Source: Thermoanaerobaculum sp. (lineage in GTDB: Bacteria; Acidobacteriota; Thermoanaerobaculia; Multivoradales; UBA5704). From it: 60,639 nt of DNA. The DNA lies in assembly GCA_021154885.1 (NCBI GenBank), contig JAJKHS010000046.1:1-60639 (forward strand), in the 5' to 3' direction. Positions 1-60,639 of this stretch are shown here, in pieces (the first letter of the stretch is position 1; every line of letters starts with the position of its first letter). Both the position numbers and the translations under genes were made by a program. The notes under the pieces are model-generated. The model saw only the letters and a list, made by a program, of their open reading frames with translations, was not told where the DNA came from and did no database searches.

Positions 1-3000
1 CGAAGCCCGTCAGCGTGTCCACGTACAGGGCCACCCGGCCGCCGCCGCCGCTCGCCCCGTAGTAGGAGACCGCCTGGTAGTCGCCACCCGAGGCGTCGAT
101 CGAACCGGCGCCGCTCATCGCCGCCGCCGTGATCAGCACGCTGCCGCCCGCGCCGCTGGACTCCCCGTGACCCGTCGTCTGCTTGCGCTCGCCCAGCGCC
201 CGGATCTGGCCGTCCAGCACCAGGCTCCCCGCGCTCAGCTCCACCGTGCCGCCGCCGTTGCCCCCCGGCGAGCCCGAGTACTTGTCCGAGCCGCCGCCGC
301 CCCCGAAACGCGGCAGGTAGACGCTGCCGAACACCTCGCCGGGAGGACCCGGGTTGCCCCAGATCGCGCCGATCCCGCCGTGGCTGCCGCCCGAGTCCGA
401 CGCCGAAGCCGTGAAGCCCGCTGGAGCGCTGCCCGGCGCACCCGCCGACTGGCCGCCCAGGTAGCCGAGACTGCTCATGTCGAGCAACGCTCCGCACTGG
501 AGGCGCAGAGCTCCTGTCACCGTCAGGTTGAGCGACTGCCCGGAGAGCCCCACCACCTTGGCACCGTTGAGCAGGGTCAGCGACGCCAGGCTGAGCGGCC
601 CCTGGACCGTGAAGGTGCCGGCGCCGAGGACCAGCGCCTGGCCGTTGCGGGCCGAGGTCAGGTTCTGATTGCCCGTCAGCGGGGTGGTCGACGGCACGGC
701 CAGCGACAGGGTCGCGAAGCCCACGCCGCCGCCGAAGTCGCGCGCTTCGATCCGCACCGTGAAGGTCTGCCCGGGAGCCGCGTTGGCCGGCGGAGTCCAG
801 GTGAAGCTCGCGGACACCGTGGCCTGGTTCACCGTCACGGTCTGCTGCGTGACGCCGTCCACCACCAGCGAGTAGCTCTGGACCGCCTGGTCGTCGGTGG
901 CCGTGAAGGGGATCGTCACCGCCGCGCCGGCTGTCACGAGCTCACCGTTGGCGGGACAGCCGGAGAGGGTCACCACCGGCGCGTTGGGATCGACGACCGG
1001 CTGGACGTGAATCGTGCGGGTCGCCGCGAAGCGGTTCCCCGAGAGGTCCGTGGCCGTCGCCGTGATCACGAGGTCCGTCGCCTGCGTGACCGCCGGAGCC
1101 GTGACCGTCCACGAGTAGGGAGAGGCGGCGACGACGGAGGACTGGCCGTTGAACTGGAACGTCACGTTGCGGATGCCGAGGACGTCCTGCGGCACCGCCG
1201 TCACGGCGAAGTTGGTACCGGCGGTGTAGGTGGCCCCGGCCGCCGGGCTGGTGAGCTGGATCGACGGGGAGTAGCTCTCCGTCCAGCCGGAGCCCGGGGT
1301 GTTCGCGGTGGTCACGCGATCGAGGGCGATCCCCTTGGCGCCGTTGCGCACGGTGACGCTGTTGAAGCGATAGATGCCATCGTAGGAGTCGCCCACGTGG
1401 ACCACGGCCGACAGCGGCGGGGCCGGCACGTTCAGGGTGAGGCTCGTGCCGTGGTGGGTGTGGTCCAGGATGGTGTAGAGCGTGTTGAAGTCGCCGTTGA
1501 AGGCCACCTCGGCCGCGCCGAGGAAGGAGTGGAAGTCGGCCTCGTTGTCCGTGAAGCCGTTGCTCGCCACCGCGTCGATGACGCCGTGGCCCACCACCGG
1601 CAGCTCGGTGTACTGGGCCGAGGCGTTGCCGGCGTTGTCCAGGATCAGGTCGCCCAGGCCTTGAGCGTCGGGCTTGACGAAGATCGTGCCCGCGGCGCCC
1701 CAGGTCGCCGGGTCCGTCGCCGAGGTCCTGCCGCCCACGGCCAGGGTGCGGCCCAGAAGGCCGGAGTCGATGGCCGCGCCGTAGAAGGCGATGCGGCCGC
1801 CGCTGCCGCCGCCGGCCGTGCCGCCGGCGCTGCCGGCGGCCTGGACCGAGCCGGCGCCGCGGAGGGCGGCGGCGTTGAGGCGGATCGAGCCGCCGGCGCC
1901 GCCGGCACCGGACGCGCCGGCCTCGCCGTTGGCCAGCACGGAGCCGTCGATGACGGCGTTGCCGGTGGCGGTGATGCGCACCACGCCGCCGCCATCGCGC
2001 CCCCTGGCGCCGCTGTAGCCGCCGCCGGCCCCGGAGTCGCGCGGATCGTAGAAGCTGCCGTAGACCGGGCTCGAACCGTCGTAGCTGCCGCCGCGGCCAC
2101 CGTAGCCGCCGCCGATGCCCGCGTTGGCGCCCTCGGTCTGGACGTTGCCGAAGCCGTAGGCCCGCGCGCCGGACGCCGAGCTGCCCAGGAAGCCGCGGCC
2201 GGTGACGTCGACCGACCCGGTGCAGGAGACGTAGAGGTCGCGCTGCACCGTCAGGTCGAGCTTCGACTCCAGGGTCGCCGTGGTCTCCGGATGCGTGACC
2301 CTGGCGCCGTCGAGGACCACCAGATCGCGGAAGGTGTGCGGCCCGGTGACGGTGAGGGTGCCGGCCGCGACCACCACGGTCGTGTTGTCGAGCGAGGTGT
2401 CGGTCGCCGAGAGCGTCCGGTCTGCGGTCAGGATGTTGCCCTGCACCACCCGCAGGTCGAGCGTGGTGGTGGCCGTGGTGCCGGTGAAGCTCTTCGCCCG
2501 CGCCGTGATAGTGAGGACCTGACCCTCGGCCGTGCCGGCCGGCACCGTGAAGTGATAGACGAAAGGCGCCTGGAAGTCGGTCGCAAGGAGCGTCGTGCCC
2601 TGGAGGAACTCCACGCGCTCGATGCCGTTGTCGTGGTTGGCCGCCACGTTGAGGTCGATGCCGGTGCCGGGCGCCAGGATCACTCCTGGAGTGGGACACG
2701 AGAAAGCCACCGCGGGAGCCGCGCCCGGCGCCAGCGGACGCACGTGGATCAGCCGGGTCACCGTGGCGTGGTTGTCGTTGGTGTCGACGGCCTCGACGGT
2801 GATGGGCAGGTCGCCCTCGACGTCCACCACCGGCGCGCCGACCGACCAGGTGTATGGCGCGGCCGTGGCCGTGGAGCTCTGGTCACCCAGACGGAAGGTG
2901 ACCGCAGAGACGCCGCGGTCGTCTGTCACCGTGGCCGCGACCTGGACCGTCTGACCCGAGGAGAAGACCGTGCCCGCGGCCGGCTGGGTCACCGTGATCG

Positions 3001-6000
3001 TGGGTGGGGTGAGGTCGTAGAGCGTCAGCGTCGAGCCGGAGGCGACCGTCGAGGAGCCGACCACCGCGCCGTCCAGGAACTGGAGCACGGCCTTGCCCTT
3101 CACGATCACGGCGTCGAATTTGTAAATGCCGACGTAGGTCTGGCCGGCGGTGACCGCGACCGCCGCGCGATCCAGGAGCAGCCGGCGGCGGTCGTCGCTC
3201 TGGGCGAGGACGGAGTAGTCCACGCCGTTGACGCGGACCCACATCCCGACCACGCCGAGATCGAATTTACGGGCCGGGTCCTGCGGCTCGATCCACAGCG
3301 CCGTGGCGTTGCCCGGCTCGGCGTAGACGGCACCCACGATCCCCTTGCCGATGGACGGCGGAGTCGTCGTGCCGGCCGTGCCGGTCGTGGCGCCCTGGTC
3401 CACGAGCAGCGAGCCGTAGGTGTCTCCGGTCTGCTTGTAGAAGATCGTTCCCGGCGCCGCGAAGGAGGTTCCGGTGCCGTCGCTGGGGGCGCCGCCCCGG
3501 GCCTTGACCTGCGATGCCGGGTCGAAGCCGCTCCAGGTTCCCGTCACGATCGACACCCGGCCGCCGCCGCCCGTGGTCACGGCGGGGCAGTGGCCATCGC
3601 CGCCCGAGGCGTCGATCAGGCCGGCACCGCTCACCACCCCGGCCGCGATGGCCACCGTGCCGCCCGCGCCGACGCCGTAGCAGGAGGGCTGGAAGGCACC
3701 CCGCGCCCGGATCTCGCCCGCCAGCGCCAGCTCGCCCGCCGTGATGCGCACCACGCCGCCGCCCGCCGTTCCGATGTTGAGGTTGTTGTAGGCCGCGCCG
3801 CCGCCGCCCGAAAGGCTCGGCGTATAGAGGCTGTCGTAGACCTCGCCCGCCGCGCCGCCGGAGGCGTTGCCGCCCCGGCCGCCGTGGCTGCCGCCCGCCG
3901 ACGGGCTCGTCGAGCCCGCGACGCCCGTAGGCGCATAGCCGTCCACGTGACTGCCGCCGCCCGCCGCGTAGCCCTTCCCCGAAACGTCCAGAAGCCCGCC
4001 GGACGCCACCGTCAGCTTGCCGGTCAGGGTCAGCCGCAGCTCGCTGCCGCGCGCCGGCCGCACCGTCGCCCCGCCCAGCACCTCCGCCGTCGCGCCCGTC
4101 ACCTCGCCGGCCAGCGCCGCGGCGCCACTGTCGAAGACGGTGTCCGCCGAGGCGAGCGGGTCCTGGGCGTCGACGCCCGCTCCGTTCTTCAGCTCGACGC
4201 GGTCGAACCGGTACTCGCCCTGCCAGGTGGCGGCACCCGTCACCGTCCCCGCGCCGGCCAGCCGCACGCGGCCGGCGCCGTCGAGCTCCGCCACCTGGAA
4301 GGCTCCCAGGTCGGTACCGGCGGAGTTTCTGAGGCGCATCCACGCGCCGACCCACTTGGTCAGGAAGGCCGGCGAGGCGCTCACCCAGAGATCGCCGCTC
4401 GAAACCGCCGTCGCCGTCACCGCGCCGCCGCCCAGGACCGGCAGCTCCGTCGCCAGGCTCACCCGGTCGACCCCCGCGACCTCTCCGGCGTCGATCAGCA
4501 GCGCGCCGTAGGTGTCCCCGGTCTTCTTGTAATAGATCGTCCCGGGCGACGCCGCCGACGTGCCGGCGCCGTCGCTCGGGCTGCCGCCCCAGGCCTTCAC
4601 CTGGGAGGCCGGGTCGAAGCCGTTCCAGGTCCCGGTGACGATCGACACCCGGCCGCCGCCGCCCGTCGTCACGGCCGGGCAGTGACCATCGCCGCCCGAG
4701 GCGTCGATCAACCCGGCACCGCTCACCACCCCGGCCACGACGGCCACCGTGCCGCCCGCGCCGACGCCGTAGCAGGAGGGCTGGAAGGCACCCCGCGCCC
4801 GGATCTCGCCCGCCAACGCCAGCTCGCCCGCCGTGATCCGCACCACGCCGCCGCCCGCCGTGCCGATGTTGAGATTGTTGTAAGCCGCGCCGCCGCCGCC
4901 CGACTGGCTGGGCGCGTAGACGCTGTCGTAGACCTCGCCCGCCACGCCGCCGGACGCGTTGCCGCCCCGGCCGCCGTGGCTGCCGCCCGCCGACGGGCTC
5001 GTCGAGCCCGTCACGCCCGTGGGCGCATAGCCGTCCACGTGACTGCCGCCGCCCGCCGCGTACCCCTTCCCCGTAACGTCCAGGAGGCCGCCGGACGCCA
5101 CCGTCAGCTTGCCGGTCAGAGTCAACCGCAGCTCGCTGCCGCGGGCCGGCCGCACGGTCGCTCCGCCCAACACCTCCGCCGTCGCGCCCGTCACTTCGCC
5201 GGCCAGCATCGCGGCGCCACTGTCGAAAACGGTATCCGCCGAGGCCAGCGGATCCTGGGCGTCGACGCCCGCTCCGTTCTTCAGCTCCACGCGGTCGAAC
5301 CGGTATTCGCCCTGATACGTCGCGGCACCCGTCACGGCCGCCGCACCGCTCAGCCGCACCCGGCCGTTGCCATCCAGCTCCGCCACCTGGAAGGCCCCCA
5401 GGTCGACCCCACCGGTGCTCCTGAGGCGCATCCACACACCCACCCACTTGGCCAGGAAGGCCGGCGAGGCGCTCACCCAGAGATCGCCGCCCACGACCGC
5501 CGCCGCCGCTACCGTGCCGCTGCCCAGGACCGGCAGCTCCGTCGCCAGGCTCACCCGGTCGACGCTCCCGACTTCCCCGGCGTCGATCAGCAGGGCGCCG
5601 TAGGTGTCGCCCGTCTTCCGGTAGTAGATCGTTCCCGGCGCGGCAGCCGACGTGCCGCTGCCGTCGCTGGTGCTGCCGCCCCACGCCTTCACCTGCGTCG
5701 CCGGATCGAAGCCGTCCCATGTCCCGGTCACGATCGACACCCGGCCGCCGCCGCCCGAGGTCACGTTCGGGCAGTGGGTGTCGCCGCCCGAGGCGTCGAT
5801 CAGGCCGGCGCCGCTCACCACCCCGGCCGCGATCGACACCGTGCCGCCCGCGCCCACGCCGTAGCAGGTAGCGGCCTGGGCGCCCCGCGCCCGGATCTCA
5901 CCCGCCAGCTCCACCTGGCCCGCCTCGATGTGCACCACGCCGCCGCCGGCCGTGCCGACGTTGAGGTTGTTGTAAGCCGCGCCGCCGCCGCCCGACTGGC

Positions 6001-9000
6001 TGGGCGCATAGACGCTGTCGTAGACCTCGCCCGCCACACCGCCGGTGGCGTTGCCGCCCCGGCCGCCGTGGCTGCCGCCCGCCGTCGGGCTGGCCGACCC
6101 CGTCACGCCCGCGGGGGCGTAGCCGTCCAGATGGCTGCCGCTGCCCGCCGCATAGCCCCGGCCCGTCACGTCCAGCCGCGCGCCGGCCTCGATGGTCAGG
6201 CGCCCCGGAGTGACGATCCGCAGCTCCTCTCCCGAGGCCGGGCTCACCACGGCGCCGCTCTTGACCCGCACGTTGGTCGCGGTGATGGCGCCGCTGACCT
6301 GGGCGTTGCCCTCCAACACCAGCTCGGGACCGACGATCGGGTCCGTCGCCCGCAGGCCGGCGCCGCTCTTGAAATCGATGCGGTCGAAGCGGTACTCGCC
6401 CTTGAAGGTCGCGGGGCTTGCCGCTGCCGCCGCACCCTGGAGACGAAGCCGCCCGGCGCCGTCGATCGACGCCACGGGGAACACTCCCAGGTCCGTCCCG
6501 CCGCTGTTCAGCAGATGCACCCAGACGCCCAGCCACTTCGCGGCGAAGGGCGCGCCCGCGCTCACCCACAGATCGCCGCCCGCGACCTCCGTGGCGGTGA
6601 TGGACCCGCTGCCCAGCCCCGGCAGGTCTGTCGTCAGGCTCACCCGGTCGGTGCCGTTGACCTTGCCGGAGTCGACCAGCAGGGCGCCGTAGGTGTCGCT
6701 CGCCTGCCGGTAGTAGATCGTCCCCGGCGCCGCGGCCGAGGTGCCGGTGCCGTCGTTGGTGCCGCCGCCCCAGGCCTTCACCTGCGCCACCGGATCGAAG
6801 CCGTCCCACGTCCCCGTCACGATCGACACCCGGCCGCCGCCGCCCGTGGTCACGTTGGGACAGTGGGTGTCGCCACCCGAGGCATCGATCGAGCCGGCGC
6901 CGCTCACCACCCCGGCCGCGATCGACACCGTGCCGCCCGCTCCCACGCCATGGCAGGAGGGCTGCAAGGCACCCCGCGCCCGGATCTCGCCCGCCAGCTC
7001 CACCTGGCCCGCCTCGATGTGCACCATGCCGCCGCCGGCCGTGCCGACGTTGAGGCTGTCGTAGGCCGCGCCGCCACCGCCCGACTGGCTGGGCGCGTAG
7101 ACGCTGTCGTAGACCTCGCCCGCCACACCGCCGCTGGCGTTGCCGCCCCGGCCGCCGTGACTGCCGCCCGCCGACCGGCTCGTCGACGCCGTAACTCCCG
7201 CCGGGGCGTAGCCGTCCACGTGGCTGCCGCCGCCCGCCGCGTAGCCCAGGCCCGTCACGTCCAGCCGCGCCCCCGCCTCGATCGTCAAACGGCCCGGGGT
7301 GACGATCCGCAGCTCCCCGCCCGCGGCGGGACGCACCACGGCGCCGCTCTTGACCCGCACGCTGGCCGCGGTGATCGCGCCGCTGACCTCGGCGTTGCCG
7401 TCGAGCACCAGCTCCGGCCCGACCACCGGATCGGCCGTCTGCACGCCCGCGCCGTTCCTGAGATCCATACGGTCGAACCGGTACTCGCCCTGCCAGGTGG
7501 CCACGCCGGCCGCGCCGGCCGCGCCCGCCAGACGCAACCGGCCGGCGCCATCGATCTCTGCCACGGGGAAGACCCCGAGATCCGCTCCGCCGGAGCCGTA
7601 GAGGTGAACCCAGACTCCCAGCCACTTCACGGCGAACCCTGCCGAGGAGCTCAGCCACAGGTCGGCCCCCGCGACCTGCGTCGCCGTCGCCGCGCCGCTG
7701 CCCAGCGCCGGCAGCTCCGTCGCCAGGCTCGCCCGGTCGACGCCGCCGATCTCCCCGGCGTCGATCAGCAGGGCGCCGTAGGTGTCGCCCGTCTTCTTGT
7801 AGTAGATGGTCCCCGGCGCCGCCGCCGACGTGCCGGTGCCGTCGCTCGTGCCGCCGCCCCAGGCCTTCACCTGGGAGGGGGGATCGAAGCCGTTCCAGGT
7901 CCCCGTCACGATCGACACCCGGCCGCCGCCGCCCGTGGTCACCGCAGGGCAGTGGGTATCGCCACCCGAGGCGTCGATCGAGCCGGCGCCGCCGACCACC
8001 CCGGCCACGATCGCCACCGTGCCGCCCGCGCCCACGCCATGGCAGGAGGGCTGCAAGGCACCCCGCGCCCGGATCTGACCCGCCAGCGCCAGCTCTCCCG
8101 CCGTGATCCGCACCACGCCGCCACCCGCCGTGCCGACGTTGAGATTGTTGTAGGCCGCGCCGCCGCCGCCCGCCTGATGCGGGGCGTAGACGCTGTCGTA
8201 GATCTCGCCCGCCACGCCGCCGGAGGCGTTGCCACCCCGGCCGCCGTGGCTGCCGCCCGCCGACGGGCTCGTCGAACCCATGACTCCCGCGGGAGCGTAG
8301 CCATCCACGTGGGAACCGCCGCCGGCCGCGTAGCCGAGGCCGGTGACGTCGATCCCAGAACCGCAGGCGACCTCCACCAGCCCGCCGGCGGTGAGGTCCA
8401 CCGCTCCCCCGGCCACCGACTTCAGGGTCACGCCCTGGAGGATCAAACCGCCCATATGGAGAGGCACATTGACCGTCACCGTTCCCTTGGAGAGGAAGAC
8501 CGTCTGGCCGGCGTAGACGTCGGTCAGCGTGAGGTCGCCCTTCAGCGCCGCGCCCGCGACGACCGTCACGGCGACCTCGGCGGAGGCGACGTTGCCTGCA
8601 AAGTCGCGGGCCTCGAGGTGCAGGGTCAGTACGTCGCCGGCCGCCGCCGTGGCGGGCACCGTCCAGGGCGCGGACGCGGCGACATCCGCGCTGTCCGCGA
8701 GGGGTACGTCGGCGAGAGCCGTGCCGTTGACCGTCAGCTTGTAGCTCTCGATCCTCTCGTCATCCGTCATGTGGAAGGGGAGGTCGAGCTCGGCGCCGGG
8801 CACCACGTGCCGGGCGAAGCAGCCGAGCGTCACCTGCGGCGGATGGGTGTTGGACCGCGGCAGGACGTGGACGGTGCGAACGGCGGCCACGTGGTTGCCC
8901 CAGGCGTCCACCGCCTCGAGCTGCAGGGCCACGTCGGTGGGTGCCGTCACGACCGGCACCGGCACGCTCCAGGAGTACGGAGCCTGGCTGTCCACCAGCA

Positions 9001-12000
9001 CCCAGCGCCCGGTGCTCAGGGCCACGGAAGCCACCCCGGCGGGGTCCACCACCGTGGCACTCACCGTCATCCGGTCGCCCGAGGTGAAGGTGGCCCCCTC
9101 GGCCGGCAGGACGCTCGAGATGACAGGCGGCGTCGTATCCACGGTGAAGAAGGTGGTCACGAAGGGCGTCGCCATCGCGTTGCCCACCCGGTCGGCCACC
9201 CCCTGGAGGGTGAGCTGGTAGGCGTGGCCGTCGATCAGCGCGGCCACCGGGTTCACGGTCACCGTCCGCGCCGCCGTGTCGAGCTGGAAGGTGGTGGTGA
9301 CCCCTGCTCCCGCGGTAACGTCCTGAAGGACCATGTGGGTGCCGGACAGCGAGAACAGGTCGACCGGCTCGTTGAACATCACCCGGATCTGGGCGGCGAG
9401 CGAAACCTGCCTGGCGTTGTTGGCCGGGCTCACCTCGATGACCACCGGCGGCAGCACGTCGGCGGTGGTGAAGCTGGTCTGCACCGACTGGTCGAGGCGG
9501 CGGCCCGCGACGTCGAAGAGCTGCTCCGCCGACACCTTGATGCGATAGGTCGTGAAGTTCTGCAGCGGCTGGTACGGCGCGATCCGGATGGCCGTGTTGC
9601 CGTCGATCCAGGTATTGTTGGCACCCACCCACTGGCCCGCCGCCGTCTCGATGTGAACCACGTTGCCCACCAGGTTGCGGGCGGTGTCCATGGCCTCGCT
9701 GAAGCGGACGACCGGCTGGGTATTGAGCGGCAGGTCCACGGCGCCGTTGGCCGGCGTGATCTCCGTCACCCGCGGGCTCACGGCGTCGAGGACGACGGTG
9801 CCGAGGTCGAGGATCTGGCCGTTGGTCGACAGGCTGCCGCGGATCTCCCGCATGCCGGGGCCGAAGCTCTCCTGGAAGACGAGCAGGAAGCCGCCCATGG
9901 GGACCGACGGCAGGCTGAAGACGCCGGCGTCGTCGGTGAAGGTGGTGAGGGTGCGGCCGGCGATCTGCAGGGCCACCAGGGCATTGGCCGCCGCCGTCGT
10001 GCCATCGGCCTTGACCACCGTGCCGCGGATCTGGGCCGAATTCTCCAGCGCCAGGTTGACCTGGACGATCTCCCCTTCGTGGGTCAGCACGGCGCTGGCG
10101 GAGCCCCGCAGGCCGGTGGCGGGGTTGGTGGCGAAGGCCGTCACCCCGCCCTCGCCGACGTTCTGGAAGGTGATGGAGTTGTCGGTGCCGGTGTCCCCCA
10201 CCAGTCGCTTCCAGCCATAGAAGCCGTTGTTGATCACCTCGATGCTGGCGGCGTTGACCGGGTTGCCGAAGCTGTCGCGGACGTTGACCACCACCGAGCC
10301 GATGGGGTGGATGCGCACGTCGATGCGCACGGGGCCCTGGTCGGTGAGGTTGCCCCAGGTCTCGCCGCGGTGCGGCCCGCCGATCTCCTGGGTCTCCAGC
10401 CAGAACGGATGCCCGAGGATGACGCCGTTGAACTCGTAGGTGCTCTCCAGCGTGGCGCCGATGTTCAGGCCGTCCTGCTGCAACACGGTGTTGGCATTGG
10501 GGAAGACGCCGTCCGGCGAGCCCAGCGGGTTGAGCACGCTGCCGTTGACCGTGCCCTGCCGCTCGAGGAACAGGTCGAGGCTCACCCGCTGCCCTTCGCT
10601 GACGATCTCGCCCCGGCCGTTGGCCACCCGCCGCCCCCCCGGCTCGCGGCTGAAGAGGTCGAACCTGCCCTGGGGGATGCCGAGGAACTCGAAGAAGCCG
10701 TCCGCCCCAGTGCTGCTGTAGGTCGAGAAGCCGACCAGGCCGGAGGAGCCCAGCCGCACGGTCGCGCCCGGGATCGCCACCGTGCTCCCCGGCTCGTAGA
10801 GGTGGCCATCCACGGCGCCCCGGGCCTCGAGCTCGAAGTCGCCCTGCAGCACCTGGTTGTTCTGACTGAGCTGCAACCCGTTGCGCCGGCCATGGCGGCC
10901 GGTGCGGGGGTCGAGGGCCTGGACGTCGTAGACCGCCATGGGCAGGAGATTGAACTCGAACTTGCCGTCGGCGTCGGCGTTGATGGTGTCGAAGAGCCCT
11001 CCCCAGCGCAGGAGCTGGACTTCGGCCGAGGCCGCCGGCGAGCCGTCGCCGGGGTTGGTGATCCGCCCCTGGATCTTCCCTGTGGGTTCGAGGAAGATCG
11101 TGACTCCCGCCACCTCCTCGCCTTCCGCCTTGATCTCCACCGTCGTCTTGCCGCCGAGGCCGCCGAGCGAAGGCGCCCGCGCCGAGAGGGTCACCGTGCC
11201 GGCGAAGATGTTGTGGAACTCGAAGTTGCCGTCGGCGTCGGCGTTGACGACCAGGGTGCGGTGCGGGTAGGAGCCCTCCTGCAGGGTCACCACCGAGCCG
11301 GCGATGAGCTGGCCGTTGGCGTCCGACACCCGGCCGGAGATCGATCCCTGCTTGGGGAGCACGATCTCGAGGTCGAGCTCCTGACCCTTCTGGTTGAAGC
11401 GCACCCAGGCCTCGACCTTGCGGAAGACGACGCCGTTCTCCCACGTCACGTCCACCGGGAAGGCCCACGGCGTGGGCGGCACCAGCTCGAAGCTGAAGCG
11501 CCCGTCGGCGTTGGTCAGCATGTCGTTGGCGAGGCTCGGGTGCTTGAGCTCGACCTTTGCCCCCTGGACAGGGGTGACGCCGTCCTGATCGAGCACCCGG
11601 CCCTTGATGGTGCCGGTGAGGTTGCGCTCGAAGAGGACATTCTGGGTCTGGCTCTCGCCATTCTCCACCAGCTCGCCGCGAATCGTCTTGCTGCCATAGA
11701 AAGAGTTGGAGACCGTGATGACGTAGGGTCCCACCAGGGCCTCGGGGATTGCCCAGGAGCCGTCCGCCTGGGTGGTGATCGTGTGCGCCTCCAGGTCGAG
11801 CCCCACCAGTTCCAGGCGCACGGCCGTGGTGCGGTAGGTCACGAGCGCGGTGACGCCGACCGGCTGGCCCGAGTCGTTCTCCGCCTGCACGACGCCGTGG
11901 ATCGACCCTCTCTTGAAGCGGATGGAGACGAACGGCGTGTCGCCGAGGAAGCGCACCAGGGCGCCCGCGGTGCCGCCCGCCGCACCCTTGAAGGCGTGCA

Positions 12001-15000
12001 CGCCGTAGCCGCCCACCCCCAGGTTGGGGATGGAGAAGCGGCCGGAGGAGTCGGTGGTGGCCGTGCGATACCAGTGCTGGTCGTCCGCCGCCAAGTGGAC
12101 GGTGGCGCCCACCACCGGGCCGCCGTCGAAACCCAGGACCTCGCCGGCGATGCCCCCCACGATGCTCGCGTCCTGGAAGTAGAAGTTCTTGTCGACGACC
12201 TGCCCCTCGACGCCGATGGTCACGGCCTCGCTGAGCTTGACTTTCTTGTCGAGGTCGGCGGCGGAGATGTTGCGGGTGCCCGCGAACACGCCCTCCAGGA
12301 CGTAGTGGCCTTGCGGGTCGGTGACCGTCTTGAACGGCGTCCCCTCGGCCCAGACGATGACTCCGAACATGGGCACGTCCGCACCGTTGACCTTCTTGTA
12401 GACGAAGCCCTGGACCACGCCGCGCTGGTCGCGCATCGTGAGGTTGACCTGGTTGACCTGGTCAGGGTGGATGGTGAAGAAGACCTGGACGCCCGACTGG
12501 CCGGTCTGGTTCTCGAAGGTCTCGATCTCGCCGCGGCCGGCTGGCACGGATCCGAAGTCGAAGGTGCCGTCGGTGCCGCTGCGCCGCGTCCCCACCAGGT
12601 TGCCGTCGGTGTAGAGGGCCACGTAGGCACCGGCCACCGTGGTGGCGCCGTCCGGCCGGAAGATGGTGCCCCGCACCGTGCCGTTCGCCACCGGCTGGTC
12701 CGGCCGGCGCAGGATGACGAGGTCGTGCTGGACGACGCTGCCGGCTTCGGGGACCAGGACCGTCTTCACCACGAACCGCCCCTGGCCGTCGCTGGCTGAA
12801 AGGGTGATGGTGCCCACGGCGACGTCGCTCACCGCGTAGTTGCCGTTGGCGTCCGGCTTGACGGAGGTCCCCTCGCGGAACACCGGGCTCTCGGCGATCA
12901 CCCGCGCATTCGCCGGCACCGTGCCATCGTCGTAGGTGACGCGGCCGCGGAGGGTGCCGCGGCCGAGCATCACCACGTTGAGCGTCGCGTGCTGGCCGAC
13001 GAAGCGCACCCGCCCCGTGGCCGTGCCGCTGCGGCCGGTGCCGGCGTCGATCCCCTTGAGCGAGAAGATGTCGCTGCAATCGGTCTGGCGGACATAGTCG
13101 AAGAGGAAGGAGCCGGAGGCGTCGGCGCGCACCACGGCCGTTTTGTGTGTCCGGCAAGACTCCTCGCAGAAGAGGCACCGGTCGCTCTCCCGCAGCTCGA
13201 CCTCGGCGAACGGCACGGGCTTGCCGTCGGGGCCGTAGACCGTGCCTTGCACCAGGGTGCCGGGCATGGCCGTGTTCGGGATACGCACCCGCACGGTGGT
13301 GGAGACCACCTGCTCGCCCAGCGGATTCTTCACTCCCGCCACGGTGAGGTCCTGCGGCGTGTAGGGGCTCAGGGGGTTGTTGAAGACGACCCGCACGATG
13401 CGCGAGTTGCGCATTCCCTTGAAGGGGTTCTGGACGGTGTTGCCCGAGCCGTCCATCACGTCGTCCTCGCCCTGCACCCAGCCGCCGTTGGAGACCTTGT
13501 TGGGAATCGTGAAGTGGCGGGGATCGGCCGGCGACAGGCTGGCCGGGTCGACGTCGGTGGTGAACAGGACCTCGGCGACGTGGCCCGTGGGGTCCACCTC
13601 GGTGTTCAGCACCGCGGCGATGGCCTGGAACGGCCGCCGCTGCAGGGTCTCGACGGTGCCGGGGACCTGGTCGTCCACCGTGCCGTCGCCCTGGGTGTCC
13701 ACCTGCAGGACGAAGGAGGAGTCCGCGGCCCGGAACGCCGCCACGGCGACGCCGCCGGCGGCGAGGGAGACGTTGTCCCAACGCACCAGGCGCAGGCCGC
13801 CGTCCGTCCCCGGCACCAGGACGTGGAGCCCGGCGGAGACGGCCGAGGAGGCGCGAAGGCGGGCCTCGTACCCTCCCGCTTCGGGGACGGTCATCACCGC
13901 CATCTGGGCGCCGGTGCCCAGGGCGTAGAGGTCGGCGAACGGCAGCTCCCGCAGGCGGGTGGCGTCGTTGCCTCCGCCCCGCAGCCGCTGGCCGCCGGTG
14001 CGGCTGGCGATCTCCAGGCTCACTCCCTCACCCGTCGCCAGGGCGCCCTGGAGCGCCGGCAGGTAGCCGGTGGTCCTGGCGAAGCGTTCGAAGGCCTGCG
14101 CCGGAGAGGTGGCCGCGGCCTCGGCCGCGAACACCGCGCCCAGAGAGGCGCCCACCCGGGCTCCCTTCTGCGTCGTCCGCCGCAGCAGGTCCCACTCCCA
14201 GTCGCCGTCCCTGGACCCGTTCCACTCCGCGGCGAGCTCGGCCGCGCTGTCGAACAGGTTCTCGCCGAAAGCCACCTGGCGGCCGGCCTGGGAGAGCTGG
14301 TAGACCCGGCTGTCGACCATCGAGCGCGAGACCCGCGGCAGGTCCGCCCGTAGCAGCGAGGGGGGAGCCGTGGCCAGCGAGAAGCCGAGGCCGATCAGGT
14401 TGAGGGAGTTGCGCACCAGGTCCGGCGGCAGCGAGTCCGTGGCCCGGGGGAGGATGATGGAGGTGGGCGACAGCGGGATGCCGTTCTCCCCCACCCCCAC
14501 CGTCAGCTCGAAGGTGGGCGTGATCTCGCTGGAGCTGCGGGCCGCCGTGGCCACCACCCGGCCCGTGCGCTTCGAGCGCAGGCGGAACTCCAGCAGCTCG
14601 GCGTCGCCGGGGAGGATGGTGACCGTCTGCTCGTTGACCCCCACCACCTCGACCCCGGTCAGCTTGTCGAGGGGGAGCCGGACCTTCAGCAGGTTGGCCG
14701 GCGCCGTGCCGGTGTTGGTGACGGTGAGGAGCAGCGAGTACTCCTCGTCCGTCCGCACCACGTCGGGGTGGGTGATGGTGACGTTGAGGGTGGGATCGCG
14801 GACGATGACGGCGCCCTTGGCCGTGCCGGTGACCCGCCGGAGCTGGCCGTCGGGCAATCCGTGGAGCACCCCTTCGAGGTCGAACTGGACGATGTGCGTC
14901 CCCTCGCGCAGCCCCTCGACCAGCACCTCGGCCTGCCCGGAGGCCTGAGCCACCAGGAAGGTCAGGTCGTCGGCCGTGCCCAGCTTGCCGTCCGGGCCCG

Positions 15001-15982
15001 GCACCCGCACCGGCACCGGCACGCCGAGCGGCGTCGGCGGGTCCGTCTTCGCCTGGCGCAGGCCCGGCGGCAGGGTCACCCGCGCCGTCAGGTCGTGGAT
15101 CTCCAGCCGGTCCCCCGCCGGGGCGCCGTTCTGGGCGATGAGCATCACCGAGAAGAACTGGTGCAGCAGGCTGACGTCGGTGGGGAAGAGGATGACGCCC
15201 GGAATGGGCACCACCTCGCTTTTCGAGCAGTCGCCGTCGGCGGACTCGCAGCCGCCGTTGGACTGGTCGCCTCCGTCCCCGTTGTCGAACGAGAGCTGGA
15301 ACGGCGCCATCCGCGGCGGCTCGAAGTGGGCCGAGGAGGAGTGCCAGGCCGGCGCGTCGAAGTTCGTCAGGCCGTCCCAGAGGATGTACGGGTCCTTGGC
15401 CGGCCCCATGTAGATGACCGGGATGTTGTAGTTGATCGTCTCGCCCGCCACCGCGAAGGCGAAGGTGAAGTTGAAGGCCTGGAAGCTGTCGTCGTTGACG
15501 ACGATGCCGTAGCTGCGGATCTCGTCCAGGGTGAGGGCGCGGGAGGTGACCCTGGTGATCAGCACCTGGGTCACCCGCACCGCCGCCGAGCGCGGCTCGG
15601 CGTAGGCCAGCAGGTCGCTGCCCTGCATCAGGCGGATGTTGTCCAGCCGGTATTCCCCCTCCAGCCGCAGACGGGGGATGCGGAAGGGCTGATTGGGAAC
15701 CGTCTCCAGGACCAGGATGCCGTTGACCTCCGGGCCGGTGAAGTCCGCCACCACCCGCAGGTCCTTGGGCAGCACGCCGCGCTCGACGTCGTACCCTTCG
15801 AGATGGGTGTCGACGATCGTGGGCGTGTCGAAGGGGACGGTCTGGCTCTCGGGAGAGACCGTGAGCCGGCTGCCGGCGATCAGCAGCCGCGCGTTCGCCA
15901 GGTCGGCAGCGCCGGCCAGCCCCGGCGCGAGCAGGGCGAACCCGAGGCCAGCCAGCAGTCGTAGAGATCGCTTCCCGCTCAT
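1..15982 (-). CDS. Giant secreted multi-domain surface protein (3' end beyond window)
   Basis: The frame from ATG at 15982 has no stop to base 1, so the product exceeds 5,327 residues and its C-terminus is outside the window. GGGAG lies 5 nt before the ATG and the first ~26 residues form a signal peptide (KRSLRLLAGLGFALL...AGAA). In order: a beta-rich N-terminal region; a DUF11/CARDB-like stretch near residues 395-460; about 13 carboxypeptidase-regulatory-like units (GxVxxxxGxPVxGAxVxL) from about residue 905 to 2065, bases 13260-9790; two Big_5-type Ig units (SPANNARQVSL) and a Big_9-like unit at 9790-9000; then glycine-rich repeats (GGSHGGRGGNASGG...GGGVVRITAG) to the edge, interrupted by Ig-like segments near 2950-2500 and 1300-800. 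This is probably an adhesin or cell-surface stalk protein. Its function is inferred from domains only. Confidence 0.9.
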   Translation of the reverse strand, partial: MSGKRSLRLLAGLGFALLAPGLAGAADLANARLLIAGSRLTVSPESQTVPFDTPTIVDTHLEGYDVERGVLPKDLRVVADFTGPEVNGILVLETVPNQPFRIPRLRLEGEYRLDNIRLMQGSDLLAYAEPRSAAVRVTQVLITRVTSRALTLDEIRSYGIVVNDDSFQAFNFTFAFAVAGETINYNIPVIYMGPAKDPYILWDGLTNFDAPAWHSSSAHFEPPRMAPFQLSFDNGDGGDQSNGGCESADGDCSKSEVVPIPGVILFPTDVSLLHQFFSVMLIAQNGAPAGDRLEIHDLTARVTLPPGLRQAKTDPPTPLGVPVPVRVPGPDGKLGTADDLTFLVAQASGQAEVLVEGLREGTHIVQFDLEGVLHGLPDGQLRRVTGTAKGAVIVRDPTLNVTITHPDVVRTDEEYSLLLTVTNTGTAPANLLKVRLPLDKLTGVEVVGVNEQTVTILPGDAELLEFRLRSKRTGRVVATAARSSSEITPTFELTVGVGENGIPLSPTSIILPRATDSLPPDLVRNSLNLIGLGFSLATAPPSLLRADLPRVSRSMVDSRVYQLSQAGRQVAFGENLFDSAAELAAEWNGSRDGDWEWDLLRRTTQKGARVGASLGAVFAAEAAATSPAQAFERFARTTGYLPALQGALATGEGVSLEIASRTGGQRLRGGGNDATRLRELPFADLYALGTGAQMAVMTVPEAGGYEARLRASSAVSAGLHVLVPGTDGGLRLVRWDNVSLAAGGVAVAAFRAADSSFVLQVDTQGDGTVDDQVPGTVETLQRRPFQAIAAVLNTEVDPTGHVAEVLFTTDVDPASLSPADPRHFTIPNKVSNGGWVQGEDDVMDGSGNTVQNPFKGMRNSRIVRVVFNNPLSPYTPQDLTVAGVKNPLGEQVVSTTVRVRIPNTAMPGTLVQGTVYGPDGKPVPFAEVELRESDRCLFCEESCRTHKTAVVRADASGSFLFDYVRQTDCSDIFSLKGIDAGTGRSGTATGRVRFVGQHATLNVVMLGRGTLRGRVTYDDGTVPANARVIAESPVFREGTSVKPDANGNYAVSDVAVGTITLSASDGQGRFVVKTVLVPEAGSVVQHDLVILRRPDQPVANGTVRGTIFRPDGATTVAGAYVALYTDGNLVGTRRSGTDGTFDFGSVPAGRGEIETFENQTGQSGVQVFFTIHPDQVNQVNLTMRDQRGVVQGFVYKKVNGADVPMFGVIVWAEGTPFKTVTDPQGHYVLEGVFAGTRNISAADLDKKVKLSEAVTIGVEGQVVDKNFYFQDASIVGGIAGEVLGFDGGPVVGATVHLAADDQHWYRTATTDSSGRFSIPNLGVGGYGVHAFKGAAGGTAGALVRFLGDTPFVSIRFKRGSIHGVVQAENDSGQPVGVTALVTYRTTAVRLELVGLDLEAHTITTQADGSWAIPEALVGPYVITVSNSFYGSKTIRGELVENGESQTQNVLFERNLTGTIKGRVLDQDGVTPVQGAKVELKHPSLANDMLTNADGRFSFELVPPTPWAFPVDVTWENGVVFRKVEAWVRFNQKGQELDLEIVLPKQGSISGRVSDANGQLIAGSVVTLQEGSYPHRTLVVNADADGNFEFHNIFAGTVTLSARAPSLGGLGGKTTVEIKAEGEEVAGVTIFLEPTGKIQGRITNPGDGSPAASAEVQLLRWGGLFDTINADADGKFEFNLLPMAVYDVQALDPRTGRHGRRNGLQLSQNNQVLQGDFELEARGAVDGHLYEPGSTVAIPGATVRLGSSGLVGFSTYSSTGADGFFEFLGIPQGRFDLFSREPGGRRVANGRGEIVSEGQRVSLDLFLERQGTVNGSVLNPLGSPDGVFPNANTVLQQDGLNIGATLESTYEFNGVILGHPFWLETQEIGGPHRGETWGNLTDQGPVRIDVRIHPIGSVVVNVRDSFGNPVNAASIEVINNGFYGWKRLVGDTGTDNSITFQNVGEGGVTAFATNPATGLRGSASAVLTHEGEIVQVNLALENSAQIRGTVVKADGTTAAANALVALQIAGRTLTTFTDDAGVFSLPSVPMGGFLLVFQESFGPGMREIRGSLSTNGQILDLGTVVLDAVSPRVTEITPANGAVDLPLNTQPVVRFSEAMDTARNLVGNVVHIETAAGQWVGANNTWIDGNTAIRIAPYQPLQNFTTYRIKVSAEQLFDVAGRRLDQSVQTSFTTADVLPPVVIEVSPANNARQVSLAAQIRVMFNEPVDLFSLSGTHMVLQDVTAGAGVTTTFQLDTAARTVTVNPVAALIDGHAYQLTLQGVADRVGNAMATPFVTTFFTVDTTPPVISSVLPAEGATFTSGDRMTVSATVVDPAGVASVALSTGRWVLVDSQAPYSWSVPVPVVTAPTDVALQLEAVDAWGNHVAAVRTVHVLPRSNTHPPQVTLGCFARHVVPGAELDLPFHMTDDERIESYKLTVNGTALADVPLADSADVAASAPWTVPATAAAGDVLTLHLEARDFAGNVASAEVAVTVVAGAALKGDLTLTDVYAGQTVFLSKGTVTVNVPLHMGGLILQGVTLKSVAGGAVDLTAGGLVEVACGSGIDVTGLGYAAGGGSHVDGYAPAGVMGSTSPSAGGSHGGRGGNASGGVAGEIYDSVYAPHQAGGGGAAYNNLNVGTAGGGVVRITAGELALAGQIRARGALQPSCHGVGAGGTVAIVAGVVGGAGSIDASGGDTHCPAVTTGGGGRVSIVTGTWNGFDPPSQVKAWGGGTSDGTGTSAAAPGTIYYKKTGDTYGALLIDAGEIGGVDRASLATELPALGSGAATATQVAGADLWLSSSAGFAVKWLGVWVHLYGSGGADLGVFPVAEIDGAGRLRLAGAAGAAGVATWQGEYRFDRMDLRNGAGVQTADPVVGPELVLDGNAEVSGAITAASVRVKSGAVVRPAAGGELRIVTPGRLTIEAGARLDVTGLGYAAGGGSHVDGYAPAGVTASTSRSAGGSHGGRGGNASGGVAGEVYDSVYAPSQSGGGGAAYDSLNVGTAGGGMVHIEAGQVELAGEIRARGALQPSCHGVGAGGTVSIAAGVVSGAGSIDASGGDTHCPNVTTGGGGRVSIVTGTWDGFDPVAQVKAWGGGTNDGTGTSAAAPGTIYYRQASDTYGALLVDSGKVNGTDRVSLTTDLPGLGSGSITATEVAGGDLWVSAGAPFAAKWLGVWVHLLNSGGTDLGVFPVASIDGAGRLRLQGAAAAASPATFKGEYRFDRIDFKSGAGLRATDPIVGPELVLEGNAQVSGAITATNVRVKSGAVVSPASGEELRIVTPGRLTIEAGARLDVTGRGYAAGSGSHLDGYAPAGVTGSASPTAGGSHGGRGGNATGGVAGEVYDSVYAPSQSGGGGAAYNNLNVGTAGGGVVHIEAGQVELAGEIRARGAQAATCYGVGAGGTVSIAAGVVSGAGLIDASGGDTHCPNVTSGGGGRVSIVTGTWDGFDPATQVKAWGGSTSDGSGTSAAAPGTIYYRKTGDTYGALLIDAGEVGSVDRVSLATELPVLGSGTVAAAAVVGGDLWVSASPAFLAKWVGVWMRLRSTGGVDLGAFQVAELDGNGRVRLSGAAAVTGAATYQGEYRFDRVELKNGAGVDAQDPLASADTVFDSGAAMLAGEVTGATAEVLGGATVRPARGSELRLTLTGKLTVASGGLLDVTGKGYAAGGGSHVDGYAPTGVTGSTSPSAGGSHGGRGGNASGGVAGEVYDSVYAPSQSGGGGAAYNNLNIGTAGGGVVRITAGELALAGEIRARGAFQPSCYGVGAGGTVAVVAGVVSGAGLIDASGGDGHCPAVTTGGGGRVSIVTGTWNGFDPASQVKAWGGSPSDGAGTSAASPGTIYYKKTGDTYGALLIDAGEVAGVDRVSLATELPVLGGGAVTATAVSSGDLWVSASPAFLTKWVGAWMRLRNSAGTDLGAFQVAELDGAGRVRLAGAGTVTGAATWQGEYRFDRVELKNGAGVDAQDPLASADTVFDSGAAALAGEVTGATAEVLGGATVRPARGSELRLTLTGKLTVASGGLLDVSGKGYAAGGGSHVDGYAPTGVAGSTSPSAGGSHGGRGGNASGGAAGEVYDSLYTPSLSGGGGAAYNNLNIGTAGGGVVRITAGELALAGEIRARGAFQPSCYGVGAGGTVAIAAGVVSGAGLIDASGGDGHCPAVTTGGGGRVSIVTGTWSGFDPASQVKARGGAPSDGTGTSFAAPGTIFYKQTGDTYGSLLVDQGATTGTAGTTTPPSIGKGIVGAVYAEPGNATALWIEPQDPARKFDLGVVGMWVRVNGVDYSVLAQSDDRRRLLLDRAAVAVTAGQTYVGIYKFDAVIVKGKAVLQFLDGAVVGSSTVASGSTLTLYDLTPPTITVTQPAAGTVFSSGQTVQVAATVTDDRGVSAVTFRLGDQSSTATAAPYTWSVGAPVVDVEGDLPITVEAVDTNDNHATVTRLIHVRPLAPGAAPAVAFSCPTPGVILAPGTGIDLNVAANHDNGIERVEFLQGTTLLATDFQAPFVYHFTVPAGTAEGQVLTITARAKSFTGTTATTTLDLRVVQGNILTADRTLSATDTSLDNTTVVVAAGTLTVTGPHTFRDLVVLDGARVTHPETTATLESKLDLTVQRDLYVSCTGSVDVTGRGFLGSSASGARAYGFGNVQTEGANAGIGGGYGGRGGSYDGSSPVYGSFYDPRDSGAGGGYSGARGRDGGGVVRITATGNAVIDGSVLANGEAGASGAGGAGGSIRLNAAALRGAGSVQAAGSAGGTAGGGSGGRIAFYGAAIDSGLLGRTLAVGGRTSATDPATWGAAGTIFVKPDAQGLGDLILDNAGNASAQYTELPVVGHGVIDAVASNGFTDNEADFHSFLGAAEVAFNGDFNTLYTILDHTHHGTSLTLNVPAPPLSAVVHVGDSYDGIYRFNSVTVRNGAKGIALDRVTTANTPGSGWTESYSPSIQLTSPAAGATYTAGTNFAVTAVPQDVLGIRNVTFQFNGQSSVVAASPYSWTVTAPAVTQATDLVITATATDLSGNRFAATRTIHVQPVVDPNAPVVTLSGCPANGELVTAGAAVTIPFTATDDQAVQSYSLVVDGVTQQTVTVNQATVSASFTWTPPANAAPGQTFTVRIEARDFGGGVGFATLSLAVPSTTPLTGNQNLTSARNGQALVLGAGTFTVQGPLSLASLTLLNGAKVVGLSGQSLNLTVTGALRLQCGALLDMSSLGYLGGQSAGAPGSAPAGFTASASDSGGSHGGIGAIWGNPGPPGEVFGSVYLPRFGGGGGSDKYSGSPGGNGGGTVELSAGSLVLDGQIRALGERKQTTGHGESSGAGGSVLITAAAMSGAGSIDASGGDYQAVSYYGASGGGGRVALYVDTLTGF
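3390..8350 (-). repeat. Five tandem 363/364-codon repeats inside the giant gene
   Basis: The GYAAGGGSHVDGYAP-type motif recurs with anchors at 8330, 7241, 6152, 5060 and 3968, spacings of 1089, 1089, 1092 and 1092 bp. Every spacing is a multiple of three, so the frame is kept. Each unit runs from the Gly-rich segment through an IEAGQVELAGEIRARG-type beta segment, TGTWDGFDP, GTIYYKKTGDTYGALL, and a YRFDR motif before the next Gly-rich segment. The fifth unit ends early, near 3390. Two diverged copies of the Gly-rich segment follow near 2180 and 470. The near-identical DNA suggests recent internal duplication or homogenisation. Confidence 0.92.
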
Positions 15983-16232
15983 GTCTCTCCCGTTCGGTTC
16001 CGAGATGAAGCTCCCCCCTGTCCGCCGGGTCGCCAGCGACCGGACGGTCTACGAGAGGCACGGTCCCCGTTCGGAGGACCCCCGCTTTCTCGGACGTCTT
16101 TGTCAGATGTGTATCAGGGTGTCCCGGGCCGCGTACAGACTTTTGAACAAACTTGCTCTTTTTGACTCCGTTCCGGGCAGGAAAGGGCTGATATCATCTC
16201 CTCACCGGTTCGTCACTCGGGAGAGCAGCGTC
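15983..16232. promoter_or_regulatory. Divergent intergenic region between giant gene and acyl-CoA ligase
   Basis: These 250 bp must hold the promoters of both divergent genes. The right half is AT-richer (16139-16200). It contains TTGACT at about 16172 and TATCAT at about 16192, but the spacing is too long for a standard sigma-70 pair, so no promoter is assigned. No open frame with a ribosome binding site was seen. Confidence 0.4.
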
Positions 16233-18071
16233 ATGAGCGAGACCTCGTTCCGTTCCGTCGTCCATCTGTTCCAGCACCGGGTCGAGTCCTCCGCGGAGCG
16301 CGAGGCCATGTCCGGCCGCCGCGACGGCCAGTGGTACTCCCTCACCTGGCGCGAGGCCGGCCTGCGGGTGCGGGCCGTGGCCTGCGGGCTGCTCAGCCTC
16401 GGGCTCCAGAAGGGGGAGCGGACGGCCATCCTCGCCACCAGCAGCCCGGAGTGGGTGATCGCCGACCTCGGCATCCTCTCGGCGGGCGGCGCGACCTCGA
16501 CCCTCTACACCTCGAACACGGCCGAGGAGAGCGCCTACATCCTGGAGAACTCCGGCGCCCGCTTCTGCTTCGTGGAGAACCCCGTCCAGGAGGCCAAGGT
16601 GCGGGAGGTGAAGGATCAGGTCGGAAGCGTCGAGCATCTGATCCTGATGGACGGCGCCCCCGTGGCCGGCTTGACCTCCGTGGCCAATGACGGCTGGACG
16701 ATCCCGCTCGCCGAGCTCGAGAGCCGCGGGGCGAAGTGGGACGCCGATAATCCCGGCGCTTTCGACCGGGTGGCCTCCTCAGTGGGACCGGAGGACCTCG
16801 CCACCCTCATCTACACCTCGGGTACCACGGGCAGGCCCAAGGGGGTGATGCTCACCCACGACAACTGGGTCTTCGAGGCGGAGACCCTCGACGATCTCAA
16901 TATCCTCGGCCCCGAGGACAAGCAGATGCTCTTCCTCCCCCTCGCCCATTCCTTCGGCAAGGTGCTGGAGGTGGTGTTCATCGCCCTCGGCGTACCCACG
17001 GCCATCGATGGGAACATCGACGACCTGCTGCCGAACCTGGCGGTGGTCAAGCCGACGGTGATGGCCGGCGTCCCCCGGGTGTTCGAGAAGGTCTACAACC
17101 GGGTCGTCACCGGCGCGAAGGAGGGGGGCGCCGTCAAGTACAGGATCTTCCAGTGGGCGCTGGGCGTGGGGGCGCGGGTCTCGGCCGTGCGCCAGCAGCA
17201 GCGGCAGCCCTCGGGCCTCCTGGCCTTCCAGCACCGGCTGGCCGACAAGCTCGTCTACTCCAAGCTCAAGGAGCGGTTCGGCGGCCGCCTCCGTTTCATG
17301 ATCTCGGGCGGCGCCCCCCTGTCGCGGGCCATCGCCGAGTTCTTCCACGCCGCGGACATCCTGATCCTGGACGCCTACGGGCTCACCGAGACCTCCGCCG
17401 GCAGCACCGGCAACCGCGTCGAGAGCTTCAAGTTCGGCACCGTGGGCCGCGCCCTCAAGGGGGTAGAGGTGCGGATCGCCGAGGACGGCGAGATCCTGCT
17501 GCGCGGCCGCAACATCATGCGCGGCTACTACAACCATCCGGAGGCCACCGCCGAGGCCCTGGAGCCGGACGGCTGGTTCCACACCGGCGACGTGGGCCAG
17601 GTCGACGCCGATGGCTTCATCACTATCACCGACCGCAAGAAGGACATCCTGGTCACCGCCGGCGGCAAGAACATCGCGCCCCAGAACGTCGAGAACCAGC
17701 TCAAGGCGAGCTGCCCCTACGTCTCCCAGGTCGTCATGCTGGGTGATCGCCGTCCCTTCTGCGTCGCCCTCATTGCTCTCAACGAGGAGACGGCGGGCAA
17801 GTGGGCCCGTGAGCAAGGCATTGAATACAAGGACTACGCGGACCTCGCCTCCCGTCCCGAGGTGAAGCAGCTCATCCGCGACGCCCTGGAAGCCGTCAAT
17901 GCCAAGCTCGCCTCCTACGAGCGGATCAAGGACTTCCACCTCCTCGACCACGACCTCTCCCAGGCCACGGGCGAGCTGACCCCCAAGATGAGTGTCAAGC
18001 GCAAGGTGGTGGAGCAGCGCCACCGCGAGATCCTGGACGGGTTCTACAAGGACACGATGGCGCGGCTGTAG
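16233..18071 (+). CDS. fadD: Long-chain fatty acid-CoA ligase (AMP-forming)
   Basis: The 612-residue adenylate-forming enzyme activates long-chain fatty acids to acyl-CoA using ATP. The AMP-binding P-loop LIYTSGTTGRPKG is near residues 192-204, DAYGLTETSAGS near 380, GWFHTGDVG near 447, the hinge DRKKDILVTAGGKNIAPQN follows, and the C-terminal lysine is in PKMSVKRK near 583. The ATG at 16233 is chosen because GGGAGAG lies just upstream and family homology begins at VVHLFQHRV. The frame stays open upstream to 15693, but that part resembles nothing. The last 54 bp recur at 23287-23340, and the end also starts the longer repeat seen at 19265. The gene itself is complete and reads as host chromosome. 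Confidence 0.93.
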   Translation: MSETSFRSVVHLFQHRVESSAEREAMSGRRDGQWYSLTWREAGLRVRAVACGLLSLGLQKGERTAILATSSPEWVIADLGILSAGGATSTLYTSNTAEESAYILENSGARFCFVENPVQEAKVREVKDQVGSVEHLILMDGAPVAGLTSVANDGWTIPLAELESRGAKWDADNPGAFDRVASSVGPEDLATLIYTSGTTGRPKGVMLTHDNWVFEAETLDDLNILGPEDKQMLFLPLAHSFGKVLEVVFIALGVPTAIDGNIDDLLPNLAVVKPTVMAGVPRVFEKVYNRVVTGAKEGGAVKYRIFQWALGVGARVSAVRQQQRQPSGLLAFQHRLADKLVYSKLKERFGGRLRFMISGGAPLSRAIAEFFHAADILILDAYGLTETSAGSTGNRVESFKFGTVGRALKGVEVRIAEDGEILLRGRNIMRGYYNHPEATAEALEPDGWFHTGDVGQVDADGFITITDRKKDILVTAGGKNIAPQNVENQLKASCPYVSQVVMLGDRRPFCVALIALNEETAGKWAREQGIEYKDYADLASRPEVKQLIRDALEAVNAKLASYERIKDFHLLDHDLSQATGELTPKMSVKRKVVEQRHREILDGFYKDTMARL

Positions 18072-18072
18072 G
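18019..18072 (+). repeat. 54-bp direct repeat, left copy (3' end of fadD)
   Basis: This copy contains the fadD stop codon. It matches 23287-23340 at 53 of 54 positions; the difference is cacgAtgg here against cacgGtgg there. The pair brackets the accessory genes and looks like an att-type or recombination boundary. No integrase is encoded between them. Confidence 0.85.
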
Positions 18073-18379
18073 GGCCGGTGAGGCCGTGCCCTGTCCTGGC
18101 AGAACCGGCTGGCTGAGAACCTCGCTTGACATGCTCCACCTCCAGGGTCTACATCTTTCTACATGGCGAGCGGACAGACCCAGGTTTCGACCTTCATCTC
18201 CGACAGCACCAAAGACGCGCTCGAGCAGTACGCCGAGGCGCACGGCTTGAAGACGGCGTTCCTCATCGAGGAGGCGCTCCTTCATCACCTGCAGGCGCTG
18301 CGCGAGTTGCCTCTCGACGTGATCATTCCGGCACGGCTGGTCGTGTCGCGCGACAGCGGAAAGGCGATGCGCGAACGTG
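18047..18379 (+). repeat. Long direct repeat, copy A (fadD tail + promoter + antitoxin 5' part)
   Basis: These 333 bp match 19265-19595 (331 bp) closely, with small indels near 18091 and 18110. The unit includes the last codons of fadD, the TTGACA/TACAT promoter and most of the RHH antitoxin gene. Homology stops abruptly inside the antitoxin gene, which gives copy A a different 3' end. Confidence 0.9.
18126..18155 (+). promoter_or_regulatory. Sigma-70 promoter of truncated antitoxin copy, near-leaderless
   Basis: TTGACA at 18126-18131 and TACATC at 18150-18155 are separated by 18 bp. The ATG follows 7 nt after the -10 box, about where transcription should start, and there is no Shine-Dalgarno sequence. 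The same arrangement is conserved at 19342-19371. Confidence 0.6.
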
Positions 18380-18405
18380 AATCCGGCGTGCGTACCCTGG
18401 CGTGA
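18163..18405 (+). CDS. Truncated RHH antitoxin (duplicate of 19379 gene)
   Basis: The first ~72 of 80 residues nearly duplicate the antitoxin at 19379 (TQVSTFISDSTKDALEQYAE, a ribbon-helix-helix pattern). After KAM the sequence diverges to RERESGVRTLA and loses the basic tail of the full copy (TKPRRPTKAMRELFGK). In GNAT toxin-antitoxin pairs the antitoxin tail usually binds the toxin. This product may therefore still bind DNA but not neutralise, or it may be a relic. No toxin follows directly. Confidence 0.6.
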   Translation: MASGQTQVSTFISDSTKDALEQYAEAHGLKTAFLIEEALLHHLQALRELPLDVIIPARLVVSRDSGKAMRERESGVRTLA

Positions 18406-18493
18406 GCTCGACCCGCCTCCGGCCATGATCTTCGAAGAAGAGGTAGGCGGTGAGCCACAGGGGCTCGCCCTGGATGGGGGACGGTTCCATCAT
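18320..18493 (-). pseudogene. Possible 5' remnant of a broken gene
   Basis: A 57-codon minus-strand frame starts MMEPSPIQGEPLWLTAYLFF after a well-placed GGAGGC. It reads like a genuine protein for about 35 residues and then runs into the antitoxin duplication near 18379, where the sense is lost. This fits a gene cut by insertion of the duplicated segment. The family is not recognised. Confidence 0.35.
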
Positions 18494-18608
18494 GCCTCCT
18501 CCGGGAAGTTTACCCGCAGGGCTACTCCTTCAGGGGACTCGCGGCCTCCCTTTTGACGATGCCACCCGGGCATGACACCATGCCCAGGCGACCCTGGAGG
18601 ATCGACCC

Positions 18609-19241
18609 TTGGCAGCTCGCCGCACAGCAAAGCCCCGTCCGCTTCCGACGTTCGACCCGGTGCCCTCGGCCCAGTTTGGCCTGGAGATTCTCGACCGCTC
18701 CAAGTCCCGCCGCGCGCTGATTGGACGAGTGGCGATGTGGTACTGGCTCGACGACGAGGCGGATCACGAATACACCAAGGACGTTGACTTCGCCGTCCCC
18801 CAAGGCAGCATCCCCTCGATTCTCGAAGTCCTTCACCAAACTGACGCCGAGGTGTCACAACTCACGATCGGCGGCGTCAACGCACGAATCTCGAAACAGG
18901 GAGTACGGACTGATTTCATCGATCGCTCGAGTGAGGAATGGGGTAACCTGCAGCCTCTCTACCTCGACGCCATTCGCGCTGCCGAAGCGCAGGACGATCA
19001 ATTCGAAGGGATTCCCGTGGCTCCGCCCGAGCACCTCGTCGCGATGAAGCTGGCGGCCGGCACCGATAAAGACGAGCGGGATGCCATCCGCCTGATCGCG
19101 AAGATCAAGGACCTGGACGTCGAAGCGACGCGCGACCTCGTGCGAAAATTTCTCGGACCCGGGTTGCTGGGCAGACTCGAAGAGTGCCTCCGCCGCGCAG
19201 GACACCCCCAGGCCAGGCGGGCTTACAGTCTGGGTTCCTGA
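18609..19241 (+). CDS. AbiEii-like nucleotidyltransferase (DUF6036-type)
   Basis: The 210-residue protein has a nucleotidyltransferase signature: a helix-turn ALIGRVAMWYWL (residues 38-49) followed by YTKDVDFAV, where D-x-D are the metal ligands. The later EHLVAMKLAAGTDKDERDAI is the usual lysine-containing helix of AbiEii/MNT-type toxins. The start is TTG at 18609, supported by GGAGG 8 nt upstream. The second glycine of the usual GG motif is arginine here. No AbiEi-like or HEPN partner is adjacent; the neighbours are the two antitoxin copies. It could be an orphan toxin or a host-adapted nucleotidyltransferase. Confidence 0.65.
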   Translation: MAARRTAKPRPLPTFDPVPSAQFGLEILDRSKSRRALIGRVAMWYWLDDEADHEYTKDVDFAVPQGSIPSILEVLHQTDAEVSQLTIGGVNARISKQGVRTDFIDRSSEEWGNLQPLYLDAIRAAEAQDDQFEGIPVAPPEHLVAMKLAAGTDKDERDAIRLIAKIKDLDVEATRDLVRKFLGPGLLGRLEECLRRAGHPQARRAYSLGS

Positions 19242-19264
19242 AGCGTCCCCGTGGTGCCCTAAGC

Positions 19265-19595
19265 CAAGGACACGGTGGCGCGGCTGTAGGGGCCGGTGAG
19301 GCCGTGCCCCTGTCCTGGCAGAACCGGCTCGAGAACCTCGCTTGACATGCTCCACCTCCAGGGTCTACATTTTTCTACATGGCGAACGGACAGACCCAGG
19401 TTTCGGCCTTCATCTCCGACAGCACCAAAGACGCGCTCGAGCAGTATGCCGAGGCGCACGGCTTGAAGAAGGCGTTCCTCATCGAGGAGGCGCTCCTTCA
19501 TCACCTGCAGGCGCTGCGCGAGTTGCCTCTCGACGTAATCATCCCGGCACGGTTGGTCGTGTCGCGCGGCAGCGGAAAGGCGATGCTCGAACGTG
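19265..19595 (+). repeat. Long direct repeat, copy B
   Basis: This is the partner of 18047-18379. It begins with a 27-bp relic of the fadD 3' end, including the in-frame stop, although no fadD gene precedes it. That shows the segment was copied from a fadD-adjacent location. It carries the same G variant (cacggtgg) as the island's right-hand repeat. Confidence 0.9.
19342..19371 (+). promoter_or_regulatory. Sigma-70 promoter of RHH-GNAT operon, near-leaderless
   Basis: TTGACA at 19342-19347, an 18-bp spacer and TACATT at 19366-19371 are followed 7 nt later by the ATG at 19379. No ribosome binding site is present. An RHH antitoxin would be expected to bind here and autoregulate, but no clear palindrome was seen. 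Confidence 0.65.
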
Positions 19596-19648
19596 TCACC
19601 AAGCCGCGGCGCCCGACCAAGGCGATGCGCGAGCTCTTCGGCAAGTAG
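19379..19648 (+). CDS. RHH antitoxin of a GNAT toxin-antitoxin pair
   Basis: The 89-residue protein has an N-terminal beta strand (TQVSAFIS) followed by two helices (KDALEQYAEAHG, KKAFLIEEALLHHLQALREL), which is a ribbon-helix-helix fold. Its C-terminal basic tail is rich in Lys and Arg (VTKPRRPTKAMRELFGK). It stops 12 nt before a GNAT acetyltransferase, the standard order for DUF1778/TacA-like antitoxins with GNAT toxins. The role as antitoxin and autorepressor is inferred from fold and context. Confidence 0.75.
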   Translation: MANGQTQVSAFISDSTKDALEQYAEAHGLKKAFLIEEALLHHLQALRELPLDVIIPARLVVSRGSGKAMLERVTKPRRPTKAMRELFGK

Positions 19649-19660
19649 CATGGCCATCAC

Positions 19661-20197
19661 ATGGCCATCGCGGTTCGAAAGCTCCGACCCGACGATGACC
19701 GGAGCACGTTCGACAGCGGAGATCCGGATCTCGACAGGTTCTTCAAGCGATTCGCGGGACAGAACCAGTTCAAGCACTACGTCGGAACCACCTACGTCGC
19801 CGAGGAGGCGGGACTCCTCGTCGGGTTCGCCACAGTGTCGGCTGCGCAGGTCGAGATCCGGGACATCCCACCCGCGAAACACGGGCGCCTTCCTCGCTAT
19901 CCTCTCCCCGTCCTTCGGCTCGCGCGTCTGGCGGTGGACAAGAAGGCCCAAGGGCGCGGGGTCGGGCTCGCCCTTCTCAAAGCAGTCTTCGTCATGGCGC
20001 GGGCAATGGCCGGCGACTTCGGCTGTATCGGCGTCGTCGTGGACGCCAAGCCGCAAGCGGTTACCTTCTACGAGCGGTACGGATTCACCGCCTTGGAAGT
20101 GGTTCAGGGGCATCTCGGGGACCGACCCGAGCCACTTCCGATGTTTCTCGAGATCGGGGCGATTCCAGCAACCTCCGATGAACTATCTGGGAAATGA
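19661..20197 (+). CDS. GNAT acetyltransferase toxin (TacT/AtaT-like)
   Basis: The 178-residue GNAT-fold protein has the acetyl-CoA pyrophosphate loop in LAVDKKAQGRGVGLALLK (motif A, Q-x-x-G-x-G) and the catalytic-side tyrosine in FYERYGF. The N-terminus SGDPDLDRFFKRFAGQNQF matches the CD..L..FL..A....... start of toxin GNATs that acetylate aminoacyl-tRNA. It is transcribed with the upstream RHH antitoxin. The exact target, a charged tRNA or a protein, cannot be read from sequence. Confidence 0.78.
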   Translation: MAIAVRKLRPDDDRSTFDSGDPDLDRFFKRFAGQNQFKHYVGTTYVAEEAGLLVGFATVSAAQVEIRDIPPAKHGRLPRYPLPVLRLARLAVDKKAQGRGVGLALLKAVFVMARAMAGDFGCIGVVVDAKPQAVTFYERYGFTALEVVQGHLGDRPEPLPMFLEIGAIPATSDELSGK

Positions 20198-20230
20198 AAG
20201 AGGCGAGTCCGGGGCGGTGCCCCCCGGTGG

Positions 20231-20353
20231 TCATGCTGGTACCGCCGAGGCGCCGCGGACGACCCTGTTCGCCGCGGAAGTGGAGCGCCGGATTTTCTCC
20301 TCAAGCTCGAGTTCCCCTAGGATCTGGAACGCGGTGTAGACGAACGCCTGCAC
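20231..20353 (-). pseudogene. Short minus-strand coding relic at cassette edge
   Basis: A 40-codon frame (MQAFVYTAFQILGELELEEK...) has protein-like composition and high-GC host codon use. It begins exactly where the AT-rich HNH-ATPase cassette starts, so it may be the tail of a gene cut by the cassette. It has no ribosome binding site. The family is unknown. Confidence 0.25.
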
Positions 20354-20362
20354 GGTTTAGCA

Positions 20363-21592
20363 ATGAAACGAGCCAAGTTCACTTCAAGAGTTAAGAAAAC
20401 TTTGGCAGGCCGGGCCGGTCACAAGTGTAGCTATCCTGAGTGCGGGAGGGGCACTAGCGGACCAGGTGTTTCTACTAGCGAAGTCGCGATCACAGGAGAT
20501 GCAGCTCACATCTACAGCGCCGCTGATCGGGGCCCTCGTGGTCGCGGGGGACTTTCCATCTCAGAGCTCACAGACGTGAAGAATGGGATCTGGCTTTGCG
20601 CTGAGCACCATCGCCTTATTGACCTCAATCGCGGCGACCGCTTCCCTCCGGAAACTCTCAACGGCTACAAGGATCGGCATGAGCGTCGAATTGCAAAGGA
20701 ACAAGGGTACCTACCATTTAGAGAAGTAGAAGAAATTTACATTTCCTGTAGCAGCGTCTTTGCAGACGACACAGTTCTCCGGCTGAGCAAGGTAATGCTG
20801 ATAGTAGGGAGCAATGGCACGGGAAAGACTTTCCTTTTCCGACTTCTGAACAGTCTATCGAATGAACCTAGGTCAAAGTTGGGCAGTCTTTTTAGGGAAG
20901 AAGAGAATCTATCCTATTCCATACGCTTGTCTAATCCTGAACACCAAGTCAGATTCAGTGGCGTTGGAAATCAAGTAACGCTTTCGCTCGATGGAGCTGC
21001 TGTACCCTTTAATCCTTTGACGGTAGCTATCTTTTTTGAGGAGGAACGCACACGCCTCCAGCCGCTGGAGAACTTTTTGAGAAGCAAACGCTCGAAGTTA
21101 GACTCTGAACCTCCGGACGATCTTCTTTTGCTTTCGGAGTATTGGGAGATAGAGCCCGATCTTGTGAGAAAGCTCGTCGCCAAGGCGGGAACATTTGTTG
21201 AACATGCCTTCAATAATCCGCGTTTTGAAGTAGCCATGGGAGTTAGTCGGCTACTTGTAAACGACAAGCGTTGGCGACCAGACGCATCCATTCATAAAAT
21301 TTCAGGAGGCATGCTGGAAATGCTATCGCTAGACGTGGCCATCGCGTATGCTATGCACATGTCGGAACATCATCCAACAATGTTGCTCCTAAATACTGGA
21401 TTTCTCCATCTAGACCATAATCATATGGGGCGCTATGTCGATTTCCTGCTGTCGAATGAGGTTAAATTTCAGACATTGATAGCGACGTGCAGTTTCAATC
21501 CGGAGTATCGTAAAATCCCATGGGAAATAGTTCACATCAGACGAGTTGGAGGTAAGTCGATTGTTGAGCTGGAACAAGCTGGAGAGTTTTGA
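20363..21592 (+). CDS. HNH endonuclease-ABC ATPase fusion, candidate defence protein
   Basis: The 409-residue protein has two domains. The N-terminal HNH nuclease has zinc-type ligands C22, C27, C79 and H82 and catalytic-type H49 (DAAHI), N74 and H83 (NGIWLCAEHHRLID). The C-terminal SMC/ABC-type ATPase has Walker A GSNGTGKT at 149-156 and signature ISGGMLEM at 313-320. Walker B reads TMLLLNTG, with N344 and T345 where Asp and Glu are expected, and the H-loop His is C376 (IATCSFN), so hydrolysis may be impaired. The DNA is clearly AT-richer than its surroundings: a sample line at 21361 is 40% GC against 75% at 16441. A TIR gene follows after 24 bp. The pairing recalls Septu (PtuA ATPase plus PtuB HNH), but here the parts are fused and joined to TIR. 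Confidence 0.85.
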   Translation: MKRAKFTSRVKKTLAGRAGHKCSYPECGRGTSGPGVSTSEVAITGDAAHIYSAADRGPRGRGGLSISELTDVKNGIWLCAEHHRLIDLNRGDRFPPETLNGYKDRHERRIAKEQGYLPFREVEEIYISCSSVFADDTVLRLSKVMLIVGSNGTGKTFLFRLLNSLSNEPRSKLGSLFREEENLSYSIRLSNPEHQVRFSGVGNQVTLSLDGAAVPFNPLTVAIFFEEERTRLQPLENFLRSKRSKLDSEPPDDLLLLSEYWEIEPDLVRKLVAKAGTFVEHAFNNPRFEVAMGVSRLLVNDKRWRPDASIHKISGGMLEMLSLDVAIAYAMHMSEHHPTMLLLNTGFLHLDHNHMGRYVDFLLSNEVKFQTLIATCSFNPEYRKIPWEIVHIRRVGGKSIVELEQAGEF

Positions 21593-21616
21593 ACGTTTAA
21601 ACGGCCGGAGCTTAGG

Positions 21617-22338
21617 ATGAATAAAAGCTTTCATGCATTCCTCTCCTATGCCGGAGAGGATCGGTTGTTTGTCGAACAGCTTGCGGGTGCCCTAAAAGCC
21701 CGAGGTTTCAAAATTTGGCATGCAGATAGTGTTCTTGAGCCTGGAGACAAGCTGCTTGAGTCCATCGACCGAGGCCTCATGGGTTCCTCCTATGGAATCC
21801 TCTTGATCAGTCCTGATTACCTCAGGAAGGGCTGGCCTCAGTATGAGATGGATATTTTAATCCGCCAGCATATCGAGCACGGCAAAACGCTATTCCCATC
21901 TGGCACAAGATCGAGAAAAAGGAAATTGAGGCGAGGTCGCCTGGACTCGCCGGTATCTTCGCTCTTCGGTCCGATTTGGACTTTCAGGCCCTCGTAAACC
22001 GTATATCAAAAGTTCTGGCGCCAAGCGTCTCCACTCAGGCTCTTATTCCTGGCTGGGAGTCTGCGAGTTCTCGCTTTACCCAAGGGACTGGCGAGCTAGT
22101 CTTGGCATCTAACGGGGCAGTATTCACTCTATGGGATGCTTTGATCTACTTTCGGCCTGAGAAGTTTCCGATAGCAGTCAACGGAGAGATCTTTACGCTA
22201 GAAGCACTTTTGGCGGAGGTGGCGCAGATAATTGCTGCCGACCCTCTGAGAGTTGAGGATGCCGTCGGGAAGGACGGATTTGAGAAGATTCGGTCAATGT
22301 GCATTAATTATGGTCTTGATCCGGAGACTTTCGCATAG
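21617..22338 (+). CDS. TIR-domain protein, interrupted by a one-base frameshift
   Basis: The TIR domain spans residues 1-95: FHAFLSYAGEDRLFVEQL, then ISPDYLRKGWPQYEMDIL with the catalytic-type glutamate E77. Near 21893-21898 the sequence ttcccatctgg leaves the frame, and the first frame then runs to a stop at 21997. Restoring one base gives LFPIWHKIEKKEIEARSPG and continues to 22338, about 240 residues, ending in an unfamiliar C-terminal domain (FTLWDALIYFRPEKFP). TIR domains of this type cleave NAD+ or make cyclic ADP-ribose signals in defence. It shares the AT-rich composition of the upstream HNH-ATPase and is likely its operon partner. The frameshift may be a sequencing error or inactivation. 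Confidence 0.78.
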
Positions 22339-22467
22339 CTCGGAGAGGTGGCCCTCAAGCGGGCAGTGAGGCTGTCAAAGAGCGGCGGCAATGCCGCTAT
22401 CCGGCGACGAAGGGCAGGGCCGGTGGGAAGCTGCCCGTGGGGAAGGGCGCGTTGCGGTCTCCGCTCC

Positions 22468-22953
22468 TCAGCCGCTCGGACGCCTCCCGGAAGGCGCTGA
22501 CGAAAGCGGCGTAGATTTCATAGAACGCCTTCCCGGCACGGGGTTATCCTGAAACAGACGCGCGGTGAGCTTGACCCAGTTCTCCGTTTGGAGACCCGGG
22601 ACCTGATTGAAGTGCTTGAGGTTGTTGGTGACGAAGATCAGCCCGAGAGTCAACGCATGGGCCGCGATGAGAGTGTCATACGCACCAATCGGCGTTCCTT
22701 GCCGAGACAAATCGGCGACGAGGCTGCCGAAACGATCTGCGGCAAGCTGATCGAACGGGGCAATGGCGACATCTCGAACAAAGGTGCCGATCAGGGCATG
22801 GAGCTTCCGAGACTGTCTGAGGTCGGCTCCGTATCGCAGCTCCGCCAGCGTGATCGAGCTGATGCACACTTCGGAGGGCCGGTGCTGGCGCAAATGCAGA
22901 GCAACGTTCCCCTCGCCCCGGAGCGCGAAGCTCACGGTGTCTGCGTCGAGCAT
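22468..22953 (-). CDS. vapC: VapC PIN-domain ribonuclease toxin
   Basis: PIN-domain acidic residues are present in MLDADTVSF, in LAELRYGA (Glu) and in GAYDTLIAAHAL (Asp), followed by FVTNNLKHF. The family cuts RNA, often the tRNA anticodon loop, with Mg2+. The frame is 161 codons, longer than the usual ~135; the last ~25 residues (after GLQTENWVKL) look non-conserved, so the 3' end may have been altered. It lies 11 nt downstream of vapB and is co-transcribed with it. Confidence 0.85.
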   Translation of the reverse strand: MLDADTVSFALRGEGNVALHLRQHRPSEVCISSITLAELRYGADLRQSRKLHALIGTFVRDVAIAPFDQLAADRFGSLVADLSRQGTPIGAYDTLIAAHALTLGLIFVTNNLKHFNQVPGLQTENWVKLTARLFQDNPVPGRRSMKSTPLSSAPSGRRPSG

Positions 22954-22964
22954 GTATTGAGGGT

Positions 22965-23204
22965 TCAGGCGAAGGGATCCTTGAGGTCAGTCGCTGGCGC
23001 CTGTGGGGGGCGCTGGATCTCGCCGGACCAAGCACCGAGGCAGGCAAGGAACTCCTCCGACCACTCCTCGACCGGCTCCAGGATGACGCGGCGGCCCTCT
23101 TGACGGACCACAACCTCCCGCTGACCCTCGGGAAACCGGCATTCCTTCGGTAAGCGGACTGCTTGGCTGCCACCATTCTGGAACAACTTGGCCCGTGTGC
23201 TCAT
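22965..23204 (-). CDS. vapB: VapB antitoxin (AbrB/SpoVT family)
   Basis: The 79-residue swapped-hairpin AbrB-type protein reads RAKLFQNGGSQAVRLPKECR, the classic VapB N-terminus that binds DNA, then VVVRQEGRRVILEPVEEW. The C-terminal half (LACLGAWSGEI) should wrap the VapC active site. It is the first gene of the pair and presumably autoregulates with VapC at the promoter just upstream. Confidence 0.85.
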   Translation of the reverse strand: MSTRAKLFQNGGSQAVRLPKECRFPEGQREVVVRQEGRRVILEPVEEWSEEFLACLGAWSGEIQRPPQAPATDLKDPFA

Positions 23205-23214
23205 GACCCAAGTC

Positions 23215-23241
23215 TCTATACCGGTGTCTATACTCTGTCAA
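23215..23241 (-). promoter_or_regulatory. vapBC promoter with paired GTATAGA repeats
   Basis: On the minus strand a perfect TTGACA (23236-23241) is followed after 15 bp by TATAGA (23215-23220). A second TATAGA at 23227-23232 makes a direct repeat with 12-bp phasing, a possible VapBC operator. The -10 box ends 10 nt before the vapB ATG and no Shine-Dalgarno sequence is seen, so the transcript is close to leaderless. Confidence 0.55.
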
Positions 23242-23286
23242 CAGCCCGGATCGGCAAGCGGTGGGAGCGGATTTCTCAACACAGCC

Positions 23287-23340
23287 GCCACCGCGAGATC
23301 CTGGACGGGTTCTACAAGGACACGGTGGCGCGGCTGTAGG
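23287..23340 (+). repeat. 54-bp direct repeat, right copy (fadD 3' end relic)
   Basis: This 53/54 match to 18019-18072 includes the stop codon but is attached to no fadD gene. It marks the right boundary of the accessory island. To the right the sequence returns to host-like GC-rich genes. Confidence 0.85.
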
Positions 23341-23367
23341 AGGCGTCCGGGGAGGACCCTGCTGCAA

Positions 23368-23563
23368 AGCTCGCGAGCCCTGGTGCGGCCTCGCGAAGCC
23401 TGCCGCAAAGCTCGCGAGGCCCGGTCCGCGCCTCGCGAGCCCGCGACGAGATTTCGTGAGTTTTGCAACAGGCCTCGCCAAGCCCGTTACAGGGCTCGGG
23501 AACTTCGCGGCAGGGCTCGCGAGCCTTGCAACAGGCTTCGCGAGTTTCGCAACAGAGCTCGCC
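23368..23563 (+). repeat. 21-bp imperfect tandem repeat array (~9.4 units)
   Basis: Units start at 23368, 23388, 23409, 23430, 23451, 23472, 23493, 23514, 23535 and 23556. Consensus is close to GGCTCGCGAGCCTTGCAACAG with a palindromic CTCGCGAG core. The first unit is 20 bp and the others are 21 bp with no spacers, so this is not CRISPR. Because 21 is a multiple of three, every frame encodes a heptad repeat (for example ASLATGF/ASFATEL), but none of the frames has a convincing start signal. The 23205-23637 gap holds otherwise only the vapB promoter and the right direct repeat. Confidence 0.8.
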
Positions 23564-23637
23564 ATCACGCCGTTGGGTCACCTGAGGGGAAAGCGAAATA
23601 CACTTCGTTTAAAGGTAACCTTCCGGAGCCTCTGAAG

Positions 23638-25059
23638 ATGAGCCCATCTGATCTCACCCGCCGCGACCTCCTCCGCCTCAGTCTGACCGCGGGTGCCGCC
23701 GGAGCCGCCTCCTCTCTGGGGCTCGGTCTCGCGGCCGGCGAGGAAACCCCGAAGCCTGCCGCCGCGCCGGCGATATCAGCGACATCGGCGCCCCCGGCCT
23801 CCGGTTCCCTGGACGCCGCCGTCAAAGCCGCCCGTTGGATTCGCACCGCCCGGATCGAGACGCCGGACGGCTATGTCTGGCTGACCGGGCCCGAGCGTCC
23901 CGACGGGCTCGACACCACCACGCACCTCTACACGGGAGGCGCCGGCATCGTCCTCTTCCTCCTGGAGCTGGCCCGGGCCACCGGGGACAAGGCCTACCGG
24001 GAGGAGGCCGCGGCCGGCGCGGACGCCTTGATCGCCTCCCTGCCGGAGAAGCTCAATCTGGAGAACTTGCAGGGCGCCTTCTACACCGGTATCGCCGGGA
24101 TTGGCTTCACCCTCGAACGCGTCCGCCAGGAGACCGGCGACGAGAAGTACCGCAAGGCCGCCGTCCGTTGCCGCGACCTGATCCACGCCGCCGCCCAGCC
24201 GGCCGGCAAGGGCATCGATTGGGGGAAGTACACCGACGTCCTGAACGGCACCGCCGGGACCGGCCTCTATCTCCTGAACCTGGCCAAGACGGGCGACACC
24301 GCCTCCCGCGATCTGGCGGCCAGGGCGGGCCTGCGGCTGATCGAGCTGGGCATTCCCGAGAACGGCGGTCTCAAGTGGCGCTCGGACCCGGACTTCCCCC
24401 GCCTGATGCCGAACTTCTCCCACGGCACGGCGGGCATCGCCTACTACCTCGCCACCCTGCACCGCGAGACCGGCCGCCAGGAATTCCTCGACGCCGCCCT
24501 CGCCGGAGCGCGCTATCTGCGGTCGATCGCGGACGTCACGGGTGAGACCTGCCTCATCTTCCACGACGAGCCGGACAACAAGAAGCTCTACTACCTCGGC
24601 TGGTGCCACGGCCCCGTGGGTACCTCCCGCCTCTGGCTCCGCCTCGATCAGATCGACCCCAAGGACGGCTGGCTCAACTGGGCGAAAAGGGGCGCGAACG
24701 CCATCCAGGCGAGCGGCATCCCCGAGCACCAGACCCCCGGCTTCTGGAACAACTTCGGCCAATGCTGCGGCGCCGCGGGAGTCGCCGCCTTCTTCCTCGA
24801 TCTCGGCAGGCTCACCGGCGATGCGTCCTATACGAGCTTCGCCCACCGGGTCGCCCGCAACCTCCTGGATCGCGCGACGCCGACTCCAGGCGACGGTCTC
24901 AAGTGGATCCACGCCGAGCACCGGATCAAGCCGGAGTACGTCTACGCGCAGACCGGCTACATGCAGGGCGCCGCCGGCATCGGCCTGCTGTTCCTCCAGA
25001 TGGACGCGCTGGACAAGGGGCGGCCCTGGACTCTCCGGCTCCCGGACTCGCCGTTATGA
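23638..25059 (+). CDS. Tat-exported LanC-like protein
   Basis: The 473-residue protein has a twin-arginine signal (TRRDLLRLSLTAGAAGAA) and seven GxxG-type repeats of an alpha/alpha toroid: LYTGGAGI, FYTGIAGI, VLNGTAGT, FSHGTAGI, WCHGPVG, QCCGAAGV and YMQGAAGI. In LanC cyclases the zinc ligands are Cys, Cys, His; here they would be C323, C376 and C377, the last replacing the usual His (CCG instead of CHG). ATG at 23638 is preceded by GGAG. The frame stays open upstream into the repeat array, but that part is not credible. No LanB or precursor is adjacent, although lanthipeptide-type precursors occur at 43851-44224. A secreted LanC fold would be unusual; it may instead be a periplasmic toroid enzyme. 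Confidence 0.75.
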   Translation: MSPSDLTRRDLLRLSLTAGAAGAASSLGLGLAAGEETPKPAAAPAISATSAPPASGSLDAAVKAARWIRTARIETPDGYVWLTGPERPDGLDTTTHLYTGGAGIVLFLLELARATGDKAYREEAAAGADALIASLPEKLNLENLQGAFYTGIAGIGFTLERVRQETGDEKYRKAAVRCRDLIHAAAQPAGKGIDWGKYTDVLNGTAGTGLYLLNLAKTGDTASRDLAARAGLRLIELGIPENGGLKWRSDPDFPRLMPNFSHGTAGIAYYLATLHRETGRQEFLDAALAGARYLRSIADVTGETCLIFHDEPDNKKLYYLGWCHGPVGTSRLWLRLDQIDPKDGWLNWAKRGANAIQASGIPEHQTPGFWNNFGQCCGAAGVAAFFLDLGRLTGDASYTSFAHRVARNLLDRATPTPGDGLKWIHAEHRIKPEYVYAQTGYMQGAAGIGLLFLQMDALDKGRPWTLRLPDSPL

Positions 25060-25511
25060 CCCTCTTCTTCGAAGACTTCGAGGTGGGCAGCGCCCGCGTG
25101 GCCGGCAGCCGGACCGTCAGCCGGGAGGAGATCCTCGATTTCGCCCGCAAGTTCGATCCCCAACCGTTCCACGTCGACGAGGAGGCGGCGCGCCGCTCGC
25201 CCTTCGGCGGGCTCATCGCCAGCGGCTGGCACACGGCGGCGGTCTGCCACGGCATCCTGGTCGAGGAGTTTCTGAAGGGTGAGTCGGGGAGCCTGGGATC
25301 GCCCGGCGTCGACGAGCTGCGCTGGCTCAAGCCCGTCCGCCCCGGAGACACCCTGACGCTCCATATCGAGGTCCTCGCGGCCACACCCGCCCGCAGCAAG
25401 CCCGGCGGCCTGGTGAAGCTTCGCTACACGGCGCGCAACCAGACGGGGGAGGAGGTGCTGACCATGATCGGCAACGGCTTCTTCCTCCGTCGCAATACTG
25501 GAGAGACCTGA
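25056..25511 (+). CDS. MaoC-like (R)-specific enoyl-CoA hydratase
   Basis: The 151-residue single hot-dog domain has the MaoC hydratase signature: FARKFDPQPFHVDEEAA, where Asp and His form the catalytic pair, and then PFGGLIASGWHTAAV. It hydrates trans-2-enoyl-CoA. ATG at 25056 overlaps the LanC-like stop (ATGA), and its own stop overlaps pepE (TGATG), so the three genes are translationally coupled. With fadD and acetyl-CoA synthetase nearby, a role in fatty-acid metabolism is likely. Confidence 0.85.
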   Translation: MTLFFEDFEVGSARVAGSRTVSREEILDFARKFDPQPFHVDEEAARRSPFGGLIASGWHTAAVCHGILVEEFLKGESGSLGSPGVDELRWLKPVRPGDTLTLHIEVLAATPARSKPGGLVKLRYTARNQTGEEVLTMIGNGFFLRRNTGET

Positions 25512-26212
25512 TGTCCCGACGCCTGCTCCTGTTCAGCAACTCGACCAACCACGGCCAAGGCTACCTGGACCACGCCCTCGCCGAGATCGACTCCTTCCTG
25601 GGACCGGTCCGGCGTCTGGTCTTCGTCCCCTTTGCCCTGCACAACGGCGCGGCCTACGGGGCCAAAGTCGGGGAGCGGCTGGCGGCGATCGGCGTTGAGG
25701 TGGCGATCCTGACGGCGGACGAGGCGGGGCGGCGGCTGGCGCGGGAGGCGGCGGCGGTCTTCACCGGCGGCGGCAACACCTTCCGGCTGTTGAAGACCCT
25801 CCAGGACGCCGGCCTCCTTTCCATCCTCCGCGAGCGGGCGCGCGCCGGCATGCCCTACCTCGGCAGCAGCGCCGGTACGAACATCGCCGCCCCGACGATC
25901 CGGACCACCAACGACATGCCCATCGTCCAGCCCGCCTCCTTCGAGGCTCTGGGGCTCGTCCCCTTCCAGATCAATCCGCATTACCTCGACCCCGATCCGG
26001 GCTCCACCCACATGGGCGAGACCCGCGAGCAGCGGATCAGGGAGTTCCAGGAGGAGAACGAGACGCCGGTGGTGGGGCTCCGCGAAGGCGCCTGGCTCCG
26101 GGTGGAGGGCGCCCACGCCGTCATCGGGGGAGCACGGGGGACGCGGATCTTCCGGCGAGGGTTGGAGCCGGAGGAACGGGGGACGGGGGCGTCGCTGGAC
26201 GATCTGCTGTAG
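25511..26212 (+). CDS. pepE: Peptidase E (alpha-aspartyl dipeptidase)
   Basis: The 233-residue S51 serine peptidase hydrolyses N-terminal aspartyl dipeptides in the cytoplasm. The residues match the known triad numbering: S120 in LGSSAGTN, H157 in INPHYLD and E192 in GLREGAW. FTGGGNTFRLL is also characteristic. It overlaps the maoC stop codon by one base. Confidence 0.92.
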   Translation: MSRRLLLFSNSTNHGQGYLDHALAEIDSFLGPVRRLVFVPFALHNGAAYGAKVGERLAAIGVEVAILTADEAGRRLAREAAAVFTGGGNTFRLLKTLQDAGLLSILRERARAGMPYLGSSAGTNIAAPTIRTTNDMPIVQPASFEALGLVPFQINPHYLDPDPGSTHMGETREQRIREFQEENETPVVGLREGAWLRVEGAHAVIGGARGTRIFRRGLEPEERGTGASLDDLL

Positions 26213-26290
26213 ACGCCCACTCCGGAGGTATAGAATTTCCGACCGCCAGGGAGTTGCGTCCCCGATCTGACCCTCCGGAGGAGCGAAGCC

Positions 26291-28228
26291 ATGATTCCCG
26301 TCAAGCCCCACATCGCCGAGCGCGCCTACGTCAAGAGCCTTGCGGAGTACCAGGAGATGTACCGCCGCTCCGTCGAGGAGCCGGAGGCGTTCTGGCGCGA
26401 GATGGCCGGCATCGTCGACTGGTATCACCCGCCGCGCAACGTCGTGGACGTGGACGTCGACGAGGTGGACTTCGCCTGGTTTTCCGGCGGACGCCTGAAC
26501 GCCTGCTACAACTGCGTCGACCGCCACCTGTCCACTCAGGGAGAGCAGACGGCCATCATCTGGGCCGGCGACGAGCCCGGCGACTACCGCCACATCAGCT
26601 ATCGAGAGGTGAAGCACAACGTGGCCCGCATCGCCAACGTGCTCCGCGCTCACGGGGTGCGCAAGGGCGACCGGGTCTGCATCTACCTGCCCATGGTCCC
26701 CGAGCTGTCCTACAGCATGCTCGCCTGCGCCCGCATCGGCGCCGTCCACTCGGTGGTCTTCGCCGGCTTCTCGGCTGAATCCCTCCGGGACCGCATCCTG
26801 GACGCCGGCTGCAAGGTGGTCTTCACCGCCAACGAGGGGCTGAGGGGCGGCCGGCGCATCCCCTTGAAGCAGACGGTGGACCAGGCCGTCGAGGGCCTGT
26901 CCCTGGTCGAGAAGGTCTTCGTGGTCCGCCGCACGGACAAGGACGTCCCCATGCGGCAGGGCCGGGACCTCTGGCTGGAGGAGGAAACCATCAAGCAGCG
27001 CTCCACCTGCCCGGTGGAGTGGATGGCCGCGGAGGATCCGCTGTTCATCCTCTATACCTCCGGATCGACGGGCAAGCCCAAGGGCGTGCTCCACACCACC
27101 GGCGGCTATCTGGTCTACGCCGCCCTCACCCACAAGCTGGTCTTCGACTATCACCCCGGGGACGTCTACTGCTGCGCCGCCGACATCGGCTGGGTCACGG
27201 GGCACAGCTACATCCTCTATGGCCCCCTCACCAACGGCGCCACGACGGTGATGTTTGAGTCCATCCCCACCTACCCCGACGCGGGGCGCTACTGGCGCAT
27301 GGTGGACGACCTGGGGATCAACATCTTCTATACGGCCCCCACGGCCATCCGGGCCATCGCCCGCTCGGGCGACGAGTGGGTGAAGCGCTACAAGCGGGAC
27401 TCGCTGCGCATCCTCGGGTCGGTCGGCGAGCCCATCAACCCCGAGGTATGGCTGTGGTACCACGACGTGGTGGGCGAGGGACGGTGTGCCGTGGTGGACA
27501 CCTGGTGGCAGACGGAGACGGGCGGCATCCTCATCACCCCGCTCCCCGGCGCCACCCCCGTGAAGCCGGGCTCGGCCACCCTCCCCTTCTTCGGCATCCG
27601 GCCGGTGCTGGTGGACGAGAACGGCCGCGAGCTGGAGGGCAACGACGTCTCCGGCAACCTCTGCCTGCGCGGCACCTGGCCGTGGCAGGCGCGGACGATC
27701 TACGACGACCACCAGCGCTTCCGGAAAACCTACTTCTCCCAGTACCCCGGCCTCTACTTCACCGGCGACGGCTGCCGGCGGGACCAGGACGGCTACTACT
27801 GGATCACCGGCCGCGTGGACGACGTGCTGAACGTCTCCGGCCACCGGCTGGGAACGGCGGAGATCGAGAGCGCCCTGGTGGCCCACGACGCGGTGGGCGA
27901 GGCGGCGGTGGTGGGCTTCCCCCACGACATCAAGGGGACGGGGATCTACGCCTACGTCCATCCGACGCCGGATTACGAGGGCGCCGATCCGGAGGAGCTC
28001 GTCGGCATGCTCAAGGAGCAGGTGCGGCACGCCATCGGCGCCATCGCCACGCCGGACCGCATCCAGATCGTCACCGGCCTGCCCAAGACGCGGTCGGGCA
28101 AGATCATGCGCCGCATCCTGCGCAAGATCGCCGCCGGCGAGTACGAGGAGCTGGGCGACATCACCACCCTGGCGGACCCCTCGGTGGTGGAGAAGCTGGT
28201 AGACGATCACCGCCACCAGTCCGTATAA
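26291..28228 (+). CDS. acsA: Acetyl-CoA synthetase (AMP-forming)
   Basis: The 645-residue enzyme converts acetate, ATP and CoA to acetyl-CoA. ATP-binding [11 protein letters not shown] is near residue 254, followed by [10 protein letters not shown], the hinge [20 protein letters not shown], and the C-terminal [11 protein letters not shown] with K604, the lysine whose acetylation silences the family. The length is typical (~650). GGAGGAG lies just before the ATG. The 78-bp gap after pepE is enough for its own promoter. Confidence 0.95.
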
Positions 28229-28380
28229 GAAGTGGGGCTATGCCTCGCGCCGGGGTCGTGCTAGACTGGATTCCAGTTTCTTGTTCAGAGGCCCCTCTCT
28301 CCGGTCTGGCAGGTCCTCCGGCGGGGGGATCTCTGCAAACCCGGCGCCGCGCGCTCCATCCCCGAGATAAAGTCCAGTCC

Positions 28381-28491
28381 ATGGGTTGCTGGGAACTCGC
28401 GGTCCTGGTGCTCCTCGTCGCCATCCTGTTTCCCGGCACGATCCAGCGCCTCTTCCGGTGGCACCGCCGCCGGCGGGAGGGTCTGCGCTGA
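28381..28491 (+). CDS. 36-residue single-span membrane peptide, TatA-like start
   Basis: The frame encodes MGCWELAVLVLLVAILFPG followed by a basic tail (RLFRWHRRRREGLR). The start resembles TatA/TatE (MGxWEL...LLLF), but the amphipathic FG-KLPEL segment is missing. It ends just before the DUF3999-like gene, which suggests translational coupling. There is no clear ribosome binding site. The preceding intergenic region has a perfect 6+6 palindrome (actgga-t-tccagt) near 28264. Confidence 0.4.
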   Translation: MGCWELAVLVLLVAILFPGTIQRLFRWHRRRREGLR

Positions 28492-28502
28492 GGTCCTGGA
28501 GG

Positions 28503-30392
28503 GTGGCCCCCTTCCTGCTGGCCCTCCTGGCCGGCGTCGCCCACGCCGCCGTGGAGGGCTACCACTACACCCGCGAGGTCCAGGTGCCCGCGGCCGGGTG
28601 GGTCCGGGTGCCCCTCGACCTCGCCGCCATCCAGCACCTGGCGCCGGGGGGCGCGGACCTCCACGTCGTCTCCCCGACCGGCGGCGAGGTCCCGGTGCGC
28701 ATCGAGGCGGCGGCTTCCCGCACCGAGCGCCGGCCCGTGAAATCGTCCACCGTAGAGCGGGACGATACCGGCTGGTCACTGCTCCTGGATCTGGGGACGG
28801 ACGCGATCCCCCACGAACGGCTCTTCCTGCAGACCGTCCGGCCCCGCCTCGCGGCTCCGGACCACGTCGAGAGCAGCCCGGACGGCTCCAACTGGCAGCC
28901 CCTCGCGCCGGGCGAGCCCTTCCGGGCCGAGGCCGGCGAGGATTGGACTTCGATCTCCTATCCGGTGACCGGGGACCGCTGGCTGCGTCTCCACTGGCGA
29001 CGCGAGACGGGAGCGCCGAAGATCGAAGCGGCGGAGGTCGAGTCGGTCACCGGCCCGGCGCTGTCCATCGCCACCCGCAACGCCGACTGCGACCCCGGCC
29101 CCCCCGGCGCGGTCTTCTGCGCCCTTCCCCTGCCGGCCGCCGGCCAGGTGGTACGGCGGGTCGTGGTGGAGGTGGAGGGCAAGGGGAACGTGGGCTACCG
29201 GCTGGACGCCCCACGCGATGGGCACTGGCGGAGCCTGGCGGAAGGGGTCTGGCAGCGGGACGCTCGCCGGACGCGCCATGTGTTGACGGGTGGTACGGAG
29301 GCTCTCCCGGGAGATCTCCTCCGTCTCGAGCTCTACGCCGCCGCCGGGACGGCGCCGCGCCTGGCGAGCTACGGCATCGAGTTGACGGTGCAGACCGCCG
29401 CCTTCAATGCGGAGGAGGCGGGGCGGTACACGCTGGCCTATGGCGGCTCCCCGCGCCGGATCGGGACGGGCTCGGCGGTGGCGCCGGGCGAGGGCACGGT
29501 CTGGCTGGAAGCCGGGGCCGAGAGCGAACACCCGTTGCCCGCACTGCCGGCCACGACAGCGGCGCCGAGCGTGCGGCTGGGGACCGGACGACTCAAGACT
29601 TCCTGGCGGGTGACGGCGCCTTCGGCCCGCCCCGGCTCCCTGGTCCGCCTGGAGCTCCCCGAGGCCGCCTATGCCTTCGCCCGGGCCGACCTGGGAAACC
29701 TGCGGCTGGTGGCCGGCGACCGGCAGATCCCCTTCTACCTGTGGTCTCCGGCCACGCCGGCCCTCGCTCTCTGGGAGGGCGGCGTCCGCCCCACGGAAGA
29801 CAGGCGGGCCAGGGAGAGCACGCTGGAGGTCCGCCTCGCCCAGCCCGGCCTCCCCCTGACCGAGCTCGACCTCATGGCACCCGCCCGGCCCCTGCGGCGG
29901 AGCGTGACTGTGAGCTACATGGAGCCGGTCGCCCGTCCCCCGCAGCGCGGCGAGGAGACGAAGGCCGCCGTCCTCCACGAGACCTGGGAGTGCATGCCCC
30001 AGCCTCCCATCCCCTGCCGCCTGCGCATGCCGCTGCCCGGCCGCGCCCCATCCGTCCTCGCCTTGCGGTTCCGCGACGGCGACAATCCCCCCCTCGCCGA
30101 TCTCGACGCCGCCGTCTGGCGCCGCCGCCACGTCCTCCTTTTCGTCTGGCCGGAGGCGGCGTCGGTGCGGCTGCTGGCCGGCCCGGACTCCCTGAAGGCC
30201 CCCTCCTACGACCTCCAGGCCGTGGGCGACGCCCTGCTCGGCCGCCCCTGGCAGCCGGCGGAGATCGGCTCCGGCGGCAACACCGCGCCCGGCGGGCAGC
30301 CCTGGTGGAGCCGCTGGCTGCGGCCCCTGATGCTGGGGGTTGCCACCCTCTGCCTGGTCCTCCTGCTGCGGCGAATCCTGATGGAGGCGTGA
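28503..30392 (+). CDS. DUF3999-like envelope protein
   Basis: The ~629-residue product has an N-terminal signal (VAPFLLALLAGVAHA) and a large beta-rich extracytoplasmic region starting YHYTREVQVPAAGWVRVPLD. It ends in a C-terminal membrane span (LMLGVATLCLVLLL) and a short RRI tail, the layout of DUF3999 proteins. GTG at 28503 is proposed because it sits directly at the signal peptide; CTG at 28488 has a better-spaced GGGAGGG, so the exact start is uncertain. The frame is open further upstream to 28386. Function is unknown; it probably sits in the inner membrane facing the periplasm. Confidence 0.65.
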   Translation: MAPFLLALLAGVAHAAVEGYHYTREVQVPAAGWVRVPLDLAAIQHLAPGGADLHVVSPTGGEVPVRIEAAASRTERRPVKSSTVERDDTGWSLLLDLGTDAIPHERLFLQTVRPRLAAPDHVESSPDGSNWQPLAPGEPFRAEAGEDWTSISYPVTGDRWLRLHWRRETGAPKIEAAEVESVTGPALSIATRNADCDPGPPGAVFCALPLPAAGQVVRRVVVEVEGKGNVGYRLDAPRDGHWRSLAEGVWQRDARRTRHVLTGGTEALPGDLLRLELYAAAGTAPRLASYGIELTVQTAAFNAEEAGRYTLAYGGSPRRIGTGSAVAPGEGTVWLEAGAESEHPLPALPATTAAPSVRLGTGRLKTSWRVTAPSARPGSLVRLELPEAAYAFARADLGNLRLVAGDRQIPFYLWSPATPALALWEGGVRPTEDRRARESTLEVRLAQPGLPLTELDLMAPARPLRRSVTVSYMEPVARPPQRGEETKAAVLHETWECMPQPPIPCRLRMPLPGRAPSVLALRFRDGDNPPLADLDAAVWRRRHVLLFVWPEAASVRLLAGPDSLKAPSYDLQAVGDALLGRPWQPAEIGSGGNTAPGGQPWWSRWLRPLMLGVATLCLVLLLRRILMEA

Positions 30393-30394
30393 GA

Positions 30395-31552
30395 GTGGAC
30401 GGCCGCGGGCCAACTCGCCTGCTGCTGGTGGGAGCCGGCCATGCCCACCTGGAGATCCTGCGGCGGCTGATCCTGGAGCCGCTGCGAGACGTGGAGCTGA
30501 CCCTCGTGTCGCTCGGCCCCCTCCACCACTACTCGGGGATGGTGCCCGGCTATCTCCAGGAGACCTACCAGGAGGACGAGATCGCGGTGCGGGTGACGGA
30601 CCTGGTGGCGCGAGCGAGAGGGCGGTTCTTCGCCGGCCGGGCCGTGGGCCTGCGGCCGGGTCACCAGGCGGTGCACGTGCAGACCAGCCCCGAGGAGATC
30701 GTGGAGATCCCCTACGACCTGGTCTCCTTCGCCGTCGGATCCAACACCGCGGGCGTGGACGCCCCTGAAGTTGCCGGCGAGGCGCAGCGGATCAAGCCCC
30801 TGGAGAGAGTCACCGCCCTCCATGCACGCCTGCGCATGCTGGGCGAGGTTGGCGGTACGGTGCCGGCCGTGGTGGTGGGAGGCGGCGCGGCGGGCGTCGA
30901 GGTGGCCCTCGCCATGGCCGCCGCCCTGGAAAAGGCGGGCGCGGCGCACCGCATCACCCTCGTCGAGGCGGGAGAGGAGATTCTCTCCGGCTACTCCAAT
31001 CGCTTCCGGCGGCGCGCCCGCAGCATCCTCCATCAGCGGGGGATCGTGGCCCGCACCAGTGTGCGGGTCGTCGCGGTCCATTCCGACGCGGCCGAGATCC
31101 AGGACGGGACCCGGATCCCCTCCCGGCTCACCGTCTGGCTCACCGGCGCCGTCTCCTGGCCCCTCTTCCGCGACTCCGGGCTGCCGCTGGACGACCGGGG
31201 GTTCCTGCTGATCGACGATTCCCTCCGCTCCGTCGACGATCCCAGGATCTTCGCCGTCGGCGACTGCGGCACCCTGGCGAGCCACCCCGAAACACCCAAG
31301 GCCGGCGTCTACGCCGTGCGCGAGGGTCCCGTCCTCTGGCAGAGCCTGAAGGCCACGATGGCAGGAGGCGAGCCCCCTCGCTACGTGCCGCAAGAGGGGT
31401 TCCTCTCCATCCTGAACACCGGCGACGGCCGCGCTTTGCTCGACTACAAGGGGATCATCTCCCACAGCCGCTGGGCCTGGCGGCTGAAGGACCGCATCGA
31501 CCGCCGCTTCATGCGGAGGTATCAGGAGTGCGTGGAACCGGAGAAGCCTTGA
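30395..31552 (+). CDS. FAD-dependent pyridine nucleotide-disulfide oxidoreductase (SelD-N-terminal-like)
   Basis: The 385-residue NDH-2/SelD-associated flavoprotein has an FAD dinucleotide fold TRLLLVGAGHAHLEILRRL at the N-terminus, NAD fold VVVGGGAAGVEVALAMA near residue 160, and FAVGDCG near 288. The GAGHAHLE start is typical of the oxidoreductase that in other bacteria is fused to SelD. No selD is adjacent. GTG at 30395 has GGAGG 7 nt upstream; a second GTG at 30389 overlaps the preceding stop. It is coupled to the DUF3999-like gene. Confidence 0.82.
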   Translation: MDGRGPTRLLLVGAGHAHLEILRRLILEPLRDVELTLVSLGPLHHYSGMVPGYLQETYQEDEIAVRVTDLVARARGRFFAGRAVGLRPGHQAVHVQTSPEEIVEIPYDLVSFAVGSNTAGVDAPEVAGEAQRIKPLERVTALHARLRMLGEVGGTVPAVVVGGGAAGVEVALAMAAALEKAGAAHRITLVEAGEEILSGYSNRFRRRARSILHQRGIVARTSVRVVAVHSDAAEIQDGTRIPSRLTVWLTGAVSWPLFRDSGLPLDDRGFLLIDDSLRSVDDPRIFAVGDCGTLASHPETPKAGVYAVREGPVLWQSLKATMAGGEPPRYVPQEGFLSILNTGDGRALLDYKGIISHSRWAWRLKDRIDRRFMRRYQECVEPEKP

Positions 31553-31560
31553 AAAGAGAA

Positions 31561-31635
31561 TGGCTCCTCGGGAGGGATTCGAACCCCCAACATTTCGGTT
31601 AACAGCCGAACGCTCTACCGTTGAGCTACCGAGGA
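31561..31635 (-). tRNA. tRNA-Asn (anticodon GTT)
   Basis: The 75-nt cloverleaf has a 7-bp acceptor stem (TCCTCGG with CCGAGGA), D-loop AGCTCAACGGTAGAGC, anticodon loop CTGTTAA, T-loop GTTCGAATC, discriminator G and an encoded CCA at 31563-31561. A consensus promoter lies 38 bp upstream. Confidence 0.97.
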
Positions 31636-31672
31636 GTGTAAAAGAAGCTGCCGGGCTGGCCCGGGAGGCGGA

Positions 31673-31701
31673 ATTCTAGGCGGATCGCCCGCCGGTGTCA
31701 A
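31673..31701 (-). promoter_or_regulatory. tRNA-Asn sigma-70 promoter
   Basis: On the minus strand TTGACA (31696-31701), a 17-bp spacer and TAGAAT (31673-31678) precede the tRNA. The expected start near 31667 leaves a leader of about 30 nt. The -35 box lies in the loop of the rpoD terminator hairpin. Confidence 0.8.
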
Positions 31702-31729
31702 ACCCGGCGGGCAACTGGCGGGCGATCCG
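31681..31729 (-). terminator. Large hairpin after rpoD
   Basis: A perfect 13-bp inverted repeat (cggatcgcccgcc at 31681-31693, ggcgggcgatccg at 31717-31729) lies 16 bp after the rpoD stop. The left arm can also pair with ccggcgggc at 31704-31712, giving an alternative shorter hairpin. No clear U-run follows, so it may slow polymerase or protect the 3' end rather than act as a simple intrinsic terminator. Confidence 0.6.
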
Positions 31730-31745
31730 GCCCAGGAGGTGCGGT

Positions 31746-33455
<1,710 letters not shown>

Positions 33456-33500
33456 TGTGCTCTCCTTTGAGCTCCGACCGAGGCGAGGACGCGAAAGGGC

Positions 33501-35330
33501 TCAAACGAGCCCCTCGTTCGCTCCTGGCCGGGATCCCCTGTGCAAGCTGCGGCTCAATCGCGTCTTCTCGTCCGCAAGGCGGTCGCGGAGCGCATGGTCA
33601 CCCCTGCGCTGCGCCTCGTTGATCTCTCCGTGCAGTTCCTTGATCCGCTGTCGCCGCCAGCGGTCCACCAACTTGTCGAGGGATTCCAGAAGCCCGATTC
33701 TTCCGGACGCAAAACTCCCTTCTACCATAATCTTTGCGAACCGGGCAACTATTCCCTGCCCCTCCCCCAACCGCGGACGGACCCCCTGGGCGTCTGGGGG
33801 GGAGCCGGCTTCTGCATAGAGAGCGCAGAAAGCCTCGTAAATATTCCTGCATTCGGTGTCGAGGAAGACCTCCGGCGGCGGCAACTGGTCACGGGCCGGG
33901 AGCGACGCGGAATCCTCTTCTCTCTGCAGGAGCACGCCCAGCACCTGCTCCTCCAGGCTGCGCACCAGGCGGGGCCCGCCCTCGTCCCCCGTTCCCGGCT
34001 GGGGCGCCGGGGCCGGCGGCCTCGCCACTTCCGGCCGCGAGCCGCCGCCCCCCATGCGCCGGGACAGCATCTCCACCGGGATCCCCAGCCGGTCGGCCGC
34101 GATCCGCGCGTAGCTGTAACGGAGGACGGCGTCCGGGATGGGCCGCAGCAGCTCGCCGACGGCCGCCGCCGCCTTGGCCTGGAGCTGCGGCTCCCGCGAG
34201 GTCCCCGCCGGAATGGCGCGGTCGAGCTCGGCGACCACCGCGTCCTCGGCCGCTCCGATGGCCGCCCGCACCGCCTCCTCCCCCTGCTCCAGCCGCAGGG
34301 AGTCCGGATCGTGGGAGCCGGGGAAGCGCGCCCGCCGCACTCCCAGCCCGTCGGAGAGGAGCAGGGGCAGCGCCCGGCGGAAGGCGTTCTCGCCGGCGCT
34401 GTCGCCGTCGTAGGCCACCACCACCTCTTCGGCGTAGCGCGAGAGGAGCTTGGCCTGCTCCGGAGTCAGCGCGGTGCCCATCCCCGCCACGGCGCCCTCC
34501 AGGCCGCAGGCCACGGTGCCGATGACGTCGAAGTACCCCTCCACGAGCACGGCCCGGCTCGTCTCCCGGATCTCCCGCTTGGCGAGGTGCAGGCCATAGA
34601 GCAGGAGCCCCTTGTGGAAGCGGTCCGTCTCGTTGGTGTTGACGTACTTGGCCTTGTCGTCTCCCAGCGTGCGGCCGCCGAAGCCCACCAGCCGGCCGGA
34701 GCCGTTGTGGATGGGGAACATCAGCCGGTGCCGGAAACGGTCGTACCAGTCCCCCCGCTGCTCCGACTTCGCGATCAGCCCCGCCGCCTCCAGGTCCGCC
34801 TGGGGGATGCGGGGATGGAGGGCGCGGGTCAGGTTCTGGAATCCCTCCGGCGCGTAGCCCAGGCCGAAACGCTCGATCAGCTCGGGCGGGATGCGCCGCC
34901 GCTCCAGGTACTCGCGGGCGAAAGCCGACTTCTCAAGCTGGTCGGCGAAGAAGGCCGCCGCCGCCTGCAGGGCCCCTTCCAGGTCCTGCTCCGGCTTCCC
35001 TCCCGCGAAGCGCGCCTCGGAGTGGCTCGGCAGGGGGATGCCGTAGCGCATCGCCAGCGCCTCGATCGCCGCCGGGAAGTCGTCGCCCGTGGTCAGCATG
35101 TGGAGCTTGATGGCGTCGCCGCCCGCGCCGCAGCCGAAGCAGTAGAAGAGCCCCGCGGCCGGGTCGACGCTGAACGAGGGGGTCTTCTCCTTGTGGATCG
35201 GGCACAGCCCCGAATAGCGCCGTCCCGCCTTGCGCAGCCGCGTGTGGTCGGAGGCGATGGACACGATGTCCACCGCGTCGCGCACGGCCTGCACGAGCTG
35301 TGGGGTGAGATTGACGTTGCCTAGGGGCAT
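33501..35330 (-). CDS. dnaG: DNA primase
   Basis: The 609-residue primase synthesises RNA primers at the replication fork. The zinc finger CHC2 is C43, H46, C64 and C67 (CPIHKEKTPSF...FYCFGCG). The Toprim domain has VLVEGYFDVIG and AYDGDSAGENAF. The C-terminal region should bind DnaB. It lies between mutS2 (53 bp) and rpoD (45 bp), the classic macromolecular-synthesis arrangement. Confidence 0.96.
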   Translation of the reverse strand: MPLGNVNLTPQLVQAVRDAVDIVSIASDHTRLRKAGRRYSGLCPIHKEKTPSFSVDPAAGLFYCFGCGAGGDAIKLHMLTTGDDFPAAIEALAMRYGIPLPSHSEARFAGGKPEQDLEGALQAAAAFFADQLEKSAFAREYLERRRIPPELIERFGLGYAPEGFQNLTRALHPRIPQADLEAAGLIAKSEQRGDWYDRFRHRLMFPIHNGSGRLVGFGGRTLGDDKAKYVNTNETDRFHKGLLLYGLHLAKREIRETSRAVLVEGYFDVIGTVACGLEGAVAGMGTALTPEQAKLLSRYAEEVVVAYDGDSAGENAFRRALPLLLSDGLGVRRARFPGSHDPDSLRLEQGEEAVRAAIGAAEDAVVAELDRAIPAGTSREPQLQAKAAAAVGELLRPIPDAVLRYSYARIAADRLGIPVEMLSRRMGGGGSRPEVARPPAPAPQPGTGDEGGPRLVRSLEEQVLGVLLQREEDSASLPARDQLPPPEVFLDTECRNIYEAFCALYAEAGSPPDAQGVRPRLGEGQGIVARFAKIMVEGSFASGRIGLLESLDKLVDRWRRQRIKELHGEINEAQRRGDHALRDRLADEKTRLSRSLHRGSRPGANEGLV

Positions 35331-35383
35331 GGGTCCTGACTCTCATTGCCGGGCCATTGCCGGCCGCCGTCCTTTAAGACACC

Positions 35384-37825
35384 TCACGCCCCCCGAAAGG
35401 TGACCACCGTCGCGCCGTCGCCCCCCTCGTTCGGGGCGCCCGGCCGGATCCCGGCCACCCCCCGGTGGGCCCGCAGGTGCTGGCGCACCGCCTGGCGCAG
35501 GCGGCCGGAGCCGTGGCCGTGGACCACCCGCACCTCCTTGCGGGAGGCGAGGAGCGCCCGGTCGATGTAGCCCTCCAGCTCCTCCAGGGCCGGCTCCACC
35601 CGCATGCCGATCAGGTTGATCTCCGGCGGTACCGCCGTCGCCTCGTCGACGTCGCCGCGGGCGGCTCCTGCCACGGGCTGGACATCCCGCCGCGGCGCCT
35701 CGCGCGCCTTGCGGCTCGCGGGCTCTGGACTCGCGGGGGCCAGCTCCTCAGGCCGGCAGCGCACCCGCTTGCCGCGCACCAGCACCTCCGCCCGCCCGGG
35801 CTCCAGCCTCTCCAGCACTCCCTGCCAGCCGAGGCCCACGTGGCGGACGGGCTGGCCCACCGCCAGCGGACCCGACGGCTCCGGCTCTTCCTCGACGAAA
35901 ACCGGCGCCTCGGCGAAGAGGGTCTGTACCGCCTCGGCGGCCAGACCGCGCCGCCGGCCCTCCTCGAAACGCTCCCGCAGCCGCTCCTCTTCCCGCCGCA
36001 GCCGCTCCGCCGTCTGGCGGCGGAAGTCCTCCAGCTCCGTCCGCATCCTCTTCCCCGTGCTCCGCCGCTCCTCCTCCAGGGCGGCGCGCTCCGCGGCCAG
36101 GCGGCGCCGGAGCTTCTCGGCGTCCGCGGCCTCGGTCTCCAGCCGCTCGCGGGTCTCGGCCAGCTCCTGGCGCACCTTCTCGACCTCCGCGATGAGCCGG
36201 CGCAGGTCGCGGTGCTCGGAGCCCAGGCGCGCTTCGGCGCGGTCCAGCCACTCGGCCGGCAGGCCCAGCCGGCGGGCGAGGGCCAGCGCTTCGCTGGCGC
36301 CCGGCGGCCCGGGGACCAGCCGGAAGGTCGGCCGTCCGGTGGCCGGGTCGAACTCCATGGCCGCGCAGGACGCCCCCGCGTACTCCAGGGCCGCGGCGGC
36401 GAGTTGAGCGAGATGAGTGGTGATCACCCCCAGGCTCCCCTTCTCCAGCAGCCCCTCCAGCAGGGCGGAGGCGAGGGCAGCCCCCTCCTCGGGGTCGGTG
36501 CCGGAGCCCAGCTCGTCGAGCAGGACGAGGCTGTCCGGCCCGGCCGCCTCCCAGGCCTCCTTGAGGCGCAGGAGCCGGCCGCTGAAGGTGGAGCGGTCGG
36601 CCAGCAGGTCCTGCTCGTCGCCCACGGTGGCCACCAGCCGGGAGAGGAAGGGCACCCGGCTGCCGGCGGCGGCGGGGATCGGCAGCCCGCACATAGCCAT
36701 CAGGGAGAGGATGCCCGTCGTCTTCAGGGACACCGTCTTGCCGCCCGCGTTGGGACCGGTGACCACCAGGATCCGCCGCTCGGGGGTGAATTCGACGTCC
36801 AGGGGGACGATGTCCCCCGAGTGCCCCGCCTGGCCCAGGGCCTCCGCGCGGACCGCGGCCAGACAGGGGTCGAGCAGGGGGTGGCGCGCCGCCGTGAGGC
36901 GCAGGTCGTGGCGGGCGCCGATCTCAGGGAGCAGAGCGCCGCAGCGATCGGCGAAGCGCACGGACGCCTGGAGCAGGTCGAGATCGGCGAGGAACCGGGC
37001 GTGCTCGCGCAGGGCGGGGAACGATGTCCGCGCCGCGTCGATGAGCTCGGCGAGGATGCGCCGGCGCTCCGCCTCCTCGTCCTCCACCGATTGCTGCAGG
37101 GAGTTGTTCGACTCCACCACCTGGAGCGGCTCGAAATAGAAGCTCCGGCCGGTGGCGGAGCGGCCGTGGATCAGGCCGCCGCTGCGCCCCTTGGCGCCGG
37201 ACTGGAGGACCACCACCAGCCGGCCGCCGCGCATCGGGATGGTGTCCTCCGACAGCTCCTCCTTGTGGCCGGCGACGAAGTCGCCCAGCTCGCGGTAGAT
37301 CTGATCGCGGACAGAACGGATCTGCCGGCGCAGCGCGGCGAGCCGCGGGCTCGCGTCCTCCCGCACCTCGCCCCGGCGGTCGAGCATACGGTCGATCTTC
37401 CTGACCAGCGGCTCGAGATCGGGGAGCCCGCCGGCCAGGGCTCCCAGGGCGGGGCAGGGGGGCACCGCCTCGCGGATGCGCGTCACCGCCGTCCGCGTGG
37501 CCCTGGCGAGATCGGCCAGCCGCACGATGTCGAGCCCTTCGATGGGCGGCCGGCCGCTCATCAGCCGCACCAGCAACTCGCCCAGCGGCACCTCGAAGTC
37601 CGGGACGAGCGACCGCTCGGTGACGAGGCGCGAAGCCTCCTCGAAGAGCGTGCGGTGGGCCCGCAGCTCTCCCAGCTCCTCGAACGGCCGCAGATCGAGC
37701 ACCCGCTCGCGGCCCAGGTCGCTCGCCGCAAAGCGCGAGACGACGGCCAGCAGGCTGGGGAATTCCAGCGCCTGCGCCGTCGCCTGGGAAAGAATGGCAG
37801 ACGGGGGGGAAGGCGACTCGCTCAC
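35384..37825 (-). CDS. mutS2: MutS2 family ATPase/endonuclease
   Basis: The 813-residue protein has the MutS core and clamp, Walker A TGPNAGGKTVSLK near residue 355, Walker B SLVLLDELGSGTDP, a long Glu/Arg-rich coiled coil and a C-terminal Smr domain (VRVVHGHGSGRLRQAV). The family suppresses homologous recombination or acts on stalled ribosomes. GTG at 37825 is used; AGGAGG is 17 nt upstream, which is long. It starts 21 bp after the TPR gene, so the two are probably co-transcribed. Confidence 0.94.
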   Translation of the reverse strand: MSESPSPPSAILSQATAQALEFPSLLAVVSRFAASDLGRERVLDLRPFEELGELRAHRTLFEEASRLVTERSLVPDFEVPLGELLVRLMSGRPPIEGLDIVRLADLARATRTAVTRIREAVPPCPALGALAGGLPDLEPLVRKIDRMLDRRGEVREDASPRLAALRRQIRSVRDQIYRELGDFVAGHKEELSEDTIPMRGGRLVVVLQSGAKGRSGGLIHGRSATGRSFYFEPLQVVESNNSLQQSVEDEEAERRRILAELIDAARTSFPALREHARFLADLDLLQASVRFADRCGALLPEIGARHDLRLTAARHPLLDPCLAAVRAEALGQAGHSGDIVPLDVEFTPERRILVVTGPNAGGKTVSLKTTGILSLMAMCGLPIPAAAGSRVPFLSRLVATVGDEQDLLADRSTFSGRLLRLKEAWEAAGPDSLVLLDELGSGTDPEEGAALASALLEGLLEKGSLGVITTHLAQLAAAALEYAGASCAAMEFDPATGRPTFRLVPGPPGASEALALARRLGLPAEWLDRAEARLGSEHRDLRRLIAEVEKVRQELAETRERLETEAADAEKLRRRLAAERAALEEERRSTGKRMRTELEDFRRQTAERLRREEERLRERFEEGRRRGLAAEAVQTLFAEAPVFVEEEPEPSGPLAVGQPVRHVGLGWQGVLERLEPGRAEVLVRGKRVRCRPEELAPASPEPASRKAREAPRRDVQPVAGAARGDVDEATAVPPEINLIGMRVEPALEELEGYIDRALLASRKEVRVVHGHGSGRLRQAVRQHLRAHRGVAGIRPGAPNEGGDGATVVTFRGA

Positions 37826-37846
37826 CAGGGTGAGTGTACTACCCTC

Positions 37847-38800
37847 CTATCCCAGCCCCGCCCGCTGCGCCTTCGGCGAATCCGCCAGGAAGCGCGCCAC
37901 CTCGCAGAGCACCTCCTGCGTCGCGAAGCCGGTTTCGACCAGCCGGCGGAAGAACAACAGGGCCATGGTGACGCTCAGGCCCACGTCCGGGACCCGGCAG
38001 ATGGGGTACAGCTCTTCGGTGAGCCGCTCGAGGTCCCGGGACCGCCCCTGCCGCGCGTACAGCAGGGCGAGGCCGAGGAGCGCCCGGGCCGCTTCGCGGC
38101 CAAGGCCCTCGCGGAGCGACTCCTGCAGCGCTCCCCGGAAGGCCGCCTCCGCCGCTTCCGGCGCGCCCAGAGTCTCCGCCAGGGCACCCTCCAGGCGGCG
38201 CAGCCGGACGAGGTTGGGGGCGTCCGCCAGCCGCTCGTAGAGAGCGCGCGCCCGCCGCAGCGACACCAGGGCCTCCTCGCTCTGGCCGGCTTCGGCGAGC
38301 AGACAGGTCAGCCGGTGGAACCCGGACGCCGCGAGCGCGGGCTCGTGGTCCTCGTCGAGGTGGGCCAGCCCCTCCCGCAGCCGCCCGAACGTCTCCCGCG
38401 CCGCCTCGTCACCCCCCACCCGGCTGCGCACCACCGCGGCGAGGATCAGCACCCGCCCCTCGCGGTGCCGCTCTCCCAGGGCACGGTAGAGGGCCAACGC
38501 GCGGCCGAGCACGCACTCCGCATCGTCGAGCCGGTCCTGCTCGGCCAGCGACCGGCCCTGACTCTCCAGCAGCTCGGCACGATCGAGGGCATCCTCTCCG
38601 TCCATCAGCGCCTTGGCAGCCGCGTCCCCCTCGGCGGCCTCCGGCTGGAGCTCGCCGAGGTTCCAGAGGCGGCGGGTCACCGACACGCACTGCGCGCAGC
38701 CGCCAAGGAGATGAAGGACGACCGCGCGGCGCTCCGACGCGTCGACCTGGTTGCGCATGAAGCGCTCGAGGAGCTGCGAATCGGGATGGTCTCCGGACAT
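37847..38800 (-). CDS. Putative zinc-finger/TPR regulatory protein
   Basis: The 317-residue protein begins MSGDHPDSQLLERFMRNQVD and has an anti-sigma-type zinc finger, H68-x3-C-x2-C (HLLGGCAQC). Five or six TPR-like helical pairs follow (AECVLGRALALYRALGERHR, EALVSLRRARALYERLAD). Such zf-HC2/TPR proteins are frequent in Acidobacteriota, often near regulators. ATG at 38800 is chosen over an open upstream extension because GGAGGA lies 11 nt before it. It stands divergent from an XRE regulator and upstream of mutS2. The target is unknown. Confidence 0.7.
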   Translation of the reverse strand: MSGDHPDSQLLERFMRNQVDASERRAVVLHLLGGCAQCVSVTRRLWNLGELQPEAAEGDAAAKALMDGEDALDRAELLESQGRSLAEQDRLDDAECVLGRALALYRALGERHREGRVLILAAVVRSRVGGDEAARETFGRLREGLAHLDEDHEPALAASGFHRLTCLLAEAGQSEEALVSLRRARALYERLADAPNLVRLRRLEGALAETLGAPEAAEAAFRGALQESLREGLGREAARALLGLALLYARQGRSRDLERLTEELYPICRVPDVGLSVTMALLFFRRLVETGFATQEVLCEVARFLADSPKAQRAGLG

Positions 38801-38902
38801 TGTCTTCGAGGTCCTCCTCCAATCTTCCGTGGCCGCCCGGAATCGCGTCCCGACTCGCTCGCAATGCTGGAAGCGAGAACTTCCGAGAGGACTTGCGGTA
38901 CG

Positions 38903-38933
38903 AGTATAGAGCATATCTGGTGCAATCTGGCAA
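38903..38933 (-). promoter_or_regulatory. Possible promoter of TPR-mutS2-dnaG-rpoD operon
   Basis: On the minus strand TTGCCA (38928-38933) and TATACT (38903-38908) are 19 bp apart, a little wide. The -10 match is strong (5 of 6). It would give a leader of about 95 nt. Confidence 0.4.
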
Positions 38934-39029
38934 CATGGCTACGGGAAATCGCACGCCGGCAAAGAACAAGGGTACGTCCTTGCAGAACCTTTTTCTCCAG
39001 CGAAATCGTTGAACCACATAAGTTTGTGC

Positions 39030-39058
39030 TTGCCATGGAGCTTCGGAGAAGGTACATT
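39030..39058 (+). promoter_or_regulatory. Promoter of XRE regulator, leaderless start
   Basis: TTGCCA (39030-39035), a 17-bp spacer and TACATT (39053-39058) are followed 7 nt later by the ATG at 39066. The -10 box and 7-nt distance are the same as at the RHH antitoxin (19366-19379). No Shine-Dalgarno sequence is present. Confidence 0.6.
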
Positions 39059-39065
39059 TCCGGTC

Positions 39066-39545
39066 ATGTCGATCTTCAACGGACTTGGCAGGGCCTTACG
39101 CTGGCTCCGCGACAGGCAAGGCAAGAGGCAGTACCAGGTTGCCGACGCGGCGGGGATCACCAAGGCGATGCTCTCGGCGTATGAGACCGGGAAGCAGAAG
39201 CCGTCTCTCGACACTCTGGAGAAAATCCTTACGGCTCTGGAGTGCGACCTCAACGATCTGCACAACGCGCTTCAGATCGTCAACGAGCGGCCGGAGGCGA
39301 TCCGTCGTCCCGGCTCGGGTCGGGACAACTGGCAGACCCTGCCCCCAGGCGGGCAGGAGTCCACGGATGCGAGCGGCCTGAACGTCTATCGCGTCCTGGG
39401 GCTGAACCGGCAGATCCCGGCGCAGGAGGAGCAGGCCCTGAGCGAAATGCTCGAGGGCTTCCACAAGCTGGTGCGCTACCTCCACAACGCGATCGCCCAG
39501 CCTCCGGCGGCGGCACCGCGAGAGCCGGACGAAGAGCCGAGCTGA
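39066..39545 (+). CDS. XRE-family HTH regulator
   Basis: The 159-residue protein has an N-terminal helix-turn-helix (RQYQVADAAGITKAMLSAYETGKQKPSLDTLEKIL) of Cro/C1 type. A linker and a C-terminal helical part (EEQALSEMLEGFHKLVRYLHN) follow. The ATG at 39066 is preferred to 39009 because the promoter -10 lies between them. It is divergent from the zinc-finger/TPR gene and may regulate the shared region. Confidence 0.8.
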   Translation: MSIFNGLGRALRWLRDRQGKRQYQVADAAGITKAMLSAYETGKQKPSLDTLEKILTALECDLNDLHNALQIVNERPEAIRRPGSGRDNWQTLPPGGQESTDASGLNVYRVLGLNRQIPAQEEQALSEMLEGFHKLVRYLHNAIAQPPAAAPREPDEEPS

Positions 39546-39889
39546 GAGCCGGCGGCCCGCACGCGGCCGCTTCTCGCCGTTCGTTCCTTTTCGCCCTGAA
39601 GCCGCTGCTTTCCCTTTTCGGGCCCTCGGCACAGGTCCGGTCTGCCTTGGAGGCGGCCTGACCAGGGCCTTCCCCTGCCCTTCTCCGCGAACTAACCGAA
39701 GCCGCGCACGCTTCTTGCAGCCTCCGCCAGCGGGCCGCGGGTAGCGCTCGCGGCGCCAAGGGCGCGCATGACGCACGCGGAGCGAGCAATGACGGCGGCA
39801 GCAAGGTACCTGAGGAACGCTTTCCGATCGCGCACGGAATCCTACAGCGGACCCGCCGGCCACCGCTCGTTCCAGCGGAGGGTGGTCTC
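39546..39889. other. Non-coding gap between XRE regulator and hybrid kinase
   Basis: A short stem (gcggcc 39552-39557 with ggccgc 39565-39570) followed by a T-rich stretch may be a weak terminator for the XRE gene. No promoter could be assigned for the downstream kinase, and no credible small gene was seen. Confidence 0.4.
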
Positions 39890-41707
39890 GTGGATGTCGA
39901 CCTCGAATGGCGTGTTGCCCGGCTGCGGCCGGGTGACCATCTCTGCCTGATCTATCACAGTGCGGCCGAGCAGACGGCCGCGCTCGTGTCTTTTTTCAAG
40001 GCAGGTCTCACCGCCGGCGAGCGGTGTCTCTTCGTCGGCCACGGCACGAGCGCCCGCCGGCTGGAGCGCGCTCTCGAAAGCGCGGGCGTCGCGGTCGACG
40101 CCGAGCGCGACCGGGGCTCCCTCGTGCTCCTCACGCGGCGGGAGGACTGGCTCCCCGCCGGCCGCTTCGACCCCGGCACGATGATGGACGTCCTGCGGCA
40201 GGCGGAGCAGCAGGCTCTCGACGACGGCCACGCCGGCCTGCGGGCGAGCTGGAACATGAGCTGGGTGCTGGAGGGGACCTCCGGCGCCCACCGGCTGCTG
40301 GAGTACGAGGCCCACCTCAACCGCTTCCTCCCCGGCAGCCGCACCTGCGCCCTCTGCCGCTACGGCCGCGAAGGCGTCCCCGCCGACCGCATCCAGGACG
40401 CCCTCCACACCCATCCGCTGGTCGTGCTGGGACATCAGATCTGCCACAACGCCTACTACGAGCCCCCCGACATGGTGCTCGGCGACCGCTCGGCCGAAGA
40501 GCGGATCGACTGGATGGTGGCCCAGCTCCAGCAGGCCCGCCTGAGCGAGCAGAAGCTGGAGGACGTGACCCTGCGGCTCTCCCAGAAACGCGCCGCCCTG
40601 CAGCGGGCCGACCGCGCCAAGGAGGAGATGCTCGCCATGCTGGCCCACGAGCTGCGCAACCCGCTGGGGACGATCAGCAACGCCCTCCAGGTCCTGCGCA
40701 TGAAGGGCGAGGGTGACGACACCTGGAAGCGGGCCATCGACGCGGCCGAGCGGCAGGTCCACCACCAGGCGCTGCTGATCGACGACCTGCTGGAGGCCTC
40801 CCGGGTCACCCGCCGGCAGATCGAGCTGCAGTGCGAGGAGCTGGACCTCACGCAGCTCGTGCGCGAGTCCGTCGAAGGCTACCGCGAGACCCTGGACGAG
40901 GCCGGCCTCACCCTCGACCTCGACCTGCCCGCGGGCGAGCTGCCCATCCGCGGCGACCGCCTCCGCCTCTCCCAGGTGCTCGCCAACCTGCTGCAGAACG
41001 CCGTCAAGTTCACCCCCCGGGGCGGCCGCATCACGGTGCGGATGGCCCCCCTCCCGGGCGACTGGCGCGTGGAGCTCACCGTCCGCGACAATGGCGCCGG
41101 CATCGAGCCGGAAGAGCTCCCCTACATCTTCGAGGTCTTCAGCCAGGCCGACAACCAGAGCCTCGACCGCTCCCGGGGCGGCCTGGGCGTGGGTCTCGCC
41201 GTGGTCAAGGGCCTCGTGGAGATGCACGGCGGCGAGGTCGAGGCGCGCAGCGAAGGACCCGGCAAGGGCGCCGAGCTCTCCATCCGCCTGCCCCTGGAAG
41301 CCGCCGCCGCGCCGACGGCCGAAGCGGTCGCCCAGGAGGCCGAGGTCCCCGCCGGCGTCCGCAGGATCCTGGTCGTCGAGGACAACCCCGACGCCGCCGC
41401 CACCCTGCGCGACTTCCTGGAGCTTTCGGGGCATGAGGTCCAGCTCGCCTTGACCGGAACCGCCGGCATCGAGGCCGCGCGGCAGTTCCACCCGGAGGTC
41501 GTGCTCTGCGACATCGGCCTGCCCGGCATGACCGGCTTCGAGGTCGCCGAAGAGCTGCGCCGCGATCCCGCCACCCGCTCGGCCAAGCTGATCGCCGTCA
41601 CCGGCTACGGCCGCGACGAGGACCGCAAGCGCTCGAAAGAGGCCGGCTTCGACCTGCACCTGACGAAGCCCGTCGATCCGGCGCAGCTCCGGTCGGTGCT
41701 GCGGTAG
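39890..41707 (+). CDS. MEDS-domain hybrid histidine kinase
   Basis: The 605-residue soluble protein has an N-terminal MEDS/DcmR-like sensory domain (GDHLCLIYHSAAEQ...FFKAGLTAGERCLFVG), thought to sense C1 or halogenated compounds. A HisKA helix (MLAHELRNPLGTI, phospho-acceptor H253), HATPase (NLLQNAVKF, DNGAGI, GLGVGLAVVKGL) and a C-terminal receiver domain with D541 (VVLCDIGLPGMTGFE) follow. There is no transmembrane segment, so it senses in the cytoplasm. GTG at 39890 has GGAGG ~8 nt upstream. No output regulator is adjacent. It converges on the purine permease with 3 bp between stops. Confidence 0.88.
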   Translation: MDVDLEWRVARLRPGDHLCLIYHSAAEQTAALVSFFKAGLTAGERCLFVGHGTSARRLERALESAGVAVDAERDRGSLVLLTRREDWLPAGRFDPGTMMDVLRQAEQQALDDGHAGLRASWNMSWVLEGTSGAHRLLEYEAHLNRFLPGSRTCALCRYGREGVPADRIQDALHTHPLVVLGHQICHNAYYEPPDMVLGDRSAEERIDWMVAQLQQARLSEQKLEDVTLRLSQKRAALQRADRAKEEMLAMLAHELRNPLGTISNALQVLRMKGEGDDTWKRAIDAAERQVHHQALLIDDLLEASRVTRRQIELQCEELDLTQLVRESVEGYRETLDEAGLTLDLDLPAGELPIRGDRLRLSQVLANLLQNAVKFTPRGGRITVRMAPLPGDWRVELTVRDNGAGIEPEELPYIFEVFSQADNQSLDRSRGGLGVGLAVVKGLVEMHGGEVEARSEGPGKGAELSIRLPLEAAAAPTAEAVAQEAEVPAGVRRILVVEDNPDAAATLRDFLELSGHEVQLALTGTAGIEAARQFHPEVVLCDIGLPGMTGFEVAEELRRDPATRSAKLIAVTGYGRDEDRKRSKEAGFDLHLTKPVDPAQLRSVLR

Positions 41708-41710
41708 GCC

Positions 41711-43024
41711 CTACGCCGGCAGCAGCGCGTAGCGCAGTACGAAGAGCACCGCCAGCACGTACATCAGCCAGTGGACCTCCCGCCCGCGGCGGGCCGCCAG
41801 CTTGATCAGCACGTAGACCACGATCCCAGCCGCCAAGCCGTGGGAGATGTTGAAGGTCAGCGGCATCAGGAGCGCCGTGAAGAAGGCGGGGGCCGACTCG
41901 GTGGTGTCCGTCCAGTCGATCTCGCGCACGGCGCGCACCATCAGGGTCCCCACCAGGATCAGGGCCGGCGCCGTGAGCGGCGTGAAGCCGCCCGCATCGG
42001 GCCGGCTGATGGCGCCCACCAGCGGCGTGAAGAAGAGGGAGATCAGCAGCATCCCGCCGGTGACCACGCTCGCGAGCCCCGTCCGCGCCCCGACCGCCAC
42101 ACCCGAGCCGCTCTCGATGTAGGAGGTCACCGGCGAGGTGCCGAAGAGCGCGCCCCCCACCATCCCCAGGGCGTCGGCCGTCAAGGCCCGCTCGATGCGC
42201 GGCAGCTCGCCGTCCTTCAGCAGGCCGGCCTGGTGCGCCAGCCCCATGAGCGTCCCCAGAGTGTCGAAAAGGGCGAAGAAGAGGAGCACCAGGATCAGCG
42301 GCGCGTACTGCAGCCGCAGGGCCCCCAGGAAGTCGATCTGCAATCCCGGCAGGGCGAAGCTCGGAGCCGACACCAGCGACGCCGGCATCGTCACCTCGCC
42401 GGTGAACAGACCGACGATCACCGTCGCCGCGAGCCCCCAGAAGATGGCCGTCTGCACGCCGGCCGCCATCAGCCCCAGGGAGACGGCCAGGCCGAACAGC
42501 GTCAGGAGGGCGGCGGGCGACGAGAGATTCCCCAGCGCCACCATGGTGTTCTTGTCGCCGCGGACGATCCCCCCGTGCTGGAGACCGATGAAGGCGATGA
42601 ACAGGCCGATCCCCACCGCCCCCGCCAGCTTGACGACCTCCGGCACCGCCCGCACCAGCACCCGCCGCACCCCGGTCACCGTCAGCACCACGAAGAGGAC
42701 CCCGGCCCAGAACACCATTCCCAAAGCCGTCTGCCAGGGCACTCCGGAGCCGACACAGATGCCATAGGCAAAGAAGGCGTTCATCCCCATCCCCGGCGCC
42801 AGCGCTATTGGGTAGTTCGCCAGGAACGCCATCAGCAGGGTGGCGAAGGCGGCGCTGAGCGCCGTGGCCACGATCGCCCCCTGCGCGGGGATCCCAGCCG
42901 CCGTCAGGAAGACGGGGTTCACGGCCAGGATGTAGGCCATGGTCAGGAACGTCGTGACCCCGCCCAGGGCCTCCCGTCCCGGCGTCGACCCGGCGGCGCG
43001 GACGTGGAAAATGCGTTCGAGCAT
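41711..43024 (-). CDS. AzgA-family guanine/hypoxanthine permease
   Basis: The 437-residue, 12-14-span NCS2 permease has the AzgA/PbuG signatures GGVTTFLTMAYILAVNP at the N-terminus, ALAPGMGMNAFFAY and GTSPVTSYIESGSGVAVGARTG. It is predicted to import purine bases by proton symport. It lies ~7.6 kb from the purine-degradation genes and could feed them. It is divergent from pyrF with only 39 bp between starts. Confidence 0.9.
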   Translation of the reverse strand: MLERIFHVRAAGSTPGREALGGVTTFLTMAYILAVNPVFLTAAGIPAQGAIVATALSAAFATLLMAFLANYPIALAPGMGMNAFFAYGICVGSGVPWQTALGMVFWAGVLFVVLTVTGVRRVLVRAVPEVVKLAGAVGIGLFIAFIGLQHGGIVRGDKNTMVALGNLSSPAALLTLFGLAVSLGLMAAGVQTAIFWGLAATVIVGLFTGEVTMPASLVSAPSFALPGLQIDFLGALRLQYAPLILVLLFFALFDTLGTLMGLAHQAGLLKDGELPRIERALTADALGMVGGALFGTSPVTSYIESGSGVAVGARTGLASVVTGGMLLISLFFTPLVGAISRPDAGGFTPLTAPALILVGTLMVRAVREIDWTDTTESAPAFFTALLMPLTFNISHGLAAGIVVYVLIKLAARRGREVHWLMYVLAVLFVLRYALLPA

Positions 43025-43063
43025 GCGGTGGGTATGTTACGCTTATCTTTCCGAGGAGGTGAC

Positions 43064-43828
43064 ATGACCTTCGAGGACCCCAAGGACCCCGATTCCGGCG
43101 ACCCCATCTACCTTTCCACCAAGACCATTCCCCCCGAAGACCGGCTGATCTTCGCCCTCGACGTACCCAGCGTCAACGAGGCCAAACGCCTGGTCGTCAC
43201 CCTGCGCGAAGCTGTGCAGTTCTACAAGGTCGGCCTCGAGCTGTTCGCGACCGGCGGCTACTTCGAGCTGATCGACTGGCTGGTGGACCAGGGCAAGAAG
43301 GTCTTCGCGGACCTCAAGCTCTTCGACGTCCCCGAGACCGTCCGCTCCGCCGTCCGCCAGCTAAGCCGACGCCCCATCACCCTCACCACCGTCCACGGCA
43401 ACGACGGCATCCTGGAGGCCGCCTGCCGGGAGAAAGGGGAGCTGAAGATCCTCGCCGTCACCGTGCTGACCAGCCTCGACCAGGGCGACCTCACGGACCT
43501 CGGCTTCTCCGTGGACGTCCACCGCCTCGTCCTCTCCCGCGCCCGCCGCGCCCTGGAGATCGGCTGCGACGGCATCGTCTCCTCCGGGCTGGAGGCGCGG
43601 GCCATCCGCGATCACCTGGGAGAGAAGCTGCTGATCGTCACGCCGGGCATCCGGCCGGTGGAGAACCGTCCGGCGGACGACCAGAAGCGCGTGGTCACCG
43701 TCGAGCAGGCCCTGCGCAGCGGCGCCGACTACATCGTCGTCGGCCGGCCGATCCGCAACGCCCCCGATCCCTATCAGGCGGCGCTGCAGATCCAGGGGAC
43801 GATCGAGGGGCTGTTCCTCTCGGGCTGA
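43064..43828 (+). CDS. pyrF: Orotidine 5'-phosphate decarboxylase
   Basis: The 254-residue TIM barrel performs the last step of UMP synthesis. The catalytic signature FADLKLFDVPETV (D-x-K-x-x-D) is present, along with LTTVHGND and the phosphate-binding VTPGIRP and DYIVVGRPI. ATG at 43064 follows GAGGAGGT. An N-terminal extension of about 24 residues precedes the usual start (LIFALDVP). Confidence 0.94.
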   Translation: MTFEDPKDPDSGDPIYLSTKTIPPEDRLIFALDVPSVNEAKRLVVTLREAVQFYKVGLELFATGGYFELIDWLVDQGKKVFADLKLFDVPETVRSAVRQLSRRPITLTTVHGNDGILEAACREKGELKILAVTVLTSLDQGDLTDLGFSVDVHRLVLSRARRALEIGCDGIVSSGLEARAIRDHLGEKLLIVTPGIRPVENRPADDQKRVVTVEQALRSGADYIVVGRPIRNAPDPYQAALQIQGTIEGLFLSG

Positions 43829-43850
43829 CCTCGACCGCCCCCGGGAGGGC

Positions 43851-44027
43851 TCAGACCGCGACCGTGCAGCGGCAGCTCGGGATCTGGGCGGAATGGCAGG
43901 CGAGCTGAAGGGTGTATGGGCCGGTGCCGGTCAGCTCCGCGCCGGCCCGGACCTGGAGGGCGGATTCTTCAAGCTGGCGCAGGGTCTCGCGGTTCAGGTT
44001 GAGCTTCCTGGGCAGGTTCTTCTTCAT
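43851..44027 (-). CDS. Class I lanthipeptide-type precursor peptide 1
   Basis: The 58-residue peptide has the leader MKKNLPRKLNLNRETLRQL, then SALQVRAG with Gly29 as a likely cleavage region. The core has three cysteines (C44, C52, C54) and several Ser/Thr, suitable for thioether rings. AAGGAGG lies 6 nt before the ATG. It is 67% or more identical to the peptide encoded just upstream, and their leaders match through residue 19. No LanB, LanC or transporter gene is adjacent. The assignment rests on the leader pattern known from Acidobacteriota. Confidence 0.75.
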   Translation of the reverse strand: MKKNLPRKLNLNRETLRQLEESALQVRAGAELTGTGPYTLQLACHSAQIPSCRCTVAV

Positions 44028-44038
44028 GGCGTCCTCCT

Positions 44039-44224
44039 TCAGACGGTTGGGCCCGTGCCCGTGCACACGCAGGTCGGGATCACGTTGGAATGGCAGGCGA
44101 CTTGGAGGGTGAACGGGCACTCGCCCGTCGGCGCCGCGCCGGCGAGGACCCGAAGGTCCGATTCGTCGAGCTGGCGGAGGGTCTCACGGTTGAGGTTGAG
44201 CTTCCTGGGGAGATTCTTCTTCAT
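44039..44224 (-). CDS. Class I lanthipeptide-type precursor peptide 2
   Basis: The 61-residue peptide shares residues 1-19 with its neighbour and keeps the TLQxACHS...IPxCxCT core frame, with cysteines at 36, 44, 52 and 54. C36 is extra compared with peptide 1. Both share an identical ribosome-binding region (GAAGGAGGACGCC). It stops 11 bp before peptide 1, so the two form a tandem operon read on the minus strand. Confidence 0.75.
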   Translation of the reverse strand: MKKNLPRKLNLNRETLRQLDESDLRVLAGAAPTGECPFTLQVACHSNVIPTCVCTGTGPTV

Positions 44225-44276
44225 GGCGTCCTCCTTCGAGGCTTGAACCGTTTCACAGCCCATGCCAATAGGAAGG

Positions 44277-44307
44277 AAGGGCCCTCCCCCCGGCCAGGAG
44301 GACCCTT
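44277..44307 (-). other. Hairpin in the lanthipeptide leader region
   Basis: Arms aagggccctcc (44277-44287) and ggaggaccctt (44297-44307) pair with one mismatch and a 9-nt loop. It sits ~50 nt before the first precursor start, between a boxA-like motif and the ribosome binding site. It could be an attenuator or an mRNA-stabilising stem. Confidence 0.4.
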
Positions 44308-44319
44308 TGGATTCACATC

Positions 44320-44339
44320 ATTCAGTTGTCAAAGAGCTC
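44320..44339 (-). promoter_or_regulatory. boxA-like antitermination motif
   Basis: On the minus strand the motif reads GAGCTCTTTGACAACTGAAT. It resembles the NusB/NusE boxA element (TGCTCTTTAACA) of rRNA leaders. The TTGACA inside it has no -10 partner at 16-18 bp, so it is not read as a promoter. It lies between the terminator-like hairpin at 44348 and the lanthipeptide genes, where antitermination would allow readthrough. Confidence 0.4.
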
Positions 44340-44347
44340 AGAAACAC

Positions 44348-44375
44348 AGGGGCGTGCCCCGGAGGACACGCCCCT
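44348..44375 (-). terminator. Hairpin after the small frameshifted gene
   Basis: A perfect 9-bp stem (aggggcgtg 44348-44356 with cacgcccct 44367-44375) starts 24 nt after the stop at 44400. On the minus strand it is followed by GTGTTTCTGA, a weak U-run. Confidence 0.55.
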
Positions 44376-44399
44376 CCCATCCTCACTGCTGCTCCGAAC

Positions 44400-44790
44400 C
44401 TACGGCTTCGGCGCCAGCGGCTGCGGGACCGGGGCCGGAGTCGGCACCGGAGCCTTCACCACCTTCGCCCGGCGGAAGGGCTGAACCCCGAACTCCACCA
44501 GCTTCTCGTTGCGGTTGCCGAAGTGCTCCTTGACTCCCGTGCGCAGGAAGGTCGAGAGCTTCTTGCCGTCCGCCAGCAGGGTCTTCAGCCGCTGCGAAAT
44601 CTGCTGCTTTGAGGCGGCATGGAGATCCTGCTGGGTCACCAGGGTGCGAACCTCCTCCAGCAGCGCCTGGAGCTTCGCCCGCGGCGCCTCCAGGTGGGGC
44701 AGGTCGGCGATGTTCGCCAGCAGGGAGACGAGAATCCTCTCCCACTTGGGTGATGACGTCGGCATAACGGGTCTGCTGCTTGTTGGCCAT
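44400..44790 (-). CDS. Small hypothetical protein, interrupted by a one-base frameshift
   Basis: The ATG at 44790 has an excellent AAAGGAG and encodes MANKQQTRYADVIT. The continuing sense (KWERILVSLLANIADLPHLE...) is one base out of frame from the ggg run at 44748-44750. Removing one base joins them into about 130 residues: helices rich in Leu/Glu, LKTLLADGKKLSTFLR, and a Pro-rich end (APVPTPAPVPQPLAPKP). The family is not recognised. A perfect consensus promoter lies ~220 bp upstream. The shift may be a sequencing error in a homopolymer, as may be the case in the TIR gene. Confidence 0.65.
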
Positions 44791-45017
44791 GATACTTCTC
44801 CTTTGTTTTGAAACGGTTGCGGTCTCGGCGCCCGCCGGGGAACACCCCCGGAGTCGACGCCTCCACCACGGTTTTGCACACACACTTCTCCTGCGGCTCG
44901 TCCTCGAGCCTTTTTCCACCTCCTTCCAGTGGATCATGCAACCACTTCGTGGATTGATCCTCGCCGCTCTGCCCACGCTCCGGCGAGATCGACTTGTTTT
45001 ACGACGACAACGATGCC

Positions 45018-45045
45018 ATTATAGCCACCGCCTTGAGGCTGTCAA
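45018..45045 (-). promoter_or_regulatory. Perfect-consensus sigma-70 promoter
   Basis: On the minus strand TTGACA (45040-45045) and TATAAT (45018-45023) are separated by 16 bp. This is the best promoter match in the window. Transcription from about 45011 would carry a ~220-nt leader into the gene at 44790 and, if the hairpin at 44348 is passed, into the lanthipeptide genes. Confidence 0.85.
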
Positions 45046-45433
45046 GCCCCTTTTTGAGACGAGATGCTCGAAGCTTGAGAAGACTCCGGGCGGCCTTGAG
45101 ACGATGCGCCGAGTCCTGCTGGAGACGAGATCAGCCCTGCGACGCGGGACGTCAGGGCGAAGAGGCAGGGGCGCAACGTTGTGACGGATCGTGCCAGTCC
45201 CGAGGGCTGCGCTCCGGACCTGGAACGCCCCGCCTCAACACCGGCAGGGCGGATTCAAGGGCGGAGCGAGCCGGGGACCGGCCTGTTGCGCGGCGCGGCA
45301 AGGCTGCGCAGCGGCGGGCGGGGACGGGAAGAGGCGCCGCCAGCCTGGAACGGTCCGCGGCGGGCTTGCGCCGGCCGGGCTCAGCGCCGCGCGGCGGCGA
45401 CCCAGGGGAGCGGGGAGCCGCCAGAGCTTGCAG

Positions 45434-45461
45434 CGGAGCGTCGCACGCTTGCGACGCTCCG
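45434..45461. other. Perfect 11-bp stem-loop
   Basis: CGGAGCGTCGC (45434-45444) and GCGACGCTCCG (45451-45461) flank a 6-nt loop. On the plus strand the stem is followed by a boxA-like TTCTTTGACAAT. It may be a terminator or part of an RNA element. Confidence 0.5.
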
Positions 45462-45496
45462 CCGGAAGGGTCGTTCTTTGACAATCGACGTACCGG

Positions 45497-45549
45497 GTGC
45501 CGGCCCGAGCGCCGGGAAGGGGGAGCGGGGCCCCCTTCCGGGCCGGCAC
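45497..45549. terminator. Long two-tier hairpin after HTH gene
   Basis: The outer arms GTGCCGGCCCG (45497-45507) and CGGGCCGGCAC (45539-45549) are perfect. An inner stem, GAAGGGGG with CCCCCTTC, lies inside. It starts 34 bp after the HTH stop on the minus strand and lacks a U-run, so it may be a rho-dependent end structure. Confidence 0.5.
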
Positions 45550-45582
45550 TCGTCCTTCCTTGTACGGAATGGGCTCGCGCGC

Positions 45583-46047
45583 CTATTCCGGCTCGCCGTC
45601 CGCCTCGTCCTCGGCCTCCGCGGCCGCCGCAAGATCCCTGGCGAGGGCGCCGAAGACGCGGCCGAGCGACCGCCGGAAAGCGGTCGTCATCTCGTCCTCC
45701 ATGAGCTGGGCCTGGGCCTCGTTGCGGTACATGATCGTGCCGGTGGGCGCCGTGCCCCCGACCCGCCGCCACAGCTCGACCGCCGACTTGCTGGGCGGAT
45801 CCCGCAGCGCCGGATAGACGAAGGCGAGGAGCTCTTCCGGCATCATGTCCAGCGCATCCGCGATGTCCATGACGTGCTCGACCTTGAGCTCGATGGTCCC
45901 CGCGAACACCCGGCTCAGGTAGCCGAAGCTGTAGCCCAGCTTCTTCTCGATGTCGCGGACGGAGAACCCGAGGAGCCGGATGGCGGACTTCAAGGTGTCG
46001 AGGACGTGCTTCACGTCGGGGCGGATGGTGGGCTTGGTCTTGGCCAT
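45583..46047 (-). CDS. XRE-like HTH regulator
   Basis: The 154-residue protein has helix-turn-helix-like helices IRLLGFSVRDIEKKLGYSFGYLSRVFAG and ELKVEHVMDIADALDMMPEELLAFVYP. The C-terminal half is acidic (AAAEAEDEADGEPE). ATG at 46047 is used; the frame is open to 46194, but that extension lacks sense. It is divergent from the amidase gene, and the shared region contains tandem AGGAAGCAC repeats (near 46086-46104) that could be its operator. Confidence 0.68.
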   Translation of the reverse strand: MAKTKPTIRPDVKHVLDTLKSAIRLLGFSVRDIEKKLGYSFGYLSRVFAGTIELKVEHVMDIADALDMMPEELLAFVYPALRDPPSKSAVELWRRVGGTAPTGTIMYRNEAQAQLMEDEMTTAFRRSLGRVFGALARDLAAAAEAEDEADGEPE

Positions 46048-46142
46048 GGGGGGTAATTTAGCGCAGATCCCCAGCGCCAGCATTCGGAAGCACCAGGAAG
46101 CACTAGGAATCATCGGGAACGATCCGGAATGGCCGATCCTAC

Positions 46143-46172
46143 TTGCCAAAGGTCTCAAACAAGGCGCAAAAT
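46143..46172 (+). promoter_or_regulatory. Possible amidase promoter
   Basis: TTGCCA (46143-46148) and CAAAAT (46167-46172) are 18 bp apart. They lie 39 bp before the amidase ATG and downstream of the AGGAAGCAC repeats. The -10 match is moderate. Confidence 0.4.
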
Positions 46173-46211
46173 CTCTCCAGAACCGCGGTGACAAGCAGAG
46201 GAGGATGAGAG

Positions 46212-46787
46212 ATGCCCGGCTGGAAAGGGATCGTGGGAGCCAGCTTCAACCCGGACGAGTTCGACGCCTACTGCCACACGCTCCAGTGGCTTGCCTGGCG
46301 CCCCTCGTTCATCGTCCTGCACAACACCGGGGCGCCGTCCCTGGCACAGCGCCCGAACGGCTTGACCAAGAAGCACATCCAGGGCCTGGAGGCGTTCTAC
46401 CGCGACGAACAGAAGTGGAGCGCTGGTCCGCATCTGTTCGTCGACGACCGGCAGATCTGGGTCTTCACCCCTCTCACCGTCTCCGGCGTCCACTCCCCGT
46501 CCTGGAACAAGGTGGCGCTCGGGGTCGAGATGCTGGGGGATTACGAGAAGGAGGCGTTCGACGGCGGCCGGGGGTTGAAGGTGCGGACGAACGCCGTGGC
46601 GGCCCTGGCGACCCTGAACGCCATCCTCGGGTTCGAGAGCCAGACGATGCGGCTCCACCGTGAGGATCCGCTGACCACGCACGCCTGTCCGGGCAAGAAC
46701 GTGCGCAAGCTGGAGGTGATCCAGGAGGTGCAGGACCTGATCCTCTCCCGCCACCCCGGGGAGCACGCACTCAAGCCGGTCGCTTGA
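46212..46787 (+). CDS. N-acetylmuramoyl-L-alanine amidase (Amidase_2/PGRP-like)
   Basis: The 191-residue zinc amidase would cut the muramoyl-alanine bond of peptidoglycan. Zinc ligands are H37 (IVLHNTG), H149 and C159 (LHREDPLTTHACPGKN). No signal peptide is visible, which resembles phage endolysins, but no other phage genes are near. AGAGGAGG precedes the ATG. Its 3' end overlaps the opposing permease gene by 17 bp. Confidence 0.8.
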   Translation: MPGWKGIVGASFNPDEFDAYCHTLQWLAWRPSFIVLHNTGAPSLAQRPNGLTKKHIQGLEAFYRDEQKWSAGPHLFVDDRQIWVFTPLTVSGVHSPSWNKVALGVEMLGDYEKEAFDGGRGLKVRTNAVAALATLNAILGFESQTMRLHREDPLTTHACPGKNVRKLEVIQEVQDLILSRHPGEHALKPVA

Positions 46788-48201
46788 GATTGCCCGCGGT
46801 GGGCAGGACCGCGCGGAGGACGCCGTTGAGCAGGATACCGAGCGTGATGGCGATGACCACGCCGTTGCCCAGGAACAGCCGGGCCGAGGGGGGCAGCGCC
46901 GCAAACCACTCCTTACGGGCGGCGGCGGCGAGCGGCAGCGTGAGAGCGGCCATCAGGGAGATGGCCGTGGTCAGGAGCCAGGCCTCGTCCTTCTTGCCGC
47001 AGCCGAGAAGGCGCAGACCGACGGTGGCGATCATGCCGCAGATCACCAGGAACACGGCGCCCACGATCGGCCGCGGAATCAGCACCAGCAGCGCCCCGAG
47101 CTTCGGCGACAGGCCGTAGAGCAGCAGCAGGACCGCGGCCACCTGCACCACCCGGCGGCTGGCGACCCGCGTGGTGGCGATCACCCCCGTGTTCTGGGCG
47201 TACGTCGTCAGCGGCAGCGCGCCGAATAGCGGGCCGACGGCCGAGGCGATCCCCTCGACCGTGATGCCGCGGCGGATGTGCCGGACGGTGTACGTGATCC
47301 CCGAGACGGCGCAGGTTCCCGCATAGTCGCCGATCGACTCGGCGATCGAGCCCACGAAGCCGACGATCACGCCGATCACCGCGCCGCCCGCGAGCTGCCA
47401 GCCAAGACCCGGGCCGCCGAACGCGAACAGCCGGGGGAGCCCGAACCAGCGCGCCCGCTCCAGGGCGGAGAAATCCGCGACGCCGAGGAGGCCGGCGGCC
47501 CCCACGCCGAAGATCATCAAGCTGAAGAAAATGGCGCCGCGAGCGAGCACCCCGAGCCGGAACCGATACCCGATCACCGTCAGCACGACCACCGAGAGCA
47601 CGCTGGCGGCGGCGAGGCCGAGCATCGTGAGGCTGGAATCGGCGAAGACCCAGCCGCCGGCCACCCGGGCGAGCGAGGCGCCGATGGTGAGCACCACGAT
47701 GCCGCAGACATAGGGCGGCAGGAACCGGCGCAGCGGCGCCAGCACGCCGCTCGCCCCCACCACGGTCTCGAAGATCCCGGCGACGAAGCCCGCCATCCAC
47801 ATCGCCGGCGCGCCGTAGATCGACCCCGCCGTGGCCATGGCCCCCGTATCCGTAGCCGAGGGACCGAGCACCGACGGCAGGCGGTTGCCCCAGGTCACGT
47901 TGACGAAGGTGGCGATCCCCATGAGCGTCAGGCACGCGGAGATCATCGCCGCCGCCTGTTCCGCGCTGTACCCCACTGCGGCCGCCACCATCAAGGGCAG
48001 CACGTACGGCGACACGTCGACCAGCGTATGCTGCCAGGCATAGAGCAGCGTCTCCAGCGGCGGCGGCACGTCGTCGACGCCGTAGTGGGGCGGGAGGATC
48101 TCGAGGTCCTCGGCCCAGACGCGTTCGTCGCCGGACGTTGCTGAGGGAACCGGGATGGCCGGTGTCCGCTCTTCGCGCGTTCGCAGGCTTTCGGTGCTCA
48201 C
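46771..48201 (-). CDS. NCS2 family xanthine/uracil permease
   Basis: The 476-residue permease has about 12-14 spans. It carries NCS2 features such as LLYAWQHTLVDVSPYVLPLM, GPSATDTGAMATAGSIYG, the substrate-site glutamate in GSIAESIGDYAG, and GALPLTTYAQNTGVIATTRVASR. It probably imports xanthine, urate or uracil by proton symport, fitting the purine-degradation genes to its right. The start is GTG at 48201. Confidence 0.88.
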   Translation of the reverse strand: MSTESLRTREERTPAIPVPSATSGDERVWAEDLEILPPHYGVDDVPPPLETLLYAWQHTLVDVSPYVLPLMVAAAVGYSAEQAAAMISACLTLMGIATFVNVTWGNRLPSVLGPSATDTGAMATAGSIYGAPAMWMAGFVAGIFETVVGASGVLAPLRRFLPPYVCGIVVLTIGASLARVAGGWVFADSSLTMLGLAAASVLSVVVLTVIGYRFRLGVLARGAIFFSLMIFGVGAAGLLGVADFSALERARWFGLPRLFAFGGPGLGWQLAGGAVIGVIVGFVGSIAESIGDYAGTCAVSGITYTVRHIRRGITVEGIASAVGPLFGALPLTTYAQNTGVIATTRVASRRVVQVAAVLLLLYGLSPKLGALLVLIPRPIVGAVFLVICGMIATVGLRLLGCGKKDEAWLLTTAISLMAALTLPLAAAARKEWFAALPPSARLFLGNGVVIAITLGILLNGVLRAVLPTAGNLKRPA

Positions 48202-48232
48202 CGAAGCCGATTCTATGCGAACGTGGGCGAGC

Positions 48233-48616
48233 TCACTCCGCTTTCGGGTCGTACTGCATGGCGCCTGCGACGTTCCCCTCGGTATCCTCGAAAAAGATGA
48301 GATGACCGACCGTGACGATCGTGGTCCTCTCCATGATGACGCGGCCGCCGTTTGCGCGCACCGCCGCCGCGACCTGGTCGACGTCGTCCACCGCGATCGA
48401 GCACTCGTAGCCGATCATGGGTTTCCCGGGAATGAGCTCCCGCCGGCCTTGGAGCGCGCCCTGGATTCCCGGCTCCTTCTCGGTGCCGGTCTTGATGAGG
48501 AAAAAGTTGGGAGGGCCCCACGACTCGAACTTCCAGCCGAAGACCCCCTCGTAGAAGCGGCGCGCCCGCGCCAGGTCATCCGCGTTGATGGCGAAGTGCC
48601 GGATGTCGTTAGCCAC
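48233..48616 (-). CDS. VOC (glyoxalase/bleomycin-resistance) family protein
   Basis: The 127-residue, two beta-alpha-beta-beta-beta-module protein reads IRHFAINADDLARARRFYEGVFGWKF at the N-terminus and IFFEDTEGNVAGAMQYD at the C-terminus, with metal-type His and Glu positions. Substrate is unknown. GTG at 48616 is used because AAGGAGGA lies just upstream; the frame extends to 48685. It is divergent from the AraC regulator. Confidence 0.82.
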   Translation of the reverse strand: MANDIRHFAINADDLARARRFYEGVFGWKFESWGPPNFFLIKTGTEKEPGIQGALQGRRELIPGKPMIGYECSIAVDDVDQVAAAVRANGGRVIMERTTIVTVGHLIFFEDTEGNVAGAMQYDPKAE

Positions 48617-48698
48617 TTTTTGGTCCTCCTTCGGGTTGGGAGTTGCCGGACTTGAGCTGCACCTCATGGTAGCGATCGGCCGCATCGTTGTCCTGCGC

Positions 48699-48704
48699 TA
48701 CAAT
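48699..48704 (+). promoter_or_regulatory. -10 box of AraC-type gene, leaderless start
   Basis: TACAAT ends 8 nt before the ATG at 48713. There is no good -35 at the usual distance and no Shine-Dalgarno sequence, so an activator may be needed and the transcript may be leaderless. Confidence 0.4.
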
Positions 48705-48712
48705 GCCATCCG

Positions 48713-49492
48713 ATGTCGAAAAAGCGACAGCCGTTGGAAGACGACGACGGCATCCTGGTGCGGAGCTGGGCGACGACGCACCGAAGCGGCTCGGAGATCC
48801 CCTCGCGGTCCTACGACTGGGACCAGCTCGCCTATGCGTCGCAAGGGGTGATGACCGTCCACACGTCCCAGGGGACCTGGGTGGTGCCGCCGCACCGCGC
48901 GGTCTGGATTCCCGCCGACGTCGTGTACCGCGTCGAGATGTCCGGCAAAGTTTCGGTACGCACGCTCTTCTTCGTCGCCGGATTCGCCCGCCGGCTGCCG
49001 GGCCGGTGCCAGGCGGTCAACGTCTCGCCGCTGATGCGGGAGCTCGTGCTCCATGCCGTGCGGCTCGGGATGCTCCGGCGCAGCGTGCCGTCCGAGGCGC
49101 GGCTGGCGAGGGTGGTCGTCGATCAGCTCGAGACTCTGCCGACGGTGCCTCTCCAACTCCCCATGCCGCGCGATGCGCGAGCGCGGAGGGCGGCGGAGCG
49201 GTTGTGCCGCGGCCCGGGAGAGCCGGAATCGCTCGACGAGGCGGCGCGGGTGGCGGGCGCCAGCAAGCGCACTCTGGAGCGGCTCTTCCGCAGCGAGACG
49301 TCGATGACGCTGGGGCGCTGGCGGCAGCGCCTGCGGCTGATCGAGGCGCTACGCCTCCTCGCCGCCGGCCAGCCGGTCACCCGCGTCGCACTCGACGTGG
49401 GCTACGACAGCCCGAGCGCCTTCATCACCGCCTTCCGCCGCGAGCTCGGCACGACCCCCGGACGCTATTTCGAGAGCTCCACGCCTCTCTGA
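48713..49492 (+). CDS. AraC-family transcriptional regulator
   Basis: The 259-residue protein has a cupin-like sensor domain (YDWDQLAYASQGVMTV, WVVPPHRAVWIPADV). The C-terminal double helix-turn-helix reads ESLDEAARVAGASKRTLERLF and TRVALDVGYDSPSAFITAFRRELGTTPGRYF. It converges on the secreted-protein gene with a 2-bp gap. The divergent VOC gene is a plausible target. Confidence 0.88.
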   Translation: MSKKRQPLEDDDGILVRSWATTHRSGSEIPSRSYDWDQLAYASQGVMTVHTSQGTWVVPPHRAVWIPADVVYRVEMSGKVSVRTLFFVAGFARRLPGRCQAVNVSPLMRELVLHAVRLGMLRRSVPSEARLARVVVDQLETLPTVPLQLPMPRDARARRAAERLCRGPGEPESLDEAARVAGASKRTLERLFRSETSMTLGRWRQRLRLIEALRLLAAGQPVTRVALDVGYDSPSAFITAFRRELGTTPGRYFESSTPL

Positions 49493-49494
49493 CC

Positions 49495-50499
49495 TCACGG
49501 ACAGGTCGCGAAGGCCGAGCTGTCCAGCATGGGCGGGAACGGCCTGCCCTGCGGGTTGTTGTAGGTCTTGACGACCCCGGTCTGGGTGTCGGTGACGGTG
49601 ATCGTCACCTGCACGTCCGTCAAGCCGGCGGAATAGACCCAGTACCGGTTATTGAAGGTACAGGCGTTCAGCACCTTGACCACCACCTCGACGTTGTTCG
49701 AGCTGAAGAACCACAGATAACCGGTCTCGTCCGTGAGCTTGACGACCTGCGCCTGGCCGCTCAGACCGCTGGTGGTGCTGAAGGTCGCCTCCACCCGGAA
49801 ACGGTTGTTGTTGAGGCAGAGGGCGGTCGCGCTGGGCGTGCAGCCCGTCGCCGCCGGCGTCGGATCCAGACGGATGCCCAGGGCCCGCGGCGGAGCGCTG
49901 GCGTACAGCGACTGCGTACTGGCCCAGGAAGCCCCGCTGTTGCCGCTGCCGTAGCTCGTGCGCTGCGTCGTCGACGACGAGTTGTCGCCGCAGAGCGCGA
50001 TGTTGCCTCCAGGCCAGCGCACGCCGACGTACACGACGTTGTCCGGCAGCACGATGCCGGAGCCGGAGAAGTTGACCGAGTAGAACTGGAACCCCCCCGC
50101 GACCGGGATGGCGCTGGCGGTCGCGGGCACGGACCCCAGGAACGTCCCCGGCCCACCTCCGGGACCATCGTCGTTGTAGACGACGGCCTCGAAGCTCATG
50201 CTCGGAGGAGCGGCAGAATTCGCGCGGGTGAAGCAGGCACAGACCTGGTCGAGCCGGTTCGTCCCCGGAGGCAGAGTGAACTTCATCACCAGCGTGGCGT
50301 CCCCGGGATTGCCGCTGCCGATGGTGTAGCCGGCGGTGAAGGTGCCGCTGTCATAGACGATCCCGCCGCTGCACTGCGGGGTCGCCGCCTTCTGCTCCTC
50401 CACCGGCATCGGGATGGTTTGCGGTTCGAATACCTGCGCCGCGCACGGGACCGCAAGGCCCACGAGAACAAGGGCGTTGACGAAGTATTTCTTGAGCAT
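49495..50499 (-). CDS. Secreted protein with Thermoanaerobaculia-type C-terminal domain
   Basis: The 334-residue protein has signal peptide MLKKYFVNALVLVGLAVPCAAQ. The middle beta domain (residues ~50-200) carries cysteines and Ser/Gly/Asn-rich loops. The C-terminal domain begins ALCLNNNRFRVEATF, continues GYLWFFSSNNVEVVVKVLNAC and ends VTITVTDTQTGVVKTYNNPQG. This module is recurrent in extracellular proteins of Acidobacteriota. Function is unknown. CAGGAGAAAA precedes the ATG at 50499; the frame is open to 50580 without reason. Confidence 0.75.
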   Translation of the reverse strand: MLKKYFVNALVLVGLAVPCAAQVFEPQTIPMPVEEQKAATPQCSGGIVYDSGTFTAGYTIGSGNPGDATLVMKFTLPPGTNRLDQVCACFTRANSAAPPSMSFEAVVYNDDGPGGGPGTFLGSVPATASAIPVAGGFQFYSVNFSGSGIVLPDNVVYVGVRWPGGNIALCGDNSSSTTQRTSYGSGNSGASWASTQSLYASAPPRALGIRLDPTPAATGCTPSATALCLNNNRFRVEATFSTTSGLSGQAQVVKLTDETGYLWFFSSNNVEVVVKVLNACTFNNRYWVYSAGLTDVQVTITVTDTQTGVVKTYNNPQGRPFPPMLDSSAFATCP

Positions 50500-50622
50500 G
50501 ATTTTCTCCTGGCCCGTCAGGGCAAACGTGCCGGGAGGAGTGCTCAACGCAGGAGCAAATAACGAGAGATCGCACTCCACCCCAGGATTTCTCTGGAGTG
50601 CACGTTGCGAGCCAGGGAGGTT

Positions 50623-51999
50623 CTAGAGCTCGATCCCCGACCGCCGGATCAGCTCCCCGAGATGTCGCTCGGACTGGCGGTAGATCTCGGCGAGATCAAG
50701 CCGGGTGAGGCGGCCGTCTTCGACCTTGAGGCGCCCTTCGATCAGGACATGGCGGACGGTGGCGCGGGAGGCGCCGAAGGCGACGAGGTCGTGCGGGTCG
50801 GCCTGGGGGGCGGCCCAGAGCTCGGGGCGGCCGGCGGCGAGCACCACGAGGTCGGCGCGCTTGCCGGGCTCGATCGAGCCGATCTCGTCCTGGAGATTGA
50901 GGGCGCGGGCGCCTTCGCTGGTGGCAAGGCGGAGGGCGTCGAGTCCGGAGAAGGCGTCGGGGCCGTGCCTGACCTTCTGGAGGAGGGCGGCCAGGCGGAC
51001 CTCGGCGAAGTTGTCGAGCTGATTGCTGCACGCAGTGGCGTCGGTGCCGATGCCCACCGGCACGCCGGTGCGGCGGATGGCCAGGAGATCAGCGATCCCG
51101 GAGCCGAGCTTGAGGTTCGAGCTGGGACAGTGGACGACGCTGAAGCGGCCCTCGCGCACACGGTTGAGGTGCGCTCCGGTGATCCATACGCCATGGGCGA
51201 TGCGGAGGTCGGTCGCCAGCACGCCCTGGTCGGCGAAATATTCGATCTCGTCCCGTCCCCCCTTCAGCTTGCGCACGGCGAGCGTCTCGTCCCGCTGCTC
51301 CAAGGCGTGGGTGTGGACGGGCCAGCCGCGGCGAGATGCCAGCTCGCGGATCCCCACCCAGAGCGGGTCCGAGCAGGTGAGGACGAAGCGGGGATTGAGC
51401 ACGTAGCGCAGCCGCCCGCCCGGCCCGTCTTCGAAATGATCGCCCAGGGCCTCGGTCGCGGCGAGCGCCGCGTCGGTGTCCAGGCGCATGGCCTCGGGCA
51501 GGCCGTCGCCGCTGTCCATGAGGCACTGGCCGGCGAAAGCGCGCAGGCCCGAGTCAGTGATCGCCTGGAGCAGACCCCGCGCGCCGGGTCCGATGCCGAT
51601 GTCCTGGATCGTGGTGGTGCCGCTCAGCAGGCACTCGGCGGCGCCGAGCAGGCTGCACCAGTAGGCGCTCTCGTCGTCGTGGGCGGCCTCCAGCGGCCAG
51701 ATCCGCTCGCGCAGCCAGGAGAGCAGCCGCCGCTCCTCGGCCAATCCCCGGAAGAAGGTCTGGCCGAGGTGGATATGACCCTGGATCAGACCCGGCAGGA
51801 CCAGGCAGCCGGAGACGTCGAGCACCCGCGTGTCCGGCGGAGCCTCGGGCACGCCGAGCGATGCGATCCGGCCCTCCCGGATCAGGAGGTCCGCACCGCG
51901 TAGGACGGTCGCGCCGGCGTCCAGAGTGAGGAGGGTGCCGCCCTGGAGGAGGAGCGGGGGCTCGGCGGCTGAGGGCGCGGAGTCTTCCTTCAGGATCAT
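50623..51999 (-). CDS. Amidohydrolase, probable guanine/8-oxoguanine-type deaminase
   Basis: The 458-residue metal-dependent TIM barrel has HxH ligands in LIQGHIHLGQTFFRG, His in WPVHTHALEQ, then HGVWIT, HCPSSNLKLGSG and the metal Asp in GIGTDATACSNQLD. The family includes 8-oxoguanine, guanine and S-adenosylhomocysteine deaminases. The location next to allB, with xanthine-dehydrogenase genes nearby, favours a purine deaminase that supplies xanthine or urate, but the substrate is inferred. Confidence 0.78.
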   Translation of the reverse strand: MILKEDSAPSAAEPPLLLQGGTLLTLDAGATVLRGADLLIREGRIASLGVPEAPPDTRVLDVSGCLVLPGLIQGHIHLGQTFFRGLAEERRLLSWLRERIWPLEAAHDDESAYWCSLLGAAECLLSGTTTIQDIGIGPGARGLLQAITDSGLRAFAGQCLMDSGDGLPEAMRLDTDAALAATEALGDHFEDGPGGRLRYVLNPRFVLTCSDPLWVGIRELASRRGWPVHTHALEQRDETLAVRKLKGGRDEIEYFADQGVLATDLRIAHGVWITGAHLNRVREGRFSVVHCPSSNLKLGSGIADLLAIRRTGVPVGIGTDATACSNQLDNFAEVRLAALLQKVRHGPDAFSGLDALRLATSEGARALNLQDEIGSIEPGKRADLVVLAAGRPELWAAPQADPHDLVAFGASRATVRHVLIEGRLKVEDGRLTRLDLAEIYRQSERHLGELIRRSGIEL

Positions 52000-52000
52000 G

Positions 52001-52013
52001 AGGATCAGATCCT
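52001..52013. promoter_or_regulatory. Perfect palindrome in the deaminase-allB divergent region
   Basis: AGGATC-A-GATCCT sits directly before the deaminase start and 15 bp from the allB -35 box. It is a candidate operator for a local purine regulator. Confidence 0.4.
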
Positions 52014-52027
52014 ACAACGCCCCGGAG

Positions 52028-52056
52028 TTGACAGAGGGTGGAGGGGACGGCATACC
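52028..52056 (+). promoter_or_regulatory. allB operon promoter
   Basis: TTGACA (52028-52033), a 17-bp spacer and CATACC (52051-52056) precede the ATG at 52068 by 11 nt. The leader would be about 5 nt, with no Shine-Dalgarno sequence. Confidence 0.5.
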
Positions 52057-52067
52057 TTCCCCTCTGC

Positions 52068-53447
52068 ATGCTCCCCCCTGACCTCATCCTCCAAGGCCGC
52101 CGGGTCGTGACTCCCGACGGCGTACGGCCGGCCACGGTGCACGTCCGGCGCGGGAGGATCGAACGCGTCAGCTCCGCGGAGGAGATCTCCGCGGGACCGG
52201 CTGTTATTGACTGCGGGGACTCGGTGCTCATGCCGGGGATCGTGGATACCCACGTCCACGTCAACGAGCCGGGTCGGACGGAGTGGGAAGGCTTCGCGAC
52301 CGCCACCCAAGCCGCCGCGGCCGGGGGCGTAACGACGCTCGTGGACATGCCCCTCAACAGCATCCCCGCCACCACCACCCGGGAGGGCCTGCGCGCCAAG
52401 GTCGCGGCGGCGGGGAGGCTCTGGATCGATGTGGGGCTCTGGGGCGGGGTCGTGCCCGGCAATGCGGGGGAGTTGGACGATCTCCTCGAGGGCGGCGTTC
52501 TCGGATTCAAGGCATTCCTCGTCCCCTCCGGCGTCGACGAATTCCCCAACGTCGGGGAGGCCGACCTGCGCGCGGCCCTGCCGATCCTCGCCCGGCGCGG
52601 CGCCGTGCTCTTGGCCCACGCCGAGCTGCCGGGCCCGATCGCGGCCGCGGCCGACATCTGGGACAATTGGGACGGCGCCGGTCCGGCTGAGCTGCGCGAT
52701 TACGGCCGCTATCTGCGGTCTCGGCCTGACGCGGCCGAAGTCGAGGCGGTCGAGCTGCTGGTCCGGCTCAGCCGCGAGCTGGGGTGCCGGGTCCACGTCG
52801 TCCACGTCTCCTCGGCGGAGGTGCTGCCGATCCTGAAACGAGCCCGCGCGGAGGGGCTCCCGATCACCGCCGAGACCTGCCCGCACTACCTGACCTTCGC
52901 CGCCGAGGAGATCCCCGACGGCGGCGTGACCTTCAAGTGCGCGCCTCCCATCCGCTCGCGCGACAACCGGGAGCGCCTCTGGGAGGCTCTGCGCGACGGG
53001 GTGATCGACCTCGTGGCCACCGATCACTCGCCGTGCTCGCCGGAGATGAAGAAGGTCGCATCCGGCGATTTCCGCGGCGCCTGGGGTGGGATCTCGTCCC
53101 TCCAACTCGCCCTTTCGGCCGTTTGGACCGGGGCGCGGGAGCACGGCTTCACGATCGCGGACCTTGCACGCTGGATGTGCGCCGCGCCCGCGCGGCTGGC
53201 GGGGCTGGAGGGGCACAAGGGAGCCATCGCGCCGGGGTACGATGCCGACCTGGTGATCTGGGACCCCGAGGAGAGCTTCGTGGTCGATCCCGAGCAACTC
53301 CACCATCGCCATAAGCTCATCCCCTACGCCGGGCGCACGCTGTACGGCGTCGTCCGGCGGACCTTGCTGCGGGGAGAGACGATCTACAAGAATGGGGATC
53401 TCGTGGGAATCCCCGGCGGCCGGCTTCTCATCGGGAGAGGGACATGA
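52068..53447 (+). CDS. allB: Allantoinase
   Basis: The 459-residue cyclic amidohydrolase opens allantoin to allantoate. Metal-ligand motifs: IVDTHVHVNEPGRTEWEGF, the carbamylated lysine in GFKAFLVPS, HVVHVSSAE, ETCPHYLTF and ATDHSPC. ATG at 52068 fits homology better than GTG at 52038, which lies inside the promoter. The gene leads an operon of five overlapping or nearly overlapping purine genes. Confidence 0.94.
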   Translation: MLPPDLILQGRRVVTPDGVRPATVHVRRGRIERVSSAEEISAGPAVIDCGDSVLMPGIVDTHVHVNEPGRTEWEGFATATQAAAAGGVTTLVDMPLNSIPATTTREGLRAKVAAAGRLWIDVGLWGGVVPGNAGELDDLLEGGVLGFKAFLVPSGVDEFPNVGEADLRAALPILARRGAVLLAHAELPGPIAAAADIWDNWDGAGPAELRDYGRYLRSRPDAAEVEAVELLVRLSRELGCRVHVVHVSSAEVLPILKRARAEGLPITAETCPHYLTFAAEEIPDGGVTFKCAPPIRSRDNRERLWEALRDGVIDLVATDHSPCSPEMKKVASGDFRGAWGGISSLQLALSAVWTGAREHGFTIADLARWMCAAPARLAGLEGHKGAIAPGYDADLVIWDPEESFVVDPEQLHHRHKLIPYAGRTLYGVVRRTLLRGETIYKNGDLVGIPGGRLLIGRGT

Positions 53448-54409
53448 GCGACTTCACCGATCTCGTGGATCTCGCCGCCGAGCGGCTGGGTGGCGCCGTG
53501 TTGGCGGCGAACGACGAATTCTTCGCGCCGAAGGAGAATCTCCTGAAGGCCGGCGAGGCGGTCTGGATCGAGGGCGAGTACACCGAGGTCGGCAAGTGGA
53601 TGGACGGCTGGGAGACCCGCCGGCGGCGCGAGCCGGGCCACGACTGGTGCCTCGTCCGGCTGGGGCTGCCGGGACTGCTCCGGGGCGTGATCGTCGACAC
53701 CGCCCACTTCCGCGGCAACTATCCCGAGTCCTGCTCGCTCGAAGCCTGCGCCGTCGAGGGTTATCCCGGACTCTATGAATTGGAGGAGGCGGAATGGACC
53801 GAGATCTTCTCCCGCTCGCCGCTCCAGGGAGATTCCAAGAACCGTTTTCCCATCGAAGGGGAGAGCGGGCGACTGACCCACCTCCGCTTCAATATCTTTC
53901 CGGACGGCGGCGTGGCCCGGCTGCGGGTGTACGGCGACGTAATCCCGGACTGGGCGCGGCTCGTTCGGTTCGGCGGCGAGATCGACCTCGCGGCGGTTGA
54001 GAACGGCGGGCTCGTCCTCACCTGCAGCGACATGTTTTTCGGCAACCGCCACAACCTCATCCTGCCCGGACCGCCGCTCGGCATGCACGACGGCTGGGAG
54101 ACGCGCCGCCGGCGGGGACCGGGCCACGATTGGGCGATCGTAAAGCTGGGCACGCGCGGCGCCATCCACCGGGTGGAAGTGGACACCTCGCATTTCAAGG
54201 GCAACGCGCCCGGGAGCTGCTCCATCGAGGGGTGCGACGGGGATCTTGACGGTTGGCGGGAGATCCTGCCGCTCACCCCGCTGAGGCCCAACACCCGGCA
54301 TCGTTTCGATCAGATTGCCGCCGCCGGACCGATCACCCACGCCCGACTCAACATCCACCCCGACGGGGGCGTGGCACGGCTGCGGCTATTTGGAGCTCTG
54401 GCCGGATGA
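53444..54409 (+). CDS. alc: Allantoicase
   Basis: The 321-residue protein consists of two similar beta-jelly-roll halves. Each half has a GWETRRRR(E/G)PGHDW motif (near residues 55 and 217), followed by VDTAHFRGN/VDTSHFKGN and FPDGGVARLRVYG/HPDGGVARLRLFG. It hydrolyses allantoate to ureidoglycolate and urea. Start overlaps allB and stop overlaps uraD (ATGA). Confidence 0.94.
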   Translation: MSDFTDLVDLAAERLGGAVLAANDEFFAPKENLLKAGEAVWIEGEYTEVGKWMDGWETRRRREPGHDWCLVRLGLPGLLRGVIVDTAHFRGNYPESCSLEACAVEGYPGLYELEEAEWTEIFSRSPLQGDSKNRFPIEGESGRLTHLRFNIFPDGGVARLRVYGDVIPDWARLVRFGGEIDLAAVENGGLVLTCSDMFFGNRHNLILPGPPLGMHDGWETRRRRGPGHDWAIVKLGTRGAIHRVEVDTSHFKGNAPGSCSIEGCDGDLDGWREILPLTPLRPNTRHRFDQIAAAGPITHARLNIHPDGGVARLRLFGALAG

Positions 54410-54903
54410 GCAAGGATCTCGACCGCTTCAATGCCCTGCCTGTCGACGAGGCCGCGGAGAGGCTCCTCCCGTGCTGCGGCTCCCGCGCCTGGGCACACCG
54501 GATGGCGGAGAGCCGCCCGTTCCAGAGCCTCGCCGAGCTGCGAGAAAAATCTGATCGGATCTGGCGGAGCCTCGGCGGCGAGGATTGGCGGGAAGCCTTC
54601 GCCGCCCATCCTCGGATCGGAGAGAAGGGAAGCCGCTGGTCCGAGCAGGAGCAGGCCGGTGCGCGCAGCGCGGACGCGCAGACTATCGCCGAGTTGATCG
54701 CCGCAAACCGCCTCTACGAGACCCGCTTCGATCACATCTTCATCGTCTGCGCCACGGGCAAGACCGCCGCGGAGATGCTCGGCCTGCTGCGCGCACGGCT
54801 CGGCAACGATCCTGAAACCGAGCTGCGCATCGCCGCCGAGGAACAGCGGAAAATCATCAACCTGCGATTGGAGAAACTCCTCTTGAAGGGGATCAATTCA
54901 TGA
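54406..54903 (+). CDS. uraD: OHCU decarboxylase
   Basis: The 165-residue helical enzyme turns 2-oxo-4-hydroxy-4-carboxy-5-ureidoimidazoline into (S)-allantoin. Characteristic CCGSRAWAHRMAESRPF, AAHPRIGEK (His/Arg active site) and FIVCATGKTAAEML are present. It is coupled to alc and to the HIU hydrolase by ATGA overlaps. Confidence 0.93.
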   Translation: MSKDLDRFNALPVDEAAERLLPCCGSRAWAHRMAESRPFQSLAELREKSDRIWRSLGGEDWREAFAAHPRIGEKGSRWSEQEQAGARSADAQTIAELIAANRLYETRFDHIFIVCATGKTAAEMLGLLRARLGNDPETELRIAAEEQRKIINLRLEKLLLKGINS

Positions 54904-55241
54904 GCGGCATCACCACCCACGTCCTGGACACCTCGAGGGGCCGGCCGGCGAGCGGCGTTCCCGTCGTACTCGAAATCCGTTCGGAGGACGGCTGGCGGGA
55001 GCTGGCAAGGGCCACGACGGACGACGACGGCCGCGTCCGGCAGTTCCTGCCGCCGGGGTCGTCATTGATCGGCGGGACCTATCGCCTCATGTTTCGGACG
55101 GAGACCTATTTCGCGGCCCATGAGGTCGAGGGTTTCTATCCGCAAATCTCGATCGTCTTTGAGGTTCGGGACGGGGCGCAGCACTACCACGTGCCGCTCC
55201 TGCTGAGCCCGTTCGGATACTCGACCTATCGGGGGAGCTGA
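54900..55241 (+). CDS. uraH: 5-hydroxyisourate hydrolase (transthyretin-like)
   Basis: The 113-residue protein starts ITTHVLDTSRGRPASGVPV, has an active-site His near the N-terminus, and ends in the family signature YSTYRGS. It hydrolyses 5-hydroxyisourate from the uricase reaction. The stop lies 2 bp before the uricase start. Confidence 0.95.
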   Translation: MSGITTHVLDTSRGRPASGVPVVLEIRSEDGWRELARATTDDDGRVRQFLPPGSSLIGGTYRLMFRTETYFAAHEVEGFYPQISIVFEVRDGAQHYHVPLLLSPFGYSTYRGS

Positions 55242-55243
55242 GC

Positions 55244-56086
55244 ATGCCCGTTACGCTGGCCGAAAACAGTTATGGAAAGCAGGCCATCCGCCTGGTGACC
55301 GTCCGCCGCCACGCGGGCCGCCACGAGCTGAAGGACGTCACCGTAGCGATCCGTTTCGAAGGGGATTTCGCGGCGGCGTACACGGACGGCGACAATCAGG
55401 GCGTCCTCCCCACGGACACGATGAAGAACACCGTCTACGCGCTGGCCGCCGAGCACCCGTTCGACAACGTCGAGGATTTCGGCCTCGCGCTGACCGATCA
55501 CTTTTTGAGTCACAGCCCGCGGGCGGCGAGCGTGCGTGTCGAGCTCACCGATCACCTCTGGGAGCCGATCCCGGTCGGCAACGCGCCTCACCCCCACGCC
55601 TTCCGCCAGGCAGGAAGCGAGCGGCGCATCGCCGAGGTGACGCGCGATCGACAAAGCGCCCGGGTACGGGCCGGCATCGAGGACTTGGTGGTGATGAAGA
55701 CCGCGAAGTCCGCCTTCGAGGGCTTTCCCCGCGACCGCTACACGACGCTGAAGGAGACCGCGGACCGCATCCTCGCCACGGCGGTGCGAGCGACTTGGCG
55801 CTATTCGCGGCCCTACGTCGCCTTCGGCCCGCTCTGGCACGAGGTGCGACGCGTCCTGCTCGAAACCTTCGCCAATCATGACAGCCGCTCGGTTCAGCAC
55901 ACCCTCTACGCCATGGGCGAGGCGGTGCTGGAGACACTGGACGTCGAGGAGGTCCACCTCGTCATGCCGAACAGGCACCACCTCCCGGTGGACCTCACGC
56001 CCTTCGGGATGGAGAACCGGAACGAGATTTTCGTGGCCGCTGCGGAGCCGTACGGGTTGATCGAGGGGACGGTGCGGCGGGGGTAA
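55244..56086 (+). CDS. pucL: Urate oxidase (uricase)
   Basis: The 280-residue T-fold protein oxidises urate to 5-hydroxyisourate without a cofactor. Motifs: NSYGKQAIRLVTVRR with the catalytic lysine, LPTDTMKNTVYALA with the Thr dyad, LVVMKTAKSAFEGFPRDRYTTL and LPVDLTPFGMENRNEIF. The gene closes the allB operon; order in metabolism is pucL, uraH, uraD, allB, alc. Confidence 0.95.
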   Translation: MPVTLAENSYGKQAIRLVTVRRHAGRHELKDVTVAIRFEGDFAAAYTDGDNQGVLPTDTMKNTVYALAAEHPFDNVEDFGLALTDHFLSHSPRAASVRVELTDHLWEPIPVGNAPHPHAFRQAGSERRIAEVTRDRQSARVRAGIEDLVVMKTAKSAFEGFPRDRYTTLKETADRILATAVRATWRYSRPYVAFGPLWHEVRRVLLETFANHDSRSVQHTLYAMGEAVLETLDVEEVHLVMPNRHHLPVDLTPFGMENRNEIFVAAAEPYGLIEGTVRRG

Positions 56087-56128
56087 CCCCAAGTTGTGGT
56101 AGTATGAACTCTTGAGAGGTGGCTCCTA

Positions 56129-56413
56129 ATGGCAAAGCGCGCTTTTGACCTGACCGAAGATATCCAACCGGCCGCGGATCTCCAGACCCAGGCAGAGGGT
56201 CTGCTCAGAAAGGTGCACGATACGCGGCGTCCCGTGGTTCTCACTCAAGAGGGGAGAGGGACGGCGGTTCTCGTCGATATTCATACCTATCAGTCCCTAC
56301 TGGAGGAGCTGGATATCCTCAGGGATGTTCACCGCGGTCTGGCCGATGTCGAGGCGGGTCGAGTCGTCCCCCACGACGAGGCCCGAGCCCGTCTCTTGGC
56401 GCGCTACGAGTAG
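56129..56413 (+). CDS. Phd/YefM-type antitoxin
   Basis: The 94-residue protein reads RRPVVLTQEGRGTAVLVDIHTYQSLLEEL, the Phd/YefM DNA-binding fold. An acidic C-terminus (ADVEAGRVVPHDEARARLLARYE) would bind the toxin. Its stop overlaps the toxin start by one base. The pair sits between uricase and the DUF6986 gene with no obvious link to purines. Confidence 0.85.
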   Translation: MAKRAFDLTEDIQPAADLQTQAEGLLRKVHDTRRPVVLTQEGRGTAVLVDIHTYQSLLEELDILRDVHRGLADVEAGRVVPHDEARARLLARYE

Positions 56414-56718
56414 TGGCCTGTCACATCCTGTGGTCCGATTACGCTCTGGAACAAGCCGCGGAGCTCTTCGACTTCATCGCTGAGGAGAACCCTGCCGCCG
56501 CAAGGCGTGTCATTCAAGATCTATTCGATCGAGTCGAAGCCTTGGCCGAACACCCGCTCCTGGGTCGACGCCTTTTGGAAGGGGTCGATCCGAGTTTGCG
56601 GCGGTTCGTAGTCGGAAATTACATCGTGCTTTATTACGTGAACGACGCTCGGCAGATGATCGATATCGTTGCGGTCCGTCACTTCCGCCAGCGGCCTCTG
56701 CCCCAAGAAGAACCCTGA
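56413..56718 (+). CDS. ParE/RelE-type toxin
   Basis: The 101-residue RelE-fold protein reads ILWSDYALEQAAELFDFIAEENPAAA, VEALAEHPLLGRRL and YIVLYYVNDARQMIDIVAVRHFRQ, closest to ParE toxins that poison gyrase. The GTG start overlaps the antitoxin stop. It converges on the DUF6986 gene with 3 bp between them. Confidence 0.87.
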   Translation: MACHILWSDYALEQAAELFDFIAEENPAAARRVIQDLFDRVEALAEHPLLGRRLLEGVDPSLRRFVVGNYIVLYYVNDARQMIDIVAVRHFRQRPLPQEEP

Positions 56719-56721
56719 CGC

Positions 56722-58056
56722 CTACCCCCGCCGGCTCTCCAAAATCTTCACGAACGACCGCCCCCGCAGCTCCTCCAGCGTCAGCCCCGATCTCTCCAGA
56801 GCTTCCTCTTCCGTGATCGCACCGCAGTTCACGGCTCGCAGAAAATAGTTGAGAAGACCCTGGCCCGTGGCGGCGTCGTCGAAGACCTCGCCCACCAGGG
56901 TGGCCTGGGCCGCCTTCTGGACGAAGTTGCGGACACGGTCGGAGGCGGCGTCCAAGCCCTCCAGGAAAAAAGAATAAAGGGCGGCGTAGCGGGTGACGAG
57001 TTGCGCCGGGTGGAGGTCCCAACCCTGGTAGAAGCCGCCGACGAGGGAGTGCCGGACGTGCGACGCGTGGCGGCTCCAGGCGCGATGGACGACGGCGCGG
57101 TTCTCTTCGACCTGGGCCGGGGTGAGTTGGGCTCCGCGATGAGGCGGCACAGGCAGGACGTTCGTGGCGCCATCCGACAGCCAGAGGCCCGTTCCAGCGT
57201 AGGCGACCTGCATCATGTGCTTGGCGAAGTCGCAGACCGGATGGGTCATCGACTGATGCTCCGCCGTGATGTTACAGGCGGCGGTGTAGTCGTAGGTGCC
57301 GAAGTGGGCAGCCACGCACCGGCCCCGCGCCGCGGCGGCCAGGAGCGGCAGGTTGGAGCTACCCCGCTCGTTGAGGATCGACTGCGGAGTCTCGATCATG
57401 ATCTCCAGCCGGAGCGAGCCGATTTCGAGTCCCAGCGCCGGCTCCAGGCGGTCGAAGAGATCGGCCAGCGCGGCGACCTGCTCCGGGACCGTCACCTTGG
57501 GGAGGGTGACGACGAAGTTTCCAGGCAGCCGGCCGCCCGTCTCCTGGATCAACGTCGTCAGGAACAGGTCGAGCGTGCGCAGGGACCGCTCCCGCAACTC
57601 CTCGGTGAAGGGCTTGATGCGGATGCCGATGAACGCGGGGAGAGTGCCGGCGGCCACTCCGGCGGCCATCTCGCGGGCGGCGGACGCGGCGTGGCCGTCC
57701 TCCTCCGCGTCCGGGCGGCTGCCGTAGCCGTCCTCGAAGTCGGCCCGGAAGTCCTCGACCGGCTCACGGCGGAGCCTCTCGGTAACACGAGCGTGAATCG
57801 TCGACGCCAGATCAGGCCGCAGTCCGATCGCCGCCGCGAGATCCGTGGGAGCGGGAGCGTACTCCTCGAAGGCGCGCAGGGCGAGCGATCCCAGCCGCGA
57901 GGCGATGTCGGCCTTGAAGAGGTGCGCGCCGCCGTAGACGGTGTGGACCGGCTGGCGCCGACCGGACTCGCCGGGCTGGCGACGCAGGAAGGCGAGGTTG
58001 GCGCCGCGCAGGCGCTCGAAGACATCGCGGACCGCGTCGTCGGGAAGAGTCGGCAT
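56722..58056 (-). CDS. DUF6986 protein (aldolase/PEP-kinase-like TIM barrel)
   Basis: The 444-residue protein resembles HpcH/citrate-lyase-beta barrels: EDFRADFEDGYGSRPDAEEDGH, GIRIKPF, FVVTLPKV, LEIMIETPQSIL (metal Glu) and AAHFGTYDYTA. The family is often called phosphoenolpyruvate kinase-like and travels with purine-catabolic genes in other phyla. It may act on C2 or C3 products of ureidoglycolate, but the reaction is unknown. It lies 17 bp downstream of the molybdenum-enzyme genes on the same strand, so it is probably in their operon. Confidence 0.72.
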   Translation of the reverse strand: MPTLPDDAVRDVFERLRGANLAFLRRQPGESGRRQPVHTVYGGAHLFKADIASRLGSLALRAFEEYAPAPTDLAAAIGLRPDLASTIHARVTERLRREPVEDFRADFEDGYGSRPDAEEDGHAASAAREMAAGVAAGTLPAFIGIRIKPFTEELRERSLRTLDLFLTTLIQETGGRLPGNFVVTLPKVTVPEQVAALADLFDRLEPALGLEIGSLRLEIMIETPQSILNERGSSNLPLLAAAARGRCVAAHFGTYDYTAACNITAEHQSMTHPVCDFAKHMMQVAYAGTGLWLSDGATNVLPVPPHRGAQLTPAQVEENRAVVHRAWSRHASHVRHSLVGGFYQGWDLHPAQLVTRYAALYSFFLEGLDAASDRVRNFVQKAAQATLVGEVFDDAATGQGLLNYFLRAVNCGAITEEEALERSGLTLEELRGRSFVKILESRRG

Positions 58057-58073
58057 CGATCTCTCTCCTCAGG

Positions 58074-58910
58074 TCAGGCCATCCCCAGCACCAGCCGGCG
58101 CACCACCCGCTCCAAAGCGAACCGGCGGTAGTCCGCGGTCGAGCGGACGTCGTCGATCGGCGTCACCTCGCGCGCCGCCGCGCGGCCTGCGAGATCGGCC
58201 GCCGCGGGTCCCGGAGACAGACCGCGGACGGCCTCTTCGGCGGCGCGCAGGCGGACCGGCGTCGCGGCGACGCTGCCGGCGGCGAGGCGCAGCTCGGCGA
58301 TCCGGCCCTCGGCAACGCGGCCGGCCAGGGCCACTACCACTTTGCTGATCGCCTGCGCCTCCCGGGTCCCGACTTTCCGGAAGGCTTGGACGGAGCCCTC
58401 CGGCAGGTAGGGGAGGCGGACCCGGGCCACGATCTCCCCGGGTCGCAGGGCCGTCTTGCGATAGCCGGTGTGGAATCCGGCGTAAGGGATCTCGCGCAAC
58501 CCGCGCGCCCCAGCCGCAACCACGACAGCGTCCAGAGCGAGGAGCACAGGGAGGGAGTCGCCGGCCGGGCTGGCGTTGGCCATATTCCCCCCCAGCGTCG
58601 CCCGATTCTGGATCTGCCAGCCGCCCACCAGGGACGCCGCCGCGACGAGAGCTGGGAAGGCGGCCCGGACAGCCGCCGAGCGGCGGATCTCGCTGAAGGA
58701 GGTGGTGGCGCCGATCTCCAGACCCCCCGCGACCTCTTGGATGCCCCGCAGCTCGGGGACGCCCAGGAGATCGATCACGCGGTCCATCTCGTGGAGGGCC
58801 TCGGGGCCGCGCACCATGAGGTCGGTGCAGCCGGCGGTGGGGACGAGCGCAGGATCGTCCTCCAGGCTCTGGAGGACCTCGTCGAGCGAGCGAGGCTGCA
58901 GCGCAATCAC
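58074..58910 (-). CDS. Xanthine dehydrogenase-type FAD subunit
   Basis: The 278-residue CoxM/XdhB-type flavoprotein has VPTAGCTDLMV, IGATTSFSEI and the FAD-binding signature QIQNRATLGGNMANASPAGDSLP. It passes electrons from the Fe-S subunit to NAD+ or another acceptor. Its start overlaps the stop of the Fe-S subunit gene by 4 bases. Confidence 0.92.
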   Translation of the reverse strand: MIALQPRSLDEVLQSLEDDPALVPTAGCTDLMVRGPEALHEMDRVIDLLGVPELRGIQEVAGGLEIGATTSFSEIRRSAAVRAAFPALVAAASLVGGWQIQNRATLGGNMANASPAGDSLPVLLALDAVVVAAGARGLREIPYAGFHTGYRKTALRPGEIVARVRLPYLPEGSVQAFRKVGTREAQAISKVVVALAGRVAEGRIAELRLAAGSVAATPVRLRAAEEAVRGLSPGPAAADLAGRAAAREVTPIDDVRSTADYRRFALERVVRRLVLGMA

Positions 58911-59359
58911 GATTCCGGCTCCGCGCAGATCGCCCGCAGGATCCCCTCATACCCGGTACAGCGGCAGAGATTGCCTGCCAGCGCCTCCCGCGCCTCCTCA
59001 CGGCTCGGCGCCGGATTGCGTTCGAGGAGCGCCCAGGCGGTGACCACGATCCCCGGCGTGCACGCGCCGCACTGGACACCGCCGGTCGCCACGAAGCGCT
59101 CCAGGAACTCGCGTGCAGGTCCTTCCGCGATCCCCTCGACGGTTTCGATCCGCCGCCCCTCGCACTGGAGGAGCGGCACCAGGCAGGAGAGGACGGGCTC
59201 GCCATCCATCAGCACCGTGCAGGCGCCGCACTCGCCTTCGCCACACCCCTCCTTGGTGCCGGTCAAGCCCAGCCGCTCGCGCAGCACGTCGAGCAGGCGC
59301 TCCATGGCATGACCATCCACCTCGGCCGCCCCGCTGTTGACGGAGAAGGAAACTTTCAC
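58907..59359 (-). CDS. Xanthine dehydrogenase-type 2Fe-2S subunit
   Basis: The 150-residue two-cluster protein has the plant-ferredoxin-type site GCGEGECGACTVLMDGEPVLSC (four Cys) and the second site QCGACTPGIV with CRCTGY. It links the molybdopterin and FAD subunits. It overlaps both flanking genes by 4 bases, so the three are translationally coupled. Confidence 0.94.
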   Translation of the reverse strand: MKVSFSVNSGAAEVDGHAMERLLDVLRERLGLTGTKEGCGEGECGACTVLMDGEPVLSCLVPLLQCEGRRIETVEGIAEGPAREFLERFVATGGVQCGACTPGIVVTAWALLERNPAPSREEAREALAGNLCRCTGYEGILRAICAEPES

Positions 59360-60639
59360 GATGCACCATTCCTGTTCAGGGTCTTCATCAGCCGCTCCGG
59401 AGTCGCGGGAATCTCGTCCACCGGGCAGCCCAGGGCGTTCTCGATCGCCTGGGCAGCCGCCGGAGCGCCGCCGTCCATGGGCAGCTCGCCCACCCCCTTG
59501 GCGCCGAAGGGGCCGCCCTCCCAGGGTCGCTCGAGCAGATGGACGTCGATCCGCGGGCAGTCCTTGATGGTGGGGATGATGTAGGTGGCGAGGCGGTCGT
59601 TCAGGTAGCGGCCGTCCTGGAGCTTGACCTCTTCCAGCAGCGCCCAGCCGAGGGCCTGGAGGGTGCCGCCTTCGATCTGCCCCGCGCAGAGCGTCTTGTG
59701 GATGGCCCGGCCCACCTCGCAGACGGCGGTCGCCTGAAGGGGCCGCACGGCCAGCGTGTCGGGATCGACCTCCACCTCGACGACGTCCGCGCCCCAGGCG
59801 TAGGTGGGGTAGGCGGCGCCGCGGTAGGTCGACTCGTCGAAAGCCTGGTCCGCGGGCGGCTCGTGGCGAATCGTGACCTCCACCGGGCCGGCCTCATTCC
59901 GGTACCGTCGCGCGGCCTCGCGGAAGCTCTCGCCAGGAGCCGACCTGGCCAGCACCCGGTCGCGCAACTCGGAGACCGCCTGGGCGATGAGGCCGCCCAC
60001 GATCATGGTCGTTCGTGAGGCGACCGTTGGGCCGGAGTCGGGGACGTCGCCGGTGTCCGGTGGAGCGAAGGCGAGATCCTCGGGGCCGATCCCGGCCGCC
60101 GCGGCCGCGATCTGCGGGAAGACCGCCACGCACCCCTGGCCCATGTCGGTCATGGCCGTGAGCACCTCGATGCGACCGTCCTCCAGGAGGCGGGCGGTGA
60201 CCGGCGACTTCATCTTGCGCTCGCCGTTTCCCGTGAAACCGGCGCCGTGGAAGTAGAGGGCGAGGCCGATCCCGCGCCGGGGCTCTCCGTCGGCTTCATG
60301 GGCGGCTTCCAACGCGCGCCATTTCTCGCGGAATCCCGTCCGGCGTTCGGCCTCTTCCAGACAGAGGCGGGCCGAGGTGGTCTCGTCCAGCACTTGGCCG
60401 GTGGGCAGACGGTCGCCCGGCACGACGACATTGCGGGCGCGGATCTCGTAGGGGTCGAGCCCCAGTGCCCGGCCGATCTTGTCCATCTGGCGCTCGACGG
60501 CGAACTCGACCTGAGGGGCGCCGAAGCCGCGGAAGGCGCTGTTCGGCGCCGTGTGGGTGCGCAGCACCTTGCCCTGGAGGCGCACGCTCGGCCAGCGGTA
60601 GGGGCCGAAGGCGTGGAGCAGGGCCCGCGAGAGCACCAC
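59356..60639 (-). CDS. Xanthine dehydrogenase-type molybdopterin subunit (5' end beyond window)
   Basis: The 427 C-terminal residues of the large subunit are present and the start lies beyond the right edge. Visible motifs: TAPNSAFRGFGAPQ with the substrate-binding Arg, a DMGQG motif, and the catalytic glutamate in GPFGAKGVGELPMDGGAP. With uricase and allantoin genes nearby, xanthine or hypoxanthine to urate is the likely reaction; a nicotinate or aldehyde oxidase cannot be excluded without the N-terminal half. Confidence 0.9.
   Translation of the reverse strand: MVLSRALLHAFGPYRWPSVRLQGKVLRTHTAPNSAFRGFGAPQVEFAVERQMDKIGRALGLDPYEIRARNVVVPGDRLPTGQVLDETTSARLCLEEAERRTGFREKWRALEAAHEADGEPRRGIGLALYFHGAGFTGNGERKMKSPVTARLLEDGRIEVLTAMTDMGQGCVAVFPQIAAAAAGIGPEDLAFAPPDTGDVPDSGPTVASRTTMIVGGLIAQAVSELRDRVLARSAPGESFREAARRYRNEAGPVEVTIRHEPPADQAFDESTYRGAAYPTYAWGADVVEVEVDPDTLAVRPLQATAVCEVGRAIHKTLCAGQIEGGTLQALGWALLEEVKLQDGRYLNDRLATYIIPTIKDCPRIDVHLLERPWEGGPFGAKGVGELPMDGGAPAAAQAIENALGCPVDEIPATPERLMKTLNRNGAS

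What the first reader, a model, noticed from the sequence alone, without database searches (positions are those of the whole stretch)
1..15982. Secreted protein of more than 5,300 residues with homogenised 363/364-residue repeats
One stop-free frame joins about 13 carboxypeptidase-regulatory-like units, Ig-like domains and five tandem glycine-rich units at spacings of 1089, 1089, 1092 and 1092 bp. The Gly-rich GGSHGGRGGNASGG / GGGVVRITAG motif may form a beta-solenoid. Repeat number may vary and change the length of a surface fibre.
Basis: partly seen in the sequence, partly recalled or inferred. Interest (0 to 1): 0.6.

Follow-up and report, generated by a model that had tools for sequence, protein, structure and literature searches.

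The report
Giant rod protein beside toxin gene
A bacterium that most likely belongs to the phylum Acidobacteriota carries a very large protein partly built of repeated, probably rod-shaped blocks, and its gene sits directly in front of a giant gene for a shell-packed, toxin-like protein, an arrangement kept in relatives that hints the two work together.

Summary
One stop-free minus-strand frame (15982 to 2; 5,327 aa) carries 12-13 carboxypeptidase-regulatory-like domains, Ig-like domains and five tandem 363/364-aa Gly-rich units. The window is a whole contig that breaks inside the gene; another contig holds the last 612 aa, giving at least 5,871 aa and 8 units. The unit has no Pfam, NCBIfam or PHROG match. 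AlphaFold2 gives one unit pLDDT 95, and two in tandem pTM 0.85 with strands through the junction, which supports a rod with side barrels. 'Homogenised' is only partly right: whole-unit dS is 0.34-0.51, and mosaic. Unit number differs between species (0-7 in 11 complete relatives).

Such a neighbour follows in 18 of 18 own-order loci that can be judged (Rhs repeats themselves seen in 11) and in 11 of 16 elsewhere in the phylum. Four Verrucomicrobia-type loci hold Gly unit and Rhs in one frame. Best reading: an exported scaffold or adhesin partner of an Rhs polymorphic toxin. The partnership is inferred, not shown.

The parts
2..15982 (-). giant gene (gene 1), 5,327 aa inside the window, continues on contig C22 for 612 aa to a stop
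13283..15982 (-). conserved N-terminal module, about 900 aa, starting with a Sec-type signal peptide (read by eye)
   Evidence: first 1000 aa in 21 of 59 own-order genomes, own included; first 900 aa in 31 of 297 phylum genomes, own included; no NCBIfam or PHROG match
9881..13249 (-). array of 12 detected (13 by spacing) carboxypeptidase-regulatory-like domains, aa 912-2034
   Evidence: PF13620 1e-67, 9 stretches; iterated profile
9128..9787 (-). two Big_5 Ig-like domains (best stretch aa 2066-2173; the second placed by position only)
   Evidence: PF13205 1.4e-35, 2 stretches
7349..8437 (-). Gly-rich unit 1 (363 aa)
6260..7348 (-). Gly-rich unit 2 (363 aa)
5168..6259 (-). Gly-rich unit 3 (364 aa), mosaic: 5' end like unit 2, second half like unit 4
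4076..5167 (-). Gly-rich unit 4 (364 aa), modelled: pLDDT 95.2, pTM 0.94
2984..4075 (-). Gly-rich unit 5, with a different second half that by eye resembles the end of the protein's last unit on C22
1238..2290 (-). diverged Gly-rich unit 6
   Evidence: E 9.7e-24; groups with a unit of G011, not with units 1-5
2..565 (-). partial Gly-rich unit 7 cut by the contig end; its last 205 bp match the end of contig C22 200/205

Best explanation
Gene 1 encodes a giant exported scaffold or adhesin (5,871 aa or more). A conserved N-terminal module comes first, then an arm of 12-13 carboxypeptidase-regulatory-like and several Ig-like domains, then rods made of tandem beta-helix units that each carry a small side barrel. 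It is the dedicated partner of the gene that follows: a giant exported Ig plus Rhs/YD-repeat protein whose shell would hold a variable C-terminal toxin. The pair would act between cells: gene 1 anchors, displays or binds, and gene 2 carries the toxin. The number of rod units would tune reach. Shown: anatomy, gene order and its conservation, unrelated tails of gene-2 relatives. Predicted: fold and rod. Inferred: export of both, co-function, surface location, role of length.
For: Gene order: gene 2 starts 8 bp after gene 1's stop. A gene-2 relative is the next giant frame in 18 of 18 own-order loci (own included) with gene 1's end and downstream DNA on the contig; the Rhs repeats themselves are on the contig in 11 of the 18. 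In the phylum sample 20 loci were fetched; 4 run off their contig or the fetched stretch, and 11 of the other 16 have a gene-2-like frame downstream, with Rhs repeats found by search in 4 of the 11. Of 36 loci from a scan for the Gly unit alone, 4 (L069, L070, L077, L078; L069 and L078 are from one genome bin) hold Gly unit and Rhs in one frame. Gene 2: RHS_repeat 4.3e-77, Ig, LVIVD; YD repeats and Rhs core above NCBIfam cut-offs. Of 8 complete tails of gene-2 relatives (own included), 1 of 28 pairs is alike at E<=1e-3; two of the eight carry domains above Pfam cut-off: WHH plus colicin-DNase, and Stv. Fold.
Against: No test shows that the two products touch or are co-expressed. 7 of the 18 own-order cases rest on gene 2's N-terminal, Ig-rich part only, and in 7 of the 11 phylum cases the search found no Rhs repeats; Ig similarity can inflate such matches. 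5 of 16 phylum loci have the N-terminal module without gene 2 next. Gene 1 can lack Gly units in the own order (G046, G024:C56: 0 units), so the rods are not needed for the pairing. No secretion or anchoring device beyond a Sec-type start was found; Pfam finds nothing in the last 612 aa. Our gene 2's own tail has no Pfam match even at E<=10, and 5 of the other 7 tails have nothing above cut-off. No immunity protein was tested. How often Rhs genes stand next to other giant frames was not measured as a control.
Confidence: 0.5

Rival explanations
1. Gene 1 is a general surface, sheath or biofilm adhesin. It sits next to gene 2 because both are large surface proteins under one promoter; it has no part in toxin delivery.
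For: CPD and Ig domains are common adhesin parts (general knowledge); closest folds of the tandem are adhesin beta-helices; 5 of 16 phylum loci lack gene 2; gene 2's N-terminal half is also Ig-rich.
Against: Adjacency in 18 of 18 own-order loci and four frames that join Gly unit and Rhs in another phylum.
Confidence: 0.3
2. The rods bind or process polysaccharide: a beta-helix with an inserted barrel, as in GH110 enzymes, used to hold on to or degrade cell walls of prey or plant matter.
For: Foldseek E 7.3e-4 to GH110A for the tandem model, the only PDB match below 0.001; GH110 rows at Z 6.5-7.2, for a single unit 175 residues at rmsd 7.3 (7jw4_B).
Against: TM-scores 0.10-0.16 and rmsd 12.6-14.2 A for the tandem pairs; Z in the range the tool calls middling; no Pfam enzyme family in the unit; catalytic residues not examined.
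Confidence: 0.12
3. The array is an assembly or annotation artefact: mis-joined repeats or a broken gene.
For: The contig ends inside a repeat, and its overlap with C22 has 5 mismatches in 205 bp.
Against: No stop in 5,327 aa; units 1-5 differ by 18-40% so they are not collapsed copies; other genomes show the same architecture and gene order.
Confidence: 0.05

Closest known systems
Rhs/YD polymorphic toxins and bacterial teneurin-like proteins (TLPs; PMC13018210: outline and abstract, sections 6 and 10, and found passages read)
   Same: Gene 2: Sec-type start (by eye), N-terminal adhesion-type domains, LVIVD repeat, YD/Rhs repeats, Rhs core; in relatives variable C-terminal tails and short frames downstream.
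   Different: Gene 2 is 4,568 aa and preceded by a giant conserved partner. The parts of the paper that I read name no such partner and say there is no obvious delivery machinery. Pfam's teneurin YD-shell model scores 25.6 bits against a cut-off of 50.
Two-partner secretion adhesins (EtpA, HMW1 type)
   Same: Beta-helix neighbours of the tandem model; giant exported repetitive protein.
   Different: No TPS-type domain in Pfam at E<=0.01 in the first 1000 aa; the N terminus is another, conserved module; a barrel partner gene was not searched for.
Giant1-5 of Apilactobacillus kunkeei (PMC12863079, start of abstract in a search listing only)
   Same: Extracellular proteins of 3,000-8,000 aa in consecutive genes.
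   Different: Other phylum; no toxin neighbour is mentioned in the text seen.
PE_PGRS proteins (PMC7550000, search listing only)
   Same: Gly-rich repetitive exported protein.
   Different: No PE domain found; 363-aa units with a predicted folded barrel.

Membership tests
Rhs/YD polymorphic toxin (gene 2) | RHS/YD repeats above curated cut-off | tested here: met
   PF05593 253.7 bits, cut-off 22; TIGR01643 101.1, cut-off 15.8
Rhs/YD polymorphic toxin (gene 2) | Rhs-associated core before the tail | tested here: met
   TIGR03696 73.6 bits, cut-off 32.5
Rhs/YD polymorphic toxin (gene 2) | C-terminal tails unrelated between relatives | tested here: met
   16 loci read, 8 complete tails found by a core motif, 1 of 28 pairs at E<=1e-3; three of the eight (G009, G045, G015:C218) are Rhs relatives not shown to stand next to gene 1
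Rhs/YD polymorphic toxin (gene 2) | cognate immunity gene downstream | tested here: inconclusive
   short frames follow several gene-2 copies; none was tested as immunity
bacterial teneurin-like protein (gene 2) | teneurin YD-shell | tested here: not met
   PF25023 25.6 bits, cut-off 50
bacterial teneurin-like protein (gene 2) | FN-plug and NHL propeller | tested here: inconclusive
   none listed at E<=0.01 in Pfam; an LVIVD stretch is present; whether the library holds teneurin FN-plug and NHL models was not checked
two-partner secretion adhesin (gene 1) | N-terminal TPS domain | tested here: not met
   Pfam scan of the first 1000 aa lists only CarboxypepD_reg at E<=0.01
two-partner secretion adhesin (gene 1) | outer-membrane TpsB partner | not tested
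   no search made
autotransporter (gene 1) | C-terminal beta-barrel domain | tested here: not met
   Pfam finds no family at E<=0.01 in the last 612 aa
PE_PGRS | PE domain | tested here: not met
   none in Pfam at E<=0.01 in the window part or the C22 part

The most novel reading that the evidence does not exclude
The giant rod protein is the missing display or delivery partner of Rhs, teneurin-like toxins in Acidobacteriota: a two-protein contact-killing machine without type VI secretion, whose reach is set by the number of beta-helix units.
Probability: 0.3. Interest if true: 0.82.

Novelty: new variant of a known kind. Interest (0 to 1): 0.58.

Why it matters
How exported teneurin-like Rhs toxins reach a target is open; the paper on bacterial teneurins says no delivery machinery is obvious (PMC13018210, section 10). 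A conserved giant gene directly in front of such a toxin-like gene gives a concrete candidate partner that can be deleted and tested. The Gly-rich beta-helix unit is also a confidently predicted domain, found in loci of several phyla, that Pfam, NCBIfam and PHROGs did not match.

Tried and rejected
A 27,346-aa open frame in G009 looked like a giant fusion; it is an artefact, as the stretch fetched holds 72,000 bases read as N. One search used an out-of-frame query and is ignored; one search is the correct one. Recent whole-unit homogenisation was tested and rejected: dS 0.34-0.51. Lower dS in the Gly core (0.18-0.43) than in the barrel (0.27-0.97), in 9 of 10 pairs, fits partial gene conversion, but codon constraint on Gly was not excluded. 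G023's two paralogous genes pair unit by unit, 7 of 7, in the tree, so there is no homogenisation there. PDB sequence searches gave nothing credible. Foldseek on one unit: no PDB match at E<=0.001; one viral match at 9.8e-5 with TM 0.28 and rmsd 16.4, not pursued. PADLOC: nothing at E<=0.01 for the three pieces given.

Rows and loci left out. L045:7908-10157 was dropped from the tandem alignment because it aligned one unit out of register. Own-order loci not counted for gene order because gene 1 runs off the contig: G028:C238, G012:C314, G024:C40, G044:C689, G033:C251, G008:C1, G018:C71, G045:C156, G016:C220, G040:C286, G041:C88, G040:C29, G012:C488, G008:C317, G044:C470, G001:C1181 (3,366-bp contig). 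G020 has gene 1 in broken frames and no gene 2 before the DNA ends; G013 has only a 50-aa match, fetched but not analysed. G016:C88 and G016:C145 were counted although their gene-1 ends or gene-2 frames look frame-broken. Of the places listed, 20 were fetched; G111:C1, G276, G337, G063, G078, G194, G246:C10, G100, G125, G269, G277 and G072 were not.

Literature searches. Their listings show no paper on this gene pair or Gly unit; most listed papers were not opened.

Full report
WHAT IS THERE. It opens with a Sec-type signal peptide (read by eye; no predictor run). Pfam gives a carboxypeptidase-regulatory array, Big_5 and Big_7 domains; an iterated profile finds 12 such repeats at mostly about 90-aa spacing, with room for a 13th near aa 1813. 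Five tandem units of 363, 363, 364, 364 and 364 aa follow, plus a diverged copy and a partial copy at the edge.

THE REST OF THE GENE. The window is the whole contig C46 (60,639 bp) of an 8.2-Mb, 161-contig genome. Its end overlaps the end of contig C22 by 205 bp, 200 identical, and the five differences leave the protein unchanged. C22 supplies 612 aa, 68 of them in the overlap, up to a stop. By overlap the protein is 5,871 aa with 8 units; if the overlap hides a second near-identical unit, it is longer. Contigs of relatives also often end inside this gene.

WHO CARRIES IT. The closest named loci are Acidobacteriota; two are labelled Thermoanaerobaculia (L047, L048). Own included, the unit occurs in 14 of 59 own-order genomes, the first 1000 aa in 21 of 59, and the first 900 aa in 31 of 297 genomes drawn from the phylum. 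Matches to the Gly-rich half reach Verrucomicrobia, Myxococcaceae, Chloroflexi and others.

THE UNIT. 43 aligned units share 14 invariant columns, all Gly. Against Pfam the first member has no match even at E<=1; over the 43 members two families appear, one member each, at E 0.019 and 0.11. There is no NCBIfam or PHROG match and no credible PDB sequence match. AlphaFold2 on unit 4 with 61 rows: pLDDT 95.2, pTM 0.94. Two units with 11 rows: pLDDT 83, pTM 0.85, strands continuing across 331-394 at pLDDT 86-97, while Gly loops within 40-76 and 404-440 are mostly below 50. The tandem's best structural neighbours are beta-helices: EtpA Z 10.4 (rmsd 5.7, 263 aligned), HMW1 Z 9.8 (5.7, 252), IcsA Z 8.1 (6.7, 233); the tool warns that such Z can be generic for repeats. 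Plain Foldseek puts only GH110A below E 0.001, at TM about 0.1. Residues 245-318 match a small barrel in the lambda tail tip, Z 8.3 (rmsd 2.3, 67 aligned), with many V-ATPase barrels close below.

HOMOGENISATION. Whole-unit dS is 0.34-0.51 and dN 0.12-0.36, so the copies are not recent. In the tree units 1-5 form one fully supported clade apart from all other genomes, while the diverged unit 6 groups with a unit of G011 and the last unit stands apart; so units 1-5 expanded in this lineage. By segment the array is mosaic: unit 3 is like unit 2 at its 5' end and like unit 4 in its second half, which fits unequal recombination. The Gly core has lower dS than the barrel in 9 of 10 pairs, which fits partial conversion but may reflect codon constraint. 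Units per complete gene in relatives: G046 0, G024:C56 0, G011 1, G007 2, G024:C154 2, G015 3, G029 3, G016:C88 4, G016:C145 5, G023 7 and 7. Within-species variation is untested.

THE NEIGHBOUR. Eight bp after gene 1's stop starts a 4,568-aa gene: Ig-like domains, a CPD domain, LVIVD, RHS repeats and an Rhs core, and a tail with an HHxPxK segment (my reading; no Pfam match). A gene-2 relative is the next giant frame in 18 of 18 own-order loci that can be judged: own, G046, G015, G029, G016:C145, G016:C88, G016:C124, G007, G011, G041:C48, G024:C154, G024:C56, G023:C25, G023:C45, G028:C92 and G045:C231, G040:C132, G012:C129. In 11 the Rhs repeats are on the contig (in G023:C25 in a separate frame). 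In six (G041:C48, G024:C154, G024:C56, G045:C231, G040:C132, G012:C129) the contig ends first, and in G011 the frame stops about 1.2 kb before the contig end without an Rhs match; these seven rest on gene 2's N-terminal part. In G023 and G016:C88 the gap is 0.9-2.3 kb. In the phylum sample 20 loci were fetched and 16 can be judged: 11 have a gene-2-like frame (G091, G124, G123, G217, G287, G108, G099, G170, G097, G087, G246), with Rhs repeats found by search in G091, G287, G099 and G087; five do not (G111:C9, G313:C4, G313:C8, G268, G086). Separate support: of 36 loci found by scanning for the Gly unit alone, four hold Gly unit and Rhs in one frame (L069, L070, L077, L078).

POLYMORPHIC TAILS. 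Of 16 loci read, 8 give complete tails after an Rhs core motif used to find them. Beyond it they differ: 1 of 28 pairs is alike at E<=1e-3 (own and G016:C88, 25% over 161 aa). Of the 7 other than ours, Pfam finds WHH (31.0 bits, cut-off 25.1) and colicin-DNase (26.9, cut-off 25) in G016:C88, Stv in G009 (43.7, cut-off 24.2), hits below cut-off in G046 (lipase) and G015:C218, and nothing in three. Short frames follow several copies. This is the pattern described for polymorphic toxins (PMC3482391, abstract start and passages seen; PMC13018210, abstract, sections 6 and 10 and passages read).

READING. The most likely role of gene 1 is an exported scaffold or adhesin that works with a teneurin-like Rhs toxin. 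Shown: anatomy, order, conservation, tail diversity. Predicted: fold and rod. Inferred: that they act together, at the surface, with rod number setting reach. Gene 1 without Gly units still has the neighbour, so the rods look like an adjustable part and the N-terminal module like the constant part.

VERDICT. The repeats alone would be an ordinary giant-adhesin feature; the conserved toxin-like neighbour makes the locus worth testing.

Noticed in passing
L009:1880-15586 (contig C22), minus strand: 4,568-aa Ig plus Rhs/YD gene whose tail segment with an HHxPxK motif matches no Pfam family, followed by a short frame that may be its immunity gene.
   Followed up: partly
C-terminal ends of gene 1: 9 of 12 gene-1 C-termini listed end in proline; the three exceptions are G046 and two loci with suspect frames (G016:C88, G016:C145). 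Could be the end of the solenoid or a signal.
   Followed up: no
L094 (G046), downstream of gene 2: A second short Rhs core with another tail follows gene 2, like an orphan toxin cassette.
   Followed up: no
L072 (Myxococcus xanthus AM003) and L060 (Corallococcus exercitus AB043A): Named strains carry giant frames with Gly-rich units, so the domain may be open to study in cultured bacteria.
   Followed up: partly
window 20363-21592 +: 409-aa frame whose start reads like an HNH-type motif and whose middle reads like an ATPase P-loop (by eye); no Pfam match at 1e-5.
   Followed up: no
window 39890-41707 +: Hybrid histidine kinase with MEDS, HisKA, HATPase and receiver domains.
   Followed up: no
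window 2984-8437: Two Cys in each of units 2-5 and three in unit 1, at like positions and mostly absent from the relatives' rows shown; a possible disulphide.
   Followed up: no
G016 (contigs C145, C88, C124): One genome carries three copies of the gene pair; the two tails seen differ.
   Followed up: partly
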